In this document: positions 1 through 64,000 of the stretch, piece by piece | How positions within the stretch are numbered: the stretch's first letter is position 1 | How the letters are laid out: each line of letters begins with the position of its first letter | DNA from: a virus | Direction: 5' to 3' (one strand) | Virus record (IMG/VR): IMGVR_UViG_3300036766_000317 | Span: 1-64,000 of that record | Length of the DNA stretch: 64,000 bases | Translations under genes and position numbers: made by a program | The notes under the pieces: model-generated | Database searches by the model: none | Seen by the model: the letters and a program-made list of their open reading frames with translations, nothing else | Told to the model about the DNA's origin: nothing

Positions 1-43
1 TTCCTGTACTGACTTTCAGATTAACGAGCAATTCTACTTTCAT
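1..43 (-). CDS. partial head/neck protein, N-terminus only
   Basis: Only the first 14 codons are inside the window (reads MKVELLVNLKVSTG, then leaves at base 1). A strong GGAGG lies 8 nt before the ATG. It follows the major capsid gene in the virion operon. By position it is likely a small head-completion protein, but nothing beyond the start can be seen. Confidence 0.6.
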   Translation of the reverse strand, partial: MKVELLVNLKVSTG

Positions 44-70
44 CTGATTGACCTCCTGTTATAGGGACGA

Positions 71-1303
71 TTAATACTCGTCCAGATCGAAAGCGGTGAT
101 CTTGTAAGTCGTGTCCGGATTGTACAGAACGGGAAGACCCTTGTCCTGCACTCTCAGCCACACTCCCTCAGGGTCCCACTCATCCTTCGTGTCCGCGAAG
201 AACCCCCAACGCCGGCTGTTGCCGTATGGAGCTTCCATGAACTCTGCGACCTTGGAACCGCCCTGGGAATCTGCAAACATGAAGAAGACGTTATCCTGGA
301 TGAACTTCTTCCGCATAACGACTTTATCCTGACCCCCCACAAATGTTGCTGTGGGATAGGCGCCGACGGTGATGGTACCATTGACTTTATCAACAGCCGT
401 AATGACTTCATCCTCGTAGGTGTTGTACGCCTTCATATTGTAGAAACGGGCTTTCCCGCCAACCTCAAAATCAGATACGTCATCCAGATAGATGGTTGTA
501 CTAGTCGTAGTCGTAGTCGTAAGCCACGCCTGAACTTCGTACATTTCATCATAGAGCTGAATAGCACCGACACCGAGCAGATTGCCGATAACCCCAACGG
601 GATTGCTGAAGAGGTCTCCGTTGCCAAAAGCACTCTTCTCCAAGAGAGCCTGAATATTGGCATCGAACATGAGAACCTTCAGCATCTGGGAATTCATCAT
701 GCAATGATTCGGTTGAACCATAGCATCATCCGCCAACGTCTGTTTTGCATCGAAAATGTCCTCAACAGGATTTCTTGAGGCACCATCTTTCCAGTTACGA
801 TCATCGTCCAGGGTCACAAGGTGACTTGTGGGGATACCGTAAGAGACAGTGAATTTAATTCCACCCTGTTGGATGTACGTGAGTGCCCCTTCAATCAGCA
901 TCTGGGACACACACCACTCCCGCCGACGATCACATCTCCATCGGAGTTTCTGGGCCCCTTTCGCTAAGTGTCGTTCAGCCTTCATGTAGGTAGCAGGAGT
1001 ACCAGGCTCACGAAGGTTGTTGAGGAACTCCTCATCAAAGTACATCTTTTCTTTCCAGAACGCAGCTTTAGCCGAAGCAGCACCTGTTCCATCGATACCG
1101 ATAGCAGGAGCTACTGAACCAGGAGCTACGAACGGGGTCATACCGCCAGAGCCGTACTCGATTTCCCACTCAATTGTATCCGAATCATACTGACTTGACG
1201 GAAACAAATTAGTGAAGAAATTGCTCGGCGGTCTAACGAACTTGGAAATCAGCTTATTCAAGGTGATAAGCTGAAGTGCCGGAATACCCGTAGAACCCTT
1301 CAT
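71..1303 (-). CDS. major capsid protein (lambda gpE-like, HK97 fold)
   Basis: Forms the icosahedral shell. The 410-aa protein has the layout of the lambda E family: an N-terminal arm, an FVAPGSVAPAI-type segment near residue 58, and a central domain with RRREWCVSQMLIEGAL. The C-terminal core contains a VFFMFADSQGG stretch, and the end is acidic (TAFDLDEY). Residues about 255-330 (a threonine-rich strand, then YLDDVSDFEVG...ITVGAYPTATF) look like an inserted beta domain. The gene lies directly downstream of a D-like decoration protein and the protease/scaffold, the usual head-gene order. Identification rests on motif memory and synteny. Confidence 0.85.
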   Translation of the reverse strand: MKGSTGIPALQLITLNKLISKFVRPPSNFFTNLFPSSQYDSDTIEWEIEYGSGGMTPFVAPGSVAPAIGIDGTGAASAKAAFWKEKMYFDEEFLNNLREPGTPATYMKAERHLAKGAQKLRWRCDRRREWCVSQMLIEGALTYIQQGGIKFTVSYGIPTSHLVTLDDDRNWKDGASRNPVEDIFDAKQTLADDAMVQPNHCMMNSQMLKVLMFDANIQALLEKSAFGNGDLFSNPVGVIGNLLGVGAIQLYDEMYEVQAWLTTTTTTSTTIYLDDVSDFEVGGKARFYNMKAYNTYEDEVITAVDKVNGTITVGAYPTATFVGGQDKVVMRKKFIQDNVFFMFADSQGGSKVAEFMEAPYGNSRRWGFFADTKDEWDPEGVWLRVQDKGLPVLYNPDTTYKITAFDLDEY

Positions 1304-1316
1304 CTCGCCACCTCCC

Positions 1317-2027
1317 CTATTTCATTATGAAGAAACGTCCGTCAACAACGCCGAGATCCGTAATGGCTGCATCGGTAAGGTTGTACAGACTATTCTTGTA
1401 AAGGATACAATTTGATACCACCACCGAAGAGATGGCTCCTAACGCCTCTTCCCCGACACCGGTATCCACATCTTTATCGAGAATGTATGCAGCTTCATTG
1501 TTGCCACTGGCACCGGCCATCGTATAGACATACGCCTTCTTCGCCACTGTCACATTCGTAGCAGTAAGAGAAGCCACCGTGATGTTCGCGTATAAAGTAG
1601 ACGTGGTCCTGTCAATAGCAGAAATCACTCCGCCAGAAATGGGACCTTCGTCCGAATCATTGTCTGCCCACAGAAAATCCCCGACCTCATATTTGTAGGA
1701 ATCTTCCAAAGACACATAGACGTGGTCCGTAATACTATTCAAAACAATCGGTGAAATCCCAATGGATGAGACACCTCCTAGAACAACATCTCCGGAAAGG
1801 GGGACAAACGGCACGAGTTTGCCGTATCCGCCAGCCCCTCCAGTAGAGATATTGATAGCCATTACCGTACCTGCCTTCAGATACCCGTACCCCGCTGAGA
1901 CCGTCTTATCCAGAATCAAGGCAATATCCCTAACTGAATGGAACAAAGCCTTGATGCCGGGGCCCTCGGGGTACCGATTCATCTGAGGAACGCTACTGCG
2001 AATCCCCGTCAAACTCTGCATCGTCAT
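1317..2027 (-). CDS. capsid decoration / head-stabilising protein (gpD-like)
   Basis: A 236-aa protein between protease/scaffold and major capsid gene, where lambda-like phages keep gpD. The C-terminal third (AAYILDKDVDTG, then GAISSVVVSNCILYKNSL) resembles the head-decoration family, with a release-of-deuterium-like beta layout. It is longer than lambda gpD (about 110 aa); the extra middle part is glycine- and valine-rich and contains YEVGDFLWADND. It probably binds outer capsid three-fold sites after expansion. The GGAGG 5-6 nt before ATG supports the start. Confidence 0.75.
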   Translation of the reverse strand: MTMQSLTGIRSSVPQMNRYPEGPGIKALFHSVRDIALILDKTVSAGYGYLKAGTVMAINISTGGAGGYGKLVPFVPLSGDVVLGGVSSIGISPIVLNSITDHVYVSLEDSYKYEVGDFLWADNDSDEGPISGGVISAIDRTTSTLYANITVASLTATNVTVAKKAYVYTMAGASGNNEAAYILDKDVDTGVGEEALGAISSVVVSNCILYKNSLYNLTDAAITDLGVVDGRFFIMK

Positions 2028-2079
2028 ACCTCCTGTTATTGATTATTAAATGGTAAACCGATGTCAACCATTCAATCAG

Positions 2080-2610
2080 TTAATGAGTTGCCGTCTTCTC
2101 TTGACCTACACTCTTCAGCATCCGATCGACCATCACATCGGAATCAACGGAACTATCAGCCGGTCGGCTATAGCCCATACCGAGAACAGATTGCTCTTCC
2201 CCTTCAACAGGCGCCCAATCCTTCAATTCGGTGTCGATAGCTGCGGAAAAAGCAGGGATATCCAACTTGTCGTCTTTGACGAACTTGCCGTAATCGATCT
2301 GCTTCTTCACTTTCGCATGAAGTCTTTCGGGAATGCTAGCCGCGGCGAGCTTTGCGGAGAAGATGCTGTCTGCGGACAGACGAAGTTCCGTCTCCCTGCG
2401 AGTAGCACTTTCCTTCTCCACCTTGAGAAGTCTTGCCGAAATGTCCTTATTGTCATTTGACAACTGGGTCTTATCGGCGGTAAGCTGGGTAATGGTTGTT
2501 TCCAACCCTGTCTTCACTACAGCAAAGGCAGCCTCAGCCTCCTGTTTACCGAGAGCAACCACTTCCTCATACAGAGAAAGGAACTCGGCTTTCAACTTTG
2601 CCAGATCCAT
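2080..2610 (-). CDS. internal scaffold protein, nested in-frame start
   Basis: An ATG at 2610, in frame inside the protease gene, is preceded by GAGGAGG with a 5-nt spacer. It would give a 176-aa product beginning MDLAKLKAEFLSLYEEV, highly charged with a helical heptad-like middle and a C-terminal tail rich in acidic and serine residues. Known precedent: lambda Nu3 starts inside gene C and is the free scaffold. That this start is used here is inferred from the strong ribosome binding site, which would be unnecessary for the fusion alone. Confidence 0.6.
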   Translation of the reverse strand: MDLAKLKAEFLSLYEEVVALGKQEAEAAFAVVKTGLETTITQLTADKTQLSNDNKDISARLLKVEKESATRRETELRLSADSIFSAKLAAASIPERLHAKVKKQIDYGKFVKDDKLDIPAFSAAIDTELKDWAPVEGEEQSVLGMGYSRPADSSVDSDVMVDRMLKSVGQEKTATH

Positions 2611-3390
2611 AATAACCTCCTCTTCCTGTTTTTGTTTTAACTGTGTTACTTCCAACTCCATTTCTTCGTCTTCGGCCATGGCTACCGATTTCGTGTTCGC
2701 GTCGGCCCCGAAGGTAACGACGGAACCCTCTTTTAATACTGACTCACGCCAGACTGTGCCCGGTCCTTTCATCTTGAAACCATTTACTTCTGTTTCCTCA
2801 TCCTCTGTAAGACGTTGAATCTTAGAAGGACGAGCATATATAGAAGCCTCATACGGGAAGCCTTGATCCGACAATTTGATAAATTCTGAAGCAAACGGGG
2901 TATCTACAAAAGTCATATCCCCAAGAACAATAGCATGTTTATCGTCCACAATGAAAGCACCAAAACCGATCTTCTCCTCAGTCATGTGGTCATTGAGAAT
3001 TGGTATTTCCTTCTTAGCCATCTTCAGTCCAGAAGTATCGATTGCCAAATCACCCCAATACCAGTGATTCTTGATGATCTTTCCTGAATAAGCAACCATT
3101 TTTAATGTTCGGGGTTTTCCTTCTGTGGCGGGGGCTATCTTGGAAAAACTATCGTGATCGGTAAAACTCAGAGCTGATCGGTTCAATTTCAATGTTTCCT
3201 TCTTCATGATTGATTCCTCCGAGAATTTACTATTGGCTATCTTGATCGCTTTAGGAGCACAAGTTTTATCCGTTCCACCTTTAGCAAGGCAATCTTTGTA
3301 AATACCGTTAGCAACGGCTACCCATTTTTTCTTCTGTTCCGGGGTGAGTCCTTTCCGATGTTTATCAACATCGGCCACCGTCCAAGGCAT
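2080..3390 (-). CDS. prohead protease fused to scaffold, with N-terminal ChaB-like domain
   Basis: 436 aa in three parts. Residues 1-61 form a ChaB-like helical domain (PWTVADVDKHRKGL...CAPKAIKIANSKF), common at the front of phage proteases. Residues about 62-245 resemble S78-type prohead proteases (IPILNDHMTEEKIGFG with its histidine, then FVDTPFASEFIKL and FPYEASIYA). Residues about 261-436 are charged and coiled-coil rich, as in scaffolds. Three in-frame starts each have their own Shine-Dalgarno: 3390 (AGGAGG, 5-nt spacing), 3207 (GGAGG, 8 nt, residue 62) and 2610 (GGAGG, 5 nt, residue 261). Protease, ChaB-protease and free scaffold could therefore all come from one ORF, like lambda C/Nu3. 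A promoter lies just upstream. Confidence 0.85.
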   Translation of the reverse strand: MPWTVADVDKHRKGLTPEQKKKWVAVANGIYKDCLAKGGTDKTCAPKAIKIANSKFSEESIMKKETLKLNRSALSFTDHDSFSKIAPATEGKPRTLKMVAYSGKIIKNHWYWGDLAIDTSGLKMAKKEIPILNDHMTEEKIGFGAFIVDDKHAIVLGDMTFVDTPFASEFIKLSDQGFPYEASIYARPSKIQRLTEDEETEVNGFKMKGPGTVWRESVLKEGSVVTFGADANTKSVAMAEDEEMELEVTQLKQKQEEEVIMDLAKLKAEFLSLYEEVVALGKQEAEAAFAVVKTGLETTITQLTADKTQLSNDNKDISARLLKVEKESATRRETELRLSADSIFSAKLAAASIPERLHAKVKKQIDYGKFVKDDKLDIPAFSAAIDTELKDWAPVEGEEQSVLGMGYSRPADSSVDSDVMVDRMLKSVGQEKTATH

Positions 3391-3414
3391 TTTAGCCTCC
3401 TAAAGAAATCAAGT

Positions 3415-3431
3415 CCATTACATAGTAATGG
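3415..3431 (-). promoter_or_regulatory. perfect inverted repeat next to promoter (possible operator)
   Basis: CCATTAC, 3-nt loop, GTAATGG. A perfect 7-bp inverted repeat begins 2 nt downstream of the -10 box of the 3434-3462 promoter, over the expected transcription start. There is no T-run, so it is not a terminator. Operator or 5' mRNA hairpin are both possible. Confidence 0.45.
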
Positions 3432-3433
3432 TT

Positions 3434-3462
3434 CTTATACAGATTTATTTAAAAAAGGTCAA
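3434..3462 (-). promoter_or_regulatory. sigma70-like promoter for protease/capsid genes
   Basis: On the minus strand: TTGACC, 17-bp spacer, TATAAG. The -35 overlaps the stop codon of the last cassette gene (3459), so the downstream head genes get their own transcription start independent of the long glycan cassette. Expression in excess of the cassette is the likely purpose. Confidence 0.6.
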
Positions 3463-5174
3463 GAAGAAAATTGTTGGTAAAAATCTGCATCCGATTTCAG
3501 TATGGATTTCAATAAGTTACCACCAATATCAACCTTATATTTCCTATTCTCTATATTATGATGGGTTGTCAATCCTTTTCTTCCAGGCATCCCTTTCATA
3601 CCTACAGTAATATATTTTTCACAGGTGGCCACCAACTTCCTGGCCTTTATTGGAATATTCGCATAAAAATATTCAGCGCCAGCATGTCTATCTGCCCTAC
3701 GCATAATTCCCAAAGGAATAGGAGGATAAAAAGCAAGTCCTACAGGAAGAACCTTACCACTAGCCACTTTTAAAGAAGCAGTCAACCTAACAAATCTTTC
3801 TTTCCTTTGTACTTCCAAAGAACTTTTCCATAGAAAAACATCAATAAGACCTTTGCCACAAAGTTCGTATTCTTTAGAAGCCGAGCGACATATTTCCTGA
3901 ACTGTAGGAATCACTACTTTCTTAAAAGCCGTCTGAGCAAAAGCCGGTTGTTTTGCCATTCTCTTTTCCATATACTTATGGGTTCCTGGATAGTAGAAAA
4001 TAAGATTACCAAATCCCACAAGATCCGCTTTATCCAATAAACCACTCATGTACTCAATATAAGTAGGATCATACCAATCATCATCTTCCATAATGATTAT
4101 CTTATCCCCTTTGACGGTTGCCAACGCTTTCTCAAGATTTAAACATAATGTATGTGTATAATCACTTATTGTCGGCTCCCGTCGAATATACTCAAATCCC
4201 TCTATATTCTTTAGAGGTTCTTTCCCGTCATCAACTACAATCCATTGTTTCGGTTTAACAGTCTGATTGTCCATCCATCTTCGCAATAGAACAAATGCTT
4301 CCGGACGATCCCCTGTGCAAGTAATAACGGTAATTCCTTCAGTTTTTGATTGTGCAGATATTCTGTCTAAGGGTACGGTAATTCCTTCAGTTTTTGATTG
4401 TGCAGATATTCTGTCTAAGGGTGGGGTGGCTCTATGCCCCTTCTTGTCAATTCCTATAAGTCTGGAACTCTCAAAACTCTGCCCAACATGCCCCATATAT
4501 ATACGAGCATTTTCTTCTCCTACCCATTTGACTAAAAACTCCAAACCTACATCTGTGTTGTAATACCGAGCATTTTCATTATGTCCTGTGCCTATTCCAT
4601 GTCTTCCCTTCAATCCTTTAAACGAACAATGGAGCTTTTTTGCATCTTCTGTATCAGTAATTAAATAACTACCTGAAATTACTGAAGCCCAAAGACGAGC
4701 ATCAATATAAGGATCTCCTGGTAGACAACTCTCAAAAAGAGGTAGCAACTTTCTGGTAAATCCAGTTTGACAGAAGCTGGCATGTCTATCATTTCCTATA
4801 CGTCTGTACTTCATTGCTGGTAAATAATAATACCTAGCAAATCTTTCTCCTACAAGATCGTAGTTGTTAAGTAAATTTGACATTGTTTCTACATAAGTTG
4901 GTCCATACCAATCGTCGTCTTCCACAATAAGAATTATATCCCCTTTGATGTATGTAAGGGATTTCCTCATGTTCAAAGTCAATGTATGCCCTTCATTCTC
5001 TTGTGGAACTCTTCGCACATACTCCAATCCATTTCTCAGATGAACCGGAAGAGGAACTTTACCGTCATCAATTACTAACCATTGATCTGGTTGCTTTGTC
5101 TGCTTGAATATCCATTTCCGTGTCAATTCAAAAGCTTCTGGACGATCCCCAGTGGGTGTAATTATTGTTATCAT
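3459..5174 (-). CDS. tandem two-domain glycosyltransferase (GT-A / GT2-like)
   Basis: 571 aa made of two homologous GT-A domains. Domain 1 starts ITIITPTGDRPEAFELTRKW and carries VEDDDWYGPTYVE near residue 86. Domain 2, after a linker near residue 283, starts VITCTGDRPEAFVLLRRW and carries MEDDDWYDPTYIE. The DDD clusters are the metal and sugar-nucleotide binding DXD motifs; both look intact. Each half ends with a GHNEN/THHNIEN plus Y-x-x-D-V/I-G segment. The linker contains a perfect 16-residue tandem duplication. Last gene of the cassette, 3 nt after the previous stop. Acceptor and sugar are unknown; no signal peptide, so cytoplasmic. Confidence 0.8.
   Translation of the reverse strand: MITIITPTGDRPEAFELTRKWIFKQTKQPDQWLVIDDGKVPLPVHLRNGLEYVRRVPQENEGHTLTLNMRKSLTYIKGDIILIVEDDDWYGPTYVETMSNLLNNYDLVGERFARYYYLPAMKYRRIGNDRHASFCQTGFTRKLLPLFESCLPGDPYIDARLWASVISGSYLITDTEDAKKLHCSFKGLKGRHGIGTGHNENARYYNTDVGLEFLVKWVGEENARIYMGHVGQSFESSRLIGIDKKGHRATPPLDRISAQSKTEGITVPLDRISAQSKTEGITVITCTGDRPEAFVLLRRWMDNQTVKPKQWIVVDDGKEPLKNIEGFEYIRREPTISDYTHTLCLNLEKALATVKGDKIIIMEDDDWYDPTYIEYMSGLLDKADLVGFGNLIFYYPGTHKYMEKRMAKQPAFAQTAFKKVVIPTVQEICRSASKEYELCGKGLIDVFLWKSSLEVQRKERFVRLTASLKVASGKVLPVGLAFYPPIPLGIMRRADRHAGAEYFYANIPIKARKLVATCEKYITVGMKGMPGRKGLTTHHNIENRKYKVDIGGNLLKSILKSDADFYQQFSS
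4327..4422 (-). repeat. perfect 48-bp tandem duplication in glycosyltransferase linker
   Basis: Two identical adjacent 48-bp copies (4327-4374 and 4375-4422) encode PLDRISAQSKTEGITV twice. The last residues of the unit (EGITV) are the first beta strand of GT domain 2, so the duplication lengthens the inter-domain linker. Perfect identity implies a very recent slippage or recombination event. Confidence 0.95.
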
Positions 5175-5177
5175 ATT

Positions 5178-5882
5178 TTATCTTTCCCAAACGCCTTCTA
5201 TTTCAGTTTGGCCTTTCCTTTTGCGAATAACCCTTGTACCAGCTACATCATGTTTTATAAATTCTCTAGGAAAACCTTTCCACGTCCAACCCTGTCCTGA
5301 AGAGTGTCCTAATCCACTAAACTCTTTCAGCACTTTATCGGATAAGCCCCTTTTGAATATATCATACATAGTTAAAACACAAGGGGCACCATGATGTATA
5401 TAAGGATGATACTTCTTATAATTACTAATCTTTACCAATTCAAAGAAAGGATGAAGATAAGGCATCCATCCTTCCTTTAAATGATGAGCATGTGCTCCAT
5501 AGTTAAAACCATCAAACCCTGTCTTTTCGATATACCCTACTCCAAATGTGTCTTCCTCAAACATGGAAAACATTTCTTTTACTGGAGACTTTAGCATTTC
5601 TATGTCTGAATCAAAAAACAGAACATAAGGAGTTTCTGTGTAATATACCCCTGTACACATTCCTCTGCCATGCCCGATATTATATCCTACTTGAACTATC
5701 TGATTATTTCCTCTCAATGTTTCTATGTATTTAAAACAAGGATTCGTCACATCCGAACCATCTATAATAATTATCCTCATATCAGGATGAAAAGCCCGAA
5801 CAGACTCGTAAGCTCTTTTGACAAAATCGTTCGTGTTATAGGTAACCATCACCCCAGTAACATTTTTATTAAGGTTGTCCAT
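5178..5882 (-). CDS. GT-A glycosyltransferase (GT2-like)
   Basis: 234 aa from the chosen ATG at 5882, the methionine of MDNLNKNVTGVMVTYN. An upstream in-frame ATG at 5951 would overlap the previous gene by 83 nt and adds a non-conserved stretch. It reads VTGVMVTYNTNDFVKRAYESV, then IIIIDGSD, GHGRGMCTGVYY and LFFDSDIEML (the DXD-like DSD), the typical order of GT2 nucleotide-sugar transferases. The C-terminal half has YIHHGAPCVLTMYDIF and GWTWKGFPREFIKHD. Fits as one of several transferases assembling a glycan. Acceptor unknown. Confidence 0.7.
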   Translation of the reverse strand: MDNLNKNVTGVMVTYNTNDFVKRAYESVRAFHPDMRIIIIDGSDVTNPCFKYIETLRGNNQIVQVGYNIGHGRGMCTGVYYTETPYVLFFDSDIEMLKSPVKEMFSMFEEDTFGVGYIEKTGFDGFNYGAHAHHLKEGWMPYLHPFFELVKISNYKKYHPYIHHGAPCVLTMYDIFKRGLSDKVLKEFSGLGHSSGQGWTWKGFPREFIKHDVAGTRVIRKRKGQTEIEGVWER

Positions 5883-7017
5883 GACTAATCCGAGTTGTTT
5901 TAGAATAAAGTTTGTCTTGCCAATATATTTTAGGTTTTTCCATAAAAACACTATTTATAAAAAGGAAATCCCCTACCTGGGAATCTGAAAATCTTTCAAT
6001 ATATTTTTGCCATAAATCATTTCTGACAACTACATTAGAAGTTCCAACATGGTTTTGATGAAGTCTTTCTCTCTTCCACACCACTGATGTAGGATACAAT
6101 TCCTCATTTATCAACATACGAACAAAAATCAGTCCAGGTGAATGTTCGGCAACAATCCCTTTCATATCTCCTACAAATTCATCCGATGTAAATATATCGT
6201 CATCATCCAACATAAAAACATATTCACCCCTTACTCTGTCTTTGTTACTGTAGAATAGACGGTTAGCCTTTGCAGAACCTATCCCTACCATATCTTTTAT
6301 AATCACATGATCAAAGTCTTGATCTTTTTGCATTGACACACTGGCACAGCAGTTTTTAAACATCTCCTCTCGTTTGTAATAATTTCTTGTCACAATAGAT
6401 ATGAACGGACGAAGCTCTGCAGGCAGGACATATTCATATGGCGGAGGTATCGTTTTGCTCTTATCATGATTTTCATTCTCGGCTCTTGCCTCTGAATGAA
6501 GGTGATATACTTTTATTGTCTTAGAAGGATTAGTAACCATATATCCTGTTTGCTTCAATTCATAAGCAATACGATTATCACAACCCAATCTTCCTGATTC
6601 AAATGGGGCGTTTACTTTCACAACTCCTTTGAATATCCAAACATCCTGACTATCCTGCCGATTAAAGAAAATGCTGTTTCCATCTACAACATCCCACCGA
6701 GTAAGAGCATAGCAGTCGGCTTCTTTAAGGAACTTCAGATAGTCCAAAGTTTTATCAAAATAAATGTCGGAATTAGCCATAATACTTATATCTGGCTTTG
6801 ATTCATTCATAACCTTAAAGAAGGAATTGTAGGTAGCTCTAGAACCTCTTATTCCTATAATCTTCTTATGAACAGGAAAATCTTTATCATCATCACAAAG
6901 AAGATATATTTTATCAATTATAGGATTTTCAAGATTGATACGAAGGCAGGTCTCATTCTCTGTATTTCTCTCCACAGCTTTTGCCTTGTACCAATTTGTG
7001 TAAAGATATACCCTCAT
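5869..7017 (-). CDS. two-domain glycosyltransferase-like protein
   Basis: 382 aa. The N-terminal half (YLYTNWYKAKAVERN, DKIYLLCDDD, MANSDIYFDKTLDYL) resembles a GT-A-like fold with an NSD motif in place of DXD. The C-terminal half starts ISIVTRNYYKREEMFKN and has an intact GEYVFMLDDDDIFTSDEF motif, as in GT2 enzymes. The start overlaps the stop of the upstream radical-SAM gene by 4 nt (ATGA). Probably bifunctional or with a regulatory N-terminal domain. Confidence 0.7.
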   Translation of the reverse strand: MRVYLYTNWYKAKAVERNTENETCLRINLENPIIDKIYLLCDDDKDFPVHKKIIGIRGSRATYNSFFKVMNESKPDISIMANSDIYFDKTLDYLKFLKEADCYALTRWDVVDGNSIFFNRQDSQDVWIFKGVVKVNAPFESGRLGCDNRIAYELKQTGYMVTNPSKTIKVYHLHSEARAENENHDKSKTIPPPYEYVLPAELRPFISIVTRNYYKREEMFKNCCASVSMQKDQDFDHVIIKDMVGIGSAKANRLFYSNKDRVRGEYVFMLDDDDIFTSDEFVGDMKGIVAEHSPGLIFVRMLINEELYPTSVVWKRERLHQNHVGTSNVVVRNDLWQKYIERFSDSQVGDFLFINSVFMEKPKIYWQDKLYSKTTRISHGQP

Positions 7018-9224
7018 AAATAAAACCTCAGTGTAGTATAAAGATCGGCTTTCTTATTTCTTGCTACATTCGTTGGATGTATTAAAGGAAAAACCATTTG
7101 CTCCCTTTTTACATTTGCCATAATATTATTTCCTGAACAGTGAGTGGAGTCTTCCCCAAATCCTATATTAGATACAAGATTGACCGAGGGAAGAACCGTT
7201 AGCATTTTTTTCCTCCATAAAAAATGACTGAGCTGATAATCCCATGCCCCAATATCTCCTGCACACATTCTATCCAATGTAGAAGTCCAAAAAGGTATTT
7301 CTCTTGGATCATCTAATAACTCCCCAATCCAATCTGTATTTCGGACAGAAGGCCAATCTTTCAATGTTATATCAAATTGTTTCCACACTCGTCTCCAACT
7401 AGCCCATCCCCATCCGTGCAAATATTTAGAATAGTAATAACTATCCGAAGTTTTATTCTTACCAAATTGAAAATTATCACCACTGATTGTCCCTATTCTA
7501 TTATCATTCCTATACTTCTCTAAAAGTTCTGCACAGTACGGGAAAAAAGAAGGGTCGGGAATATCATCATCCTCTAAAATAATCCCCTCCCCTACATGAC
7601 TAAAAAACCAAGAGATTGCCGTATAGCCTCCCCACTTTCCTCCCAAGTTTGCATTTTGATATAACAACTGAAGATCACATTCCCAATCTATTTGGGAAAT
7701 AACATCCCGTACAGAAACACACTTAGCAACTTCTCCAACAATTCCCTTCTGCGGTCCATCCGCAGCAACAAACAGATGTCTTGGTTTTATCCTTTTAATT
7801 TCATTAAATACCAACTGAGTGAGTTCTGGTCTTCTGTAGACCATAAAAAGAATAGGCGTTTGAAACAAAGCCTGCTCTGTTGTTGGGGCCGATGTCGGTA
7901 ATTTGATTGCAGGCACATTCCCAAAAAGGATATTATAAAGAAAGTGCCGAGTACGATCAAAACTGATCATTTCTCCGCTTTGTCCTACCTGTTTAGCCCA
8001 TTGTCCTAATTGAGCATTAGAAACTTCTGGGGGAGGTAGCACCCCATCACTTTCACACCAAAACTTATCTATATTTAGATTTTTCTTTCGCATATCATTA
8101 TAGATATCAGTTCCCGGTAGAATATAAAGAACAGACGGGGCTGGAGAATCAGTTAATGGTATAGTATTCAAGAAAGCAACTGTCTCCTTTATCGTTTCAT
8201 TACTTTCTCCAGGATTTCCCACCATTGTAAAAGCACCAACAGAAATAATTCCTATGTGCTTTCGGCACAGTTCATAAGCCTTCTTGATTTGCTCTTGAGT
8301 GATCTTCTTATTGATCCGTTCTAGCATCTGTTTTGAACCAGACTCAATCCCCCAACAAATATGTCTACATCCAGATTCAACCATCCTATCAATCATCTCT
8401 TCAGAAACCGGATGTACACGACAAACACATTCCCACTGAATATCTAACTTCCTTCGCAATATTTCATCGCATATATCCAATACTCTATTTATACTGACAT
8501 TAAAAGTATCGTCGTGGAACATGATCTTCTTAACTCGGTACTTCTGCATCATAATTTCTATTTCATCCACAACTCTTCTGGGTGAATTAGTACGGACCTT
8601 CTGTCCCCAAAAACTGCCTGTAGAGCAAAAATAACAATGCGCTGGACATCCTCTAGAAGTTATAACAAACCCCAATCCACTCTCCCGCATAATATCCCCA
8701 GCATAAGAAAAATCAGGAATAAGCAAATCATCCAAAATACCAATAACTGATCGTGGTTTTGTAGTAACTATCTTAGATCCTTCCAAATAAACAAGCCCAT
8801 CCACATTGATCGGAGACTCCCCTTTATCAATTGAATTACATAACTCTCTCAGGGTGTTTTCCCCTTCCCCAATAACAACATAATCTGCCTTATAATTTAA
8901 AATAGCTTGTTCTGGAAAGAAGGACACATGCACTCCTCCTAAGATAATCTTTATATCCGGATAATTACTTTTTATCCATTGACTTATCTTTCTTACATTG
9001 CCCCGATTAAAAGAAGAACAAGTTAGACCGACAATCTCTGGTTTAAAATCAGAGATAATATCTGGCAATTGCTGAAGGGCATGTTCCATCAATTGATAAT
9101 GTACTGCTTTAGCCATTCGATCCTGACGTATAGCAGCCAACAAATACCCGATACCCAAAGGGAATATAGGACCGTAGCCTATTTCTAATCCGGGAAGATA
9201 TATGAGTAATACCTTGGACTTCAT
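7014..9224 (-). CDS. B12-binding radical SAM enzyme fused to a glycosyltransferase domain
   Basis: 736 aa. Residues 1-150: a Rossmann-like B12-binding domain (FPLGIGYLLAAI, VGLTCSSFNRGNVRKIS, ILGGVHVSFFPEQ). It has no clear DXHXXG, so base-off cobalamin binding is uncertain. Residues about 180-400: radical SAM core with SRGCPAHCYFCSTGSFWG (CX3CX2C), then FHDDTFN and WGIESGSKQML. Residues about 455-736: a GT domain (PILFMVYRRPELTQLVFNEI, EGIILEDDDIPDPSFFPYC, GWGWASWRRVWKQFD) like transferases of the GNT-I/sugar-transferase group. B12 radical SAM enzymes often methylate or rearrange unreactive carbons, so it may modify a sugar or acceptor and then transfer it. Both junctions are ATGA overlaps. 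Confidence 0.8.
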   Translation of the reverse strand: MKSKVLLIYLPGLEIGYGPIFPLGIGYLLAAIRQDRMAKAVHYQLMEHALQQLPDIISDFKPEIVGLTCSSFNRGNVRKISQWIKSNYPDIKIILGGVHVSFFPEQAILNYKADYVVIGEGENTLRELCNSIDKGESPINVDGLVYLEGSKIVTTKPRSVIGILDDLLIPDFSYAGDIMRESGLGFVITSRGCPAHCYFCSTGSFWGQKVRTNSPRRVVDEIEIMMQKYRVKKIMFHDDTFNVSINRVLDICDEILRRKLDIQWECVCRVHPVSEEMIDRMVESGCRHICWGIESGSKQMLERINKKITQEQIKKAYELCRKHIGIISVGAFTMVGNPGESNETIKETVAFLNTIPLTDSPAPSVLYILPGTDIYNDMRKKNLNIDKFWCESDGVLPPPEVSNAQLGQWAKQVGQSGEMISFDRTRHFLYNILFGNVPAIKLPTSAPTTEQALFQTPILFMVYRRPELTQLVFNEIKRIKPRHLFVAADGPQKGIVGEVAKCVSVRDVISQIDWECDLQLLYQNANLGGKWGGYTAISWFFSHVGEGIILEDDDIPDPSFFPYCAELLEKYRNDNRIGTISGDNFQFGKNKTSDSYYYSKYLHGWGWASWRRVWKQFDITLKDWPSVRNTDWIGELLDDPREIPFWTSTLDRMCAGDIGAWDYQLSHFLWRKKMLTVLPSVNLVSNIGFGEDSTHCSGNNIMANVKREQMVFPLIHPTNVARNKKADLYTTLRFYL

Positions 9225-9916
9225 AAAGACGCCCCCACTAAAAATATATCATTCGGAAAAGCCCCCTTAACCGAAGATAATATAGTTATTCCAACTGTAC
9301 GAAACAATAATTTTACGGACTTTTCCATGAAAATAAAAACGTGCTCATCCGCTTGAAAATGAGGAAAGCCTAAACCTTCATTTCTGTAACAAGGCGTTTG
9401 TATCATTACATATACTCCAAGAGATTTCATTTTCTCCAACGCTTTAATAGGATCCGGAAAATGCTCTAACACATCAAAACCACACACAATATCAAAGGGC
9501 CAATTTATTTGTATATTAGGGAACTCCCCACATAGCATAGCCACACCAAAGGTCTTTCTTGCAAAGGAGCAGGTTTCTTCCGATATTTCTACTCCTACAC
9601 ATCTGGTAAACCCATTATCTTTACAGTGTCGTAGAAATCCCCCATGAGCCGATCCTACTTCTAGTATAGAAGTCAACTTTGGTAGAGTTTTCAACTGATT
9701 CCACCAGAATGGTATTCTATCCCCAAAATCATCTTTTGCCCGTTGCTCAATCGGAGGAAAACCAAACTTCTTTGTCTGCCTATCATGCCAATATGTATCA
9801 AAGGTGTAAAAGTCCTTCTCTATACCTTTTTTTGATACGAATGTATCACAAGAGGCACACTGTAGATAGTCTGGATGAAACCCTCGTAAATTCTCTTCCC
9901 CGCACCAACATTTCAT
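9221..9916 (-). CDS. class I SAM methyltransferase with N-terminal cysteine cluster
   Basis: 231 aa. Cysteines at 3, 5, 20 and 23 (MKCWCGEEN...LQCASCD) form a likely zinc site. The SAM-binding motif ILEVGSAHGGFLRHC lies near residue 86, with an acidic motif VGVEISEETC and the post-motif VCGFDVLEHFPDP, as in Methyltransf_23-type sugar or small-molecule methyltransferases. Four-nt overlaps with both neighbours. Likely methylates a sugar or an intermediate of the same pathway. Confidence 0.75.
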   Translation of the reverse strand: MKCWCGEENLRGFHPDYLQCASCDTFVSKKGIEKDFYTFDTYWHDRQTKKFGFPPIEQRAKDDFGDRIPFWWNQLKTLPKLTSILEVGSAHGGFLRHCKDNGFTRCVGVEISEETCSFARKTFGVAMLCGEFPNIQINWPFDIVCGFDVLEHFPDPIKALEKMKSLGVYVMIQTPCYRNEGLGFPHFQADEHVFIFMEKSVKLLFRTVGITILSSVKGAFPNDIFLVGASL

Positions 9917-10428
9917 TTGAATCCCTCCACATAGATGGTCTCATGATCTCTCGCCTTCATATCTAGCCCTTCTCTAAAAGGCCTAAGTTTCACTTCTTTA
10001 AAACCAATGGAAGCTATGATCAAAGGTAAATTTTCCTCATCAAATAAAAACTGATGGTGGCCATCTAGATAAGCAAAATAATTGATGAAATCTATCTTTG
10101 AATAGAAATGGTAAGCAGGAAGATACAAATCCGTATCCGGTATCTTGAACAGCTCTGGTTTCAGATATGCTTCTATATAGATTCTAGCATTGGGCACAGC
10201 CGCCTCAAACAAACCACCAGATTTCAATACTCGACGGCACTCATGAAGCAGCTTTATCATATTGGTATAAGGAAAATGCTCTAGTAAATGGGAAGAATAA
10301 ATCCTATCAACAGAGCCCTCTGCAAAAGGGAGAAGATTATTTAAATCACGACAAATATCACTTCTTGGATCTTTGTCTATAGTAATCCACCCTTCCCTCC
10401 TTTCAAAAGCTCCTAATTCTACTTTCAT
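9913..10428 (-). CDS. class I SAM methyltransferase (Methyltransf_11-like)
   Basis: 171 aa from the ATG at 10428, chosen because GGAGG precedes it by 5 nt and because it gives the 4-nt ATGA overlap seen along the cassette. Short motif I (KVELGAFERREGWITIDKDP), then VDRIYSSHLLEHFPYTN and CRRVLKSGGLFEAAVPN, the standard order of this family. The glycine-rich loop is abbreviated, as in MetW/WbdD-like proteins of polysaccharide clusters. Confidence 0.7.
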   Translation of the reverse strand: MKVELGAFERREGWITIDKDPRSDICRDLNNLLPFAEGSVDRIYSSHLLEHFPYTNMIKLLHECRRVLKSGGLFEAAVPNARIYIEAYLKPELFKIPDTDLYLPAYHFYSKIDFINYFAYLDGHHQFLFDEENLPLIIASIGFKEVKLRPFREGLDMKARDHETIYVEGFK

Positions 10429-11096
10429 ACAAACCTCCAATTATTAATCAGAATTGTTCTATCCTCTTGAGCAGGAACCTTTGCTGTTGCGTAATAGAAC
10501 TTCTTAGTAGAATGCAGATCTGGAATGACATCCACAAAATTACACAGGCTGCTATCTATACAGTGTATTTCTTCGGCTTTCAAAAGAACGGTATACCAGT
10601 CAAAGATATTAAAGTCATCTATCGGCCCGAATAAAACTTTTGAAAGCGGTGTACCTATAAAATTTTGAGAGTCCCACGTATTCTCATGAACTACTGCATA
10701 TCTATCTCCGTATCTTGCTATGATCTTGTCATATAAAGCAAGTTCCTTCTCATTATTCCTATTCCACACTAAGTTCCAACGATAGCTTATCGGAACTTGC
10801 GCCAAATGATATTTCATAGATACAAAACTCTGCCAAGTGAGTCTAGACGCCATCCACAATTTATGTAAAACAGTATCCGTATTCAAACCAAAACTAAGAT
10901 CAATAATCCTTTCATATTCAGAGTCTTCCACATCTACGGGACGTACATAATCTATATTTCGGAACAAAGGGTGGTACTCTTTTGGGCACAACCACTCCAC
11001 TTTGTAATTGTACGGTTTTTTCGTGTACCAAAAAGCTATAGGCAAACAGATCAATATATCTCCATGTCTGCCTGGTTGATTTATAAGTAATTTCAT
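10425..11096 (-). CDS. GT-B-like glycosyltransferase (heptosyltransferase/GT9-like)
   Basis: 223 aa. N-terminal GRHGDILICLPIAFWY matches the G-x-x-GD-x-L start of the GT9/heptosyltransferase family. The C-terminal segment AEEIHCIDSSLCNFVDVI resembles the nucleotide-sugar site of GT-B enzymes. It is shorter than GT9 enzymes (about 330-350 aa), so it may be a trimmed or single-lobe version. Overlaps both neighbours by 4 nt. Confidence 0.55.
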   Translation of the reverse strand: MKLLINQPGRHGDILICLPIAFWYTKKPYNYKVEWLCPKEYHPLFRNIDYVRPVDVEDSEYERIIDLSFGLNTDTVLHKLWMASRLTWQSFVSMKYHLAQVPISYRWNLVWNRNNEKELALYDKIIARYGDRYAVVHENTWDSQNFIGTPLSKVLFGPIDDFNIFDWYTVLLKAEEIHCIDSSLCNFVDVIPDLHSTKKFYYATAKVPAQEDRTILINNWRFV

Positions 11097-11725
11097 CCTA
11101 TTCTCCTATGCACCATAAATAAATGAGAATTTGGACATGTCTTAGTATAAGAATCCTTTATTCCTTTAACTTCTGTAGATGAATAAGTACAAACCCAACC
11201 ACACCTACGAAATAAATTAAGCCACCAACTAGAATCCTCACAAATGACATGAGTGATGTCCTTATTATTTGATGGAGCCACATATTTACCGCAAGAACCT
11301 AAAGGGACTATCGTGAACAGTTGTTCCACATTGAATACTTCCAATAAATAAATAAGTTCTTTTTCCGATATATGCTCTAATACATCTTTACAAACGCCAT
11401 ACTTAAAAGGAGACTTGCTTTCTTTCCAATCTGCTAATAGAGTCCTTGTCTTTACCAGATATGGTTTTGCTTCTTCATCTGCATGAGAAAGAGCGTATTC
11501 ACTGACATCCGACCCCCAAGCATCCCTACGTAACATACGCAAAGCCCGAACAAGGTACGCTTTTGCACAACCAAAATCTATAATTGTTTCATTTGGTTTT
11601 ATATGCAGAAAATCAATGATGGACATCGCTAATGGAAACGTGAGTTCGGGAATCCATCTGTAATTCTGATAATTACTCAAGCCCGTTTCTACACCAGATT
11701 CATAATAATCCCGGTCGTAAATCAT
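11093..11725 (-). CDS. class I SAM methyltransferase
   Basis: 210 aa. The SAM motif TIIDFGCAKAYLVRAL lies near residue 48, followed by AWGSDVSEYAL (motif II acidic residue) and GVCKDVLEHISEKEL (post-I/IV). Third methyltransferase of the cassette and distinct in sequence from the other two. Overlaps neighbours by 4 nt on both sides, so strongly translationally coupled. Confidence 0.7.
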   Translation of the reverse strand: MIYDRDYYESGVETGLSNYQNYRWIPELTFPLAMSIIDFLHIKPNETIIDFGCAKAYLVRALRMLRRDAWGSDVSEYALSHADEEAKPYLVKTRTLLADWKESKSPFKYGVCKDVLEHISEKELIYLLEVFNVEQLFTIVPLGSCGKYVAPSNNKDITHVICEDSSWWLNLFRRCGWVCTYSSTEVKGIKDSYTKTCPNSHLFMVHRRIG

Positions 11726-12651
11726 AAGAAATTTTCCATTTCTGGATTGATAAGTGATTCTACTAAACTATTCTGTGTACCAAAAACACAGTTGGTACAG
11801 TTCTTACTATCATATGGTTTTGCCTTTTTCATGCAAGATTCGATGAAATCTTCCGTAGTCATCCATCTGAATTTCTTATGAAAAGATCGATCTGCCGATT
11901 CATTAAGAACTATAGAACTGCACCTATATACATACCCATCATGAAGAATAAATGGTTTAAAGTACCCCCACCAACATCTTTCAGGCCTTGAAAAAACCTT
12001 CTCTTGATAAAAGAAAGGAGGACCATAATTAGCCACCATTCGGGAAAGACGAATATTAACGTATTTCAACTCGGTTTCGGAGACCTGACAATTGGGAACA
12101 ATCCTTATATACTTTGGATGATATAAATCCGAATAATTCTTGAGTTTATTCCAAGTGCTATTGGTTGTTTTCTCATTGACAACGTAGCTAAATCCGAGAA
12201 CTCCTTTATAATCTGTGGGTATTTCAATATCAGAAACATAATCCAATGAATTTAAAGAAATCCTGATCCAGTCTAAGAAGTCAACATAACTACCAACTTT
12301 ACTAACGAGATCAATTCCATTAGTAATAAACCCTTGTTTAAAACCAAGAGTATTGGCTCGACGGATCACATTTTTAATGAAAGGATATTGTGTAGGGTCA
12401 CCACCACCAGTCCATTCCACTGATTTCGATCCTGATCTTGCCATTTCACATAAAAAAATATGGATACGGGTATTATCCAAATCTTCATGTTTCCGCCTAT
12501 TTACATTGGAACAAAAGACGCACTTGAGATTGCACCTACTTGTAGGTGCAATCTGTAAAGAGATTGGTTTAATCTTTCCAGTATCTTGGAAGAACTTTAG
12601 ATAATCAAGGTGACGTAGGATCTTCTTCCCTGTTGATGTATACACAGACAT
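11722..12651 (-). CDS. radical SAM enzyme with C-terminal cysteine (SPASM-like) region
   Basis: 309 aa. Start ATG at 12651 has GGAGG 8 nt upstream; an upstream TTG at 12666 lies within that site. The core motif APTSRCNLKCVFCSNVNRR (CX3CX2C) is near residue 37, then WTGGGDPTQYPF (the GGE-like motif, here GGD) and FITNGIDLV. C-terminal cysteines (ERCWWGYFKP, YRCSSIV, SKNCTNCVFG) suggest an auxiliary Fe-S cluster. First gene of the cassette after the portal gene (20-nt gap). Substrate unknown. Confidence 0.75.
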   Translation of the reverse strand: MSVYTSTGKKILRHLDYLKFFQDTGKIKPISLQIAPTSRCNLKCVFCSNVNRRKHEDLDNTRIHIFLCEMARSGSKSVEWTGGGDPTQYPFIKNVIRRANTLGFKQGFITNGIDLVSKVGSYVDFLDWIRISLNSLDYVSDIEIPTDYKGVLGFSYVVNEKTTNSTWNKLKNYSDLYHPKYIRIVPNCQVSETELKYVNIRLSRMVANYGPPFFYQEKVFSRPERCWWGYFKPFILHDGYVYRCSSIVLNESADRSFHKKFRWMTTEDFIESCMKKAKPYDSKNCTNCVFGTQNSLVESLINPEMENFL

Positions 12652-12671
12652 TTTGAATTCCTCCAATTGAA

Positions 12672-14321
12672 CTACTTTACTGGTTTTGGTATCTTTTTCT
12701 TCTTCACTACTGGAACAACTTCTCCTGGTTTCGGTTTAATCGGTTGACCATCAGCCCCTACTTTCTGTTTGGGTTCCGCTTGCTGTCCAGCGGCATCAAC
12801 AGGTGGCTGTAATTCAGGGAATCTATCCTCTTCAGTAGCCTGTTCCAATCTCAGACGACGATAGTTACCAAAGCCGACCTTCCTAGCAATCTCCTTATTC
12901 GGGATACCAAGAACGTCATAAACCGATCCATGCTTCACTCCTAAGTAAGCGCGAGCACGGGTCTCCGCATCAGTGACCTCCGAAGTCGGAAAGGTTATGT
13001 CAATCAGTTGTTCTGGTTTTACATCTATATCCTTAAACACAGGCTTCTTTCCTTTAAAATCAACAGCCGTTCTTACAGAGAATTTTTCTGGGAAATCTGA
13101 TACTTTACTCATAAGGAAGAAAACAGCCCGATAAAAATCATACCGTAGAAACCGTTCATAATATGCAATTTCATCCATGATACGATCAGACATGGGCCCA
13201 CGAGACGCTTTTACCGAAGCAAACGTGCCTTTCGATTGTCCTGTAGACACGTCTTCCGGTTCGTTAAGCCCCCCGGTGACCATATGCAGAATGTCCGTAT
13301 CAGCATCACTAATAGAAGGGAGTTTTGGATTCTGTGCCGTTATAGTCATACCGGGAGGCAGAACGAGTGTACTACCAGGTGTCTTCTTGGCCATAATACC
13401 TGTCTTACGTCTTTCCTCGTCAGTCAGACTAAGCCAAGTACGGAATGCTTTCGGGTCTTCGATAGCAACAACCCATAAATAGGCTCCTGCTGATTTCTTG
13501 TGGTCTATCTCATATTTCTTAAGGTTTTCATAATGATTTAGCCATTCTACAACTGTCCGAAGATAAGAGATATTCCTCCTAGTCACAAAAGACCGATCCC
13601 AAGAAACAATAAACCTTTGAAATCCGCCCATATCATTGAATGTATTCTTACTGTTTCTGGAATCTTTGGTCTGCTCCTCCTTATACCCTGCACATTTCTT
13701 AGCCACTTTGTGCAAGTCGGGATAGTAAGCCATATATATGGAAGGGACAAGGGTGATATTACTCGCAGACGAATACTTGCTAGAATCAGTCATGGTTACA
13801 AAATAGAATAACGGGAAGGTTGTTTTTGTAGGATGATAGATAATACCATCTTCCCCACCCCCTGTTATAGACGAAGGATCAAGAAAATCAACTTCAACAA
13901 ACCCATCAGGATGGACTGTGAGCATCAGGAAAAGTTCTCCTTCGATAAAAGCTCTTCCAACAAACTTCGTCCAGTTTGAGTACAACCGATTTCTCGGATC
14001 TCGTTCAATCAACTCGATTTTCTCTTGAATTTCAAAGATTTCCGAAGAAATCTCAAAACCAAGACCCGTTAAACGACCAACTTGTCCTCGAATTGCTGTA
14101 CCAACAAAGGGGCTTTTATTGAACTTGTCCCAACATACCTTTTGCAAATTTGCTCGGTCTTCTAAAGGATTAACTCCTCCTACTGCAAAACCATCAGCAT
14201 CTTTTGTTTCGTCTCCGGATATGTCTTCTTGCCACGGCATGGTCATCCTTATAGCCATAAGCTCGTCATCATCCAATTTACTTAAAGCAGACGTTATTTT
14301 GTCAATTTTCTCGATTTTCAT
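12672..14321 (-). CDS. portal protein
   Basis: 549 aa, the size of phage portals. It has the recognisable segments NKSPFVGTAIRGQVGRLTG (residues about 70-90), YLWVVAIEDP, and a GLNEPEDVSTGQSKGTFASV segment typical of the portal crown/stem region, then ERFLRYDFYRAVFFL. The proline/lysine-rich C-terminus (KPKPGEVVPVVKKKKIPKPVK) is an extension. Forms the dodecameric DNA channel at the capsid vertex. It sits upstream of the cassette and protease, in the usual order if the cassette is removed. Confidence 0.8.
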   Translation of the reverse strand: MKIEKIDKITSALSKLDDDELMAIRMTMPWQEDISGDETKDADGFAVGGVNPLEDRANLQKVCWDKFNKSPFVGTAIRGQVGRLTGLGFEISSEIFEIQEKIELIERDPRNRLYSNWTKFVGRAFIEGELFLMLTVHPDGFVEVDFLDPSSITGGGEDGIIYHPTKTTFPLFYFVTMTDSSKYSSASNITLVPSIYMAYYPDLHKVAKKCAGYKEEQTKDSRNSKNTFNDMGGFQRFIVSWDRSFVTRRNISYLRTVVEWLNHYENLKKYEIDHKKSAGAYLWVVAIEDPKAFRTWLSLTDEERRKTGIMAKKTPGSTLVLPPGMTITAQNPKLPSISDADTDILHMVTGGLNEPEDVSTGQSKGTFASVKASRGPMSDRIMDEIAYYERFLRYDFYRAVFFLMSKVSDFPEKFSVRTAVDFKGKKPVFKDIDVKPEQLIDITFPTSEVTDAETRARAYLGVKHGSVYDVLGIPNKEIARKVGFGNYRRLRLEQATEEDRFPELQPPVDAAGQQAEPKQKVGADGQPIKPKPGEVVPVVKKKKIPKPVK

Positions 14322-14343
14322 AAAATTTCCTCGAAAAAGGATT

Positions 14344-15549
14344 TTACTTCAATGTTAAAAAGTCTAATCTGGACAAAAGATTCTTTACAAATGCCCCAAA
14401 AGATCCCACTACCGAATGTTCCGCCGTTCCCTCATCCCACACAGCTTTTGAAATAGTTGACATACCAATTAAACCTGTTACGTCAACTTCAGTCGTTCCC
14501 GTACTATTATTTACACATATTCCCACACCCTTGACCAATATTGTTCCATCTTCTACCGATGAATCTACTATCAACCTACCTGCCGCCAAGTAAACACTGA
14601 TGTTTGCTGCATGATCCAAATCCATTAAAGTCAGACCACCACTATATTGATTGAAACTCACACTGGTAGCCGTTCCTACTCGAATTATTGGAGTCGCGGC
14701 ACCAGGGAACCCGTCCACACAATTAATAAACATGGTTGACCCCACTGCATGAAGAGAAATATCCCCTTTTAAAACCGAATCTTTAATTTCTCCACTGAGA
14801 TTTGTTAGGCCCAGGAGTTCATATCCAAGTTGGCAGTCAATAACCGTAAGGTTACAATCTTCCCCCATCCCGCCGGAAAGAGTGGCCTTTTCAAGTTGAG
14901 TTCCTTCACACATACAGGCGTCGAAGGCAAGATGGGTCAAGGATTTACTTTCTCCTATAAATATCAATCCTCCCATCGCCTCTCCCGTAATGAATGCGTA
15001 ATCTCCTATAATAAAAAACTTCTTAAAACCTCTGGACAAGGCTATTTCTTTTGCCTGGGCAAAATTACTCGACGGTGTTTCCGCCGTCCCTATCGGATAT
15101 GCTGTTCCAGGAATCCCATTTACCACATCTATCGTTACACCGCCATTGAAAGAAGAATACTGAATTGCTGACATTTCCTGTAAGGTGGTTGATGAAGATG
15201 CCGTTATAGTAGCCATAACATTATCTGAATATGCCAACGGATACATTGTAGCTCCATTTATATCAACAGCAACCAAATTTCCACCGGACACCTTGCATAT
15301 TGTCGGAGTAAGTCTTGCCTCGAACATGACTTTGGCATTTTCTAATTTAGCAGTGATTCCTACCATAACAGAACCACCTAAATCTTCTTTTCCGGAAGCA
15401 GATAGTAATCTGGGATAACTCATATTTACCTGAGTAGCTTCCCATATACGAATTTGAGTTACCAGCGACTGAATGTCAATTTCTGGGCCATCAGTCGCTG
15501 GTATTGTAATGATTCTTGGACTAACTATTGGGTTGACCTGGATCGACAT
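14344..15549 (-). CDS. virion structural protein, probable fibre or beta-helix protein
   Basis: 401 aa of beta-strand-rich, glycine/serine-rich sequence without cysteine clusters or enzyme motifs. Repeating short strands (TLSGGMGEDCNLTVIDCQLG, SGEIKDSVLKGDISLHAVGS, FINCVDGF) look like right-handed beta-helix rungs. The C-terminal AVWDEGTAEHSVVGSFGAFV is a segment I associate with phage fibre-like proteins in this position. GGGGGAG precedes the ATG. Role as host-facing fibre or decoration is inferred. Confidence 0.6.
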   Translation of the reverse strand: MSIQVNPIVSPRIITIPATDGPEIDIQSLVTQIRIWEATQVNMSYPRLLSASGKEDLGGSVMVGITAKLENAKVMFEARLTPTICKVSGGNLVAVDINGATMYPLAYSDNVMATITASSSTTLQEMSAIQYSSFNGGVTIDVVNGIPGTAYPIGTAETPSSNFAQAKEIALSRGFKKFFIIGDYAFITGEAMGGLIFIGESKSLTHLAFDACMCEGTQLEKATLSGGMGEDCNLTVIDCQLGYELLGLTNLSGEIKDSVLKGDISLHAVGSTMFINCVDGFPGAATPIIRVGTATSVSFNQYSGGLTLMDLDHAANISVYLAAGRLIVDSSVEDGTILVKGVGICVNNSTGTTEVDVTGLIGMSTISKAVWDEGTAEHSVVGSFGAFVKNLLSRLDFLTLK

Positions 15550-15709
15550 TACTCCCCCTGTTATACTCTTCCCATTCTCTTATGTAAGATTGAAGCTCAT
15601 CCATCCGAGTTTCCTCTTTGGTTATGCCTTGCCGAAAAGCCAAAATATTAGTCTGACACTGCATCACAGCCGTCCGAAGAGGTCCTAACTCATATTGCGG
15701 TTTTTTCAT
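15521..15709 (-). CDS. small helical protein between structural genes
   Basis: 62 aa starting at the second of two adjacent ATGs, 4 nt after AGGAGG. Charged and helical (TKEETRMDELQSYIREWEEY). It overlaps the next gene by 29 nt. Position suggests a structural cofactor or trimerisation/chaperone peptide for the neighbouring fibre-like proteins, but no family is recognised. Confidence 0.6.
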   Translation of the reverse strand: MKKPQYELGPLRTAVMQCQTNILAFRQGITKEETRMDELQSYIREWEEYNRGSNVDPGQPNS

Positions 15710-15718
15710 CATTCCTCC

Positions 15719-17692
15719 TTATAAGGCAATACCGTCAGTTGTTCTGGTTGCGTTAACCGTCACTCCGGCGTCAGGGATTGAGGTATCCTGCGACCAAGGA
15801 ACAATAGCATTTGGGGATGCCGCGTAATGCCGAACAACCGTTCGGATATAGACTGTTGAAGGAGGACTCAAAACCTTAATGACAACATTTTGAATCGTGT
15901 CACTTCCCGCCACATCGTCAATGATGGGAATATAAACTTTGTCCCCACTTTCACACTGTGTCCCCAACGTACCAACAAGAGTAAATGTTTTGTTTACCCA
16001 TGAAGTGTATTCAGCCAGAACTTCCAGACCATCGGCTGCGCGGACCACTCTTAAATAACCCGCGGACGGAGGATCAATTCCCGACCATCCAGCTATGATG
16101 TTTTCATTCACCACAACGGTCGTTACATTCGCAAGATGCTGACCATCTAAAGAATACGTGTCTTTTTCGATGTCTCCCCCACTGGACGAAAGCATGAACA
16201 TTCCAACAGTATCTCCAGATGAAAGCGCCACTACCTTGCAAGGCACAGCGTTAGGCGGATTTACCGTTGTTCCGTCTGACGAGATAAGTTGGAACAACTG
16301 TGCATCATCTCCATGATAACCCTCAATCCATACACCTTTTGCCCCGAAGAGCTTCCCACCAGCAAATGTCCCGAATGGGGAAACTTTCACAGGGGCATAA
16401 GCTGAATCGGCTGCAATATATTCTTCCCCGTTATCAGCAGGGTCAAATAACTGAACAATACTGCCTTCTCGACAAACGTACTTACAGGCTTCATATACTT
16501 CGGCAACATGAGCGCCGTCGCAATCAATCACCACATCATAGTTCTTTGTCACTCCTCCAAGAGTTTTAGAATATGGTGCTCCATCAAAAGCAAAAGTAAT
16601 CGTGTAAGTTGTGCCGTCAAGATAATCCTCAACAGTTGCCGCTGAAGACGTGTTGTTAAGATCAAGAGCGGTTGCAAGAGGAACGGCTTGACGACCTGCC
16701 GTAAGAGTAATTGGAAAATGGTCATACAAAGCAGCATCACCCGCAGCAGGATAGTAACGACAAAACACGATGATGTTGCCGGAGTCTATTGTTACACCAA
16801 GTTCCTTGACCTTGATCAAAACGTCGAATGCGTCAATCCCTGTCGCCCACCATGCAGTCAATTTTACACTATTTTGGACAACGTAGATAGTGTCGTCTTC
16901 ACTGGTCAAAGTACCCAGTGTGTAGACATTGACATAGAGATTTTCGCCAGTAGTAGAAACCACCGTCTGATCCCCCAAATCGTGGTTTCCCCCACCAGTG
17001 TCGATAAATACATTCTGGGCGGCATTCTGGAAAGTATCTCCAGCGGCATCACACCTTACCCACAAAGTCTTTCTTGCAGCATTATAGGCAAGCAATATTC
17101 CCGAATTGGAACCTTCAACAACATTTTTACCTATATCCGACGCTTGCACAGCGGAAGCATCGGTCACGGTTACAAGTCTGATTCCCGTAGGATTTGTCGG
17201 GTGCGTCCAACCGACCGTTTCAATAGCACCATCGTTGAGCCACTTAACAGTCTCGTCGTCAATGAACCAACCATTAATCAGAGTAAAAGCATTCGGCGTC
17301 TGAGCTGTCATTGGAACAGGAATCGACATATTTGCCTGATTGTCTGCCCAATTCATTAAAAGAGTGTACAACTCTTTTGTCGCATAACCTGGATTGGTCA
17401 GGTAGTAAATATCGGTTGCAACCTGACCCGCGATGGATGCACAGGTAATCGTTTTAGTCGCCTGGTCATAATTAGTGACCAGGCCCGAAAGACCTCTGGT
17501 TACATTGTGGACGGTGTATCCATTGTAAAAATCATCCACGTTGCTGATTAACGCCGCATCAACAAGAGTCGTTGCATTTGTAGTTGCATCGGCAGTGTTA
17601 GTACCGGATACTGGTTCCCTGCACACATAGGGAGCGGCTTGGTAAATCCGTTTGTTTACACCATCAATCAAAAGATCAGTTGCTATTTCCAT
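15719..17692 (-). CDS. large virion structural protein (fibre-like)
   Basis: 657 aa, strongly beta-rich, threonine/valine/alanine-rich, with no enzyme motif. N-terminus ATDLLIDGVNKRIYQ is a start seen in multi-domain phage structural proteins. Internal EYLDGTTYTITFAFDGAPYS and AEYTSWVNKTFTLVGTL are beta-sandwich-like, and there are possible repeated 'LVTVTDASAVQASDIGKNV' type modules. A GGAGGA site precedes the ATG. Lies in the run of structural genes between terminase and portal. Confidence 0.6.
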   Translation of the reverse strand: MEIATDLLIDGVNKRIYQAAPYVCREPVSGTNTADATTNATTLVDAALISNVDDFYNGYTVHNVTRGLSGLVTNYDQATKTITCASIAGQVATDIYYLTNPGYATKELYTLLMNWADNQANMSIPVPMTAQTPNAFTLINGWFIDDETVKWLNDGAIETVGWTHPTNPTGIRLVTVTDASAVQASDIGKNVVEGSNSGILLAYNAARKTLWVRCDAAGDTFQNAAQNVFIDTGGGNHDLGDQTVVSTTGENLYVNVYTLGTLTSEDDTIYVVQNSVKLTAWWATGIDAFDVLIKVKELGVTIDSGNIIVFCRYYPAAGDAALYDHFPITLTAGRQAVPLATALDLNNTSSAATVEDYLDGTTYTITFAFDGAPYSKTLGGVTKNYDVVIDCDGAHVAEVYEACKYVCREGSIVQLFDPADNGEEYIAADSAYAPVKVSPFGTFAGGKLFGAKGVWIEGYHGDDAQLFQLISSDGTTVNPPNAVPCKVVALSSGDTVGMFMLSSSGGDIEKDTYSLDGQHLANVTTVVVNENIIAGWSGIDPPSAGYLRVVRAADGLEVLAEYTSWVNKTFTLVGTLGTQCESGDKVYIPIIDDVAGSDTIQNVVIKVLSPPSTVYIRTVVRHYAASPNAIVPWSQDTSIPDAGVTVNATRTTDGIAL

Positions 17693-17705
17693 TTTTTGTT
17701 CCTCC

Positions 17706-19436
17706 TCAAATCTGTAATGGGTCTACTGTTAAGGTAACCGGGAGCGTTATAGCCGCACTTTCTATATCAACGATTTGTTGAAACATGAAGTATCCATACT
17801 TTCGTACTCTCCATGTTGCATTTGCCACTGGCCCTGCTGTATGTTGGACTGATGCCTCACCACTTCCATCAGTAACATCATCCAAGATAAACGCGGACTG
17901 GTTATTGTCATCAATGTAACATCTAACTCCGACCATCGGATTGCCAGCTTCGTCCTTAACTGAGATCATCAAAGTAATAGAACTTGGAAACGTAGTCGAA
18001 GCATCGGTTCCATTTTTTACTGTTGGTTCAGTAGTTCCTACCAGAGTTATGGCAATCGCTTTTCCGCTGTTATTATAAATCGCAGCATTAGTAGAACCAG
18101 CAGCTCCATAACCAGTAAAAGTCATGTTTGTGAGAGTTATAGCCGAGGGACAGTTTGGTCCTAATTCTATAGCATGACCCGTTCCACCAGAAGAAAACAA
18201 AGTACCTGCGAGCAAAGCACTTGTATTGCTGGCTATGTTCCAATTTAATGCAACTGCCACTGTTGCAGAAATAAAACCGCAATCCTTTATATAACCCCCT
18301 CCAGCAGTGACTAATCCAATTTGAGATATGAATAATGAGTTTTTCACAGACGATGTGCCGAGCGTCATAACCCCGCAACCCTGAAAGGTATTACTGAAAT
18401 ACTCATTCGCCGTATTAACACCCAGAACTATCGTCCCCTTGATATCCTTAAATGTGGTTCCATACATCTTGGTTACAGAACTGGCATGATTCCCAGAATA
18501 CAGAGTCATGGATATAATAGAGTTTGGATCTCCAATAAACACACTGCCGGAACGACCGGCCTCTGTACCGACTATGACGCCATCAGTAAATATTGTTGAA
18601 TACACAGAGGAATCTTGCATGACCAAAGTATTGGCGGTGTCAGGATACGAAGTCACCCAGGCACTGCTATAGTAATACTCAGACATGCCAAACTGAAGCA
18701 CTTTACTGGCGGTAGAAATTGCAGTATTCACAGAAGCGGACGTTGCCGTAGTGCCTATCCATATTCCCCCGTAAATATAGTAAATTCCTTCTCGTTCTTG
18801 CAGAACACCCCAGGCTCTATTGGTAAAGTCATTGCAATAAGCCACAGCCTCAGCCCAACCGCCGGAACTTGTGCCTGTTATTCTTAGTCCCTTGCCAACG
18901 GCAAATTGGGAAAACCAGATGGAGTCAGCTCTAACCGAAACATCCGTATCTATGAGGGTCCCGATGTATCTTATATTGTTTTTATCATAGCTTCCGGTAT
19001 CCGCCACAGATCCGAGTTTAGCGGGATCAATGACGAATAGTTTCCACCCTCCAGACCATCCATTCGCATCTGTTTTGTTGGCTATCAAATAATCTCTAAG
19101 AGTAGTATTATTTGCCCCACCTATTCGGATCATAAAGCTATTGCCAGTCTTGAAAGCACCCTTTGCAGAGATATTTATCCACAAATAAAGAAACTGACCT
19201 GCATAAGTGGTGCTAAAATTCATAGCGGTTACTCTATCAAAATAACTATATCCTAATTTAGAAGCATATTGATTTCCAATAGACATAGCGCCACGAAGAT
19301 ACACGTCAGGGTTGGTACCAATAGAACCAGCGCCGAGTTCACCCCAGTCGCCTGTGCCGAGACCGCCCGTGTCGTTGACCATCAGATCAGCGTTGGCTAT
19401 TACTCCTAAACCTTCGTAAATTATCGTTAAAGCCAT
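17706..19436 (-). CDS. virion structural protein with beta-helix and C-terminal Ig-like domain
   Basis: 576 aa. The N-terminal 210 residues look like a carbohydrate-binding/jelly-roll domain (FSTTYAGQFLYLWINISAK). The middle has regularly spaced asparagine and glycine strands (TFQGCGVMTLGTSSVKNSLF, GLVTAGGGYIKDCGF), typical of beta-helices. The last 90 residues (SVKDEAGNPMVGVRCYIDDN, TDGSGEASVQH, WRVRKYGYFMFQQIVDIE) are an Ig/carboxypeptidase-regulatory-like fold. It starts immediately after the stop of the upstream gene. Likely a fibre or tailspike-type protein. Confidence 0.6.
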   Translation of the reverse strand: MALTIIYEGLGVIANADLMVNDTGGLGTGDWGELGAGSIGTNPDVYLRGAMSIGNQYASKLGYSYFDRVTAMNFSTTYAGQFLYLWINISAKGAFKTGNSFMIRIGGANNTTLRDYLIANKTDANGWSGGWKLFVIDPAKLGSVADTGSYDKNNIRYIGTLIDTDVSVRADSIWFSQFAVGKGLRITGTSSGGWAEAVAYCNDFTNRAWGVLQEREGIYYIYGGIWIGTTATSASVNTAISTASKVLQFGMSEYYYSSAWVTSYPDTANTLVMQDSSVYSTIFTDGVIVGTEAGRSGSVFIGDPNSIISMTLYSGNHASSVTKMYGTTFKDIKGTIVLGVNTANEYFSNTFQGCGVMTLGTSSVKNSLFISQIGLVTAGGGYIKDCGFISATVAVALNWNIASNTSALLAGTLFSSGGTGHAIELGPNCPSAITLTNMTFTGYGAAGSTNAAIYNNSGKAIAITLVGTTEPTVKNGTDASTTFPSSITLMISVKDEAGNPMVGVRCYIDDNNQSAFILDDVTDGSGEASVQHTAGPVANATWRVRKYGYFMFQQIVDIESAAITLPVTLTVDPLQI

Positions 19437-19907
19437 TTACGAATACTCCAACGTAAGTCGATCAACCCATTTATTTACAAACTCTGGATTTCCTCCAGCC
19501 CAAGTTTTTACCGTTACCCCAGTAAAATCTGCTTTGTAGATCCTCCACACAGTTTCACCTTCCTCTGAATCAAATTCAGCTTCCCCCACATAGATTATAT
19601 TATCTTCGGATGTGGAATCAAGCAACCTCAAATAAACACCTTCTCCAGTACCTGTTCCATCTTCTCCAGGGGGTCCTTGAGGACCTGTCTCAATAGATTC
19701 AATAACAGTCACATCTTCCTCAGTAGAAATGACTTCTACCGTTGGATCCGACTCTATTACAATAACTTCAACAGAGGTATCGACATCTATCGCTATCTGT
19801 TCTGGTACATTCTCCGTAGAAATAATAACATTTACTTCCGCCTCCGATTCCACAATGATTGTGGTATCCTTTTCTACATAAAGGATGTTAGCATCTATAT
19901 CAACCAT
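19437..19907 (-). CDS. fibre-like protein with short collagen-type repeat
   Basis: 156 aa. The N-terminal 75 residues are unusually rich in valine, isoleucine, glutamate and threonine in alternating order (IIVESEAEVNVIIST), suggesting a triple beta-spiral or fibre shaft. A collagen-like GPQGPPGEDGTGTGEG stretch follows (Gly-X-Y), then a compact C-terminal domain (VWRIYKADFTGVTVKTWAG). Trimeric fibre component likely. Overlaps the upstream gene by 8 nt. Confidence 0.6.
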   Translation of the reverse strand: MVDIDANILYVEKDTTIIVESEAEVNVIISTENVPEQIAIDVDTSVEVIVIESDPTVEVISTEEDVTVIESIETGPQGPPGEDGTGTGEGVYLRLLDSTSEDNIIYVGEAEFDSEEGETVWRIYKADFTGVTVKTWAGGNPEFVNKWVDRLTLEYS

Positions 19908-20328
19908 CTCGCGTCACCGCAGCAATAATGGCAGCTACCCCATACACCTGTAACAAAGCCTCTCCGGATGGACTATACAAAAACAAATCGTAAACACCCG
20001 AAATGTCTTTGTGGGAGGAACACAAATCTTTGGTATCCTCATCTTTGATATATACTCGCCATTTCCCCACATCATCAGGATCATGTTCCTCATATTCATC
20101 ATTGTAGAAGTAAATTCCTGTATTACAATCGGGGGACCAAGCTGCCAACACAGAATCAACAATCAGAAGGGGGGAAACATCTTTGATCTTAGCCCTGACT
20201 TGCATATGGGCTGTGTACCCTGTCAGATCAACAGGAAGGGAAGGAGTTCCTGTTTTCCATTGGAAAGTTTTATTGAAAGTTCCACCTTCAATAATGGTAA
20301 TAGGAATATTGGCCCGAATACACGACAT
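19900..20328 (-). CDS. structural protein with BppU-like/Ig-like N-terminal fold
   Basis: 142 aa. The segment ANIPITIIEGGTFNKTFQW, then DLTGYTAHMQVRAKIKD and a GVYDLFLYSPSGEALLQVYG ending resemble the small beta-sandwich N-terminal domains used to anchor phage fibres (BppU N-terminal type). AGGAGG lies 5 nt before the ATG, and a promoter lies upstream at 20408-20436. First gene of the fibre-like block. Confidence 0.5.
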   Translation of the reverse strand: MSCIRANIPITIIEGGTFNKTFQWKTGTPSLPVDLTGYTAHMQVRAKIKDVSPLLIVDSVLAAWSPDCNTGIYFYNDEYEEHDPDDVGKWRVYIKDEDTKDLCSSHKDISGVYDLFLYSPSGEALLQVYGVAAIIAAVTRDG

Positions 20329-20407
20329 ATTTACCTCCTTTTACCTTTTTCCGAGAAAATCGATGATTTTTTACAAAAAAATCTGGATTTCCTTTAAATT
20401 TTCTACC

Positions 20408-20436
20408 AAAATACATTAAAAAGGACCAAAAGTCAA
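20408..20436 (-). promoter_or_regulatory. sigma70-like promoter for structural genes
   Basis: Minus strand: TTGACT, 17-bp spacer, TATTTT, in the 132-bp gap between the large terminase and the fibre-like block. It gives an 80-nt leader containing a GATTTTTT/AAAAAATC inverted repeat. It would allow structural genes to be expressed above terminase level. Confidence 0.5.
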
Positions 20437-20460
20437 GTAATTTTTGAAGGAAAACAGAAA

Positions 20461-22398
20461 TTAATAGGCACCTAGAGGTATAGATTCCCTTAACATAGTT
20501 CCAAACCAAGTCTCTGACCGACGCTCTTTAAAATCGTTCACCCCAATTTCCCGTCCTCCATAAATACACCAAGTAAGACTGAATAAGCAGTCATCCTGAA
20601 CTCCACCCCGTTCATTCTTTTCTGGGGAACCAAACCAATGCTTATCAGGATCGTGGTAGAAAATAGCAGCCTCTTCTCTCAAGATGTCCGTTTCTTTACT
20701 TCCCCAGACACCAAGAGAGGGACACTTTAACCGACAGCCTGTTGTTGTAAGATATAATTCACTGAATGCCGCTTTCTGTTTATCATAAGTGGGGAAGACA
20801 GCTTCAAAAGGTATCGCTTGTCCTTCACACCAAGGAACCAAATCCCATATACCCCACCGTTCCCCACATAGTTTATCGAGCCCACCAAATTCTTCATTGA
20901 CGGCAAGGATGAGGGTTTTCAAATCTTCCAAACTGTGATTCTCAACATTGACTATATGAAGCACTACATAAATATAACTGGGGACATGACTTTCATCAAT
21001 AAGAAATGGACGGGAACCGCTTCCAGGCAGTCCTTTAGCAACACAAGTAAACATCGTCCGCGCCCCACGATTTGTTACTTTCATAGGATCTGCACGGTCT
21101 ATTCCAGCAAGTACAGCCCACTTTGTGTCAAGAGCACTTCCCAACCCTTCCAAATCATCAAGGGTAGCCATTACAGGAAACCCGCCCTCATCTCTTAGTC
21201 TATAATACTTTTCTAGAGGAATCAGACGTTTCTCCAAAACAGCCATTTCACTTTTCTCAGGATCAAAGTTTCGGATGATGTTTCTGTTCTCAATCAAGGA
21301 CTTCATATTGGCAGCTATCCGAATCTTCTTATCCACCACCTTCATCAATTCTGCCGCATTTCCAGGAGTCCCATCTACTCCTAGATATTGCATAGCCATA
21401 ATAGCTTCTTCAGAGAATATCCTCGTAGTAGCGGAACTCCACGTATTCTTGAAGTACCGATCAAAATCACCAAGAGGAAACTTAGACTTATAACTGTCCA
21501 ACTGCTGTTGATCCATATTGGGATTCCAATAGTCTTCGGAACTTCCTTCCCTGCTATTTCTATAACTGAAGTAGATAGTAGGATCTTTGCCTTTGACAAA
21601 GGTTTCAAACAGTTGGTATAGAATATGAGTTTTGGTAGAAACAGTAGAATCAATAACGCCGAAAGCATTTGGAATATTACGAATAGAACCGTCAAGCTGG
21701 ACAAAGAATTTCGGATTCTTCATATCGAAGATTTCCGAGAATGTGTATCCGGTGATGTTAGATACAATTCCTGAGAACGAAGAAATTGCTCTTATAACAG
21801 AAACATCATTCCCGTTCGTATCTGTCAGTTTTATCTTCTTTTCCTGAATATTTCGCTTGCCCACCGTCTTTAAAAGATTAGGGCTGTTGATGATGATGTC
21901 TTTCATGATATCGAAGTGGACAAACGTGATTTGTTCTTTTGAGTTTGCCCCGAGGACTATCTGCTGTTTCGACCAATTAAAGAACTTCCATAACTGCACA
22001 AGACAAGCAAGCAAAGATTTCCCTTCCCCACGCATCCAGCAGAACACAATCAGACGATGGATGAACTCTCCATTGACCATTCGCAATGCTTGCCTGACCA
22101 CTTCCTTCTGAGCTTCCCATATTGTCTGATATGATCGACCTGTGCGAGGATTCTCCTCAGACGGTAAATCCTTTATCGGGCACCACGATGCCATCACAGC
22201 CCCAACTGGATAGATGGGTATGCAGACATTATCCTCACACCATTTGATAAACCCTTCGGGACCATCCCGATAATCTTCAGGTTCATAGACAGTGTAAGGT
22301 TCAAGAGATTCTAACCCAATACGGTAAACACTCTCAGCATTGAATAAGGATTTCGTTGGTCGTTTGATTATCTTATGCTTCCTAACATCATTTGGCAT
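20461..22398 (-). CDS. terminase large subunit
   Basis: 645 aa packaging motor. Walker A-like WMRGEGKSLL at residues 121-130, with a glycine-rich variant of the P-loop as in many terminases. Downstream LGANSKEQITFVHFDIMKD, FSEIFDMKNPKFF and the coupling segment GVIDSTVSTKTHIL follow. The RNase H-like nuclease domain begins near WAVLAGIDRADPMKV (first metal aspartate), with later acids in GERWGIWDLVPWCEG and QDDCLFSL. The ATG overlaps the stop of the upstream tiny gene (TAATG). Confidence 0.85.
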   Translation of the reverse strand: MPNDVRKHKIIKRPTKSLFNAESVYRIGLESLEPYTVYEPEDYRDGPEGFIKWCEDNVCIPIYPVGAVMASWCPIKDLPSEENPRTGRSYQTIWEAQKEVVRQALRMVNGEFIHRLIVFCWMRGEGKSLLACLVQLWKFFNWSKQQIVLGANSKEQITFVHFDIMKDIIINSPNLLKTVGKRNIQEKKIKLTDTNGNDVSVIRAISSFSGIVSNITGYTFSEIFDMKNPKFFVQLDGSIRNIPNAFGVIDSTVSTKTHILYQLFETFVKGKDPTIYFSYRNSREGSSEDYWNPNMDQQQLDSYKSKFPLGDFDRYFKNTWSSATTRIFSEEAIMAMQYLGVDGTPGNAAELMKVVDKKIRIAANMKSLIENRNIIRNFDPEKSEMAVLEKRLIPLEKYYRLRDEGGFPVMATLDDLEGLGSALDTKWAVLAGIDRADPMKVTNRGARTMFTCVAKGLPGSGSRPFLIDESHVPSYIYVVLHIVNVENHSLEDLKTLILAVNEEFGGLDKLCGERWGIWDLVPWCEGQAIPFEAVFPTYDKQKAAFSELYLTTTGCRLKCPSLGVWGSKETDILREEAAIFYHDPDKHWFGSPEKNERGGVQDDCLFSLTWCIYGGREIGVNDFKERRSETWFGTMLRESIPLGAY

Positions 22399-22517
22399 TA
22401 TTTATTTCCCCAATTTGTAGACGCCCTGCGCAGATGTCCATTCATCCCAATAAAAAACCGTTTCCTAGCCCCGGGAAAGATAAGCAGAATAATCACCAAC
22501 AGAATAAGGAATATCAC
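22398..22517 (-). CDS. 39-aa single-pass membrane peptide
   Basis: GTG start overlapping the TGA of the upstream gene (GTGA); its TAA overlaps the terminase ATG (TAATG). Hydrophobic N-terminus (IFLILLVIILLIFPG) followed by a basic tail (ARKRFF), giving one membrane segment. AAGGAA precedes the GTG by 7 nt. Overlaps on both sides argue for real translation. Function unknown; could be a membrane-acting peptide or a coupling leader for terminase. Confidence 0.55.
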   Translation of the reverse strand: MIFLILLVIILLIFPGARKRFFIGMNGHLRRASTNWGNK

Positions 22518-22678
22518 GATGCGATTCCTTCTGGGCATTCCGTTTTCTCGATTAGTTCATGGACGATGGTGTTATAATCCTCTTTCTCAGAAAACTCCCC
22601 ACCGAAAGAACTTTTGATCACCTGATACTCCTTGCCCCCAAGCGTGTGAGGACCAAGCACATTTATTTCAACTATCAT
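22514..22678 (-). CDS. 54-aa protein between the terminase subunits
   Basis: Begins MIVEINVLGPHTLGGKEYQV with the ATGA overlap on the small-terminase stop and ends in the GTGA overlap. Mixed alpha/beta composition, acidic. No family recognised. The chain of overlaps TerS, this gene, the membrane peptide and TerL indicates one translationally coupled packaging operon. Confidence 0.6.
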   Translation of the reverse strand: MIVEINVLGPHTLGGKEYQVIKSSFGGEFSEKEDYNTIVHELIEKTECPEGIAS

Positions 22679-23226
22679 CGCACAATCCCTTTCCTAGAAA
22701 TATTATGTTCAGATATCCTTTTGTAATAAGTCGGATCTCCCCGTTCATTATCAATGACGGGAGTGCCATCCTCTTTAGTCCGACTGCCAGAAGGATCAAT
22801 CTTACCTCCAAACGTAAAGGATAAATCCAAATCCTTCCACATCGTATAAATCGTTTTCAACGTATCACGGATTTCCCGATAAACAGGATGCGCCTGTATA
22901 ACCCCTTTTTCCGTAGTATACATGGGGGAATCCAACGACATCTCAACCATCTGCATCTTAACAAGACTGATATACAAAGGTACTATCTGCATCCCAATCT
23001 TAAACAACATGGCTTTATCCAAATACCGATAGGTATCTAGGATTGCGCCATACAGAGCTTCTAGATACTGCATCTGCACAGAACATTTCCCTGTCTTACT
23101 GTAAACACATTTATCGGATACGACACAACGGAGAGGATCGCAATCAGAAACACCATCCCAAGCAAATAAGGAAACATCTTTGCGGACTAAACCTTTATCC
23201 AGAGTAAGATCGCCTACATTCTGCAT
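22675..23226 (-). CDS. probable terminase small subunit
   Basis: 183 aa, immediately upstream of the terminase operon. Four cysteines near the N-terminus (CDPLRC...DKC...GKC, residues about 29-48) may bind zinc. Two helical blocks follow (YLEALYGAILDTYRYLDKA and YREIRDTLKTIYTMWKDLDL), like the oligomerisation helices of small terminases. An AGGAGGT site precedes the ATG, and a promoter lies at 23254-23282. Assignment is by position and fold-like composition; could instead be another DNA-binding packaging factor. Confidence 0.6.
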   Translation of the reverse strand: MQNVGDLTLDKGLVRKDVSLFAWDGVSDCDPLRCVVSDKCVYSKTGKCSVQMQYLEALYGAILDTYRYLDKAMLFKIGMQIVPLYISLVKMQMVEMSLDSPMYTTEKGVIQAHPVYREIRDTLKTIYTMWKDLDLSFTFGGKIDPSGSRTKEDGTPVIDNERGDPTYYKRISEHNISRKGIVR

Positions 23227-23253
23227 AATTGAATACCTCCTTCTGTGCCATTA

Positions 23254-23282
23254 TAAATAACAGAGTATGAAGAAGATGTCAA
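23254..23282 (-). promoter_or_regulatory. late promoter of the virion operon
   Basis: Minus strand: TTGACA, 17-bp spacer ending TGT, TATTTA (extended -10). First promoter upstream of the small terminase; leader about 25 nt. Matches the phage-wide TTGACA/TGn-TATAMT pattern. Confidence 0.65.
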
Positions 23283-23372
23283 GAATATATCAAAAGAAAG
23301 GCTGCCGATGGTTCTACCAAGGTATAAAAGATAATATAGAACGTGCGCGTGTAGAGTATAGAACAGAGAATA

Positions 23373-23657
23373 GTAATCCAGTGGAAATCAAGTCCTTATA
23401 TTTTACTGGGTCGGAAAATTTTAGAAACCAAGAAACAGGATTCTGAAATTATAGTAATGAATCCATGGAAATGAAGTCCTTGTATTATATTGGAAGAAAA
23501 ATGCGGTAGAGAGATTGTGTGAGTACAATAGAAAGAAGTCCTTTATCCATAACTGGCCAAAAAAATGCGGGAGGGAAATTTATATTATAGAAGTATAGAA
23601 TGAATCCAATGGAAAACAGGTCTGTATATCTAACTGGGAGAAAAAATGCGGGAGGGA
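23373..23657. repeat. four degenerate direct repeats upstream of small terminase
   Basis: Copies at about 23376-23425, 23457-23514, 23525-23578 and 23599-23657. Shared blocks in order: CCAnTGGAAA, AAGTCCTT, TATAT, AACTGG, AAAAATGCGGGAGGGA (last block missing in copy 1). Spacing is 66-80 bp. Within copies CCA(G/A)T can pair with ACTGG. Located about 95-400 bp upstream of the terS promoter. No ORF spans them. Candidate pac/cos recognition sites, origin iterons or small RNA units. Confidence 0.7.
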
Positions 23658-23780
23658 CCTACCCGTCTCTTTTTAAAAATGTCTCTGAGATAGAGTGTGA
23701 CGTACTTGTTATCATATTATAGCTACTCAAGAGCTACAATCAATTATTCAATGAATGTGATAGCAGATATCGAATTGAAA

Positions 23781-23813
23781 CAAAAAAACGAGCTACAATG
23801 TACTGTAGCTCGT
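23781..23813 (-). terminator. rho-independent terminator of the 23827-24156 gene
   Basis: Read on the minus strand: a 10-bp perfect stem (ACGAGCTACA / TGTAGCTCGT) with a 6-nt loop followed by seven Ts, 13 nt after the stop codon. On the plus strand it ends in TATTTGT and would be weaker. Confidence 0.85.
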
Positions 23814-23826
23814 TATTTGTGCGTGT

Positions 23827-24156
23827 TTATGCACGCGCAATGATGCTTATGTGTCTTTTTGCTATCGCTGTAACTCTATCTTTCTTGATATGTCTCTTCA
23901 CACGCTTAATCGCATAGTCGAGTGAAGTAAACATGTTTCTTGATAAGAGTACGTTAGCGATATCACTAACGTTCTTGTCGTTCTTGCACATGACGTCGAT
24001 GATTTGATTTTGTTTTGTGCAATGTGTAAGCATGTCGTCAAGAGCTTCGTTGTCTTTTGTTTTCAACAAATTCACTGCTATTTTCGCAGTGCGTAATGCT
24101 TGTGCATTACGCTTGTTTACGCTGACGATAGCTTTTCTTTCGATTTTCTTATTCAT
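23827..24156 (-). CDS. small basic helical protein, isolated gene
   Basis: 109 aa, lysine/arginine-rich and helical (KAIVSVNKRNAQALRTAKIA, ANVLLSRNMFTSLDYAIKRV, KRHIKKDRVTAIAKRHISI). It stands alone with its own terminator in the intergenic region between the two arms, the usual place for a regulator or an abundant nucleic-acid-binding protein. The 28 C-terminal residues are very basic. GAGAG lies 7 nt before ATG. No family recognised; DNA/RNA binding is inferred from composition only. Confidence 0.65.
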   Translation of the reverse strand: MNKKIERKAIVSVNKRNAQALRTAKIAVNLLKTKDNEALDDMLTHCTKQNQIIDVMCKNDKNVSDIANVLLSRNMFTSLDYAIKRVKRHIKKDRVTAIAKRHISIIARA

Positions 24157-24186
24157 TGCAATGCTCTCTTTCTTATAAATAGTGTT

Positions 24187-24214
24187 GACATATCATATAC
24201 TTACACGACTACAA
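24187..24214 (-). promoter_or_regulatory. possible promoter for the 23827-24156 gene
   Basis: Minus strand: TTGTAG, 16-bp spacer ending TGA, TATGTC. Weak hexamers but an extended TG before the -10, as in the other promoters. The plus-strand overlap TTGACATATCA matches the start of the 38088 promoter but lacks a good -10. Confidence 0.3.
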
Positions 24215-24285
24215 TTGAGCAGTCTTATTATAAGTAGTTGATCTGTTTCACTGTGTTCTATGTTAAAGAACGTGACTTCACTTGA

Positions 24286-24382
24286 TATCAATTTTATATC
24301 AATTCACTATCAAGTCAATATATATTTTCTTCAATCATATCAATACTTTCGGGGTTATTCTATTAATCTGCTATTATATCAA
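24286..24382. repeat. TATCAA iterons, three at exact 11-bp spacing
   Basis: TATCAA starts at 24286, 24297, 24308, 24338 and 24377. The first three are exactly 11 bp apart, one helical turn, so a bound protein would contact the same DNA face. The surrounding sequence is AT-rich. Candidate origin or operator array in the gap between leftward and rightward genes. Confidence 0.55.
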
Positions 24383-25785
24383 TAAGATAGCACAAAACAG
24401 CAAAACAACACCCCGCCCATTGGACGGGACTCTTCCTGCCGCATGTGCTCTTACATAACCTCTTCATTCCAGACACCCAAATAATCCAGGACCAGGAGGA
24501 GGGTCTATCATAGTCCATACGTCGGGTTCTAATTAATCCGGATATTCTTAGATAACACCTTCCAATGGTAGGCGGATTATATAGATTATATGCCCTTTTC
24601 CACAATAGTAGGACGTGCATAAAAGGCTGAAAACAACATCTCCTCTCCGTAAAACAGTGCGGAAAAGCCCTTCCATAGGCAGGATTAAGATAAATCCATC
24701 TAAAATAAGCTGATTTCCTTAAAACGAGGTAATTTACCTTCTCCGTATAAATGTAATTTCATAAACAAGGATTACCTTCATTAATCAATAAGATATCCTA
24801 CTCCATTACCTATATGAATTAGTCAGTGGAGAGTCCTTTTTGCTATAGAGAAGAGCTTGATCCTTTGACTGTTAATAATCAGTATAAGGAAAGGAGGTTA
24901 TTTACCACTAAAAGATAGGAAAAGTAGTCTCACGTATGCGAGTAAAGAAAAAGGAGAGTATATAAACCTTCCTACGGACGGGTTATTGTAGAAGAGGAAG
25001 TTTTCCTATTGAACGGCACTACCAATGCCAAAGATAGGATATTAGCAGCTCATACTTCTACCGTAACAAGGTCCTTTGTAGTCCATAATCGGGAATGGAT
25101 GTGCAAGAATCAACGGTTTTCGTAGGATTGGCCGTACGCGTGTGTAGGGAAAGTGCCTTTCCCCACCGAATTACCCTTTCTCCGCCAGATACTGTTCTTT
25201 GCCATCTTTTCTCCGCCAGATACTGTTCTTTGCCTTTGCCTCTAAATACTCCTTCCTCTATTAGTTACATTCCTTCCCCATTAGATACTCCTTTTCTCCT
25301 TCGAACTATTCATTATAGACTCCTTTATCTATACAAGAATATCCATACCTTCGGATTACTTCTATTCTCTTATACAAGAAGAAAGAACCTCTTGAATGCG
25401 GATTGAGGATTATTTCCTTACTTCCTTATTAATGATAGTATTTTTTATTTGTCTGGTTAGTGTTTATCGGTTCTACCTATTATTGTATTTTATCAGAAAA
25501 TTGGTTGCTAGGTGTGAAATTCCTTATTTATTCGGAAATTCCTATTTATGAACTGTTGTGTGAAAATTATGCTGGGAAATGCGTGAGAAATGACGGTAGC
25601 CACATTATTCTTGCTTATCTGTTGTCACGTCTTGATTGAGAAAATGGTTATGATTATGGGTGCTCAAACCCATTGCCTAGGGATTCCTATGATTTTGCCA
25701 AGAAATGCTTTGGTGTGTCTGCTGTTTTGCCGAGAATTTGTAGGAACTATATGATATTATAGCTAATCATTTTTGAAAATATATG
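24383..25785. other. 1.4-kb region without recognisable genes
   Basis: No ORF with a convincing start, ribosome binding site and coding-like composition. Contains a Shine-Dalgarno-like AAAGGAGG at 24890 followed only by a 9-codon ORF, one 27-bp direct repeat (25177-25234) and a 19-bp match to the HAD gene at 51441. Possibly decayed genes, an origin or an untranslated RNA. Confidence 0.6.
25177..25234. repeat. 27-bp direct repeat, period 31 bp
   Basis: Two identical copies (25177-25203 and 25208-25234) containing CTCCGCCAGATACTGTTC, separated by 4 bp. It is pyrimidine-rich and lies in a pyrimidine-rich stretch continuing to about 25330. A recent local duplication. Confidence 0.9.
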
Positions 25786-25814
25786 TTGACACACCAATAT
25801 TGATTTGTTATCAT
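25786..25814 (+). promoter_or_regulatory. strong rightward promoter of the small-gene island
   Basis: TTGACA (consensus), 17-bp spacer ending TGT, TATCAT. Extended -10. It precedes a leader of more than 500 nt and the long run of plus-strand genes from 26351, so it is the likely early promoter of the right arm. Confidence 0.75.
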
Positions 25815-26350
25815 ATAGACAATAAAGAAATAGTGATCTGAGTGTTTTCCAACTTAGATCGAAAGCTCAGAATGATCTTGAGATGCTCTTGACATAGTGA
25901 CCAGTAGCTCTTATGAGTGAAAAACCACACGAGTGAAAGTAGAGCAGTGACCAAAAGACTATTCAGGTTGGTTCAAAAACGATTAGATCACCGACTGCTT
26001 CTGCGAAAGAACTCAAATCCCGAAGAATCTGCTGATTGAACTGAAAAAGGCGAGTTAGGGCGGAGTTTGAATCCCTGGCGTGACATTCTTCTTTCTGGTT
26101 CACTTCTGATTCGATCTTCAACACGATATTTGGCGATGATATAGGCAAAACTGCTTGAGCCAATATAGTGCAGTAGGTCAGAAGTTCTTGATGGTCGTCC
26201 GTAGCTTGACGGTTACTACACAGAACTGCTTTGGGTATACTCTCTTTCTTTTCTCCTTGTCCGAGTATTGTTGTTTGGTGCTCGGACAGTAAGAAAGTCG
26301 GATGGGGTTGTGTTAAACCTTCTGTGAAACATTAACCAGGAGGTATTAAA
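25815..26350 (+). other. long structured 5' leader
   Basis: No convincing ORF between promoter and first gene. Hairpins visible: 25835-25860 (GATCT/AGATC extended by AGT/ACT across a mismatch) and 26258-26288 (TGTCCGAG/CTCGGACA). Repeated AGTGACC and GAGTGAAA words occur at 25895-25950. Could hold a regulatory RNA or an attenuator; no T-run terminator was seen. Confidence 0.5.
25889..25917 (+). promoter_or_regulatory. possible second rightward promoter
   Basis: TTGACA, exactly 17 bp, TATGAG, about 100 bp downstream of the first. Good -35, weak -10 and no extended TG, so less certain. Confidence 0.35.
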
Positions 26351-26536
26351 ATGAATAAGACATGCAGAATCTACACCGATATAAATGGTAAGCATGTAAT
26401 GTTGTGGTATGTTCCAAATAAAAAGTATCCAAACTATAAAGACGGAAAATCAATCAAAGAACTTGTCAAATTTGCCAAAGAAAATGGGTTCACCGGATAT
26501 CATAATCAGTACGAAAAAGAAATAACCCAATTATAA
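26351..26536 (+). CDS. small protein, first gene of the island
   Basis: 61 aa (MNKTCRIYTDINGKHVMLWYV...), with GGAGG 7 nt before ATG. Contains aromatic beta-strand and a helical KSIKELVKFAKENGF segment. No family recognised. As the first gene after the main rightward promoter it is likely expressed early, possibly acting on the host. Confidence 0.7.
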   Translation: MNKTCRIYTDINGKHVMLWYVPNKKYPNYKDGKSIKELVKFAKENGFTGYHNQYEKEITQL

Positions 26537-26603
26537 ATGATAAATCATAGAAGGTTTAATACAGCTCCATCCGACAATCTTGTATTAAATGGGAGGAAAT
26601 GCA

Positions 26604-27059
26604 ATGAGAAAAGCAACACATGGATATCGGATCTATGAAAATCGTGATGGCATCCGCATTGATTGCTTCAGAAGATCAGTTTCCAGGTATGAAGTTGCTA
26701 AATGTCGGATATTCGATCTTTGTCGGGATGTCCGATTGAAGCATCTGGAAAAAAGATACTTCTCCGTATGGGATGGCATCGACGCTGTTTCCAAAGTGAT
26801 CGTTGATAGAGATGGAGCTTATGTTGAAGTTCCTTATCTTCTTCCGGCCCTTACAGCAAGAGAACAAGCGGAGATGGATAAAGACTACATGCTCGCTTCT
26901 CGGAATCGGCTGAAGATGCAGAAGTTCGGTAGAACTCGTGGTGACATCACTTCTTGGATCAAACAAGAAGCTGGTGAACGTGAATTGTGCCGAATCATCG
27001 AGAAAAGTACGTTTGTACCAGGAACAAAGACATTGACAAGAGTGTTTGGGAGATCATAA
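26604..27059 (+). CDS. hypothetical protein, basic
   Basis: 151 aa. The ATG at 26604 is chosen over 26589 because the GGGAGG site precedes it by 7 nt and lies between the two ATGs. It reads MRKATHGYRIYENRDGIRID, with helical EQAEMDKDYMLASRNRLKM and basic C-terminus. Tyrosine/arginine-rich. No recognised domain. Confidence 0.75.
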   Translation: MRKATHGYRIYENRDGIRIDCFRRSVSRYEVAKCRIFDLCRDVRLKHLEKRYFSVWDGIDAVSKVIVDRDGAYVEVPYLLPALTAREQAEMDKDYMLASRNRLKMQKFGRTRGDITSWIKQEAGERELCRIIEKSTFVPGTKTLTRVFGRS

Positions 27060-27082
27060 ATTATTAAAAAGGAGAAGAGATT

Positions 27083-27238
27083 ATGGCTACAACAGATCAT
27101 AAAGTGGCTGTAAAAGAAGTTCAACAGCGGGTCTTTGATTTTGATTGGACAAAGATCGAAAATCCATTTAATAAGAACTTCAAACCGTCGGAAGAGTTGA
27201 AAAGGGCTTTAGAGAAGAAATTGGGGATAAAGTTATGA
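27083..27238 (+). CDS. 51-aa hypothetical protein
   Basis: Starts MATTDHKVAVKEVQQRVFDF; GGAG 9 nt before ATG. C-terminus helical and charged (SEELKRALEKKLGIKL). The stop overlaps the next ATG (ATGA), supporting both. Function unknown. Confidence 0.65.
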   Translation: MATTDHKVAVKEVQQRVFDFDWTKIENPFNKNFKPSEELKRALEKKLGIKL

Positions 27239-27330
27239 AGAAAGAAAAGGATAAGGAAGTAGAGCATAGTCGGAAACTTCATAAGGCCATATTGAAGGTT
27301 ATCCGAAAAGCTCAGAAGCGTAGACGGTAG
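27235..27330 (+). CDS. 31-aa very basic peptide
   Basis: MKKEKDKEVEHSRKLHKAIL then a KVIRKAQKRRR end. ATGA overlap with the preceding gene is the main support. The arginine/lysine-rich tail suggests nucleic-acid binding. No ribosome site of its own beyond coupling. Confidence 0.5.
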   Translation: MKKEKDKEVEHSRKLHKAILKVIRKAQKRRR

Positions 27331-27334
27331 GAAA

Positions 27335-27384
27335 GTCAGAAGGGTGGAAACATTAATGACATACGGAGAGTCCTAAGTCTCTCG
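27335..27384 (+). repeat. type-1 leader element, copy 1 (divergent)
   Basis: Closing pair GTCA/TGAC, conserved internal GA/TAA, hairpin GGTG-GAAA-CATT, then hairpin with loop TCCTAAGT. Followed by a further GGTTT/AAACC hairpin (27396-27413) 22 nt before the next start codon, resembling hairpin B of the type-2 elements. Confidence 0.6.
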
Positions 27385-27434
27385 TAACTACCAATGGTTT
27401 GGTTGTATAAACCCCATAGGAAAGGAGAATTGAA

Positions 27435-27785
27435 ATGTTATTAGTAGCCATTTTTACAGACGAGAATAGCCAAGAGGATCTGGATTTGCTGTTCACAGAC
27501 CTGGAGGAAACATCATGTGAAAAGGTTCTGGTATTTGATGATGGGAATAAGGTCGTCATGAGAGTTCCCGATGAAATTCCCGATCCTGATTTTGTCGGAA
27601 CCATCGAAGAATATTGGATGTTCGTCATGAATGATTCAAGATGTCCATGCTGTCATCCATCAGAAGAATCAGATGTTTCCGCTGTTCATGAAGTAAAAAC
27701 CCTGAAACAATTTCGGGAATACAGCAATCGGCTCAACAATGGAGAAGGTCCTTACGAGGAACTTCTGAAAGATTTGAAAGATTGA
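27435..27785 (+). CDS. acidic hypothetical protein
   Basis: 116 aa, acidic. N-terminus MLLVAIFTDENSQEDLDLLF, with a CPCCHPSEE cysteine/histidine group near residue 71 that could bind zinc. GGAG precedes ATG. It follows type-1 copy 1. Function unknown. Confidence 0.7.
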   Translation: MLLVAIFTDENSQEDLDLLFTDLEETSCEKVLVFDDGNKVVMRVPDEIPDPDFVGTIEEYWMFVMNDSRCPCCHPSEESDVSAVHEVKTLKQFREYSNRLNNGEGPYEELLKDLKD

Positions 27786-27854
27786 GGTCTCACCGGCATC
27801 ATCAGAAATGATGGTGTCTAATGGGTTCTTAATTCAAAAGAAAGGAGAAAGAAA

Positions 27855-28004
27855 ATGAAAACCACCCGTACAGTGTATTTTTGTACAATTTGTAATACCC
27901 AACTTGATGTTTGTGGTTGGGGAAATCGTGCAGAATGTCCGGAATGTAACAAGATGGTTAATGTGAAATCAGTGGAAGTTCCGATTCTGAAAAAGGAGAA
28001 CTGA
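27855..28004 (+). CDS. 49-aa zinc-ribbon protein
   Basis: Two CXXC knuckles (FCTICNTQ and CPECNKM, about 15 residues apart) with an isolated cysteine at position 20: a classic zinc ribbon. AAAGGAG precedes ATG. A possible hairpin (CATCAT/ATGATG, 27797-27813) lies upstream. Nucleic-acid or protein binding is likely. Confidence 0.7.
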   Translation: MKTTRTVYFCTICNTQLDVCGWGNRAECPECNKMVNVKSVEVPILKKEN

Positions 28005-28005
28005 G

Positions 28006-28155
28006 ATGCCAGTAGAAATCAAAATGATAGCCGGTGCTTTTCTTACTATCGGCATAACCGGAGCCGTGATCTGCATAGCTTCTCATGAATTTGTAGGAAG
28101 TTTGTGGTATATAGCTATTACCATCATTGCTGTTTGGGTTATCTTTAAAAAGTAA
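28006..28155 (+). CDS. 49-aa two-pass membrane protein
   Basis: Hydrophobic segments at residues 7-25 (MIAGAFLTIGITGAVICIA) and 31-46 (GSLWYIAITIIAVWVI), with basic end FKK. AAAAGGAGA site lies inside the end of the previous gene. Inner-membrane location likely; role unknown. Confidence 0.65.
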   Translation: MPVEIKMIAGAFLTIGITGAVICIASHEFVGSLWYIAITIIAVWVIFKK

Positions 28156-28168
28156 AGGAGGAAAAATT

Positions 28169-28300
28169 ATGGGTAAAGAAAAAGAAGTATGCTCTTGGTG
28201 CGGAAAAGAATTGCATGACAACGGGGAAACCACATGGTGTGATTGTGGTTGGTGGGATGCTTTGCCCACAAGAGCCGAAGCCGAAGCCGAAACGAAGTAG
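28169..28300 (+). CDS. 43-aa zinc-binding protein
   Basis: CSWCGKELHDNGETTWCDCG gives two cysteine pairs 12 residues apart, a minimal zinc knuckle. The tail is an EAEAE repeat (TRAEAEAETK). AAAGGAGG lies 8 nt before ATG. Confidence 0.65.
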   Translation: MGKEKEVCSWCGKELHDNGETTWCDCGWWDALPTRAEAEAETK

Positions 28301-28310
28301 ACAATCATGA

Positions 28311-28357
28311 GGACACTGGAAATAATTCCAGTGTCCGAAGGGGCTGTCTACATCCCC
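28311..28357 (+). repeat. type-2 leader element, copy 1
   Basis: Hairpin A: 11 perfect pairs (GGACACTGGAA/TTCCAGTGTCC), loop ATAA. Hairpin B: GGGG/CCCC. Ends 24 nt before the next start codon. Confidence 0.75.
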
Positions 28358-28381
28358 AATTCAGAAGGGAAGGAAAGAGTT

Positions 28382-28540
28382 ATGCAAATGTCCAATTTAG
28401 AATCAATCAAGATTCGTTGCCAAGAACAAGGATTCTTTGCCCGAATACATCGGTTCAAGAAAGGCAAGAAGCGGATGTTTCGTAAGAAAGAACGGATAAA
28501 TCGGCACATAACCAGGAAAGTTCTTCATATTGAACAGTAG
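28382..28540 (+). CDS. 52-aa basic protein
   Basis: Start at 28382 chosen because GGGAAGGAAAGA precedes it; the longer frame from 28307 would translate through hairpin element type-2 copy 1. MQMSNLESIKIRCQEQGFFA then a very basic tail (RFKKGKKRMFRKKERINRHI). Likely nucleic-acid binding. Confidence 0.55.
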   Translation: MQMSNLESIKIRCQEQGFFARIHRFKKGKKRMFRKKERINRHITRKVLHIEQ

Positions 28541-28549
28541 TTTGATGGT

Positions 28550-28598
28550 AGCGGATTAGCCATGAGAAATCATGGCTTTTCCGCTGCAATTAAGCAGC
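28550..28598 (+). repeat. type-2 leader element, copy 2
   Basis: Hairpin A: GCCATG/CATGGC inside AGCGGA/TCCGCT. Hairpin B: GCTGC/GCAGC (loop AATTAA). The 3' arm of the outer A stem overlaps the 5' arm of B, so the two are mutually exclusive, a switch-like arrangement. Ends 30 nt before the next ATG. Confidence 0.7.
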
Positions 28599-28628
28599 GA
28601 TTAATTCCTTAAAGGAGGAAAGAAGAGT

Positions 28629-29258
28629 ATGAGTAAAAAATCGAAGAAGGTTGCGGAGAAGAAGGCATTGACTCCGATTAAGAAGTTGACGCCGATTGCA
28701 AAGGCGGACGAGTCAATGAAAGCCAAACAGACTGCGGCGATTGCGGAACTCAAGGCAAAATCGAAGGATGCTGCACCCATAGAGGCACCCGTCGTTGCAG
28801 CTCCTGTCCGTCCCGAAATGCCTGCTGACTTCTGTATGGAGAAAGCAGACTGGGACGGCGCTGGTGTGTGCTACGATGCAGGAAGTAATAACTGCGGAAC
28901 GTGTACGAAGGATTTTCCTGAGACCGTTGCCGTGTGCATCGAGCGCATGAAATTCCTCGGTGGTACTGTGAAAACGGCAAAGACGAAGAAAGCTGGAACA
29001 GCGAAGGCTCGGGTTGCCAAGAATGGTGCGAAACCGCAATGCCTCGTCATTGATGATCTGTTGCGAGCATCAACGGCAATGGCAGACATGATCGCCTCGT
29101 TTGCTGCAATCGCATACGCTGGAGATGCAAAAGCGGCAGAAGGTCGTATCAATCGGCACCTGAAATCCATTCGTGTCGGCGAGTACGTCAGATCGGCTGT
29201 AATGAAGGAATTCATTGCTTATCTGGCCGTTGCTGCGCCGGCAGCTCCCGCTGCTTAG
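28629..29258 (+). CDS. lysine/alanine-rich basic protein, probably abundant
   Basis: 209 aa. N-terminal 60 residues are lysine/alanine-rich (MSKKSKKVAEKKALTPIKKL), the middle has a cysteine group (CYDAGSNNCGTCTK), and residues 115-140 are again lysine-rich. The C-terminal part is helical and ends APAAPAA. Codons are visibly GC-richer than in neighbouring genes, as in highly expressed genes or a different origin. AAAGGAGG precedes ATG. Nucleoid-type DNA binding is plausible but inferred. Confidence 0.7.
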   Translation: MSKKSKKVAEKKALTPIKKLTPIAKADESMKAKQTAAIAELKAKSKDAAPIEAPVVAAPVRPEMPADFCMEKADWDGAGVCYDAGSNNCGTCTKDFPETVAVCIERMKFLGGTVKTAKTKKAGTAKARVAKNGAKPQCLVIDDLLRASTAMADMIASFAAIAYAGDAKAAEGRINRHLKSIRVGEYVRSAVMKEFIAYLAVAAPAAPAA

Positions 29259-29267
29259 TGAGAAATT

Positions 29268-29329
29268 GCAGAGGGCACGGGGTGAGAAAGTTTCATCCTG
29301 TGTAATGCACACTACCGTCCCAAGTCGGT
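29268..29329 (+). repeat. type-1 leader element, copy 2
   Basis: GCA-GAG at 29268 and TAA-TGC at 29303 frame a 12-pair hairpin containing G-T wobbles. Second hairpin ACCG/CGGT with loop TCCCAAGT. Ends 25 nt before the next ATG. Confidence 0.8.
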
Positions 29330-29354
29330 GAGAAAATCTAAGAAAGGAGAGAGT

Positions 29355-29585
29355 ATGAAAAAGTATTTGGTAGAAGTCCGAAAGAAAGGTGAGAAATTCA
29401 GAGAACCTGGTGAACTGATTGAGACAGTAAATACCATTCTCAAAGCGGAAGAAGTAGGAAATTTCAACCCGATCTTTTGCATCTACAAAGACAAACGTGT
29501 CATGGTAAGTTCTAAAGAAGGAGATTTGAGTGATCCTTTTCGTCGGGAAACTTCATATCTGGAAAGTCTTTATATTGAAATCTAA
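29355..29585 (+). CDS. hypothetical protein
   Basis: 76 aa. Start at 29355 has AAAGGAGA 6 nt upstream; the in-frame ATG at 29328 would begin inside the leader element. MKKYLVEVRKKGEKFREPGE, mixed alpha/beta. No family recognised. Confidence 0.7.
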   Translation: MKKYLVEVRKKGEKFREPGELIETVNTILKAEEVGNFNPIFCIYKDKRVMVSSKEGDLSDPFRRETSYLESLYIEI

Positions 29586-29611
29586 CCACCAACCAAGAAA
29601 GGAGTATTGCA

Positions 29612-29779
29612 ATGAACAAACTTCAGAAATTGGTAGCACAATCGGTAATCGTCGTCCTGTACGGAAACCAGCTTCAAGATGAGAAGTTTGACCAAAGACA
29701 GTTACTTCTCGCCAAAGCAATGTACGAGAAAGAAGTGGACAGACAGTTGAGAAAAGGGTTGGATCTTCGCAATATGTAG
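29612..29779 (+). CDS. 55-aa hypothetical helical protein
   Basis: MNKLQKLVAQSVIVVLYGNQ, then helical and charged (RQLLLAKAMYEKEVDRQLRK). AAAGGAG 9 nt before ATG. No family recognised. Confidence 0.65.
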   Translation: MNKLQKLVAQSVIVVLYGNQLQDEKFDQRQLLLAKAMYEKEVDRQLRKGLDLRNM

Positions 29780-29784
29780 TTTCA

Positions 29785-29829
29785 GCGTGGGAAGCAGAAA
29801 TCTTCTGCTTCTCGCGGTGTACCTACACC
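29785..29829 (+). repeat. type-2 leader element, copy 3
   Basis: Hairpin A: GAAGCAGAA/TTCTGCTTC, 9 pairs. Hairpin B: GGTGT/ACACC, loop ACCT, followed by AATAA. Ends 24 nt before the next ATG. Confidence 0.75.
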
Positions 29830-29853
29830 AATAACTATGAGAAAGGAGAGAGT

Positions 29854-30222
29854 ATGGGAAATTCAATAAGATTGCACAAAGAGTTCGGTGTAAATCCGAC
29901 AATCCTAAAATGCTTCCTCTGCGGAGAGGATAAAAATGAAATTGCTCTGTTGGGCGCTTCCTATAAAGGACAAGCCCCTATGCACATGTGCATAGACCAA
30001 ACACCTTGTGACAAGTGTAAGGAATACATGAAACAAGGTGTAATCCTAATCTCCGTGAGAGATGGGGAATCAGGAAGTGATCCTTATCGCACAGGGGGTT
30101 GGTGCGTTGTCAAAAGAGAAGCAATGACCAACATCATTGATGATCCAAAATTGCTTGAGAAAGGAGCGATGTTTGTTCCTGATCCAGTATGGAAACAATT
30201 GGGTCTTCCAAAATTTGTATGA
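29854..30222 (+). CDS. zinc-ribbon protein
   Basis: 122 aa. Cysteine pairs CFLCGEDK near residue 20 and CDKCKEYM near residue 52 make a zinc ribbon around ASYKGQAPMHMCIDQTP. C-terminal segment GGWCVVKREAMTNII. I have seen this arrangement in other phage proteins of unknown role but cannot name the family. AAAGGAGA precedes ATG. Confidence 0.7.
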   Translation: MGNSIRLHKEFGVNPTILKCFLCGEDKNEIALLGASYKGQAPMHMCIDQTPCDKCKEYMKQGVILISVRDGESGSDPYRTGGWCVVKREAMTNIIDDPKLLEKGAMFVPDPVWKQLGLPKFV

Positions 30223-30234
30223 TTAACCTCAGCT

Positions 30235-30280
30235 CAGACATGCCAAGAAATTGGTATGTCTGCTGGTGAGATCAATCACC
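30235..30280 (+). repeat. type-2 leader element, copy 4
   Basis: Hairpin A: 12 pairs with one G-T (CAGACATGCCAA/TTGGTATGTCTG), GAAA tetraloop. Hairpin B: GGTGA/TCACC. Ends 29 nt before the next start. Confidence 0.8.
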
Positions 30281-30309
30281 AACTAACTAAAGGAGGAAAG
30301 GAGAGTATT

Positions 30310-31077
30310 ATGACATCCAGCGTTCCAAAAGAAGAAATCATCTCGAAAATTATGAAGTTGCTGGCTCTGGGCAGTTCTGAAAAGAACGACAATCCTCATG
30401 AGCGGGAAACTGCTTCAAGGATGGCCGCAAAGCTCATGGCTGAGTGGAGCATCGACTTTGCAGAACTCAGAAGTTCCAAGCCATCAGAGGATGCTTTCGT
30501 CACTTATGAGGTGTCAGGTTCGGAAGACCGAAAAGTGGATTTTGAATCCTCCCTTGCTGGCAGTATTGCAAGGGCTTTCGATTGTAAGATCATCAACACC
30601 TGGACAAAATCATTGGATCATCGGTGGGTTATTGCTTTTGTCGGATCAAAGCATGATCTGGAAATCTCCGTCTATTTCTTCAAACATATTCGGAGAACGA
30701 TGTATGCAATGTCCATTAAAAATGTGACCGTCGAAACAGTGAGGCCCAGAAACGGCAGACGAGCTGCCGGTACAGATGTAAATATGGCTCGGAGAAACTA
30801 CTGCTTCGGTATGGTTGAGACGATCAGCACCCGCATGGAAGACCTCTACAAAAAGCGGGAAGAGTTCATCCCGTCAGATTGCCGAGCCCTCGTCATTGTC
30901 AAGAAACAGGGATTGGAAAAATATTTCAATCAGCAATATCCGAACAGAGTTTCTGGTAGAAGAACTTCTTTACGAGGAGATTTAACAGCATTCGGCAAGG
31001 GGCAGGAAGATGGAAAGCGTGTGAACCTCAGTCGGCCCATTAGCAGTAATAATCAACAATCGGCCCAAATTGGATAA
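30310..31077 (+). CDS. DUF2786-like protein
   Basis: 255 aa. Start at 30310 follows AAAGGAGGAAAGGAGAG; the frame upstream to 30256 overlaps the leader hairpins. N-terminus IISKIMKLLALGSSEKNDNP, then ERETASRMAAKLMAEW, is the DUF2786 signature. A second alpha/beta domain follows (WVIAFVGSKHDLEISVYFFK), then NYCFGMVETISTRMEDLYKK. Widespread in phages; molecular role unknown. Confidence 0.8.
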   Translation: MTSSVPKEEIISKIMKLLALGSSEKNDNPHERETASRMAAKLMAEWSIDFAELRSSKPSEDAFVTYEVSGSEDRKVDFESSLAGSIARAFDCKIINTWTKSLDHRWVIAFVGSKHDLEISVYFFKHIRRTMYAMSIKNVTVETVRPRNGRRAAGTDVNMARRNYCFGMVETISTRMEDLYKKREEFIPSDCRALVIVKKQGLEKYFNQQYPNRVSGRRTSLRGDLTAFGKGQEDGKRVNLSRPISSNNQQSAQIG

Positions 31078-31092
31078 AAGGAGGAAAGGAGC

Positions 31093-31236
31093 ATGAAGTC
31101 TTTCAACATTTATTTCAGGGACCTCAATGAAGATGCTCAAAAGAGGTTATTGGAACGGTTTGAAACAACTCCCGAAGAGGAAAATTGGGATACAGATGTG
31201 TTTCCAATAGCAATACTCGATCGGGAAGAGGAGTAA
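31093..31236 (+). CDS. 47-aa acidic protein
   Basis: MKSFNIYFRDLNEDAQKRLL then an acidic end (TTPEEENWDTDVFPIAI). The opening resembles small phage proteins beginning with a beta strand and an AQKRLLE helix. AAAGGAGG site. Role unknown. Confidence 0.65.
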   Translation: MKSFNIYFRDLNEDAQKRLLERFETTPEEENWDTDVFPIAILDREEE

Positions 31237-31286
31237 TTCCAGTTCGGAAATGGGAGCAATTCTGAGAGGTTGAGTGTTAAGCATTC

Positions 31287-31327
31287 GGTAGGAGTTGTTC
31301 CTGTTTCTTCTGGTGGAATTATCCACC
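31287..31327 (+). repeat. type-2 leader element, copy 5
   Basis: Hairpin A: GGTAGGA/TCCTGTT with three wobbles. Hairpin B: GGTGG/CCACC, loop AATTAT. TTCTTCT linker between them. Ends 26 nt before the next start. Confidence 0.65.
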
Positions 31328-31353
31328 TTTACTATAAGAAAAGGAGAAGAGAG

Positions 31354-31533
31354 ATGAAGAATGTTACTATGGAAACGAAAGGTCAGAATTTGGTTCTGAC
31401 GGTCGATCTGTCAAAATCCTTTGGAGCCAGTGCTTCCGGGAAGACGATCATCATCGGAACGACTGAAGGCAATCAGCCCGTTGCCGGACATCCCGGTGTT
31501 AGTGTGGGGGTGAACGTCTACAAAAAGAAGTAG
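31354..31533 (+). CDS. 59-aa beta-rich protein
   Basis: Start at 31354 has AAGGAGAAGAGAG upstream; the longer frame from 31270 crosses the leader element. MKNVTMETKGQNLVLTVDLS then GKTIIIGTTEGN and VSVGVNVYKKK. The pattern of alternating strands is common in small phage proteins. Function unknown. Confidence 0.7.
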   Translation: MKNVTMETKGQNLVLTVDLSKSFGASASGKTIIIGTTEGNQPVAGHPGVSVGVNVYKKK

Positions 31534-31589
31534 GCAGAGGGCTCCCGCTTCGGCGGGAGTAATGCACAATCTCGGTCCCAAGTCCGAGA
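31534..31589 (+). repeat. type-1 leader element, copy 3 (type specimen)
   Basis: GCA-GAG, hairpin CTCCCGC-TTCG-GCGGGAG, TAA-TGC, then hairpin TCTCGG-TCCCAAGT-CCGAGA. It starts on the base after the upstream stop codon and ends 18 nt before the next ATG. Confidence 0.85.
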
Positions 31590-31607
31590 AATTAGAAAGG
31601 AGAAAGT

Positions 31608-31811
31608 ATGGGATATGCAATGATGGTAAGCGAATGTGGAGCATGTCACCAGATATTTTGCTACAATCCCCATCTGGTGCCCAGTCTAAACAATGTTCCT
31701 TTTTGTAAACGGTGTGTCGATGCTTCAGCACCTGAAAGAATCAAAAGGGGATTGGTTCCAATCAAATATTCAGAAGAAGCATACAAACCGATGGACGAAT
31801 GTGAACTTTAA
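31608..31811 (+). CDS. 67-aa zinc-finger protein
   Basis: CGACHQIFCYNPH near residue 10 and FCKRCVDAS near residue 32 form a two-knuckle zinc site. AAAGGAGAAAGT precedes ATG. C-terminus acidic. Function unknown. Confidence 0.7.
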   Translation: MGYAMMVSECGACHQIFCYNPHLVPSLNNVPFCKRCVDASAPERIKRGLVPIKYSEEAYKPMDECEL

Positions 31812-31831
31812 ATTTGAAAGGAGAAATCTCT

Positions 31832-31957
31832 ATGAAACCGTTATACTGTACGCAAAACAAAGGCAAGTGCGAAACTTGCTCCCTTACCAACTATGGTCGG
31901 GATTGTCGGAATGTTCCGATAGCTATAAATCGGAAAAAGGCAAAGCCTGAGAAGTAA
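31832..31957 (+). CDS. 41-aa cysteine-rich peptide
   Basis: MKPLYCTQNKGKCETCSLTN followed by YGRDCRN: four cysteines within 25 residues, a probable zinc or iron site. GAAAGGAG 8 nt before ATG. Basic C-terminus. Confidence 0.6.
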   Translation: MKPLYCTQNKGKCETCSLTNYGRDCRNVPIAINRKKAKPEK

Positions 31958-31962
31958 CTTTG

Positions 31963-32018
31963 GCAGAGGGCTCCGTCAGAACTGACGGAGTAATGCACAA
32001 TTCCGGTCCCAAGTCCGG
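31963..32018 (+). repeat. type-1 leader element, copy 4
   Basis: GCA-GAG, hairpin CTCCGTCAG/CTGACGGAG (9 pairs), TAA-TGC, second hairpin CCGG/CCGG with loop TCCCAAGT. Ends 33 nt before the next ATG. Confidence 0.85.
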
Positions 32019-32051
32019 TTTGTAGCTAAAACAAAAGGAGGAAAGAGAGAT

Positions 32052-32963
32052 ATGAGTGAAACAATGGAAGGGTTGGCCTATGAGCTAACATCCGCAGAGC
32101 GGAAAGATGTTCGTGATCGTTATCCGAAGACCTACTTCCCAAGTCCGGTCTTAGAACCGGTGTGGGCAGGTCGTCGGGAACTCCGCAGAATTCCAGACAA
32201 GTTTGCCATTGTCGATCAATGTCGTCCAGGACCCTTAGACGCATCGAATCAGGTATTCGGGATCTGTTCGGATCAGTACAAAATCGTTCCCTTTGAAGAC
32301 GTGGTGCATATGGTAGAAAATTCAGTCGGAAAATTGACTGAATACGGGAAGGTTCAAATCTGCCCGCACACCTATCTTGACGGAGCCAGATTAAACATTG
32401 GCATCAAATTTCCTGAGATGAAACATGAAATCAGGAAACTCGATTCCATTATTCCGAAAGTAGAGGTGTTTTCCTCTTATGACCTATCAACAAAGTTGAT
32501 GGGTCGTTTCGGAGCATTCCAGCTTAAATGCCTGAATGGGGCGGGTATCTGGAAGTCCTTCAAGAGCTTTGCAAAAAGGCATCTCCAGAATCTGTTTCTG
32601 AATGAACTCGGAAACAACATCAGTGAAGGTATGGCTCTTTTCGGGGAACAGGTTGATTCGTGGAAAAAGTGGACTGAACTGAAGTTAGACCAGAAACTCT
32701 ACGATACTGTTTGGGATGAACTCCCTTTCTCTGCTGCGGAACGTATCAAGATCGAAGCATTACCCGAAATCGGTACGAATCTTCAGTTGGGTCAAGCGAT
32801 CAAAGGAAATTCCCTTGATCTTTGGAGCCTTTCATCGGTATTGACACAATTCGCTACCCATGGTGTCAAAAGCGAATTGCGCCGTATCGAACTGGAACCG
32901 GCAATCGCAAGAGTGATGGACCTCACTTTCGACCGAGCCGCTGTTGCGGGACTCGTGCACTAA
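32052..32963 (+). CDS. DUF932-like phage protein
   Basis: 303 aa. Recognisable DUF932/TIGR03299 features: YKIVPFEDVVHMVENSVGKL, ARLNIGIKFPEM, VFSSYDLSTKLMGRFGAFQL and CLNGAGIWKSFKSFAKRHL (the usual position of a conserved CxNG segment). Found on many phages and plasmids. Role unsettled, often near recombination or anti-restriction genes. AAAGGAGG lies 9 nt before ATG. Largest gene of the island. Confidence 0.8.
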   Translation: MSETMEGLAYELTSAERKDVRDRYPKTYFPSPVLEPVWAGRRELRRIPDKFAIVDQCRPGPLDASNQVFGICSDQYKIVPFEDVVHMVENSVGKLTEYGKVQICPHTYLDGARLNIGIKFPEMKHEIRKLDSIIPKVEVFSSYDLSTKLMGRFGAFQLKCLNGAGIWKSFKSFAKRHLQNLFLNELGNNISEGMALFGEQVDSWKKWTELKLDQKLYDTVWDELPFSAAERIKIEALPEIGTNLQLGQAIKGNSLDLWSLSSVLTQFATHGVKSELRRIELEPAIARVMDLTFDRAAVAGLVH

Positions 32964-32996
32964 GAAACAACGAACTGAGCCAGAAAGGAGGTACTT

Positions 32997-33233
32997 GTGG
33001 AGAATGCTTCTATAAAAATGTTAACCGTTGATGATTGTAATCTCCGAATGACTGAGCTAACAAAAGAGTTGGAAGAAGCAATTGAGAAATTGGGCCATTG
33101 TGAAGCTGTGGATTTGCTTGCGGCTAAGATTGCTGTTTGGGAAAGAGTCCGGCATCATTTGGTAAGAGGACAAATCATCACAATTGATGGGGAAGAAAAA
33201 CTGAAGATGTGGGAAAACGTTTTATCGGCATAA
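32997..33233 (+). CDS. 78-aa helical protein, GTG start
   Basis: GTG at 32997 follows AAAGGAGG by 5 nt. Helical (ELTKELEEAIEKLGHCEAVD, LLAAKIAVWERVRHHLVRGQ). Looks like a small coiled-coil or helix-bundle protein. No family recognised. Confidence 0.65.
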   Translation: MENASIKMLTVDDCNLRMTELTKELEEAIEKLGHCEAVDLLAAKIAVWERVRHHLVRGQIITIDGEEKLKMWENVLSA

Positions 33234-33235
33234 CC

Positions 33236-33297
33236 GCAGAGGGCGGACAGTCAGAAATTGGCTGTCCGTAATGCACTATCTGAGTCCCAAGTCTCAG
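33236..33297 (+). repeat. type-1 leader element, copy 5
   Basis: GCA-GAG, hairpin CGGACAG/CTGTCCG, TAA-TGC, hairpin CTGAG/CTCAG with loop TCCCAAGT. Ends 24 nt before the next ATG. Confidence 0.85.
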
Positions 33298-33321
33298 AAA
33301 TTCTATTAAAGGAGGAAAGGG

Positions 33322-33582
33322 ATGGAACCGATTCAAGACAATTTCTTCAAGAGGTTTCGGAAGAAGGTGGAAGGTATCTTCTACCGAACTCGCGGAAATA
33401 AAGGGACTGCCGATCTTGATCCGATCATTCGGATCGGTCGTCACCATGGTGGGGGTGCTCGTCTTTCTGCTATTTCTTTTGGCGAAAAGAAAGCGTCTCC
33501 CACACTCCGAAAGTACCGACAGCACAGAGATCGAGTAAACAAATTGGGAGCGATCTCCCGCAGGAAGAACCGCATTAATTAG
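33322..33582 (+). CDS. 86-aa very basic protein
   Basis: MEPIQDNFFKRFRKKVEGIF, then RIGRHHGGGARLSAISFGEK and a basic end KLGAISRRKNRIN. No family recognised; nucleic-acid binding is plausible from charge. Its TAG overlaps the first base of the next leader element. Confidence 0.6.
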   Translation: MEPIQDNFFKRFRKKVEGIFYRTRGNKGTADLDPIIRIGRHHGGGARLSAISFGEKKASPTLRKYRQHRDRVNKLGAISRRKNRIN

Positions 33583-33638
33583 CAGAGGGCAGGGCCTATT
33601 GAGGCCCTGTAATGCTACATAGCCAGTCCCAAGTCTGG
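33582..33638 (+). repeat. type-1 leader element, copy 6
   Basis: GCA-GAG, hairpin CAGGGCC/GGCCCTG, TAA-TGC, hairpin CCAG/CTGG (plus G-T) with loop TCCCAAGT. Ends 28 nt before the next ATG. Confidence 0.85.
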
Positions 33639-33666
33639 TTAAACTAAAGAGAAAGGAGAGAGTATT

Positions 33667-33930
33667 ATGATTACCAAAGAGGATGCTTTGAAGCTGAAAT
33701 ATCGGGATGAACTGCATTTCGGAGAATGTAGAAAGAAGGTCTCTCCCAGAGGCGGTGTAAAAATTACCAATACCATCGTCCGAGTAAACGGGAAAGTCAA
33801 AACGTGGAAACAGAATCTGAGTAGGTTTGAAGTTCCGATCAAACATGGACTATACGATCATAGTTATGTTGATGAGCGGAATGCTCATGATTTCCATCTC
33901 CCGAAAGACTGCCCGTTACTGAAGGAGTAA
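33667..33930 (+). CDS. 87-aa hypothetical protein
   Basis: MITKEDALKLKYRDELHFGE then VRVNGKVKTWKQNLSRFEVP and a histidine-rich KHGLYDHSYVDERNAHDFHL. This beta-rich 'CRKKVSPRGGVKITNTIVRV' type domain recurs in small phage proteins. AAAGGAGAGAG precedes ATG. The stop region carries the Shine-Dalgarno of the next gene. Confidence 0.7.
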   Translation: MITKEDALKLKYRDELHFGECRKKVSPRGGVKITNTIVRVNGKVKTWKQNLSRFEVPIKHGLYDHSYVDERNAHDFHLPKDCPLLKE

Positions 33931-33934
33931 ATTT

Positions 33935-34168
33935 ATGCACCTACTTCATGAGACTACAGTCAAGAATACAGATGGAACTTATGAAATCACCGTCTACATC
34001 GTCGAAGATGGAAAACGAAGAGGTCCTTACACTTATCTGATTCCATCGGATAAAGAAGTCAGGGACTTCCTTGCTCTGTATCAAAAAGGAAAAAGAGATG
34101 GGTCAAGATTTCATGGGAAAGCCCTATCCCTTCTTAACAAACACCGAACCAGGTTAATCAGAAAATAG
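33935..34168 (+). CDS. 77-aa hypothetical protein
   Basis: MHLLHETTVKNTDGTYEITV then YIVEDGKRRGPYTYLIPSDK and a basic helix. GGAG lies within the end of the upstream gene. Two beta strands and a helix; no family recognised. Confidence 0.65.
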   Translation: MHLLHETTVKNTDGTYEITVYIVEDGKRRGPYTYLIPSDKEVRDFLALYQKGKRDGSRFHGKALSLLNKHRTRLIRK

Positions 34169-34181
34169 GAGGAAAGAGAGC

Positions 34182-34463
34182 ATGAAAAAATCGCAGGTGG
34201 CATTGGCTAACATGATTCGTATAGCCAAAGCATACGGTAATACACATACGGTAGAGATGGAACAAGCTGAGAAAGCCCTTGCTGAACTTTTGACTGAAAA
34301 AGGTCATTCAGTAAGTGATTGGAAATGTGTTCAATGTGATCAGGATCAGTGGGGGAAAGATGTAACCCTCTCGTCTGTCGCAGACGGAGGTGTTCCCATC
34401 TGTCCCTATTGCGAGAACGATATGATCTTGGTTGAAGAAAGATGGGTGGAGGTGGAGCCATGA
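34182..34463 (+). CDS. 93-aa protein with zinc knuckles
   Basis: The N-terminal helix bundle (VALANMIRIAKAYGNTHTVE) is followed by CVQCDQDQWG and CPYCENDMIL, a zinc ribbon near the C-terminus. AGGAGGAAAGAG precedes ATG. The stop overlaps the next start (ATGA). Confidence 0.7.
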   Translation: MKKSQVALANMIRIAKAYGNTHTVEMEQAEKALAELLTEKGHSVSDWKCVQCDQDQWGKDVTLSSVADGGVPICPYCENDMILVEERWVEVEP

Positions 34464-34786
34464 AGAAGGAATACACCGATGTCAAACTCAAGATGACCCG
34501 TCGCAAGCTGATTGCCCTCGACAAAAAGGATATAGGGAAATGGACACATCAGGAATGTGTTGAGGCAGATCGGCTTATCCAAAACACAGCCATTCGGAAT
34601 CTGAGGAAGAAATTATCCTTCTTCCAGGGAGGAACAGGAAGACTTGTTTCCAACTATGCCATACTGATGGCTCAGTTCCACTACGGATCGGCAGAAACAG
34701 ACGACTTCCTTACAGCAATGGGCTGTTATGAGGATTGGATGTTCTCCGAGGAGCAGAACAAGAAACGGCATTCCAAAAAGTCTTAA
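34460..34786 (+). CDS. 108-aa hypothetical protein
   Basis: Start at 34460 gives an ATGA overlap and has GGAGGTGGAG upstream. MKKEYTDVKLKMTRRKLIAL, then WTHQECVEADRLIQNTAIRN; helical and charged. No family recognised. Confidence 0.7.
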   Translation: MKKEYTDVKLKMTRRKLIALDKKDIGKWTHQECVEADRLIQNTAIRNLRKKLSFFQGGTGRLVSNYAILMAQFHYGSAETDDFLTAMGCYEDWMFSEEQNKKRHSKKS

Positions 34787-34798
34787 AGTCAGCAGATT

Positions 34799-34842
34799 GA
34801 GCGGGAACCATTTCCCGCTCTTTCTGGTGTTTTTAAGACACC
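34799..34842 (+). repeat. type-2 leader element, copy 6 (type specimen)
   Basis: CAGATT then hairpin A GAGCGGGAA/TTCCCGCTC, linker TTTCT, hairpin B GGTGT/ACACC, then AATAAA. Ends 25 nt before the next ATG. Confidence 0.85.
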
Positions 34843-34867
34843 AATAAACCAAAGGAGGAAAGAAAGT

Positions 34868-35350
34868 ATGAAGAAAACTTGTGATATTTGCAAGACCTAT
34901 TGGAGAGTTCGGAATGAAAAGAAGACCGAACATCCGTGCCATCCCTATCAGAACCCGATGGAAAAAGTCTGTCAGGATTTTGAGATGGAATGGACTCAAG
35001 AAGCCTGTCTAAGAAAATATCCGAGAGTGGTGGCCCATCTGATCTGTGCCAGTCTCGGCTATTTTACACCTCAATCAGCAGCAAATGCCATTTCGTTTTA
35101 CAAACACGGAAAGGCGTTTTTCTGCGAGTGGTATTCCCATATGACCAAATATTCTCGGGATAACTACAAGGGTGACTATTTTGATGAAGTCATCTGTAAA
35201 CGGGTTGGGGAAGAAACTCTGAGATTGGCATTTGTAGGTCGTCATTCCCATCATGGCTATATGACCGAGATTAAGCAAGCCCGACATCTTGTGGCCGCAG
35301 AATTGAAAACTTCGGGAGCTACATCGGGAATGCTTGCATCTTGGTTTTAG
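34868..35350 (+). CDS. 160-aa hypothetical protein
   Basis: Starts MKKTCDICKTYWRVRNEKKT with a CXXC. Histidine/cysteine groups recur (EHPCHPYQNP, HLICASLGYF, RHSHHGYMTE). It may bind a metal. AAAGGAGG site. No family recognised. Confidence 0.7.
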   Translation: MKKTCDICKTYWRVRNEKKTEHPCHPYQNPMEKVCQDFEMEWTQEACLRKYPRVVAHLICASLGYFTPQSAANAISFYKHGKAFFCEWYSHMTKYSRDNYKGDYFDEVICKRVGEETLRLAFVGRHSHHGYMTEIKQARHLVAAELKTSGATSGMLASWF

Positions 35351-35367
35351 GCTGAATATAGCGGGTT

Positions 35368-35407
35368 GGGCAGGAAGCGTCCTGCTCTTCCTGGTGCATT
35401 CAGTACC
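35368..35407 (+). repeat. type-2 leader element, copy 7
   Basis: Hairpin A: GGGCAGGA/TCCTGCTC (one G-T). Hairpin B: GGTGC/GTACC (one G-T), followed by AAATAAA. Ends 24 nt before the next ATG. Confidence 0.8.
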
Positions 35408-35431
35408 AAATAAAGAGAGAAAGGAGAGGGT

Positions 35432-35761
35432 ATGAAAACAGTAGATATTATGGAACGTCTGAAAATTCCAGAATGGAAGGCGAAGGTTGTCAATGTGCTT
35501 ACCAAAGAACACGCCTCATCCCATTCCGATGTTGACGACATCCTCGGAATTATTGAAACCCTTCTTGAAGGGTACGGGGTAGAACCACTCAGGGGAGATC
35601 ATGTTGATAATTACTATATGGATATCAACATCCTCTACATTAATTTGGGGGACACATACACACCCACCGTTCTGTATGATACACTCCTAAACAGATTCTT
35701 TATCTGTTCGTGGGGTGATTATATTGAATCCAAACCGAAACGATTTCCGATGAATGCTTGA
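35432..35761 (+). CDS. 109-aa hypothetical protein
   Basis: MKTVDIMERLKIPEWKAKVV then SDVDDILGIIETLLEGYGVE and strands YMDINILYINLGDTYTPTVL and FFICSWGDYIES. Mixed alpha/beta. The segment between the second helix and the strands is typical of small phage proteins whose role is unknown. AAAGGAGAG precedes ATG. Confidence 0.7.
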   Translation: MKTVDIMERLKIPEWKAKVVNVLTKEHASSHSDVDDILGIIETLLEGYGVEPLRGDHVDNYYMDINILYINLGDTYTPTVLYDTLLNRFFICSWGDYIESKPKRFPMNA

Positions 35762-35773
35762 GAATAGCAGATT

Positions 35774-35813
35774 GGACGGGAATTTCCCGTCCTTTCTGGT
35801 GTGCTTAAACACC
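35774..35813 (+). repeat. type-2 leader element, copy 8
   Basis: CAGATT then hairpin A GGACGGGA/TCCCGTCC, linker TTTCT, hairpin B GGTGT/ACACC, then AATAAAA. Compared with copy 6 hairpin A has changed on both arms while the linker is identical. Ends 21 nt before the next ATG. Confidence 0.85.
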
Positions 35814-35834
35814 AATAAAAAGAAAGGAGAGGGT

Positions 35835-36179
35835 ATGGACAGAAAAATGTCGAGTGATCTGGATAACTACATTACCGGACATTACGGGGAAGATCAGTTC
35901 AAAAGACCTCGGAAAAAAGATAAAAAGGGGAAGGAATCATTGGTCCATGAATTAGAACACCAGATGAAGAACCTTAACGTCAGTCAGATGTTGGAATTAG
36001 TCAAGAGATCGGGAAATACGGAAAAACGCAGATTCCGATTAAAAGGCCCTACGGGCAGTTTAGATGGAACTATCCATGATGCCGATTTCGGTATCTTGAC
36101 TATTGACGAAGTACCAGAGTTCTTTCTGGCAAAAGATTTCTTGTTGGCCAATGACGTAGTTTGGGAACTCATTAACTAA
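35835..36179 (+). CDS. 114-aa hypothetical protein
   Basis: Start at 35835 follows AAAGGAGAGGGT; the longer frame from 35754 crosses the leader element. MDRKMSSDLDNYITGHYGED, a basic middle (KRPRKKDKKGK), then GTIHDADFGILTIDEVPEFF. No family recognised. Confidence 0.7.
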   Translation: MDRKMSSDLDNYITGHYGEDQFKRPRKKDKKGKESLVHELEHQMKNLNVSQMLELVKRSGNTEKRRFRLKGPTGSLDGTIHDADFGILTIDEVPEFFLAKDFLLANDVVWELIN

Positions 36180-36198
36180 ACAGAGAAAGGAGATTAGC

Positions 36199-36420
36199 AT
36201 GGAAGAGCCAATCAAAATTCCAGAGAAGGACAAATTTGTCCGAAATTGTCCGGGTCCCAGATATAAAGTAATTTCAGGTCCTGGAGGGCATTACGTCTAT
36301 GATTACAAGTCTCTGGACGTGGTGAGGAAAGACGGGAAATTCTTTATGGGCAAAGAACCGTCGGAAGCCAGAGAGTTCCTTCAATCTCTAAATGAAGAAG
36401 CTCCCCTTATAGAAAGGTAA
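36199..36420 (+). CDS. 73-aa hypothetical protein
   Basis: MEEPIKIPEKDKFVRNCPGP then YKVISGPGGHYVYDYKSLDV. Proline/glycine-rich beta protein. AAAGGAGATT precedes ATG. No family recognised. Confidence 0.65.
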   Translation: MEEPIKIPEKDKFVRNCPGPRYKVISGPGGHYVYDYKSLDVVRKDGKFFMGKEPSEAREFLQSLNEEAPLIER

Positions 36421-36432
36421 GGATGGTAATCT

Positions 36433-36570
36433 ATGAAATGTGACCACTGCAATATCGAATTGAAAAAACGCAAGACCCCTCCAAGAACCGCGACAATTGA
36501 CGGGGGAAAGTATTATGACTATTTTCAATGCCCAAAATGCAAAACGAATTATGCCAAAGCCAAAAAGTAG
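36433..36570 (+). CDS. 45-aa zinc-ribbon protein
   Basis: MKCDHCNIELKKRKTPPRTA then YYDYFQCPKCKTNYAKAKK: CXXC pairs 28 residues apart, a full zinc ribbon as in RNA-polymerase- or ribosome-binding small proteins. Weak Shine-Dalgarno (AAGGATGG). The stop TAG overlaps the next leader element. Confidence 0.65.
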   Translation: MKCDHCNIELKKRKTPPRTATIDGGKYYDYFQCPKCKTNYAKAKK

Positions 36571-36622
36571 CAGAGGACGCTGCTTCGGCAGCGTAATGCA
36601 CAAATCCAGTCCCAAGTCTGGA
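36570..36622 (+). repeat. type-1 leader element, copy 7
   Basis: GCA-GAG, hairpin CGCTGC-TTCG-GCAGCG, TAA-TGC, hairpin TCCAG/CTGGA with loop TCCCAAGT. Ends 26 nt before the next ATG. Confidence 0.85.
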
Positions 36623-36648
36623 TAAAATAAGAAAAGGAGGAAAGAGCT

Positions 36649-36876
36649 ATGCCAAAAAACGTAAGAAATTTCTGGATCGAAGCAGATGTCGATGGGGGAA
36701 CTCCCATCGGAGCAGGCCCTAAATCCAAAGATGGAGGATTTTCTCTGTCCATCTTCATGCGAGACAAAGGATTCGTCAAGAGGGTCGCCAACATCTCAGG
36801 AGTCGGGGGAAGTGAATTGAAATTATCAATTCATACGGAAGATGGTAAATATTTACAGTATACTACACAAAGGTAA
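36649..36876 (+). CDS. 75-aa beta-rich protein
   Basis: MPKNVRNFWIEADVDGGTPI, then GGFSLSIFMRDKGFVKRVAN and LKLSIHTEDGKYLQYTTQR. Four or more strands, compact. I have seen similar small phage proteins with unknown role. AAAAGGAGG precedes ATG. Confidence 0.7.
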   Translation: MPKNVRNFWIEADVDGGTPIGAGPKSKDGGFSLSIFMRDKGFVKRVANISGVGGSELKLSIHTEDGKYLQYTTQR

Positions 36877-36900
36877 CAGATGAAAAAGGAGGAAAGAGCT

Positions 36901-37104
36901 ATGCCAATCGAAACAGATTTCACCAATTTGCTCAAGCATATCGATGATGCTTCTGATGGATTGGAACAAAAGGTCGAATCGACGGAAGAGGAGTTGGACA
37001 CTTTGAATACTCTCCTTACGAGAAAAAAAGAGCTTGTCGATAAAATCAACTCCCTCGCCGAAGAGATTGAGGACTTCCTCAACGACGCCAATTCCCTCAT
37101 CTGA
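36901..37104 (+). CDS. 67-aa coiled-coil protein
   Basis: Start at 36901 follows AAAAAGGAGG. Acidic, with long coiled coil (LEQKVESTEEELDTLNTLLT, RKKELVDKINSLAEEIEDFL). Probably a helical dimer; function unknown. Confidence 0.7.
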   Translation: MPIETDFTNLLKHIDDASDGLEQKVESTEEELDTLNTLLTRKKELVDKINSLAEEIEDFLNDANSLI

Positions 37105-37106
37105 AT

Positions 37107-37161
37107 GCAGAGGACAGCCTCAACAGAGGCTGTAATGGACATCTCGGTTCCAAGTCCGAGA
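37107..37161 (+). repeat. type-1 leader element, copy 8
   Basis: GCA-GAG, hairpin ACAGCCT/AGGCTGT, TAATGG (the usual TGC is TGG, one lost pair), hairpin TCTCGG/CCGAGA with loop TTCCAAGT. Ends 25 nt before the next ATG. Confidence 0.8.
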
Positions 37162-37186
37162 AATAAATTAAAGGAGGGAAGAGAGT

Positions 37187-37420
37187 ATGCACAAAAGACC
37201 CACACCAAATCAAGAGAGGTCTTTCCGTCACTTCTTCGGAAAATCTACCAGTGTTTACTGGAATCCTTTATTTGGATTTGATATCGTTCAATTTGATGCC
37301 GACATGCAGTCCGAACAAGGATACGTTGAGGATGGAAAAACAAGCCTTCGGGAATTTCTCGTCCAGAAATTCGGTCAAGAGGCTTCGGATCTAGTAAACT
37401 CTTTAATAGGAGGTGTTTAA
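37187..37420 (+). CDS. 77-aa hypothetical protein
   Basis: MHKRPTPNQERSFRHFFGKS then VYWNPLFGFDIVQFDADMQS and a helical end. AAGGAGGGAAGAGAGT precedes ATG. The TAATG overlap with the next gene supports both. Confidence 0.65.
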   Translation: MHKRPTPNQERSFRHFFGKSTSVYWNPLFGFDIVQFDADMQSEQGYVEDGKTSLREFLVQKFGQEASDLVNSLIGGV

Positions 37421-37695
37421 TGGAAAAGAAAACAGTTGTGATTTTCCGAAAGTTCCCGGAGGGGGATATTATAGCCATGTTCCCCGAAATTCAGGCGGAT
37501 CAAAATCGTTGTGATTGTCTGAGCTATCAGCATATCGGCCAGCATGGTCCTGCTTCATATTTTCTGGTAGACCGAACGAAATTAGCTATTGCTGCTGAAT
37601 ATGCAGAGCTGAAAGCGGAGCTTGAATCAATCGGCTATGATCTGATAATCCGAAAACGGATCAACAAGCATTGGTATGAGGTAAAGGAGGGGTAA
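37420..37695 (+). CDS. 91-aa conserved-looking phage protein
   Basis: MEKKTVVIFRKFPEGDIIAM then CLSYQHIGQHGPASYFLVDR and LESIGYDLIIRKRINKHWYE. This order (FRKFP.GD.IA, SYxHxGQHG, LxxIGYxLxVxxR) recurs in many phage small proteins; the role is unknown. AGGAGGTGTTTA precedes ATG. Confidence 0.75.
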   Translation: MEKKTVVIFRKFPEGDIIAMFPEIQADQNRCDCLSYQHIGQHGPASYFLVDRTKLAIAAEYAELKAELESIGYDLIIRKRINKHWYEVKEG

Positions 37696-37697
37696 AT

Positions 37698-37892
37698 ATG
37701 CGTTCATGGAGGTGGTATATACACTTTCCACAAGATGCGTATGCTTTAGGACCAATTCATTTTGAAAAGAGGGATTACACAAAGCCTCCTAATGAAAGGG
37801 ATGTCCGACAGTATGCGAGAGAGTGGGAGGGTGTGAAACGATTGCCGACGGGGTTTTCTTGTTGGTCTGCTGAGTATTGGTCTGCTGAGTAA
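37698..37892 (+). CDS. 64-aa hypothetical protein
   Basis: MRSWRWYIHFPQDAYALGPI, aromatic-rich, ending CWSAEYWSAE. The last codons contain a 15-bp tandem duplication (TGGTCTGCTGAGTAT/TGGTCTGCTGAGTAA), which produces the YWSAE repeat. GGAGGGG site precedes ATG. No family recognised. Confidence 0.6.
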   Translation: MRSWRWYIHFPQDAYALGPIHFEKRDYTKPPNERDVRQYAREWEGVKRLPTGFSCWSAEYWSAE

Positions 37893-37902
37893 AGGAGGAA
37901 GT

Positions 37903-38070
37903 ATGAAACTGACTGAGTTTGAATGGCATCTGAAAAAGATTGCCGAATCAACCTTGAAAATGCCTGATACTATGGTAAAGATCATAGGCGGGATGACAAA
38001 AGATGAGGCTAAAGAAATTCTGGGTAAATTAGGCAAAAAAGAATTGGAAGAGGATGTAGAAAAGATATAA
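37903..38070 (+). CDS. 55-aa helical protein, last of the island
   Basis: MKLTEFEWHLKKIAESTLKM then GGMTKDEAKEILGKLGKKEL. Helical, charged. AAAGGAGG 5 nt before ATG. The next promoter begins 17 nt after its stop. Confidence 0.65.
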   Translation: MKLTEFEWHLKKIAESTLKMPDTMVKIIGGMTKDEAKEILGKLGKKELEEDVEKI

Positions 38071-38087
38071 TCCACCTAAAATAGTGC

Positions 38088-38116
38088 TTGACATATCAAT
38101 ATGTTTTTGATATACT
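38088..38116 (+). promoter_or_regulatory. strong promoter for replication genes
   Basis: TTGACA, 17-bp spacer ending TGA, TATACT (extended -10). Its spacer begins TATCAATATG, sharing TATCAA with the iterons at 24286-24382. Starts a new transcription unit at 38148. Confidence 0.75.
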
Positions 38117-38147
38117 AAAATCCAAGTAGAAAAAGGAGAAGGAGTGT

Positions 38148-38573
38148 ATGGAAATTCAAAGTTCCCTTTTTGAATCAACACAGCAGGAGGGGGGATTTGT
38201 GCCCTCTCGCAAAAGAATTGGGCCGAGACCTATGGTCTTAAAATCGATGGAGATTTTAACCAAAAATGTTCCCGATATCCCACATAAAGAGGAAGTTGAT
38301 CGTCTTATGCAAGCAACAATCAATCGTATGTACATCCCCAGATCCGAATATCTTGAGTATATAGAAGTTTCCAAACTTCTCATTACGGCTTCCGAAAAAT
38401 TTCGGATGACTATTTCAAATGTGGTAGACGGGGCTTTAGAACTCATGAGAAAATTGCCGAATCTATATAGCAACCAAGCTATCTTCATGTCGTTGGAAGA
38501 GCCGATTTATGGATTTGCAATCAAGAAATCCATAGCAAATACAGTTGTAAGGAGAATGATATGCCGAAAATAA
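38148..38573 (+). CDS. hypothetical helical protein, possible regulator
   Basis: 141 aa. MEIQSSLFESTQQEGGFVPS, then helices EEVDRLMQATINRMYIPRSE and YLEYIEVSKLLITASEKFRM, VDGALELMRKLPNL. First gene after a strong promoter and directly coupled (13-nt overlap) to a ribbon-helix-helix-like protein; the pair could be regulatory. AAAGGAGAAGGAG site. No family recognised. Confidence 0.65.
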   Translation: MEIQSSLFESTQQEGGFVPSRKRIGPRPMVLKSMEILTKNVPDIPHKEEVDRLMQATINRMYIPRSEYLEYIEVSKLLITASEKFRMTISNVVDGALELMRKLPNLYSNQAIFMSLEEPIYGFAIKKSIANTVVRRMICRK

Positions 38574-38773
38574 CCAGATCAATGAAAGAAGATCCACCCA
38601 GAAAGAATCATCACTTGTTAATCAGACTGCCAATGCCTCTTTCTGAAAGAGTCGTACATCAGGCACAAAGGTTGTCCTGTTCCTTAAATATGTTTGCGCG
38701 CCTTGCTTTTGTCCGGCTTGTCGAGGAAGAAGAAGCCAAAGAAAGGGGAAATGCCGTAAGTTATCCGCAGTAA
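38561..38773 (+). CDS. ribbon-helix-helix-like DNA-binding protein
   Basis: 70 aa. HHLLIRLPMPLSERVVHQAQ (strand then helix) and RLSCSLNMFARLAFVRLVEE (second helix) give the Arc/CopG pattern, with short basic N-terminus. Could repress the promoters sharing TATCAA. AAGGAGAATGAT precedes ATG. Operator assignment is speculative. Confidence 0.55.
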   Translation: MPKITRSMKEDPPRKNHHLLIRLPMPLSERVVHQAQRLSCSLNMFARLAFVRLVEEEEAKERGNAVSYPQ

Positions 38774-38797
38774 TTCAATCCTAAAAGGAGGAAAATC

Positions 38798-39169
38798 ATG
38801 AGATGCGTTTATTGTAGTACCTTTTGTGAATCTCCATCCCGTGTTAGTGGTAATCATTTCTGTTTATATGCAAGAAAAATGGTGTCCGCAGATGATCCCA
38901 TCTGTAATGAATTCAGTATCACAGGTACCTTCCAATGCAAACGGAGAGGCTGTCAATTAAGTGTTCCCATGTGTTCCGCAGCACAAACAAAGCCTTCACT
39001 TTGGTCAGAATGTACCCACTGTTCTCAGAAAAGAGAAATCTTAGAGATCAAACGCTTTGCCGGCATGAAGAAAAGAAACAACATTGGTCATATAGCGGAT
39101 GCTCCTTTCCTTCCTCCTCCAGAACAAATTCCCATTGTTCGTTCTAAGATTATTAGGAGGGCTTTATGA
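38798..39169 (+). CDS. cysteine-rich protein
   Basis: 123 aa. MRCVYCSTFCESPSR, then FQCKRRGCQLSVPMC and WSECTHCSQKREI give multiple zinc-type pairs (at least 8 cysteines). AAAAGGAGG precedes ATG. The stop overlaps the next ATG (ATGA). Nucleic-acid or protein binding likely; family not recognised. Confidence 0.7.
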   Translation: MRCVYCSTFCESPSRVSGNHFCLYARKMVSADDPICNEFSITGTFQCKRRGCQLSVPMCSAAQTKPSLWSECTHCSQKREILEIKRFAGMKKRNNIGHIADAPFLPPPEQIPIVRSKIIRRAL

Positions 39170-39486
39170 AAGAAGAAACTGATGCTTTGGAAGCGGCGGC
39201 CATCGTGTATTTTGCAAATTGGTCAGACATCACAGAGATGGAGATTGAGTATCCAGAAACACCTGAATCTATCCTAATCAAAAAAGAAGTGATAAGCTCA
39301 ATGCCATCTGAATGCCAAATAATGCTTAACATCATCTTTAATCTTCCCGAAGAGATGTTCCAGATCAGTGGTGGAAAAGTTAATCTCTACGGGGCCATGA
39401 AGATCGTGAAAAATATCACAGGGTGGCCTATGAAAAAAGTTCTCAAGACGGAAAACCTTCTTCGGGAACGATTGAGAAATTCGTAG
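39166..39486 (+). CDS. hypothetical sigma/HTH-like protein
   Basis: 106 aa. MKEETDALEAAAIVYFANWS, then SMPSECQIMLNIIFNLPEEM and INLYGAMKIVKNITGWPMKK-like segments. The last 40 residues look like a helix-turn-helix. AGGAGGGCTTT precedes ATG. Comparable small proteins precede helicase genes in other phages. Function inferred weakly. Confidence 0.6.
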   Translation: MKEETDALEAAAIVYFANWSDITEMEIEYPETPESILIKKEVISSMPSECQIMLNIIFNLPEEMFQISGGKVNLYGAMKIVKNITGWPMKKVLKTENLLRERLRNS

Positions 39487-39549
39487 GAAAACGTCAGAAA
39501 TTTTGATATGCTGAAAGAAAAGATGAGAAATTCTAAGGAGGGTGGGAAG

Positions 39550-41031
39550 TTGAGAGGCTTAATCAGAAAAACTGGACCGCATGCTGGAATTTCTGAGAAA
39601 GAAATCCAACAATCCCCACCCTCCGACTATGTTATCCAATATCTCGATCCAGTCGAAAGTTGGATGAATCAGAAACTTTATGATCTCGTCATAAAAGACC
39701 TTTCTTTTCCTGCTCAATACTATCGACAAGGCCCTTTCCATAAAATCAGAAAAGATTATGAGCGTAAGGATACAATCATTGCAAAAGCAAAAACTGGTGA
39801 ATATATTTTCTACACAGGACTTATTCCAAGAATACAAGAACTCTGCAAAGCTAAAGGTGTGGAATTAACCCTCTGTTCGGAGGAAGAAGAGCCTATTAAA
39901 TTGAGTACGAAACCTATGCCTGATAGTCTGAAACTTCGTCCGTTTCAAACAGACTTCATCAAACAAGCTATTCTCAAGAAAAGAGGGGTACTGATTGCTC
40001 CTACAGGAACTGGGAAAACCATATTAGGAATAGGATTAATTGCATCATTATATGAACACTACAAAATTCTTTGGTTGTGCCATACTAAATCTTTAATGAG
40101 CCAATCGGCTAAAGAATTTGAGAAAGTATTTGGTAAAGGAAGTGTCGGCCTTGTTGGGGATTCCAACTTCGATGTGGGAAAATATGTTACTGTAGCCACT
40201 AGACAGACCTTCGTAAAGCACACAAAAGAATTGGCAAATGTATTTGACGCTGTGGTTGTCGATGAAGCACACCACATTTCTTCATTGGTTTATGCGAAAG
40301 AGAATGGGCTAATTAAATTAGGACAATACTTCGATATATTAAAAGAATTGTATTGTCCTGTCAGAATAGGCTTGACAGCTACAAGGGCTGATAGTAAAGG
40401 AGCCCAATTAGCTATGGAAGCCTTGCTCGGTCCTGTTATCGGGGAATTTACGATCAATGAAGCACGAGAGCAGGGTTATATGGCACATCCGGTTATCAAA
40501 TTAACGAAGTTATCCAAGAATATGGTTACCCACGACATGAGAAATTATGCAGATGTTTACGAGTCTGGGGTAGTCCGTAATCTAGAGATGAATCGGATCA
40601 TTTCTGAATTAGTTAAAGGATATGCGGATGAAGGATTGACTTCTCTGGTAATCGTAACCCAGATCGTTCATGGAGAATTAATTCTTGGTATGGTGAAACG
40701 TCTCGGCGTAGGAGCCGTCTTTATAAATGGTTCCACTGAAACAGAATCCAGAGAATTAACTAAACACGCCCTTAATGGCAAAATCCTGAAATGTGTTATT
40801 TGTACGGCTGTTTGGAAGGAAGGGGTCAACATCCCAGAGTTAAATGTGCTGATTAATGCAGCAGGGGGCAAATCTGAATTGGCGACGATTCAAGCGATCG
40901 GTAGGGGCATGAGGAAAACAGAGACTAAATCTCATTTAGTTATCCATGACTTCTTCAACCCCAGTCACCGATTCTTGATAGATCATTTTGGATCTCGCCT
41001 GTGTTTGTATTTTGATTTAGGATGGATGTAA
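39550..41031 (+). CDS. SF2 DEAD/DEAH-type helicase
   Basis: 493 aa from a TTG preceded by GGAGG at 8 nt; an ATG at 39508 in the same frame has no ribosome site. Walker A LIAPTGTGKTILGIG near residue 150, Walker B/DEAH VVDEAHHISS near residue 235, motif III GLTATRAD, C-terminal helicase lobe with FINGSTETESR, VWKEGVNIPELNVLI and QAIGRGMRK (motif VI). The N-terminal 120 residues are a substrate domain. Unwinds DNA, probably at origins or recombination intermediates (UvsW-like role). A terminator follows at 41060. Confidence 0.85.
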   Translation: MRGLIRKTGPHAGISEKEIQQSPPSDYVIQYLDPVESWMNQKLYDLVIKDLSFPAQYYRQGPFHKIRKDYERKDTIIAKAKTGEYIFYTGLIPRIQELCKAKGVELTLCSEEEEPIKLSTKPMPDSLKLRPFQTDFIKQAILKKRGVLIAPTGTGKTILGIGLIASLYEHYKILWLCHTKSLMSQSAKEFEKVFGKGSVGLVGDSNFDVGKYVTVATRQTFVKHTKELANVFDAVVVDEAHHISSLVYAKENGLIKLGQYFDILKELYCPVRIGLTATRADSKGAQLAMEALLGPVIGEFTINEAREQGYMAHPVIKLTKLSKNMVTHDMRNYADVYESGVVRNLEMNRIISELVKGYADEGLTSLVIVTQIVHGELILGMVKRLGVGAVFINGSTETESRELTKHALNGKILKCVICTAVWKEGVNIPELNVLINAAGGKSELATIQAIGRGMRKTETKSHLVIHDFFNPSHRFLIDHFGSRLCLYFDLGWM

Positions 41032-41059
41032 AATAAGGGCTGGTAGGATCAGCCAGCCC

Positions 41060-41122
41060 GTCTGAGTGGTGACAACCATTTTACTCCTTATTGGGAACTC
41101 ACCACTCAGACTTTATTTTTTT
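41060..41122 (+). terminator. rho-independent terminator after the helicase gene
   Basis: A 13-bp perfect stem (GTCTGAGTGGTGA/TCACCACTCAGAC) with a 26-nt loop followed by TTTATTTTTTT. A second hairpin GGGCTGG/CCAGCCC (41037-41059) directly precedes it. The primase gene begins 12 nt later and has no promoter of its own that I can see, so termination is probably partial. Confidence 0.8.
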
Positions 41123-41133
41123 AAGGAATATCA

Positions 41134-42015
41134 ATGAATGTTGAATCCTTCGACATCTTAGCCTATCTACAATCGAGAAACATACCATATAAAACATCGG
41201 GCAAGAATGTATCCCAAGGTTGGGTAGGCGTAAATTGTATATACTGCATAGATGGAAGTAACCACTTAGGAATTAATCTCCAATCAAAAACCTTCTCCTG
41301 CTTCAAATGCTCTGAAACAGGTAATGCTGTGAAATTAGTATGCAGTATTGATGGGGTGTCCGTCCATTCCGCTTTAGATATAATTTCTGAGTATTCAGGC
41401 GGAACATACATTCCCAAAGAGAAGAAGTTTCAGACAAAAACAACCCTCCCAATTGGAGCATCAAAGAAGTTCCCAAAATCCCATTTGGATTTCCTCATTA
41501 AAAGACGTTATACTGAAGAAGTGATCAAAACCTATGATTTATATGCAACCGGTCCTGTTGGTATCTACAACCACAGAATCATCATCCCTGTGTTTGTGAA
41601 TCACAGAATGGTTGCATTTGTGGGAAGAGATGTTACAGGAAATTCTGATAAACCATATTGGAACTCTTCTGATAAATATGGTACAAAGGATGTCAAGCAG
41701 ACCCTTTATAATATGGATAATGTTATTGGCAATACCGTAATTATTGTAGAGGGCATTCTTGATGCTTGGCGAATAGGAGATGGGGCTGTCTGTACGTTTG
41801 GAACGAAACACACCCGTGAACAACTTCGTTTGTTGAAAGGAATGCACCGAGTGTTTGTCATGTATGACGCCGATGCTGTACCAATTGCTCATAAATTAGC
41901 TTACGACTTGTCATCTTTCTGCAAAGATGTTGTGGTGCTTGAATTGTCAGAAGGCGATCCTGATGAAATGAAGGATGATGATGTCAGAGCTTTACGAAAG
42001 GAGATAGGAATATAA
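41134..42015 (+). CDS. DNA primase (zinc-binding and Toprim domains)
   Basis: 293 aa. N-terminal CHC2-like zinc site (NCIYCIDGSNHLGINLQS, then FSCFKCSETGNAVKL). Toprim domain with IIVEGILDAWRIGD near residue 205 and VFVMYDADAVPIAHKLA near residue 250. It lacks the large catalytic RNA-polymerase middle of bacterial DnaG, so it resembles compact phage primases. Acts with the DnaB-like helicase at 43986. AAGGA precedes ATG. Confidence 0.85.
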   Translation: MNVESFDILAYLQSRNIPYKTSGKNVSQGWVGVNCIYCIDGSNHLGINLQSKTFSCFKCSETGNAVKLVCSIDGVSVHSALDIISEYSGGTYIPKEKKFQTKTTLPIGASKKFPKSHLDFLIKRRYTEEVIKTYDLYATGPVGIYNHRIIIPVFVNHRMVAFVGRDVTGNSDKPYWNSSDKYGTKDVKQTLYNMDNVIGNTVIIVEGILDAWRIGDGAVCTFGTKHTREQLRLLKGMHRVFVMYDADAVPIAHKLAYDLSSFCKDVVVLELSEGDPDEMKDDDVRALRKEIGI

Positions 42016-42078
42016 TTTTGTTGTAAGAAATTTGCTAATTAAGATATTTCCGATACTTATTTAGGTTTTTAATTTTAC

Positions 42079-42107
42079 TTGACAAATCAAATCTGCTGTT
42101 ATATATA
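42079..42107 (+). promoter_or_regulatory. promoter of the replication-initiator genes
   Basis: TTGACA, 17-bp spacer ending TGT, TATATA (or TATAAT at a 19-bp spacing). The spacer begins AATCAA, close to the TATCAA motif of other promoters. Confidence 0.65.
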
Positions 42108-42143
42108 ATACCAAAATGAACTAAATTCAAAGGAGAAATAATT

Positions 42144-42518
42144 ATGGATTATAAAACAGAAGTTCTAAACCTAATGATGGAACAACCTGCTTTTATTATA
42201 CACAAAAAATTGCTCTGTGCATTAGGATCAAACCCGTCTTATTTTATAGCCTATCTGATGGATAAATTTTTTAGAGAAGCACCTACTTCTGATGGTTATG
42301 TAACAGCCTCTATAGAAGAAGTGGAAAAGGAAATTTGCATCAAAAGAGGAAGACAAGACTCATCCATAAGAATTCTCAAAAAGAACAAATACATAATAAT
42401 GAAACCTAAAGAGGGCTCCAGAAAACGACAATTCAAATTACTCTTTCCGAATTTTGACCCTGATAATTCTTATCGTACAGTCGTCAAAAACAAAATGGGT
42501 GGGGAGAATAGACCATGA
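42144..42518 (+). CDS. winged-helix replication protein, short paralogue
   Basis: 124 aa. FIIHKKLLCALGSNPSYFIA, DGYVTASIEEVEKEICI, GRQDSSIRILKKNKYIIM gives a winged-helix layout as in DnaD/RepA-like initiators. It is homologous to the N-terminal 120 residues of the next gene (same K-LL...G..P..F, DG..., RQD..I.IL order). ATGA overlap with that gene. Probable DNA-binding partner of initiation. Confidence 0.65.
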   Translation: MDYKTEVLNLMMEQPAFIIHKKLLCALGSNPSYFIAYLMDKFFREAPTSDGYVTASIEEVEKEICIKRGRQDSSIRILKKNKYIIMKPKEGSRKRQFKLLFPNFDPDNSYRTVVKNKMGGENRP

Positions 42519-43930
42519 ATCAAAAAGAATGGGACGAATTGCGAGAACAGAATTATGCCTTACTACCAACTTCTTTTACCATGCTTCACAACAAACTACT
42601 TGAGGATGTGGGCTGTGAACCTGCTGTTTTCTTTTCCAAATTATTGGGCAAGGAACGATTTTACCTGTCAAAAAATCAATTAACTACTGACGGATTCTTT
42701 TATGAAACAATTGAACACATGGAAAAGAAAACCAAATTATCAAGACACCGACAAGATCGGTGTATAGACATCTTAGTGGAACGAGGATTACTGATTACCG
42801 ATGTCAGAAAAGTAGGCATTGCTCCCCGAAGGTATTTTCAAATACGTCATGACGGTTTTGCAGGTATTGTCAAATCGATTTGTAAGGAATTTACAAATCC
42901 AGAAATTCCTGATACTTACAAAGAAGATGAACAAGGTTTGATTTGTAAGGAAGAGACAAATCGATTTGTAAAAACGGGACAACAAGAAAGAACTTATATA
43001 ATAAAGAACAAATCTATTTTAAATGCTAAAGCATATAGTGGCGGAAAACCGCCACAACAAAAAACAATACTTCCTAGGAAAGCAAACAATCCCTTAATCC
43101 TTGTTGATACTACAGAACCACCTCTGGCAAGACCCGAAGGGGTTAAGCCAAGGTTCAGTAAACTCCATAAGATTAAACGTCCTACTGTTACATTTGATAT
43201 TCAACAGATTATCGATTACTGGATTAAGAAGGGTCTTCCCGGACATAAAGAAGATTCAAAAGCCTTTGATCAAGCTGTTATCTTCATAACAAAAGCACTT
43301 AATAGTACATTGCTTGAGGATTATCTTGATCCTAGATGGCATAATTTCTTTTTCTCTGTTGATACAATAAAACGAGCTATTGATAATTTTTACCTTGCTG
43401 CATTCGATAACAGATATGAACCACTAAGTCTTAATACAAAACAACGATTGCAGACCATTCGACTGAAGGATTTTTTATACAATAGGCACTCCCCAGAGGA
43501 TAGATATAAAAGCCATTTATTCTTATATTTATCCAAACCTAAATTAGCAAGCGAATCAAAATACCTCGCTATGAAGGATGACCATACCTATTGTACAAAA
43601 CTTGTTAATGAATGGTACCATCAAGAATTTGGCGGAGTAGTGACAGAGGTTTCCAGAAGTCAACAGAATTCGATGATACTTGTCGGCAGGAAATTGGAAG
43701 AGTTCCTTATGACTCATAAAGATAAATTACAAATGGATGAGGGAATGCAGATATACGGCAATCGTAATCCTCTAAACTTTCTTGCTGGACAGTTGCTAAG
43801 GTGTGCATCTAAGATGCTTAGAGAGAATGATGGATTACGGGCTATATTCAAGCCTAGTTGGCTTATATCGGAAAACATGCTCTCAGACCGTTTTGTTTAT
43901 TTTCTCAAGTCAGAACGCATGATGAAGTAG
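42515..43930 (+). CDS. winged-helix replication initiator-like protein
   Basis: 471 aa. N-terminal winged helix (FTMLHNKLLEDVGCEPAVFF, DGFFYETIEHMEKKTKLSRH, RQDRCIDILVERGLL), a linker of about 90 residues, then a helical C-terminal region (HNFFFSVDTIKRAIDNFYLA). It lies immediately upstream of the DnaB-like helicase, so a role as initiator or helicase loader is likely. No ATPase motif seen. Confidence 0.65.
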   Translation: MNQKEWDELREQNYALLPTSFTMLHNKLLEDVGCEPAVFFSKLLGKERFYLSKNQLTTDGFFYETIEHMEKKTKLSRHRQDRCIDILVERGLLITDVRKVGIAPRRYFQIRHDGFAGIVKSICKEFTNPEIPDTYKEDEQGLICKEETNRFVKTGQQERTYIIKNKSILNAKAYSGGKPPQQKTILPRKANNPLILVDTTEPPLARPEGVKPRFSKLHKIKRPTVTFDIQQIIDYWIKKGLPGHKEDSKAFDQAVIFITKALNSTLLEDYLDPRWHNFFFSVDTIKRAIDNFYLAAFDNRYEPLSLNTKQRLQTIRLKDFLYNRHSPEDRYKSHLFLYLSKPKLASESKYLAMKDDHTYCTKLVNEWYHQEFGGVVTEVSRSQQNSMILVGRKLEEFLMTHKDKLQMDEGMQIYGNRNPLNFLAGQLLRCASKMLRENDGLRAIFKPSWLISENMLSDRFVYFLKSERMMK

Positions 43931-43985
43931 ATCGTTGACGGCAGATACTATTCCCGTAGTTATTCCGACACAGAAAAGAGGGTGT

Positions 43986-45509
43986 ATGATCACAATCGAG
44001 CACAAAGCTATCGACAATACTATTGAGCATCAAATTACCACTGCAATGATCATTTCCAACAGATTTGCGTCCGAAGTAAATGCAGTTTTTAATCCAGAGT
44101 ACATGAGGAATACTTTTTGCAGAATAATCTGTGTTTGGTGTACCGACTATTTTAACAAGTACAAAGAAGCTCCCGGTCTGCATATTAAGGACATCTACCT
44201 TGTAGAAAAAGATTCAGGAATGGCGAAAGCAGATGCCGAACTTATCGGGGATTTCTTAAAGAAACTAAGCGATCAATACTCTGAAGGTCAAGGTGTCAAT
44301 GCTGACTATATTCGGGATGGGGCTTTTGACTACTTCAGAAAACGGGAATTGGAAATTAGAATCGAACAGGCCCAGAAGTTCCTGCTTGTCGGAAAAGTAG
44401 AAGAAGCCGGAGAAGCATTTGCCAAATACAAAAAGATCGCCTATCAAACATCAGGGTGGTTTAATCCATTTGATCATAAAGAAATGTTGGAGGTTTTCAT
44501 TGATAATGATGAAGGCGTATTTAGATACCCTGGAGCACTGGGTCGGGTTGTTGGTCCTATTGAGCGGGATTGGTTCATTGCCATTCTTGCTCCGTTCAAA
44601 AAGGGAAAAACCTTCTTCCTACAAGAAACGGCTGTTTGTGCAATATTTCAGAGTCTTAGAGTGGTGTTCATTTCATTGGAAATGAAGAAGAAAAACCTTA
44701 AAGAACGATTCTATAAACGATTGACTGCTTTTGGGTCGAGAACAGGGGAGGATGTTTTCCTCATACCTGTTTTTGATTGCTCTCATAATCAAGAGGGAAC
44801 TTGCACAAATCCGAAAAGAACAAATAAATTATCCTTAGCCAATGAAGATGGAATTATTCCCCCTTATGATGTCGATAATTCTTACCGTATCTGTACTTTT
44901 TGTAGAGAGCACATGCTTCCTGATTATAAAATGACCATTTGGTACGAGACTGTGGAAGCTCCTCAATTTGCATTAAAAGATGTCCGTCATCATTTGGACG
45001 GAACAAAAATTCAATATGGAGACATGATTCGGTTTATCAGTTACCCCCGCTTTCTTGCAGGAATTGATGATATTCGTAGAGACTTACAAATATTGGAACA
45101 GCATGAAGGCTTCATACCCGATCTGGTGGTTGTAGATTATGCCGACATTCTCAAGATGGGAAAAGGGGACAAACGAAATGAGATTGATGATATTTGGAAA
45201 AGACTAGCTTCAATGGCAGCGGAGCGTCATTGTATCGTATTCACAGCAAGTCAAGGCACTCGTGGTTCTATCTATAAAAGTGATATGAGTCAGGACGATC
45301 TTGCAGAGTGGATTGGGAAACTGGGTCACGTTGATATTTTTATGGGTTTGAATCAAAGTCCGAAAGAAAAGGAAAATAAAATAATTCGTGTTAATGTATT
45401 AGTGCATCGACATAAGGAAGCTGATGAAAAGGTATCGGCTACACTTCTCCAACAACTTGAGTTGGGACAATTCAGTTTAGACAGCGAGTTGACGCGGAGA
45501 GTTTCCTAA
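43986..45509 (+). CDS. replicative DNA helicase, DnaB/RecA-fold, with cysteine insertion
   Basis: 507 aa from the ATG with GAGGG 3 nt upstream; a TTG at 43935 is possible. N-terminal helical domain (about 1-150), then Walker A ILAPFKKGKTFFLQETA near residue 204, VFISLEMKKKNLKERF, Walker B DLVVVDYADILKMGK near residue 380, IVFTASQGTRGSIYKSD (sensor) and VNVLVHRHKEADEKV. An insertion between motifs at residues about 265-310 has CSHNQEGTCTNP and YRICTFCREHM, a likely zinc module unusual for DnaB. Hexameric 5'-3' helicase at the fork. Confidence 0.8.
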   Translation: MITIEHKAIDNTIEHQITTAMIISNRFASEVNAVFNPEYMRNTFCRIICVWCTDYFNKYKEAPGLHIKDIYLVEKDSGMAKADAELIGDFLKKLSDQYSEGQGVNADYIRDGAFDYFRKRELEIRIEQAQKFLLVGKVEEAGEAFAKYKKIAYQTSGWFNPFDHKEMLEVFIDNDEGVFRYPGALGRVVGPIERDWFIAILAPFKKGKTFFLQETAVCAIFQSLRVVFISLEMKKKNLKERFYKRLTAFGSRTGEDVFLIPVFDCSHNQEGTCTNPKRTNKLSLANEDGIIPPYDVDNSYRICTFCREHMLPDYKMTIWYETVEAPQFALKDVRHHLDGTKIQYGDMIRFISYPRFLAGIDDIRRDLQILEQHEGFIPDLVVVDYADILKMGKGDKRNEIDDIWKRLASMAAERHCIVFTASQGTRGSIYKSDMSQDDLAEWIGKLGHVDIFMGLNQSPKEKENKIIRVNVLVHRHKEADEKVSATLLQQLELGQFSLDSELTRRVS

Positions 45510-45510
45510 G

Positions 45511-45696
45511 ATGCCTTTCATAAAATATACAAAATGTCCTGAAAAAGGACCATCTAGGAAAGCATGGGATGTATTTGTAAAGAAATACGGAACCCCTACA
45601 TCAATAGTCTTCCACGCCCTTTGTCAGAAAGCCCCATATTGGGCTGCTAATATAAATGGAAAGATAGAAATAGTAAAACCCGAGGAAATTAAGTAA
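45511..45696 (+). CDS. 61-aa hypothetical protein
   Basis: MPFIKYTKCPEKGPSRKAWD then YGTPTSIVFHALCQKAPYWA. ATG starts 1 nt after the helicase stop; the only ribosome site is GGAGAG within the end of that gene. No family recognised. Confidence 0.6.
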   Translation: MPFIKYTKCPEKGPSRKAWDVFVKKYGTPTSIVFHALCQKAPYWAANINGKIEIVKPEEIK

Positions 45697-45770
45697 CTTG
45701 GTAAAAATTGGGAAAAAATTTAATTTTCGTCCACAAATCAGAAAGTCAAAATTCAATAGAAAGGAAGTTT

Positions 45771-45959
45771 ATGAAAATCAGTGTTTCTATCAGAAAAACA
45801 ATACAGGAAGATCCTTACGAGCCTTTCTCGGTAGAACTTTCCCTTGAAAAAACCCTGCCTGAGAATTATAAAGATAATCAAATTATGACAGCCCAGGAAG
45901 ATATCTCTCTCCTACTTCAAGAAACTATTGACAATATTATTAAAGAAAGGAAACGATAA
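45771..45959 (+). CDS. 62-aa hypothetical protein
   Basis: Start at 45771 has AAAGGAAG upstream. MKISVSIRKTIQEDPYEPFS, then SVELSLEKTLPEN and helix LLLQETIDNIIKERKR. Looks like the small beta-helix phage proteins with KISV...E.F.VELSLE order. Immediately upstream of QueD. Confidence 0.65.
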   Translation: MKISVSIRKTIQEDPYEPFSVELSLEKTLPENYKDNQIMTAQEDISLLLQETIDNIIKERKR

Positions 45960-45961
45960 TT

Positions 45962-46345
45962 ATGATTTCCATATGTAAGGTATTTACTTTTGAAGCAGCT
46001 CATTTTCTCCCATATCATTTGGGAAAGTGTAAAAACCTTCATGGGCATGGTTTTCGATTAGAAGTAGAAATAAGCGGAGTGCCGAAGAAAGGAGATAAAG
46101 ATCCTGCTAAAGGTATGATTATGGACTTTAGTAGACTTAAAGAAATAGTCAATGGTCTTATCATTGATAGATTAGATCATACCGAACTTAACAAATGCTT
46201 TATAAACCCTACAGCAGAAACTATGGTACTCAAATTTGCTGCCATGTTGAAATCTTCTTTCACAGCCAATAACTGTAGAGTAAATTTGGAAAGAGTCCGT
46301 TTATACGAGACGGCTACTTCCTATGCTGAATGGAGGAAATTATGA
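45962..46345 (+). CDS. queD: QueD, 6-carboxy-tetrahydropterin synthase
   Basis: 127 aa, normal for the family. Zinc histidines in FEAAHFLPYH (H14) and KNLHGHGFRLEVE (H27, H29); catalytic cysteine at C23 (GKCKN). Later GMIMDFSRLKEIVNGLIIDRLDHTELN and NPTAETM are diagnostic of QueD/PTPS. Converts dihydroneopterin triphosphate to 6-carboxy-tetrahydropterin, step 2 of preQ0 synthesis. It overlaps QueE by 4 nt (ATGA). Confidence 0.9.
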   Translation: MISICKVFTFEAAHFLPYHLGKCKNLHGHGFRLEVEISGVPKKGDKDPAKGMIMDFSRLKEIVNGLIIDRLDHTELNKCFINPTAETMVLKFAAMLKSSFTANNCRVNLERVRLYETATSYAEWRKL

Positions 46346-47004
46346 GAGTGAATCAATTATTTCAATCGATAAATGGGGAAGTTTGTAGTTCTGGACAAGG
46401 ATCAATCTGCACATTCATTCGGCTCCAAGGGTGCAATTTCCATTGCAAATGGTGTGACACGTCTCCTTCTCTAAATTCAGAAGGAGGCTATGAAATCTTT
46501 GTGGATGAAATTTTGCGAGAGATTAAAAGACTTCCTGTGTATACCCCAAACGTCACAATCACAGGAGGGGAACCTCTTCTACAAAAAGGGGAGCTAGCCA
46601 CACTAGTACGAGGACTCATTACCCAGAACTACAAAGTTTCTTTAGAAACAAACGGCTCGTTATCTTGGATGACGATCCCCATACCATGCTCGATTGTGAT
46701 GGACATTAAGCCACCTAGTTCAGGCATCAAAGATTTTGACAACTATAGAGAAAAGGCACTAATCAATGCCTCATATTTAGGAAGTAATGATTGGCTGAAA
46801 TTACCAATACAAGACGAAACCGACTTCCTTTTTGCTGTATCAGAAAGAAGAATCTTATTGGGATTAGGAAAGATGCAAGCCAAAATAGCTTTTTCCGCAG
46901 TAGCCCCGTTGACTCCCAAAGAATTACTTAGTTGGCTTTTCAAAGAAAACATCGGAGATGCTGTCCTGAATATACAAATTCACAAGTTAATTAATGTGTC
47001 GTAA
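46342..47004 (+). CDS. queE: QueE, 7-carboxy-7-deazaguanine synthase (radical SAM)
   Basis: 220 aa from the ATG at 46342 (GGAGG, 5-nt spacing, ATGA overlap with queD). Radical SAM motif LQGCNFHCKWCDTSPSLNSE (CX3CX2C), ITGGEPLLQ, and FQSINGEVCSSGQGSICTFI, the QueE-type N-terminus. The C-terminal part is degenerate in length but has SLETNGS and MDIKPPSSG. Makes 7-carboxy-7-deazaguanine from 6-carboxy-tetrahydropterin. Confidence 0.9.
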   Translation: MRVNQLFQSINGEVCSSGQGSICTFIRLQGCNFHCKWCDTSPSLNSEGGYEIFVDEILREIKRLPVYTPNVTITGGEPLLQKGELATLVRGLITQNYKVSLETNGSLSWMTIPIPCSIVMDIKPPSSGIKDFDNYREKALINASYLGSNDWLKLPIQDETDFLFAVSERRILLGLGKMQAKIAFSAVAPLTPKELLSWLFKENIGDAVLNIQIHKLINVS

Positions 47005-47044
47005 CGGGAACTTACAGGCATATCTATCTTTTATTGAAAATTGT

Positions 47045-47073
47045 GTGGAAATGTAAAAATATCATGATATAAT
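47045..47073 (+). promoter_or_regulatory. probable promoter, extended -10
   Basis: Perfect TATAAT (47068-47073) preceded by TGA, so an extended -10. The -35 (GTGGAA) is poor. Leader of about 65 nt to the lysine-rich gene at 47145. Confidence 0.5.
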
Positions 47074-47144
47074 CAAGGCAAAGGACAAAGGGAAGGCATT
47101 GTGCATTCCGAAATTAATTCAATCAACAGTAAGGAGGAAGAAAG

Positions 47145-47747
47145 ATGGACTTAGCAAAATTGGATTTTGAAGTGTTGAAGGAGATGGCCAAAGAACTCAA
47201 TAAGGCCACCTACGACAAGGACGGGGCCGCTACTCTGTTCTTGGCAAAGAAGCTGAAGACAATCGCCGTAACAAAGGAACTCCTCGCCACCGCATTTGAT
47301 GCTGCAATCCAAGGTATTGTCGAAGCCGAACTTGCGGACAAACTGCCCGAAGAAATCATCGATTACTACAACGAGAACTTTGTCGATGAAGAGGGGGCTG
47401 AGGCAGAGAAAGCGGCAGAACCAGCTCCGGCGAAAGAGAAAACGACTGCGAAAGCTCCGGTCAAGGAGAAAGCCGCAGCGGCGCCGAAAGCTGAGAAGCC
47501 TGCTAAAGAGAAGAAAGTAAAGGCAGCAGTCGAACTCTCCTGTTTCGGCCACAAGATCGGCTCTCAGGCGGCAGCCCTTGATGATCTACTGGCTCCGGGC
47601 AAGCCGATTTCTCTTGAAGAGCTGTCTAAGAAGTCGGGACGTTCCCTTCTTGGTGTGAAAAGTCATATCAAGCATCTCCAGGACGCCCGCAAGCTCGTCA
47701 TTGAATCCAAAGACGGCACATACACGTTTAAGCCGGCAAAGAAATAA
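47145..47747 (+). CDS. lysine/alanine-rich protein with C-terminal winged helix-like domain
   Basis: 200 aa. N-terminal helical domain to about residue 80, a low-complexity linker of KEK/APAK repeats (residues 85-128), then a C-terminal domain LLAPGKPISLEELSKKSGRS and LLGVKSHIKHLQDARKLVIE, a winged helix. This is a histone-like layout. Codons are GC-richer than in neighbours, as in the gene at 28629. AAGGAGGAAGA precedes ATG. Own promoter and terminator suggest high, independent expression. Confidence 0.7.
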   Translation: MDLAKLDFEVLKEMAKELNKATYDKDGAATLFLAKKLKTIAVTKELLATAFDAAIQGIVEAELADKLPEEIIDYYNENFVDEEGAEAEKAAEPAPAKEKTTAKAPVKEKAAAAPKAEKPAKEKKVKAAVELSCFGHKIGSQAAALDDLLAPGKPISLEELSKKSGRSLLGVKSHIKHLQDARKLVIESKDGTYTFKPAKK

Positions 47748-47765
47748 CACGATCCGGCACCGGTA

Positions 47766-47800
47766 GAGGGGGCTGCAATGTCGGGCCCCCTCGTTTTCTT
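47766..47800 (+). terminator. rho-independent terminator
   Basis: GAGGGGGC/GCCCCCTC stem (8 bp) followed by GTTTTCTT, 18 nt after the stop of the lysine-rich gene. FolE starts 14 nt later, so FolE depends on read-through or an unseen promoter. Confidence 0.7.
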
Positions 47801-47813
47801 CGAGGAGTATTCA

Positions 47814-48398
47814 ATGAATGAGCACCTTATTCAGGAACTGATGGTTGGGATTTTAAGAGACGGTTTAGGATTGGATCTGCAAGATCCTAATCTTTCCGGA
47901 ACCCCAGGAAGAATTGCTAAGATGTATTGCCACGAGTTGTTTTCTGGACTGAATGAAGAGCCACCTATTATAACTACTTTTCCTAACACAGAAAAATATG
48001 ACGAGATGGTGTTTATAGATAATATCCCTTTTGTTTCTGTGTGTTCACACCATTTGCTTCCTTTTTCCGGTCTTGCTTTTTTCCTTTATATCTCCCAATT
48101 CAAACTTGCCGGAGCATCTAAGATGCCTCGTATCATACAGTATTGGGCCAGTCGTCCCCAACTACAAGAAAGACTAACCCAACAGATTGTTAATCATTTT
48201 GTAGAAGCGGTGCAGCCTCTCGGAGCCATGCTTGTTATGCGGGCAACTCACGGATGTATGGCTTGTCGGGGAGTAAAAACAGGAAACAGAACAGGGATGA
48301 TGACCAGTAAAGTAGTTGGTAATTTCAAAGACAATCCCGAAACAAGAAGGGAAGCTCTTGACTTAATCTCAATTTCCATTAAACTATCAGGAGCATAA
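47814..48398 (+). CDS. folE: FolE, GTP cyclohydrolase I
   Basis: 194 aa. The start at 47814 has GAGGAG 6 nt upstream. Zinc/catalytic motif VSVCSHHLLPFSG near residue 75 and GCMACRG near residue 150 with a second cysteine. DPNLSGTPGRIAKMY is the typical N-terminal FolE motif. Makes dihydroneopterin triphosphate from GTP, the first step of the preQ0 pathway. Confidence 0.9.
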   Translation: MNEHLIQELMVGILRDGLGLDLQDPNLSGTPGRIAKMYCHELFSGLNEEPPIITTFPNTEKYDEMVFIDNIPFVSVCSHHLLPFSGLAFFLYISQFKLAGASKMPRIIQYWASRPQLQERLTQQIVNHFVEAVQPLGAMLVMRATHGCMACRGVKTGNRTGMMTSKVVGNFKDNPETRREALDLISISIKLSGA

Positions 48399-48420
48399 TT
48401 ATTATAGGAGGATAGGACAC

Positions 48421-48651
48421 ATGGAATACATTTCAGTGGAATCTTCCAACATAGAAAAGATCGGATACGACGATCAAAAGAGACAATTTCACATCCTCTT
48501 CCTCAAGAAAATCCATTACATCTATTATGATGTACCTGTAAAAACGTATGAAGAATTTCTAGCCAGCGATAGCAAGGGCCGATTCTTTGCTCAGTTTATC
48601 AAGGGTATGTATGCCTATCAAAATGTAACCGGGCAAGTGGAGACGGACTGA
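48421..48651 (+). CDS. KTSC-domain protein
   Basis: 76 aa, whole protein is one KTSC-like domain: VESSNIEKIGYDDQKRQFHI, YYDVPVKTYEEFLAS, SKGRFFAQFIKGMY. KTSC proteins are common on phages and may bind RNA or nucleotides; function not established. TGATG overlap with the radical SAM gene that follows suggests the two act together. Confidence 0.75.
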   Translation: MEYISVESSNIEKIGYDDQKRQFHILFLKKIHYIYYDVPVKTYEEFLASDSKGRFFAQFIKGMYAYQNVTGQVETD

Positions 48652-49676
48652 TGAAGGAAATCAACCACATAACCAAGGCGGAAATTTTATGGTCCCGAAC
48701 CTGCCCCCTATCCTGTTCTTACTGTGCTATAGCAGACGGTAGAAGGAATACAGTACTGCTTACAGAATGGTTTAGGGGCATTGATCAACTGAAGCAATTA
48801 GGATGTTCTTTCCTTGCCTTATATGGGGCGGAACCACTGGCGGACTTCGATAAACTTCCCGAAGTTATTGAGTTTTCAGAAACAATAGGCATACACACCA
48901 CAGTCATTACAAGTGGCTGTGTGCCCGATTTAAATAGTAAATTATACTCCTTATATAGTAAAGGACTTCGTTCCATAACAACGTCTTTTGATATCAATCC
49001 TTCTGACAATTACAGCAAGCGAAAGACCAATCAAGCCTTAAACGTGATTGATTACTTCCGATCCCTCGGACCTGTTCGGGATTCCGCTATAGTTGTCACC
49101 CTCACAAAAGAAAACTATCATCTTCTTCCTGATGTCATTCAATTTATGTCCGATAAAGACATCTGGACATTCTTTGATCTTATTCATCCCGATAGAGGAC
49201 AACCCGGATCGAAAGTAAAGAATACCGATCTTGATCTTCTATTCAAGAAGGAAGACTTTGCTCCTCTATTAAATGTTCTACAGAAGGTGGGGGAGATGAA
49301 AAAGAAAGGATATCTGTGCCATTCTAGTTATCATTTCTTTGAAACAATGAAGCTTGTCGGGGCCTATATGCAGACGATTCCCGATTCTCCTATAGCCCCT
49401 TACATTTGGAACTGTTCTGATTACGATTGTTTTCCGTCTTGGGTGACGGTGGATTGCCAGGGGGATGTCCTCCCTTGCGATGATTTTTATACAACAGATG
49501 CTCCCATCATCAAAGTCTGGGAGATAGCAGATCTATGGGATAAGTTTTGTAAGATTTGGAAACCTATTGTAAAAGAAAGATGTCCCGGATGTTTGTGGAA
49601 TACTCATATCGACTCTCATTTAATCAAACGTGGTCTATTACCAATGGATCAATATATTCATGGGATAACCAACTAA
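48651..49676 (+). CDS. radical SAM enzyme with SPASM-like C-terminus
   Basis: 341 aa. WSRTCPLSCSYCAIADGRRN (CX3CX2C) near residue 17, then FLALYGAEPLADFDKLPEVI (GGE-like, here GAE), VITSGCVPD and SITTSFDIN. C-terminal cysteines NCSDYDCFPSWVTVDCQGDV, LPCDDFY and ERCPGCLWN are SPASM/auxiliary cluster ligands. Clearly different from QueE. In the deazaguanine module, between KTSC and QueC, so it may modify preQ0 or another substrate. Substrate not known. Confidence 0.8.
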   Translation: MKEINHITKAEILWSRTCPLSCSYCAIADGRRNTVLLTEWFRGIDQLKQLGCSFLALYGAEPLADFDKLPEVIEFSETIGIHTTVITSGCVPDLNSKLYSLYSKGLRSITTSFDINPSDNYSKRKTNQALNVIDYFRSLGPVRDSAIVVTLTKENYHLLPDVIQFMSDKDIWTFFDLIHPDRGQPGSKVKNTDLDLLFKKEDFAPLLNVLQKVGEMKKKGYLCHSSYHFFETMKLVGAYMQTIPDSPIAPYIWNCSDYDCFPSWVTVDCQGDVLPCDDFYTTDAPIIKVWEIADLWDKFCKIWKPIVKERCPGCLWNTHIDSHLIKRGLLPMDQYIHGITN

Positions 49677-49691
49677 GAAGGGAGAAAACTA

Positions 49692-49865
49692 ATGCCAACA
49701 ATGTACATAACTCTATGGAATCAACATGATCAAGAGGTTATTGCCCCCTACACTTATGGAAAGAATGGAAAGAAATCTCGAAAACCTAAACCAGTAAAAC
49801 TATCCACATGGCAGAAGATACAGGACGGGTACATAGACCTCTGGAATATGTTAAGAGGCAAATAA
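49692..49865 (+). CDS. 57-aa basic protein
   Basis: MPTMYITLWNQHDQEVIAPY then GKNGKKSRKPKPVKL and helix TWQKIQDGYIDLWNML. GGGAGA precedes ATG. No family recognised. Confidence 0.6.
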   Translation: MPTMYITLWNQHDQEVIAPYTYGKNGKKSRKPKPVKLSTWQKIQDGYIDLWNMLRGK

Positions 49866-49883
49866 GATTGTCAAGAGGTCTTC

Positions 49884-50126
49884 ATGTCCAACGAAAACTT
49901 AGACAGAAGTAACCCAACCAAATTCATACAGTATATGAGAGAGAACCCTTTCTACTTTGAAGATATCTTCAAAGTACCATTCTCAATGGATAATGCTAAA
50001 AAGGCTATAACAGAACTACGGGTGTTTGTGGGCAAGTCTGAAGGTAAAAAAGAAACAGCCCGAAAACTGGAACGTGCCCACAGAAAAAGAATAGAAAAAC
50101 GATATGAAAAGAACAACCACCCATAG
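49884..50126 (+). CDS. 80-aa hypothetical protein
   Basis: MSNENLDRSNPTKFIQYMRE, then ENPFYFEDIFKVPFSMDNAK, and a basic coiled tail (KKETARKLERAHRKRIEKRY). AGAGG 6 nt before ATG. Overlaps the next gene by 23 nt. No family recognised. Confidence 0.6.
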   Translation: MSNENLDRSNPTKFIQYMRENPFYFEDIFKVPFSMDNAKKAITELRVFVGKSEGKKETARKLERAHRKRIEKRYEKNNHP

Positions 50127-50241
50127 AGGATTACGAGAATGGAGATGTTGTGGATTTCTTTGGCAATTACTTCTATCAAGACGATATCCCGACAGAGCAT
50201 TGTGGAATCCGATTTGCCCCAAATGTGGTTCTACATGGTAA
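50104..50241 (+). CDS. 45-aa basic, cysteine-containing protein
   Basis: MKRTTTHRGLREWRCCGFLW, then NPICPKCGSTW at the end. CC plus CXXC is a possible zinc knuckle. GAAAAACGAT is a weak ribosome site, so translation may rely on coupling. Uncertain but more gene-like than the opposite strand. Confidence 0.4.
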   Translation: MKRTTTHRGLREWRCCGFLWQLLLSRRYPDRALWNPICPKCGSTW

Positions 50242-50263
50242 TAAGTAAAAGATTTGTTATACT
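50235..50263 (+). promoter_or_regulatory. extended -10 promoter for histone-like gene
   Basis: TGT-TATACT (50255-50263) with a poor -35 17 bp upstream. The gene starts 27 nt later and has its own terminator at 50470, so this looks like a single-gene unit. Confidence 0.5.
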
Positions 50264-50289
50264 TAAATAAAAGAAAGGAGGAATCGAAT

Positions 50290-50460
50290 ATGACATTGGA
50301 GAAACAGGTTCAGGACATGATCGATATTTTGGTTGCAAGTAAAACTGAAGCTGTCAGTGCAGACAAAGGCAACAAGACTGCGGCAAAGCGTCTTCGGGCC
50401 AGTAATGCCCTTTTACTGCCGATTATCAAAGCAGTAAAGGCTCAATCCCTTGGGAAGTAA
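50290..50460 (+). CDS. 56-aa histone H1-like protein
   Basis: MTLEKQVQDMIDILVASKTE then a conserved-looking ADKGNKTAAKRLRASNALLL. Order of alanine, lysine and arginine matches the short histone-H1-like/Hc1-like proteins found on phages and chlamydiae. Start at 50290 has AAAGGAGG. Probably binds DNA as an abundant small protein. Confidence 0.65.
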   Translation: MTLEKQVQDMIDILVASKTEAVSADKGNKTAAKRLRASNALLLPIIKAVKAQSLGK

Positions 50461-50469
50461 CGAATTGTA

Positions 50470-50541
50470 GGGGCGGTGCCCAATAGTGGGAGATCAAAGC
50501 GTACAATGGGATGGATCGATCCCCTCACCGCCCCTGCTTTT
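50470..50541 (+). terminator. rho-independent terminator / structured RNA
   Basis: Outer stem GGGGCGGTG/CACCGCCCC (9 bp) followed by TGCTTTT. The 47-nt loop itself has a CCCAATAGTGGG hairpin and a GGATGGATCGATCC hairpin, more complex than a plain terminator. Confidence 0.65.
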
Positions 50542-50558
50542 ATTAAAGGAAGAGGAAG

Positions 50559-50660
50559 ATGGTTCCTTTGCTAAATGACTTCTATCTTCTGGAACCAAAA
50601 TTCTTTAGTGAAGATGCTTTGATGGCTTACTACAAAAAGGCTTATGAGGTATGGGTATGA
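50559..50660 (+). CDS. 33-aa peptide coupled to QueC
   Basis: MVPLLNDFYLLEPKFFSEDA, ending in ATGA overlap with queC. Supported by AGGAAG 2-8 nt upstream and by the overlap. Could be a leader that couples translation. Confidence 0.5.
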   Translation: MVPLLNDFYLLEPKFFSEDALMAYYKKAYEVWV

Positions 50661-51334
50661 TCCTTTTGTTCTCAGGTGGTCTAGATAGTTTTGTCGCCTA
50701 TCATTATTTGAACAAGCCACAAACGATCTACTTCTATCTCAACACCAAATACTCTGCAAAAGAACTGATGGTGGTTAAGAAACTGATACCTTCTACAATT
50801 GTGGAAACTTGCATAGATTTTAAAACGAGAGAAGAGGATGGTTCTGCTTTTGTGCCATATAGAAATCTTCACCTTGCTTTGCTGGCAAACAAATACTCCG
50901 ACACCATTATAATTGCTGGATTGGCTGATGACGTTGTGAACGATAAAAACGAGAAGGTATTCCAGCAGTTCTCCTATCTTATGTCAGAGATGATGGGCAG
51001 AAGGATTATGGTTCTGTCCCCTTTTTGGGGGATGACTAAAGCGGAAGTTGTGAAATGGTTTCTAGAAAATGGAGGAACTAAAGAAGAACTTCTATCCACC
51101 ATCTCTTGTTATTCTCCAGAGGATGTCCTCTATTGCGGAAAATGCCCCGCTTGTTACAGAAAATTCTGTGCTTTAGGGGCTAACGGCATATACGATCTCA
51201 CTTTCACAAATGAGGTTCTGATGTGGGAATATTATGCTAAAGCTATGAAGGGGGATCATTACGATCCGAAAAGAAATAAAAACATCATTGAACAAACCCT
51301 AAGAGTCCATCCGAATTGGGAGAGTATATGGTAA
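50657..51334 (+). CDS. queC: QueC, preQ0 synthase
   Basis: 225 aa. The ATG at 50657 has GAGGT upstream and the ATGA overlap; an ATG at 50651 is possible. PP-loop LLFSGGLDSFVAYHY, then FVPYRNLHLALLANKY, YLMSEMMGRRIMVLSPFWGM and the zinc site DVLYCGKCPACYRKFCALG. Converts 7-carboxy-7-deazaguanine to preQ0 with ATP and ammonia. Longer-than-usual gap between zinc site and C-terminus. No QueF was seen, so the pathway may end at preQ0. Confidence 0.9.
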   Translation: MILLFSGGLDSFVAYHYLNKPQTIYFYLNTKYSAKELMVVKKLIPSTIVETCIDFKTREEDGSAFVPYRNLHLALLANKYSDTIIIAGLADDVVNDKNEKVFQQFSYLMSEMMGRRIMVLSPFWGMTKAEVVKWFLENGGTKEELLSTISCYSPEDVLYCGKCPACYRKFCALGANGIYDLTFTNEVLMWEYYAKAMKGDHYDPKRNKNIIEQTLRVHPNWESIW

Positions 51335-51609
51335 TCTGTGTTGACCTAGACGGAACATTGACTTTAGAGACTGAAGGTTGGGATTATGCGAATAGGACGC
51401 CTAGAATCTCTATGATCCATAAGATTAGACAGTGGTACCGTGACGGTAGCCACATTATTTTATATTCTGCTCGTCTGAAGATAGACAGAAAAATTACGAT
51501 TGCTTGGCTGAAGAAATATCATGTGCCTTATCATGAACTTATTTTAGGAAAACCAAGGGCCGATTTGTACATCGATGATAAGGCTATGAGACCTGAGGAG
51601 GTGCTATGA
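51328..51609 (+). CDS. HAD-superfamily phosphatase
   Basis: 93 aa. ICVDLDGTLTLETEGWDYAN (DXDGT motif I), SHIILYSARLKIDRKITI (motif II Ser), KPRADLYIDDKAMRP (motif III/IV). Resembles small phage and capsule-cluster HAD phosphatases. Start at 51328; GGAGAG 3 nt upstream. It lies between QueC and a methyltransferase. Substrate could be a nucleotide sugar or pathway phosphate. Confidence 0.8.
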   Translation: MVICVDLDGTLTLETEGWDYANRTPRISMIHKIRQWYRDGSHIILYSARLKIDRKITIAWLKKYHVPYHELILGKPRADLYIDDKAMRPEEVL

Positions 51610-52520
51610 AATACTATTCCGAACACGGGGAAGATAAATGGATAATGAAAAATTTACCACTCCCAAAAAAAGGAGTTTATGTTGATATCGGAGCAGCTCA
51701 CCCAACTCATATGAGTAATACTGCTTTTCTTAGAGATATGGGTTGGACAGGGATTCAGGTGGATGCTGATCCTTACTGGAAGCCTTTTTGGAGAAGGAAA
51801 GGACTGTCGATTCTTTGTGTTCCTATATGGTCAAAAGACACAGGTGTAAAATTTGCTGTAAATAAAAAAGCTCATCGGCTATCAACTATTAGTCCTTCCG
51901 GAAAATTGGATAATTGCATGACAATCAAATCCGTTTGTGAATATGCAGAATTCACTCATATTGATTTCATGTCCTTAGATGTTGAAGGAGCGGAATTCGA
52001 TGTATTTAAAGTCCTCGATAAAAAACTATGGCCCGATGTACTTGTGGTTGAATATGATACCTTAGGAACACAAGACTTTCGGCTGCGTGCCTACCTGAAC
52101 AATTCCGCATACTATAAAGAGGTTTTGCAGACCAGCAACAATTTTGTATTCTTTCACACAAACCGATTGTATGATTACCATAGAACCTGCTGGAGATACA
52201 AACACGGTCATGTGGCCTCTTCCGAGAAACACCCTTGCTACTTCTGCGGATATGATCTTCCTATGAAAATTGTAGATAAGATCGAATGTAAAATATGCGG
52301 AACCATGGTCTGCCCTTCTTGTCATGGATGCCTCTGCACTATTTCCGATCTGCAATACAGCACCCTAATCCGATTACATAAAAAATACTGTTGTAATCTT
52401 CCCAACTATAAAGGAGTGGTGGAATTAGCAGAGCCGTATGATTCTGCCCTTGCTAATGGTTTTGTTAAAGCCATTAATGTTTGCTGCGCTGCCGAAAAGA
52501 AGAATGGAAATATACAATGA
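51606..52520 (+). CDS. FkbM-type methyltransferase with C-terminal zinc-cluster domain
   Basis: 304 aa. Residues 1-170: FkbM fold (YYSEHGEDKWIMKNL, GVYVDIGAAHPTHMSNTAFL motif I, GWTGIQVDADPYW motif II, HIDFMSLDVEGAEFDVFKV). Residues about 195-250: cysteine-rich tail (HPCYFCGYDLP, ECKICGTMVCPSCHGCLCTI), a likely treble-clef or RING-like zinc module. The union is unusual. ATGA overlap with DpdA-like gene, so produced together. May methylate a 7-deazaguanine side chain, but that is inference; FkbM enzymes often act on sugars. Confidence 0.75.
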   Translation: MKYYSEHGEDKWIMKNLPLPKKGVYVDIGAAHPTHMSNTAFLRDMGWTGIQVDADPYWKPFWRRKGLSILCVPIWSKDTGVKFAVNKKAHRLSTISPSGKLDNCMTIKSVCEYAEFTHIDFMSLDVEGAEFDVFKVLDKKLWPDVLVVEYDTLGTQDFRLRAYLNNSAYYKEVLQTSNNFVFFHTNRLYDYHRTCWRYKHGHVASSEKHPCYFCGYDLPMKIVDKIECKICGTMVCPSCHGCLCTISDLQYSTLIRLHKKYCCNLPNYKGVVELAEPYDSALANGFVKAINVCCAAEKKNGNIQ

Positions 52521-53386
52521 AATCAAAGCTGTTTCTTGATTCCGGTGCCTATTCGGCCTGGACCACTAATACGAAGATTGATATCCAAGAATATATTGCT
52601 TTTATTAAGGAACATAAAGATTCTCTGGAAGTATATGCCTGTCTTGATGACATAACAGACCCCGATAAGACATGGGAGAATCAAGAGACTATGGAAAAAG
52701 CAGGGTTATCTCCTCTACCTGTGTACCACACAGAAGAAGGGGAAAAGTATTTAAAAAGAGCCATGACCTATCCTTATTTTGCTGTGGGAGGTATGGCATT
52801 GAAGGGGGCTGTTTCCAGACGAGAACAATTCAATTTCGTTTTCTCCAAAGTTTGTACTAGGAAAAACGACTACTACCCTACTCATAAAGTGCATGGGTTC
52901 GGATTAGCCTCTCCTGATCTCTTGATTAGTTATCCATGGTACTCCGCCGACACTACATCCTGGGCAGCTTACTCTCGTTTTGGTATTATTCTCATACCAA
53001 GAATAATAAATGGATGCTTTCGTTATGATGTTCCTCCATACACAATAGCCATTTCTTCTCGCTCAAAAGCAATAGGGGATATGAAACACTTTCGGAATTT
53101 TTCCTCGATAGAACAGGAATGGATATCCAATTACTGCCAAGAACGAGGACTGCCTTTAGGCAGGACTTTATTCAAACGTGTTATGCCAGGATATTTTCTT
53201 AAAACTAATGAGCATTGGTTTGATAGAAAAAATAAACAACGTGTGGAAGTAACCATCAACAAAGGTCTTTGTTGTGATGGAGAAATGAGGGATCGTTTAA
53301 ACTTATTATACTTTCTTGGTTTGGAAAAGAATCAGCCTGGATGGCCGTGGGCCTGGAAGTTATATGAAAACCAATTATTTATATGA
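52517..53386 (+). CDS. dpdA: DpdA-like DNA guanine transglycosylase
   Basis: 289 aa. TGT-like fold in phage DpdA form: FLDSGAYSAWTTNT (catalytic aspartate near residue 8), AVGGMALKGAVSRREQFNFV, KVHGFGLASPDLLISYPWYS and ADTTSWAAYSRFG (second aspartate near residue 145). The middle has the expected ACLDDITDP. Exchanges a guanine in DNA for preQ0-type base. No obvious zinc cysteines as in bacterial TGT. Overlaps both neighbours by 4 nt (ATGA). Confidence 0.85.
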   Translation: MKSKLFLDSGAYSAWTTNTKIDIQEYIAFIKEHKDSLEVYACLDDITDPDKTWENQETMEKAGLSPLPVYHTEEGEKYLKRAMTYPYFAVGGMALKGAVSRREQFNFVFSKVCTRKNDYYPTHKVHGFGLASPDLLISYPWYSADTTSWAAYSRFGIILIPRIINGCFRYDVPPYTIAISSRSKAIGDMKHFRNFSSIEQEWISNYCQERGLPLGRTLFKRVMPGYFLKTNEHWFDRKNKQRVEVTINKGLCCDGEMRDRLNLLYFLGLEKNQPGWPWAWKLYENQLFI

Positions 53387-54033
53387 ATATTGAAATTAAA
53401 AAGTGTTTAATACAAGGATGCCCAAATTCTCAAATGTCTTTAGGATTATGCGAAGAACACCGTTGTTGGAGACGACGGCACAAAAAGGGACGCACTGTTA
53501 CCGATCCTAATGAATTTATAATAGAAGGAGGCATTTGCAGAATCATTTTATTTGATAGAAAAGGAAACAAGAATGGGGAGACTGTTATTGATGCGGAAGA
53601 TATGAGAAAATGTAGACCATACAAATGGGGAAATCATAACAACCGAGTTATATGTTCTAGTCTGGGAAATGTAGGAAGACTGCCTAATTTCCTAATGAAT
53701 TTTACCTCTTCTCATAGGGTGCTTATTGATCATAAAGATCGAGACCCTTTCAATAATCGGAAAAATAATTTCCGAATATGTAGTAAATCTGAAAATACTA
53801 TGAATAGAGAAATACAAAGAAATAATGTTTCCGGATATCGAGGGGTTAATTGGGATAATCGAAATAAAAAATGGGCAGTGGGAATCTACTGTGCAAATCA
53901 GTATTATTGGGTGGGTTCTTTTCCCACAAAAGAAGAAGCTGCTTTGGCTTATAATGCTAAGGCTAAAGAATTATTCGGAGAATTTGCTGTACTAAATAAA
54001 GTTCCTGAAATAGAAACACCACTCTTTTCCTAG
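53383..54033 (+). CDS. HNH homing endonuclease with AP2 DNA-binding domain
   Basis: 216 aa. N-terminal cysteine/histidine knuckle (CLIQGCPNSQMSLGLCEEH). HNH domain SHRVLIDHKDRDPFNNRKNN and FRICSKSENTMNR. C-terminal AP2-like domain SGYRGVNWDNRNKKWAVGIY and YYWVGSFPTKEEAALAYNAK. Selfish-element type; ATGA overlap with dpdA means it is translationally coupled to it. May act by DNA cleavage in related phages lacking it. Confidence 0.8.
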   Translation: MNIEIKKCLIQGCPNSQMSLGLCEEHRCWRRRHKKGRTVTDPNEFIIEGGICRIILFDRKGNKNGETVIDAEDMRKCRPYKWGNHNNRVICSSLGNVGRLPNFLMNFTSSHRVLIDHKDRDPFNNRKNNFRICSKSENTMNREIQRNNVSGYRGVNWDNRNKKWAVGIYCANQYYWVGSFPTKEEAALAYNAKAKELFGEFAVLNKVPEIETPLFS

Positions 54034-54045
54034 AAAGGAACCATT

Positions 54046-54573
54046 GTGCCGATAATATATTCGGACGATGAAAATCGATGTCTATTGGATGAACTGAAAA
54101 GTGCAAGCTCTGTTGTAAGAAGAGAATGCTTTACGGCTCTACATGAACTATGGCCAGGACTATTTTGTGGAAGAGAAAGATCACAACAAGGCCTGTTTAT
54201 TCAAATGGTTCGATTAGCCAAAAAAAATAATATTCCTTTCATTGTAGCATCTGCACCCAAAAGAATAAGGAAACGATACAAAAAGACGGTGGCTTCCGCA
54301 CTAACACCAGCCCCTGTTGTGCCTTCTAAAAAGCCCCCGAAAAAACCCAAGTTGCAAGAACAGATGCTGGCTATTCTTAGAAATGAATTGGGTTATGCAG
54401 AAAAAAGAGTAGTCAAACGGATTGCTATTCTTGTTTCGGAAGTAGCTACAGAAAATGTTAGACTTACATTAGAAATCAAAGAGCTTCGTTCCTTTAAAAA
54501 AGACTCTGAGATGACGAGAAATGATGGTAAATCTCCGTTAATGGAGAGATATTATTTGAAAGTAGGTGATTAA
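54046..54573 (+). CDS. 175-aa hypothetical protein, GTG start
   Basis: GTG with AAAGGAA upstream. N-terminal helical part (CLLDELKSASSVVRRECFTA, LHELWPGLFCGRERSQQGLF), proline/lysine linker (APVVPSKKPPKKPKLQEQM), then helices to the C-terminus. No family recognised. Confidence 0.65.
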   Translation: MPIIYSDDENRCLLDELKSASSVVRRECFTALHELWPGLFCGRERSQQGLFIQMVRLAKKNNIPFIVASAPKRIRKRYKKTVASALTPAPVVPSKKPPKKPKLQEQMLAILRNELGYAEKRVVKRIAILVSEVATENVRLTLEIKELRSFKKDSEMTRNDGKSPLMERYYLKVGD

Positions 54574-54751
54574 AATTCTGTTGTATTTATCGGGAAATTT
54601 TCCTCAACTGAGTAACATCAATAAAGAACAAACTATGGCTGAATCAGTTATTGCTATGGGATATGATTACCACAGACTCATGACATTTTATTATATTAAG
54701 GATTGCATCACCATTTTAACTGTGGCTAAAAATTTGGAGGAAAAGAAATGA
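54566..54751 (+). CDS. 61-aa hypothetical protein, GTG start
   Basis: ILLYLSGNFPQLSNINKEQT, then YDYHRLMTFYYIKDCITILT. GTG overlaps the previous stop; AGTAG upstream. The stop overlaps the next ATG (ATGA). This LLYLxGNFP...HRLMTFYY pattern recurs in phage small genes, sometimes near DNA metabolism. Confidence 0.65.
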   Translation: MIKILLYLSGNFPQLSNINKEQTMAESVIAMGYDYHRLMTFYYIKDCITILTVAKNLEEKK

Positions 54752-54882
54752 AATTCTTTATAAGACTCTTAGCTGAAGTCTTTGAGTTCTTTGATTACTT
54801 CGTACATCTGGAAGGACAACGGAATTCTGAGAAATATGAACCTTATAACTTTGGTTGGTTAAGGAGGAAATGGAAGGTATGA
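54748..54882 (+). CDS. 44-aa peptide
   Basis: MKFFIRLLAEVFEFFDYFVH, aromatic-rich, amphipathic. ATGA overlap at both ends. Its C-terminal codons contain the AAGGAGG used by the clamp gene, so it also serves as coupling leader. Confidence 0.55.
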   Translation: MKFFIRLLAEVFEFFDYFVHLEGQRNSEKYEPYNFGWLRRKWKV

Positions 54883-55931
54883 AAATAAAAAGAATAGAAC
54901 TCCGTGACATCTTAGCAAAGCTGATTCCGGGATTAGCTAAGAGGGAATTTATTCCTGCATTGACCCACTTTATGTTCTTGTCGGAAGAGATCGTAACCTA
55001 CAATGACAAAGTGGCCATCATACATCCATTTGAAAATACGGAACATCCATTCAGCATTAAAGGAATGGAATTCTTCCGTATCATAGATGGTATGACTGAT
55101 GACGAAATAACCATTCTTGTAGAAGAGGCCAAGATCAAGATACGTTCAAAAAGTACATCTGCAACGATGAAAATTCTAGGGGAGAATTTGAATAAACTCC
55201 CCGAATCAATTGCAGAGTTGAAGAAAGGACAGAAGGGATGGAAAGAGTTACCAGAAGATTTCTTAGAAGGTATTTCTCTATGCTCTTTTTCTACTTCCCC
55301 CGATCTGTCTAAGGGAATCATGGCTTGTGTATGGATCATCGGGGATACCTGCTATTCATTAGACCATGCTCGGTCAAGCCGTTTCAAGATGTCTTCCGAG
55401 ATGCCAGATATTTTATACCTTATAGGCAAAGAATGCTCCGAGCTGGTAAAATTTCCAGTAACTGAATACTGTACAGATAAAAAGTGGGCTCATTTTCGTA
55501 CAGAGGACGGAGTTGTTTTCAGTTGTATGCCCATGAAAGGATCATATCCTTTAGAGAAAGTGAATGCCGCTTATGACACAGCCTTACACAGTTCTATGGT
55601 ACAATTGCCAAAAGAACTGAAATCTATTGTGGACAGTGTTGTTGTCTTAGCTGGATTGCTTGAGAACAATGTTGGCAGATGGATTGAATTGACTTTGCAG
55701 GACGGAGAAATCTTTGTGAAAGCAACGAGTGAGTTGGGAGAAGTGGAAAAGACCATCCCTTGTAAATATGATGCTGATCCTATTTCATTACGACTGAATG
55801 TGAAGTTCCTCAGTCAGATTCTGGATAAAGCTACTTCTCTGTCTAAGAATGAGGGAATGGTTCATTTTAAGAGCGGGCCGTTCCAACATATTATGGCACA
55901 GACAAGTAAACCTTCTACGGAGACAAAATAG
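54879..55931 (+). CDS. DNA polymerase sliding clamp (DnaN-like)
   Basis: 350 aa from the ATG at 54879 (GGAGG upstream, ATGA overlap). Three repeated beta-clamp-like domains: LPGLAKREFIPALTHF-type start, EGISLCSFSTSPDLSKGIMA, then VNAAYDTALHSSMVQLP and SLRLNVKFLSQILDKATSLS as in the third DnaN domain. Function: processivity ring for the PolA enzyme at 56019, loaded by the gene at 59319. Divergent; identification rests on layout and context. Confidence 0.75.
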   Translation: MKIKRIELRDILAKLIPGLAKREFIPALTHFMFLSEEIVTYNDKVAIIHPFENTEHPFSIKGMEFFRIIDGMTDDEITILVEEAKIKIRSKSTSATMKILGENLNKLPESIAELKKGQKGWKELPEDFLEGISLCSFSTSPDLSKGIMACVWIIGDTCYSLDHARSSRFKMSSEMPDILYLIGKECSELVKFPVTEYCTDKKWAHFRTEDGVVFSCMPMKGSYPLEKVNAAYDTALHSSMVQLPKELKSIVDSVVVLAGLLENNVGRWIELTLQDGEIFVKATSELGEVEKTIPCKYDADPISLRLNVKFLSQILDKATSLSKNEGMVHFKSGPFQHIMAQTSKPSTETK

Positions 55932-56015
55932 ATGCTAACCAAAAGAGAGAAGATTCTGGTAATTATTCTAACGGCACTAACAGTACTGGTAGCTATTATT
56001 CAATCATATAGGTGA
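55932..56015 (+). CDS. 27-aa membrane peptide
   Basis: MLTKREKILVIILTALTVLV: one hydrophobic segment after a basic start, 3 nt before the polymerase GTG. No clear Shine-Dalgarno. Either a real small membrane peptide or a leader that feeds ribosomes to the polymerase start. Confidence 0.4.
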   Translation: MLTKREKILVIILTALTVLVAIIQSYR

Positions 56016-56018
56016 ACT

Positions 56019-58604
56019 GTGGAAGGCTTCTTCGATCTATCTGATATGGTTACAGAATCTACTGACCACATGTGTTCTCAATGTGGTCTAGATAGAGGGT
56101 GTAAGCATCCTCGTATAGAACCATCAGGGGAGAACCGGCTTGATACTCTGATCATAGCAGAAGCCCCCGGAGAAGATGAAGATTTAGAAGGAACCCAGTT
56201 GATAGGGGAAGTTGGTCAGTTCTTCCGAAAGTTATTATCCCAAAGGGATCTTAATTTAGATAAGGACTTCAAAAAGACCAATAGTTTACGTTGTCGGCCC
56301 CCTGGAAATAGGGAGCCTACTAGACAGGAGCTTGTCTGCTGCCATCCACATATTGATAAACTGATTCGGGAAATTAAACCTAAGTTTATATGGTTGATGG
56401 GAGCTGCTGCAATCGAATCCTATTTCATGTCACGATTCTCCACACTGACACCTACTCGATGGAGAGGATTGTGCATTCCTGATTTTGAATCAGGAGCTTG
56501 GATTATCCCTATCTTTCATCCATCTTATGCAAAAAGGAATGAGGATAATCCCATACTACTTTCCCAATACATCAGGGACCTTGATTTTGCTATTAAATGT
56601 ATCAAAACAAAGCCCGACATCCGTTCAATTCCCCGTCCCGATCTTGATTCCGTTCGTATCATCAAAGATTATGACGAAGTTTGTGATTGTTTGGAAGACT
56701 TGATTGACCACCCTCCTGAATTTTTATTCTATGACTATGAAACTACAGGACTGAAACCATATAGAGCAGGGCATAAGATTGCTTCCGTATCCTATAGTGT
56801 GAATAAGAAAGCAGTGGCTTTTCCTCTTCAACGACACTGGACTCTTTTGATGCAGAAGGAGATTGAAAAGAGATGGAAGAAAGTTCTTGAAGGCCCCTCT
56901 AAAAAGATAGCTCATAACATTCCGTTTGAAGATGTGTGGTCTAGGATCATCCTCAACACCGTTCCTAGAAACTGGCACTGGTGTACGATGACCGCTGCCC
57001 ACATCATCGACAACAGACCGAAATATACGGGATTGAAGTTTCAATCGTTTCTTCATTGGGGACTTCCTGATTATAGTAAAAGCATTTCTCCTTATCTGAA
57101 TCAATCCGATGAAAGAGGATTCAATCGAGTAATGGAAGCCCCTCTGAATCAGCTCCTGCAATATGGGGCAATCGATTCTTTAATGTGTGAATGGTTGTAT
57201 TGGCAACAGCAACCTTTGATCGATTCCCACTTAGCAAAGGGTCTTGATCTATTCATTGAGGGAGATTTGACTTTCGCAGACATGCAGATTAACGGGATTA
57301 ACGTGGATGCCGACTATTACAAGCGTTCCCATATTGAGTTAGAGCATAGAATCGAAGAGCGAAAGAAAGAGCTGTTGGAGTTCGATGAATGCAAGCTATT
57401 TCTCAAAGAGACGGGAAGGGAAATCAATCTCGGATCATCTGACGATTTGCGACTTTTGTTTTACAACCTATTGAAACTTTCCCCATTGAAGAAAACTGAT
57501 AAAGGCACTCCACAAGTGGATGCTGATTCCTTAGCGAAGATTGAAAGTCCACTTGCAAAAGAAATAACTGCCTTGGCTAAGATTAAGAAAGTAGATGGGA
57601 CATACATATCCCAATTTATGAGGGAGATTGATGATGACGGAAGGATTCATCCGTTCTTTAACCTTAATACAGTAAGAACGTATCGCTCCAGTGGAGATCG
57701 GCCCAACATACAAAATACCCCCGTCCGTAATGAAGAGGCTAAACGATATGCCAGGTCTGGCATAAAACCCTCTTCGGGATGGATAATACTTGACTGGGAC
57801 TATAACGCAAATGAGGTGAAAACCGGTGCATGTTATACACAAGACCCCGAATTGATCCGTTATTGTAAAGATCCTACCACAGATATGCACAGAGATTCTG
57901 CCAGGGAAATCTTTGTTTTGCCAAAAGCTGTTGATTCTTTTTGGAAAGATAAACAGACGGGCAGTAAACTTCGATTCTTTGTTAAGAATGGTTTTATATT
58001 TCCTGAGTGGTATGGATCTTATTACAGAAATTGTGCTACAAATATTTGGAGGGAATGTTCTAAATTGAAAACTGACTCAGGCATTACTGTCTTAGAACAT
58101 CTACAGAATGTTGGTATCATAACAAAGGTAAGTAAAGCAGAGGAGCAATTCATTGAGCATGTCAGAGATGTAGAAAAAGATTATTGGAAAAAATTCAATG
58201 TATTCAAGAAGTGGCAGGAGGAACATTATCGAAGATACGAAAAGAATGGGTATATAGAACTGTTCACAGGATTCCGTTGTTCCGGTTATTTAGGCAGGAA
58301 TGAGTTGGTTAACTATTTATTCCAGGGCACCGCATTTCATTGGCTTCTGTGGAGTGTCATTCAGATCAATGCCGAATTCCGAGAGCGTAAGATGGAATCA
58401 AAGGTTATTGCTCAGATACATGATAATGCCATTCTCGACTGCCCCCCTGATGAAAAAGAAGATGTCATTGGTCTTTGTACAGAAGTTGCTACACAACGAT
58501 TGAGGGAACAGTATCCTTGGATCATTGTTCCTTTGGCTATCGAGTGGGAGGAAACGGGCATCGACCAATCGTGGTATTCTAAATCCGATATTAAGGAGGA
58601 TTAG
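56019..58604 (+). CDS. fusion of family 4 uracil-DNA glycosylase and family A DNA polymerase
   Basis: 861 aa, GTG start. Residues about 1-195: UDG family 4 type with CSQCGLDRGCKHP (Fe-S cysteines), IIAEAPGEDEDLEG (motif 1), RCRPPGNREPTRQELVCC and the catalytic FHPSYAKRN. Residues about 215-400: 3'-5' exonuclease (FYDYETTGLKPY, AHNIPFEDVW, YGAIDSLM). Residues about 420-861: polymerase with motif A DWDYNANEVKTGA near 589, motif B RFFVKNGFIFPEWYG near 650, and motif C AQIHDNAIL near 799, where the usual HDE is HDN. No 5' nuclease domain; that is the separate gene at 63377. Confidence 0.9.
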   Translation: MEGFFDLSDMVTESTDHMCSQCGLDRGCKHPRIEPSGENRLDTLIIAEAPGEDEDLEGTQLIGEVGQFFRKLLSQRDLNLDKDFKKTNSLRCRPPGNREPTRQELVCCHPHIDKLIREIKPKFIWLMGAAAIESYFMSRFSTLTPTRWRGLCIPDFESGAWIIPIFHPSYAKRNEDNPILLSQYIRDLDFAIKCIKTKPDIRSIPRPDLDSVRIIKDYDEVCDCLEDLIDHPPEFLFYDYETTGLKPYRAGHKIASVSYSVNKKAVAFPLQRHWTLLMQKEIEKRWKKVLEGPSKKIAHNIPFEDVWSRIILNTVPRNWHWCTMTAAHIIDNRPKYTGLKFQSFLHWGLPDYSKSISPYLNQSDERGFNRVMEAPLNQLLQYGAIDSLMCEWLYWQQQPLIDSHLAKGLDLFIEGDLTFADMQINGINVDADYYKRSHIELEHRIEERKKELLEFDECKLFLKETGREINLGSSDDLRLLFYNLLKLSPLKKTDKGTPQVDADSLAKIESPLAKEITALAKIKKVDGTYISQFMREIDDDGRIHPFFNLNTVRTYRSSGDRPNIQNTPVRNEEAKRYARSGIKPSSGWIILDWDYNANEVKTGACYTQDPELIRYCKDPTTDMHRDSAREIFVLPKAVDSFWKDKQTGSKLRFFVKNGFIFPEWYGSYYRNCATNIWRECSKLKTDSGITVLEHLQNVGIITKVSKAEEQFIEHVRDVEKDYWKKFNVFKKWQEEHYRRYEKNGYIELFTGFRCSGYLGRNELVNYLFQGTAFHWLLWSVIQINAEFRERKMESKVIAQIHDNAILDCPPDEKEDVIGLCTEVATQRLREQYPWIIVPLAIEWEETGIDQSWYSKSDIKED

Positions 58605-58605
58605 T

Positions 58606-58824
58606 ATGACACAAAAATTATGGAAGACAGCGGTATGTTTCTTCGGCTTAATGGTTGAAAAATTGATCCATCAACACAACACCCATGGGTTTTCAGGATG
58701 GGATTCAGAATCAAATGTTTCCAATGCAACGCTTCTTCGTAAACTGCGTGAGAATATAGAAAAAGAGGATTGGGTTGATGTAGCCAATCTGGCTATGATT
58801 CTTGATTACCGAAGAGGTACTTAA
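58606..58824 (+). CDS. 72-aa hypothetical protein
   Basis: Start at 58606 follows AAGGAGGATTAGT. MTQKLWKTAVCFFGLMVEKL, then SNVSNATLLRKLRENIEKED and WVDVANLAMIL. Helical; the phage pattern 'DVANFAMM' near the end is common in small proteins. Function unknown. Confidence 0.7.
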   Translation: MTQKLWKTAVCFFGLMVEKLIHQHNTHGFSGWDSESNVSNATLLRKLRENIEKEDWVDVANLAMILDYRRGT

Positions 58825-58851
58825 AATTTGATATTAAGGAGGATTAGAAAA

Positions 58852-59016
58852 ATGTATGTAAAAATCAAATACATAGATGGGACGGAACAAAAAGAATACT
58901 GTGAAAGTTTCTCAGTTACAAAATACGGCAACCTACTTTCTATTTGCAAAGGACGAAACGAACACATCATATACATAAATATGCAAACCGTCAAATCTTT
59001 TCAAGAGGAGGATTAG
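58852..59016 (+). CDS. 54-aa beta-rich protein
   Basis: Start at 58852 has AAGGAGG. MYVKIKYIDGTEQKEYCESF then strands IYINMQTVKSFQEED. No family recognised. Confidence 0.65.
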   Translation: MYVKIKYIDGTEQKEYCESFSVTKYGNLLSICKGRNEHIIYINMQTVKSFQEED

Positions 59017-59017
59017 T

Positions 59018-59335
59018 ATGTCCTTGCACATAAAAGATATAGATTTAACAGAGACCACAACTAGATATTTACTAAGAAATCTACGAATAGTGCTATCTGC
59101 ACCTGATTTAACTGAACAAATGGCTCAGATTATATTAGACGAAGGAGGTTATTTTGTTTACCATGAAAATGAATTACTTGGTATATCTCCATTTAACTCA
59201 GATTTTGAATGGAAACCTACTTCCTTCTTTCTAGCTAAAGGAACTGATCTTAAAATAGCCCCTTTAATATATGGAGAAGGAAACTGTATTGGTTTTATAA
59301 GACTAGAGGAAAATAACTATGCCACTCCATATTGA
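59018..59335 (+). CDS. 105-aa hypothetical protein
   Basis: MSLHIKDIDLTETTTRYLLR then LSAPDLTEQMAQIILDEGGY, mixed helix and strand. GAGGAGG precedes ATG. Overlaps the clamp-loader gene by 17 nt. No family recognised. Confidence 0.65.
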   Translation: MSLHIKDIDLTETTTRYLLRNLRIVLSAPDLTEQMAQIILDEGGYFVYHENELLGISPFNSDFEWKPTSFFLAKGTDLKIAPLIYGEGNCIGFIRLEENNYATPY

Positions 59336-60236
59336 GCACCGCCCAAAACAGTTATCCGAGATATTCGGAAACAAAGCCCTTGTAGATAGTCTAGAAACAA
59401 TCATGTCCAGGAAGTCGGACTATCCTCATGCTATTCTTATTCATGGTCCTTCAGGGTGTGGGAAGACAACCATAGCTCGTATCATTGGAACCTTACTAGA
59501 ATGTGAAACCATTGAAGAATACAATATGTCCAACACAAGAGGAATTGATACTATACGGGAACTCAATGATGCTTGTATGTATCTCCCTCTAATGGGAAAT
59601 ACCCGTGTGTATATCTTCGATGAGGTTCACCGCCAAACTAAAGATGCCCAGAATGCCATGCTAAAGCTGTTAGAAGATCCGCCCGCTCATGTGTACATTA
59701 TTCTTTGTACCACGGATCCCGAACAACTTCTTCCTACAGTCAGGGGAAGATGTCATACTTACCAAGTGAGACCTCTAAAATCAGATGAAATGATGGCTCT
59801 ACTTAAATCCGTTTTGAAGAAGGAAAAAGTAGAAGACTACCCGGAAAAGATACTGAGAGAAATAGCCCTATTATCAGAAGGACATCCGCGTAATGCCCTC
59901 GTTATGTTGGATTCTATAATAGACTTAACCGACACAGATACAGCTCTTGCAGTGCTGTCTACCATCTCAACAGTTGAAGCATCGACTAAAGAGATTTGTC
60001 AAGCTATCTTAAAAGGACAATCATGGGACAGCATACGAGAGACGGTAAAGAACGTCCTTCTTGAGACTGAACCAGAAAAGATACGACAATCGGTTCTTGG
60101 TTACATGACTTCCGTTGTCCTTAACTGCAAAACACACGACAAAGCTGTTGCCATCATCGATATCTTTTCCGAAACCATATTCTATAACGGACGATCTGGA
60201 ATTGTGAAGATGATTTATGCAGCTTTGAAACAGTAG
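59319..60236 (+). CDS. clamp-loader ATPase (RFC/DnaX-like)
   Basis: 305 aa AAA+ protein. Walker A IHGPSGCGKTTIARIIG at residues 41-57, Walker B YIFDEVHRQTKDAQNAML, sensor-1 IILCTTDPEQLLPTVRGRCH (with RFC-type R-G-R-C), sensor-2 ALLSEGHPRNALVMLDS. C-terminal helical collar to residue 305. Opens and loads the sliding clamp at 54879. Weak Shine-Dalgarno; overlap with upstream gene implies coupling. Confidence 0.85.
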   Translation: MPLHIEHRPKQLSEIFGNKALVDSLETIMSRKSDYPHAILIHGPSGCGKTTIARIIGTLLECETIEEYNMSNTRGIDTIRELNDACMYLPLMGNTRVYIFDEVHRQTKDAQNAMLKLLEDPPAHVYIILCTTDPEQLLPTVRGRCHTYQVRPLKSDEMMALLKSVLKKEKVEDYPEKILREIALLSEGHPRNALVMLDSIIDLTDTDTALAVLSTISTVEASTKEICQAILKGQSWDSIRETVKNVLLETEPEKIRQSVLGYMTSVVLNCKTHDKAVAIIDIFSETIFYNGRSGIVKMIYAALKQ

Positions 60237-60239
60237 AAA

Positions 60240-60268
60240 TTGGACATCCTTGAAAACTTTGCTATACT
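60240..60268 (+). promoter_or_regulatory. promoter of the SSB/recombination genes
   Basis: TTGGAC, 17-bp spacer ending TGC, TATACT (extended -10), overlapping the end of the clamp-loader gene by nothing (stop at 60236). Leader 20-25 nt. Confidence 0.65.
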
Positions 60269-60292
60269 TTTTATGAACGTGAGGTGATGAAT

Positions 60293-60817
60293 ATGGATAG
60301 AAAAACTCTAAAGGATTCTCTGAAGTTGGATATTATGTCTCTGGACACCGCTTGTCTTGAACAAGCTTCTCTCTACGAAGAAATGGGGGAAGATTGGGCT
60401 GAAGCTATTGCTGAACGGGATAGGGTCAAGGAACGATTGACAGCAAAACGTGCCGAGATAGATGAAGATGTTAGGAAACATCCAGAAAACTATGGTAGTG
60501 GGGACAAGATCACGGAAACCTGGATAGCTAACAAAGTATCCCAGAATGCTGAAATCGTTACTTTAAATGATGAATTGATCACTTGTCAGTATGATGTCAA
60601 CATGCTGTCTACTGGTAAAGAGTCCATCGAACATCGCGGCAATGCCCTTAAATTCCTTATTGAATTGTATAAAGGAAATTACTTTGCGGCTTCTTCAAGA
60701 CGTTTTCCGGAAGCAGCCGAAGCTGCGGCAACTTCTCAAGATAATCAAGGCAAGTCGATGGATAATCATCCGAGATTACTGAAAAGAAGGATTCAGAGCA
60801 ATGGGCAATCTTCCTGA
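60293..60817 (+). CDS. helical protein, probable recombination/SSB accessory
   Basis: 174 aa from the ATG at 60293 (GAGGTGA upstream). MDRKTLKDSLKLDIMSLDTA, coiled coil YEEMGEDWAEAIAERDRVKE, KSIEHRGNALKFLIELYKGN. The last segment, K-x-S-x-x-H-x-x-x-A-L-x-x-L-I-x-L-Y, resembles phage recombination-mediator-like proteins next to SSB genes. The assignment is by context; a family name cannot be given with certainty. Confidence 0.55.
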   Translation: MDRKTLKDSLKLDIMSLDTACLEQASLYEEMGEDWAEAIAERDRVKERLTAKRAEIDEDVRKHPENYGSGDKITETWIANKVSQNAEIVTLNDELITCQYDVNMLSTGKESIEHRGNALKFLIELYKGNYFAASSRRFPEAAEAAATSQDNQGKSMDNHPRLLKRRIQSNGQSS

Positions 60818-60959
60818 TTGGCTGAAGACAGCCGGTCTGTTAATAGGTGTCCCGGTATATCTATACATTTTGCTACGTTGGATGACTTCGGCTGTTGTAA
60901 GGTCATACTTTGAAATAAAACAGGAATTTCAATCAATAAATAAGAAGGAGGTTGTATGA
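60801..60959 (+). CDS. 52-aa membrane-anchored peptide
   Basis: MGNLPDWLKTAGLLIGVPVY with a hydrophobic segment at residues 11-27 and a charged C-terminus carrying the AAGGAGG for the SSB gene. Overlaps both neighbours (17 nt and ATGA). Function unknown. Confidence 0.5.
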   Translation: MGNLPDWLKTAGLLIGVPVYLYILLRWMTSAVVRSYFEIKQEFQSINKKEVV

Positions 60960-61990
60960 ACACACAACAAAGAAGGGAATTGTATAGGAAGGAATCAAAC
61001 CAACGGCATGAAGAAAGTTATGCCAACAGAGAGGACACTGGACGTTTCCGAGATATCTTCGATTCCGTAGCCAAGTCGGGGGTTACTTTCTGGAAAGACA
61101 AAGAGGATGATCATGACATCTACATCGTGCCTTACGTTACTGGAAAGAATCATCCCCGCATCGCTGAAGGAAAGATGGCCATCACCTGTGATGTGTTCGT
61201 TCACAGAGGCATCGGCGTCAATCAGGATAGCTTTGTCTGCCTGAACAAATCTTACGGAAAGAAATGCCCCGTCTGTGAATACCAAGCGGAGCTTCGGGAC
61301 GCAGAAGATGCGGATGAAGATGCTGTAAGGGCTTTGAATGCTTCTCGGCGAAGTCTTTACAACATCGTTTGTCTTGATACACCAGCGACACGGGATAAAG
61401 GGGTACAGGTGTGGAACGTATCTCATTATCTATTCACCATCCCCCTCGAAGAACTTGCCCATAAGAAGAAGGGCGGAGGGAATGTTCTTTATGGGGATAT
61501 TGACAAAGGGAAGGTCATTTCTTTCCGGCGTAAAGGCACCAAATTAAATACAGAATACACTGCTTTTGAGTTCAAGGATCGGGACGAAATTCCTGACACC
61601 ATTCTCGATAGCGCCGTATGTCTCGACAATCTGATCCATATCCCGACAGACGAGGAAGTCTCTACAGCTTTCTGGGAGTCAAAAGAAGGGGAAGAGAAAC
61701 CTTCTGAGACAGAGAAAGAAGAGCGGAAGCCGAAAGAGGAAGTAAGAAAGACAGAAACCACAGTAGAAGAGAAGGATGTCCCTGAATCCATAACTGAATC
61801 GGGGGAATTGGAATGTCCTTCTGGGGCTGTTATCGGCAAGGACTACAATCAGTATGAGGAATGCCGTCCTTGCGAAGAGCGAAAGGCTTGTCGCGCTCTG
61901 CTCGACAAAATGGAGGAAGAGACCGAAGCTAAGAAGAAAGCGGAGGCAAAAGCCCCTGAGAAGAAGAAACTCACCAGAAGGGAGAAGTAA
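60956..61990 (+). CDS. single-stranded DNA-binding protein (gp32-like)
   Basis: 344 aa. Basic N-terminus (NTQQRRELYRKESNQRHEES), core with VTFWKDKEDDHDIYIVPYVT and a zinc-type cluster KSYGKKCPVCEYQAEL plus upstream FVHRGIG, then SRRSLYNIVCLDTP. The C-terminal third is acidic/lysine-rich with repeated EEK and contains a second cysteine group (ECPSGAVIG, ECRPCEERKACRALLDKM). Coats ssDNA at the fork and partners with the recombinase next to it. TAATG junction with the recombinase. Confidence 0.8.
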   Translation: MNTQQRRELYRKESNQRHEESYANREDTGRFRDIFDSVAKSGVTFWKDKEDDHDIYIVPYVTGKNHPRIAEGKMAITCDVFVHRGIGVNQDSFVCLNKSYGKKCPVCEYQAELRDAEDADEDAVRALNASRRSLYNIVCLDTPATRDKGVQVWNVSHYLFTIPLEELAHKKKGGGNVLYGDIDKGKVISFRRKGTKLNTEYTAFEFKDRDEIPDTILDSAVCLDNLIHIPTDEEVSTAFWESKEGEEKPSETEKEERKPKEEVRKTETTVEEKDVPESITESGELECPSGAVIGKDYNQYEECRPCEERKACRALLDKMEEETEAKKKAEAKAPEKKKLTRREK

Positions 61991-63075
61991 TGTCAACGAT
62001 CATTAAGAAAAAAGTACAGGAGATTAAAGAAGCCATCGAATCTCCTGTAGACAATGATCTCTCCTTCATCTCTCGCACCATCAATGTGGACCTTGTTGTT
62101 TCAACAGGGTCCACATTGCTCGATCTATCTATTTCGGGAAAGAGGGTAAGAGGGGGAGGACTTCCTGGTGGGGTACTTGTAGAAATCTTCGGTCGATCTC
62201 AGTCAGGGAAGACGGCTATACTATCTGAGATTTTGGCATCTGTGCAATCCCATGGTGGGGAGACTGAAATAGAGGATCCAGAGGGCCGAGTTGATGCAGA
62301 ATACACCCGGGTTTTCGGAGTAAACATTAAAGAAAAATATAGTTATAGTCGTCCAGATACAGTAGATCAGATTTTCGCAAATGCTCAAGCATGGAAACCT
62401 GAAAATCCTAATGTCATTAATGCCCGAGGCACAGACTCTTTAGCCGCTCTAACTACTGATTTAGAAATGGGTCCTAAAGGGGACAAAATGGGCATGAGGA
62501 GAGGAAAAGAATTCTCTGCCGGATTTAGAAAGACAGCCCGTCTTATAGCTAATAATAATTGGCTATGGGTTTGTACGAACCAAGTTCGACAAGGCGATTA
62601 CGGAGAAACTACTCCAGGTGGAATGGCCACCGGCTTCTACGCTTCTGTCCGTATACAGTTACGACAACAGGAGAAGATCGAAAAATCCATCACTCTTGAA
62701 AAAGAAAAAACAGGATCGGAAGAGAAGAAGGAAAAAAAGGACAAGAAGTCTGGGGTGGAAGTTACGAAAGTAATTGGCATATTGACAGAAGCCACGGTAA
62801 TCAAAAGCATCGATGATCCGTATCGAGTAGCTCCAATCTATATCATATTCGGATATGGTGTCGATGACATTCGAGGTAACCTACAATATTGTAAAGACAT
62901 GACTAATAATACCACCTACTCTTGTCCAGATGGTAGAACCTTTGTCTCAATTAATATGGCTATTCAGCATATTGAAAACGAAAATTTGGAAAAGGTTCTG
63001 AAAGAAAGAACTATTGATCTTTGGGAAGAAATCGAAAAGAAGTTTGAAGCCAAACGCAATCCGAAAGTGAGGTAG
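61990..63075 (+). CDS. RecA/UvsX-like recombinase
   Basis: 361 aa. VSTGSTLLDLSISGKRVRGG, Walker A IFGRSQSGKTAILSEILA at residues 67-84, TEIEDPEGRVDAEYTRVFG, Walker B-like PNVINARGTDSLAAL, and LWVCTNQVRQGDYGETTPGG. An additional charged insertion (KEKTGSEEKKEKKDKKSG) at about residues 236-255 lies in the C-terminal half. Performs strand exchange and recombination-dependent replication. Confidence 0.85.
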   Translation: MSTIIKKKVQEIKEAIESPVDNDLSFISRTINVDLVVSTGSTLLDLSISGKRVRGGGLPGGVLVEIFGRSQSGKTAILSEILASVQSHGGETEIEDPEGRVDAEYTRVFGVNIKEKYSYSRPDTVDQIFANAQAWKPENPNVINARGTDSLAALTTDLEMGPKGDKMGMRRGKEFSAGFRKTARLIANNNWLWVCTNQVRQGDYGETTPGGMATGFYASVRIQLRQQEKIEKSITLEKEKTGSEEKKEKKDKKSGVEVTKVIGILTEATVIKSIDDPYRVAPIYIIFGYGVDDIRGNLQYCKDMTNNTTYSCPDGRTFVSINMAIQHIENENLEKVLKERTIDLWEEIEKKFEAKRNPKVR

Positions 63076-63077
63076 AA

Positions 63078-63380
63078 ATGGACGATCATTGGAAAACAGA
63101 GGTGTCTGCACATATTGGCACAAACGTCTTTTTCCTTGAAACACTAGGGCCCATTATGGGTTCCATTGCCAGAACAAATGAAGGCGGTCTTTTCATTCTG
63201 AGTCCAAGAGCTGTAGGTCCTCAGGGATTAGGACGACTTCCTGGACTACCTGACAAGGTATTTCTGCTTACAAAACCTCTCTACATCTGGCCCGTCAAAG
63301 CCCCAGATGTTTTAGCTGCATATACAAAATCAACCACAGGTCTTATTTTGGTAAACAAAATATCCCCGGTGCCAAAATGA
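63078..63380 (+). CDS. 100-aa hypothetical protein
   Basis: MDDHWKTEVSAHIGTNVFFL, then GGLFILSPRAVGPQGLGRLP and SVALYIWPVKAPDVLAAY-like strands. AGTGAGG upstream. ATGA overlap with the nuclease gene. No family recognised; located between recombinase and 5' nuclease. Confidence 0.65.
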   Translation: MDDHWKTEVSAHIGTNVFFLETLGPIMGSIARTNEGGLFILSPRAVGPQGLGRLPGLPDKVFLLTKPLYIWPVKAPDVLAAYTKSTTGLILVNKISPVPK

Positions 63381-64000
63381 TCCTACTACTGGATAGTAAT
63401 TCAATCTGCCACCAAATGAAACATGGTATGACTGATCTTTCTTTCCACGAAAAAAAAGTGGGCGTTATATTTGGTTTCCTGAGGCAGCTTCTTTCCCTCG
63501 CAAAGAAATTTGAATCCAACAGATTCGTCTTTGCTTGGGATTCTCGATCATCGGTACGGAGTCAATTCTTTCCCGAATATAAAGGAAGACGTAAGAAGGA
63601 GAAAACTCTAGAAGAGAAAGAGTTGGACGATATTGCCTATTCACAATTTAATGCCCTTCAATACGAAATCCTAGCAGAAATTGGATTCTTGAATTCCTTC
63701 TCTCAAGAGGGCTATGAGGCGGATGATATTATAGCCTCAATAGTTCGCTGCAATAATAAAGAAAAGATCGTTATTATTTCTACGGACGAAGACTTGTACC
63801 AACTTCTTTCTGAGAACGTGACCATATACTCGATACGAAAGAAGCAGGAATATACACACCACAATCTTTGGAAGGATTGTCGAGTCCCTCCCCAGGATTG
63901 GCCTGATGTCAAAAGTATAGCCGGTTGTAGTTCGGACGACATTCCGGGAGTTGTTGGTGTGGGAGAGAAAACGGCTTGTAAGTATCTCAATCGTCAATTA
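63377..64000 (+). CDS. 5'-3' exonuclease (FEN/PIN family), 3' end outside window
   Basis: At least 208 aa; the frame stays open to the window edge. LLLDSNSICHQMKHG (metal aspartate), FVFAWDSRSSVRSQFFPEYK, EGYEADDIIASIV, IISTDEDLYQLLSENV and the helix-hairpin DDIPGVVGVGEKTACKYLN. Removes RNA primers/flaps and replaces the missing 5' nuclease domain of the PolA fusion. Starts with ATGA overlap on the upstream gene. Confidence 0.85.
   Translation, partial: MILLLDSNSICHQMKHGMTDLSFHEKKVGVIFGFLRQLLSLAKKFESNRFVFAWDSRSSVRSQFFPEYKGRRKKEKTLEEKELDDIAYSQFNALQYEILAEIGFLNSFSQEGYEADDIIASIVRCNNKEKIVIISTDEDLYQLLSENVTIYSIRKKQEYTHHNLWKDCRVPPQDWPDVKSIAGCSSDDIPGVVGVGEKTACKYLNRQL

Follow-up and report, generated by a model that had tools for sequence, protein, structure and literature searches.

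Why would a phage carry nine glycosyltransferase-like (GT), methyltransferase and radical SAM genes between its portal and prohead protease genes, and what would their products modify? The DNA analysed here (the window) comprises 64,000 nucleotides, positions 1 to 64,000 of IMG/VR record IMGVR_UViG_3300036766_000317, and is part of a 91,824-base record of an uncultured bacterial virus. The best explanation is a locus for virion glycosylation, expressed late in infection and situated at a hotspot of gene exchange, to which we assign a probability of about 0.5.

Gene content and layout of the cassette

ORF and profile searches recovered the nine-gene minus-strand block between portal and protease that an earlier sequence-only reading had described (Table 1), and its three methyltransferases and two radical SAM enzymes are borne out by Pfam domains. 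The proposal of four GT-type genes held only in part, as two GT2 genes score above the cut-off and a third match is weak, while the gene at 10425–11096 matched no Pfam, PHROG or NCBIfam family. The product of the latter is possibly a GT-B (GT9-like) half; it aligned in the expected register with the GT9-like half of GT4-GT9 proteins (hhalign E 0.09), its AF2 model (pLDDT 27) was unusable for fold search, and its sole match in the viral scan was in the related locus L002, which was also the only match to MT1 as a single query.

Table 1. Features of the cassette and its neighbourhood in the window.
Feature	Coordinates	Strand	Match (E)	Remarks
Major capsid protein (MCP)	71..1303	minus	phrog_29 (3e-36)	
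236-aa protein	1317-2027			after protease, before MCP
Prohead protease	2080..3390	minus	phrog_3244 (5e-19)	3' boundary of putative hotspot
Cassette, nine genes	3459-12651 (ORFs to 12666)	minus		between portal and prohead protease
Tandem GT2 protein	3459..5174	minus	PF00535 (8e-14), two stretches	two EDDDW domains
Exact 48-bp tandem duplication	4327..4422	minus	TRF, 100% identity	PLDRISAQSKTEGITV x2
GT2b, glycosyltransferase family 2	5178..5882 (ORF to 5951)	minus	PF00535 (1.5e-12)	DSD motif
Two-domain GT-like protein	5869..7017	minus	PF00535 (0.005), below cut-off	NSD and DDDD motifs
B12-binding radical SAM	7014..9224	minus	PF02310 (7e-18), PF04055 (3e-22)	CPAHCYFC
MT3, Methyltransf_23	9221..9916	minus	PF13489 (4e-16); weak Pse_Me-ase	N-terminal Cys motif
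MT2, Methyltransf_11-type methyltransferase	9913..10428 (ORF to 10440)	minus	PF08241 (4e-10)	
Gene without assigned family	10425..11096	minus		possible GT-B (GT9-like) half
MT1, SAM methyltransferase	11093..11725	minus	phrog_27380 (1e-31)	recurrent rSAM1 partner
rSAM1, radical SAM	11722..12651	minus	PF04055 (1e-9)	CNLKCVFC; first cassette gene, ATG 12651 with SD
Portal	12672..14321	minus	PF05136, phrog_21	5' boundary of putative hotspot

The larger radical SAM enzyme contains both a B12-binding domain and a CxxxCxxC radical SAM domain, and its PDB relatives are AprD4, OxsB and TokK. A GT domain had also been proposed for this protein; all that was found in its C-terminal domain of about 300 aa is a weak GNT-I match (E 0.022) and an EDDD motif within ILEDDDIPDP. 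By motif the domain would be GT-A-like, which is unproven. Its AF2 model (pLDDT 33) was likewise unusable for fold search, and it had zero homologues in the viral scan. In rSAM1, four C-terminal cysteines (C231, C249, C290 and C293) are invariant in the alignment of relatives and may hold one auxiliary, twitch-like cluster. Relatives of rSAM1 are present in many viral contigs; at E 1e-30 it was not detected among 369 genomes of one phylum, in a search run without a positive control. Its weak PDB and NCBIfam matches, far below curated cut-offs, include peptide-modifying families (PqqE and others).

Towards the protease, the C-terminal half of the two-domain GT-like protein has stand-alone homologues of 176–185 aa in L010–L012 and L017, and GT2b, a conserved 3' anchor of the cassette, is 57–66% identical in an alignment of 7 relatives. 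The tandem GT2 ORF varies in length: that of the window has 571 aa, whereas its counterparts in L006 and L013 have 811 and 1066 aa. The PLDRISAQSKTEGITV repeat sits in the linker that joins its two GT2 domains. The catalytic motifs are intact in the cassette.

Six successive junctions in the cassette are overlaps of exactly 4 nt and the seventh is one of 14 nt, in agreement with the seven overlapping or near-overlapping junctions described before; this count takes three genes to begin at internal ATG codons (12651, 10428 and 5882), of which the first two have a clear SD, the start at 10428 giving MT2 its 4-nt overlap. The 4-nt overlaps support translational coupling; the fixed production ratio put forward in the sequence-only reading would be an inference from it. 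The cassette is also AT-richer than the remaining late genes: its genes have a GC content of 0.352–0.388 (mean 0.370), versus 0.422 in the 28 late genes outside it (Mann-Whitney test, p = 1e-4). The sequence-only reading had supposed as much relative to the flanking head genes. Some early genes are as AT-rich as the cassette. Promoter-like matches were no commoner than in shuffled sequence.

None of the nine cassette proteins has a TM-like segment, and in a Pfam and TM scan the window cassette showed neither a membrane GT nor any flippase, polymerase or transferase that initiates synthesis on a lipid carrier. The matches listed for genes outside the cassette include no sugar-nucleotide synthesis family. 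The enzymes appear soluble, and the simplest reading is that their acceptor would be cytoplasmic, and most likely a virion protein produced at the same time.

The portal–protease junction in related viruses

With portal and MCP queries we fetched 119 loci from viral contigs. Portal and protease are separated by 110 bp or less in 43 of the 77 related loci that hold both genes (some drawn from one contig), and the two are thus normally adjacent, as had been assumed. Viruses of the window's clade, together with a few relatives from elsewhere, instead have this gap filled by 4–7 kb of glycan-type genes, and the sets differ sharply from one another; a search for synteny, suggested earlier as a check, did find glycan cassettes at this junction, with variable rather than fixed content. 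L002 (portal 90% identical) has rSAM1, MT1 and the unassigned gene in common with the window, while L004 (portal 91% identical) carries an essentially different set that includes DegT-like, MT2-like (34%) and hexapeptide genes, and the L016 insert includes WbqC-like and GNAT genes. Altogether the inserts of the relatives add DegT, hexapeptide/PglD, WbqC, RMNT/CmcI, FkbM and GNAT genes, which are classic glycan enzymes. On the protease side, GT2b and the multi-GT2 protein often serve as anchors, with their order swapped in L118 and L084. Capsid and protease are 86–97% identical where GT2b and the tandem GT2 protein are 66–74% identical, and a TM-like segment occurs in just 3 of 82 insert proteins from 16 relatives. 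Gene content thus varies at one site among close relatives, and the junction looks like an exchange hotspot with a serotype-like swapped module.

No cultured relative was found. There was no portal match among 50,697 phage records, and across the same records the MCP reached at most 27% identity, none of its matches being T4-like, so that the genome is not placed among T4-like myophages. Two MAG contigs have a portal at 53–54% and are probably binned viruses. The viral scan with fib3 (17706–19436) gave zero matches.

The rSAM1/MT1 pair also occurs elsewhere. Many further loci were found in viral contigs with the rSAM1 alignment as query, and of the 57 loci with at least 4 kb downstream, 37 have MT1 no more than 6 kb away from rSAM1. 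More distant members of the family have rSAM1 and MT1 in the interval from head connector to tail tube, downstream of the capsid gene. Ahead of them are a GT2 of about 230 aa and a protein of about 700 aa whose N-terminal half matches GT group 1 profiles and whose C-terminal half is GT9-like by eye. In still more distant viruses (L145 and L150) the two genes are again between portal and protease. Together with one near tail and lysis genes (below), related cassettes are found at three places in this virus family, all within the late/structural region, a placement that lends support to both late co-transcription and AT-rich acquisition, as proposed earlier. Outside head genes, the pair is present in two cultured marine phages of the T4-like type, Pelagibacter phage HTVC008M (127141–128812; 28% and 36% identity) and Synechococcus phage SynMITS9220M01, in which it adjoins a GT with ADP-heptose genes alongside.

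Candidate acceptors and competing explanations

Virion proteins had been put forward as the target. In favour of this are the three late-region placements and, in one lineage, Ser/Thr-rich virion proteins: one clade has a capsid C-terminus in runs such as TSTTTTSSSSTTTTTA and a poly-Thr tail-tube C-terminus, and the two tails occur together in 7 of 7 members in which both genes were seen versus 0 of 31 others. Two genomes of this clade carry a GT, radical SAM and methyltransferase cassette in the late region near tail and lysis genes, which in L255 follows a mucin-like protein of 385 aa (51% Ser/Thr); the radical SAM enzyme of this third lineage is only 26% identical to rSAM1. Such tails were expected to track the cassette, but were instead confined to one clade lacking rSAM1-type cassettes at both head sites. 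In the tree the Ser/Thr-tailed lineage is a single clade with one origin, and the association of tails and cassette therefore carries no statistical weight. Against a virion target, the MCP and tube of the window have no C-terminal Ser/Thr tails. The window MCP is a possible acceptor by virtue of an internal TTTTTTSTT run (aa 262–270), an expansion of a linker present in all relatives and weak evidence. No acceptor protein was identified for the window cassette.

In mycobacteriophages (Che8 and others) glycans are reported on the C-termini of capsid and tail-tube proteins (Freeman 2023, in passages of PMC11256854 and PMC12619734), and the poly-Ser/Thr tails of the related lineage, which match these sites, are therefore plausible acceptors. 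The two systems share phage-encoded GTs (in the window, PF00535 is above cut-off in two genes). Unlike the glycosylated mycobacteriophage proteins, the window MCP and tube are without Ser/Thr-rich C-terminal tails; the GTs of phage Maravista are described near the genome 3' end rather than in a head operon, and a radical SAM/methyltransferase block is not among the features in those passages. A working analogy is offered by chlorovirus PBCV-1, for which the excerpted account in PMC7019647 describes virus GTs (A064R and others) without an ER signal, multi-domain proteins and methylated sugars on the capsid protein. PBCV-1 is however a eukaryotic virus, similar by description, and radical SAM enzymes are not mentioned in that excerpt.

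It could instead be the host surface that is modified, with late enzymes altering LPS, capsule or another glycan and so blocking superinfection or the sticking of progeny to debris. Mixtures of GT, radical SAM and methyltransferase genes are typical of O-antigen clusters; the GT and radical SAM cassettes in the hypervariable host-recognition cluster of pelagimyophages have been read as O-antigen modification (PMC7029224), and the heptose cluster of SynMITS9220M01, in which rSAM1/MT1 lie beside ADP-heptose genes, as LPS-related (PMC7378029). The pelagimyophage cluster resembles our locus as a variable region with structural genes and, in HTVC008M, in its rSAM1/MT1 pair, but these are T4-like phages with larger regions at other sites. 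SynMITS9220M01 is similar in having rSAM1/MT1 neighbours beside a GT, and differs in its own ADP-heptose synthesis genes and in a cluster outside the head genes. Gtr-type seroconversion modules differ as well, since their membrane GT, flippase and bactoprenol GT families, and TM-like segments, are absent from the cassette. LPS-core GTs are soluble too, and the missing TM segments are therefore compatible with a surface target. Several points weigh against the host surface. The window cassette lacks the membrane GT, flippase, polymerase and initiating transferase mentioned above; all three cassette sites in this family fall among head or tail genes; late timing would leave little time for remodelling; and virion proteins with Ser/Thr tails occur in the very lineage that shows the third of these placements. 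A surface target is the main rival and, although we hold it less likely than a virion target, a serious one.

Modification of DNA, named earlier among the findings that would overturn a virion target, is very improbable. Some phages do encode GTs for DNA hypermodification (Pyle 2024, as cited in PMC12619734), and the 7-deazaguanine genes of this genome could provide a base for GTs and methyltransferases to decorate, but QueD, QueE, FolE and QueC form a separate pathway in the early plus-strand region, unlinked to the cassette, which makes such decoration unlikely; moreover, the cassette is placed among late genes and its sugar-tailoring genes vary between near-identical phages. A further possibility dispenses with the glycan: radical SAM enzymes and methyltransferases would tailor residues of a virion protein, and the GT-like proteins would play a secondary part. 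This would agree with the twitch-like auxiliary cluster of rSAM1 and its weak matches to peptide-modifying families. These matches are far under curated cut-offs, however; no other type of domain is as numerous in the cassette as GT domains, and the aminotransferase and acetyltransferase genes added in relatives are of kinds typical of sugars. We consider such tailoring improbable. The genes might also be horizontally acquired cargo, tolerated at a permissive junction without a function for the phage. The cassette is indeed AT-rich, variable and absent in many relatives, but the 4-nt coupling, the intact catalytic motifs and the recurrence of the rSAM1/MT1 pair over large distances and at several sites leave little room for this explanation.

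Proposed role in virion glycosylation

Under the virion glycosylation reading, cytoplasmic GTs would most likely assemble a short glycan on at least one virion protein during the synthesis of capsid and tail. The host would supply nucleotide sugars, transferred sequentially onto the cytoplasmic acceptor, and the radical SAM enzymes and methyltransferases could tailor these sugars by O- or C-methylation or radical rearrangement. The cassette would then be swapped among related phages in a serotype-like manner; the probable advantage is that the virion surface escapes recognition or that adsorption is tuned. Gene content, junction, coupling, the differences between cassettes at this site and their position with late genes in this family are features of the locus itself; the glycan, its acceptor, the chemistry and the benefit are what we infer from them.

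Glycosylation of phage virions is of a known kind, as are variable regions with GT and radical SAM genes; the new element is that, in an uncultured family, the locus is organised in an exchangeable, serotype-like way. We tentatively suggest that this may be a family-wide phage 'serotype' locus, encoding a radical SAM-tailored glycan coat that is swapped between invariant head genes much as O-antigen loci are. If so, wild tailed phages would have something close to serotypes, in the form of interchangeable glycan coats that their own enzymes make as the virions assemble. B12 and twitch-type radical SAM steps would be involved, for which the portions of the literature cited here describe no counterpart in virion glycans. 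The poly-Thr-tailed lineage, with its capsid and tube, provides a directly testable prediction. Such coats would bear on adsorption and on how phages are recognized by host and environment, and also on the reasons for which viral metagenomes commonly contain GT-rich 'auxiliary' genes, whose usual interpretation is often LPS modification.

Ser/Thr-rich proteins

Several genes, together spanning about 6 kb, are inserted between terminase and portal, and among their products are three large Ser/Thr-rich proteins, one of which matches an Ig-like domain weakly. L003 and L004, the closest relatives, lack this insertion, and their portal gene directly adjoins terminase. We found no homologues of the inserted genes in the fetched loci, nor did a viral scan find a homologue of the 576-aa protein used as query. 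Among related phages, the GT/radical SAM cassette of L255 lies immediately downstream of a gene for a mucin-like phage protein, and in one clade (L046, L052, L112 and others) the C-termini of the major capsid and tail-tube proteins are both poly-Ser/Thr.

Methyltransferase, DegT-like and candidate 7-deazaguanine genes

A methyltransferase and a P-loop-like protein are encoded by two overlapping genes in three related loci and by a single fused gene in L006. DegT-like genes in L004, L008, L013, L016 and others encode short proteins (~212 aa), which match the aminotransferase profile only in part and contain a candidate segment for the PLP lysine. The early region of the window carries candidate genes for 7-deazaguanine DNA modification, possibly including one for a DpdA-like protein.

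Coordinates of the genes and regions described
Feature	Location	Strand	Details
Terminase/portal insertion	window 14344-20328	-	
Three large Ser/Thr-rich proteins	inside 14344-20328	-	401, 657, 576 aa; S/T 16-20%
Mucin-like protein	L255:10873-12030	-	385 aa; Ser/Thr 51%
Methyltransferase + P-loop-like, overlapping	L004:4717-5785		
Methyltransferase + P-loop-like, overlapping	L005:6980-8036		
Methyltransferase + P-loop-like, overlapping	L013:13012-14092		
Methyltransferase + P-loop-like, fused	L006:5826-6926		
Candidate 7-deazaguanine genes	window 45962-53386	+	
QueD, QueE, FolE, QueC, radical SAM enzyme, FkbM methyltransferase	inside 45962-53386	+	

Completeness of the record

When window position 1 and the record end at 91824 are joined, they reproduce the gene order of the relatives, from capsid to connector genes, and the 91,824-base record therefore looks like a permuted, near-complete genome.
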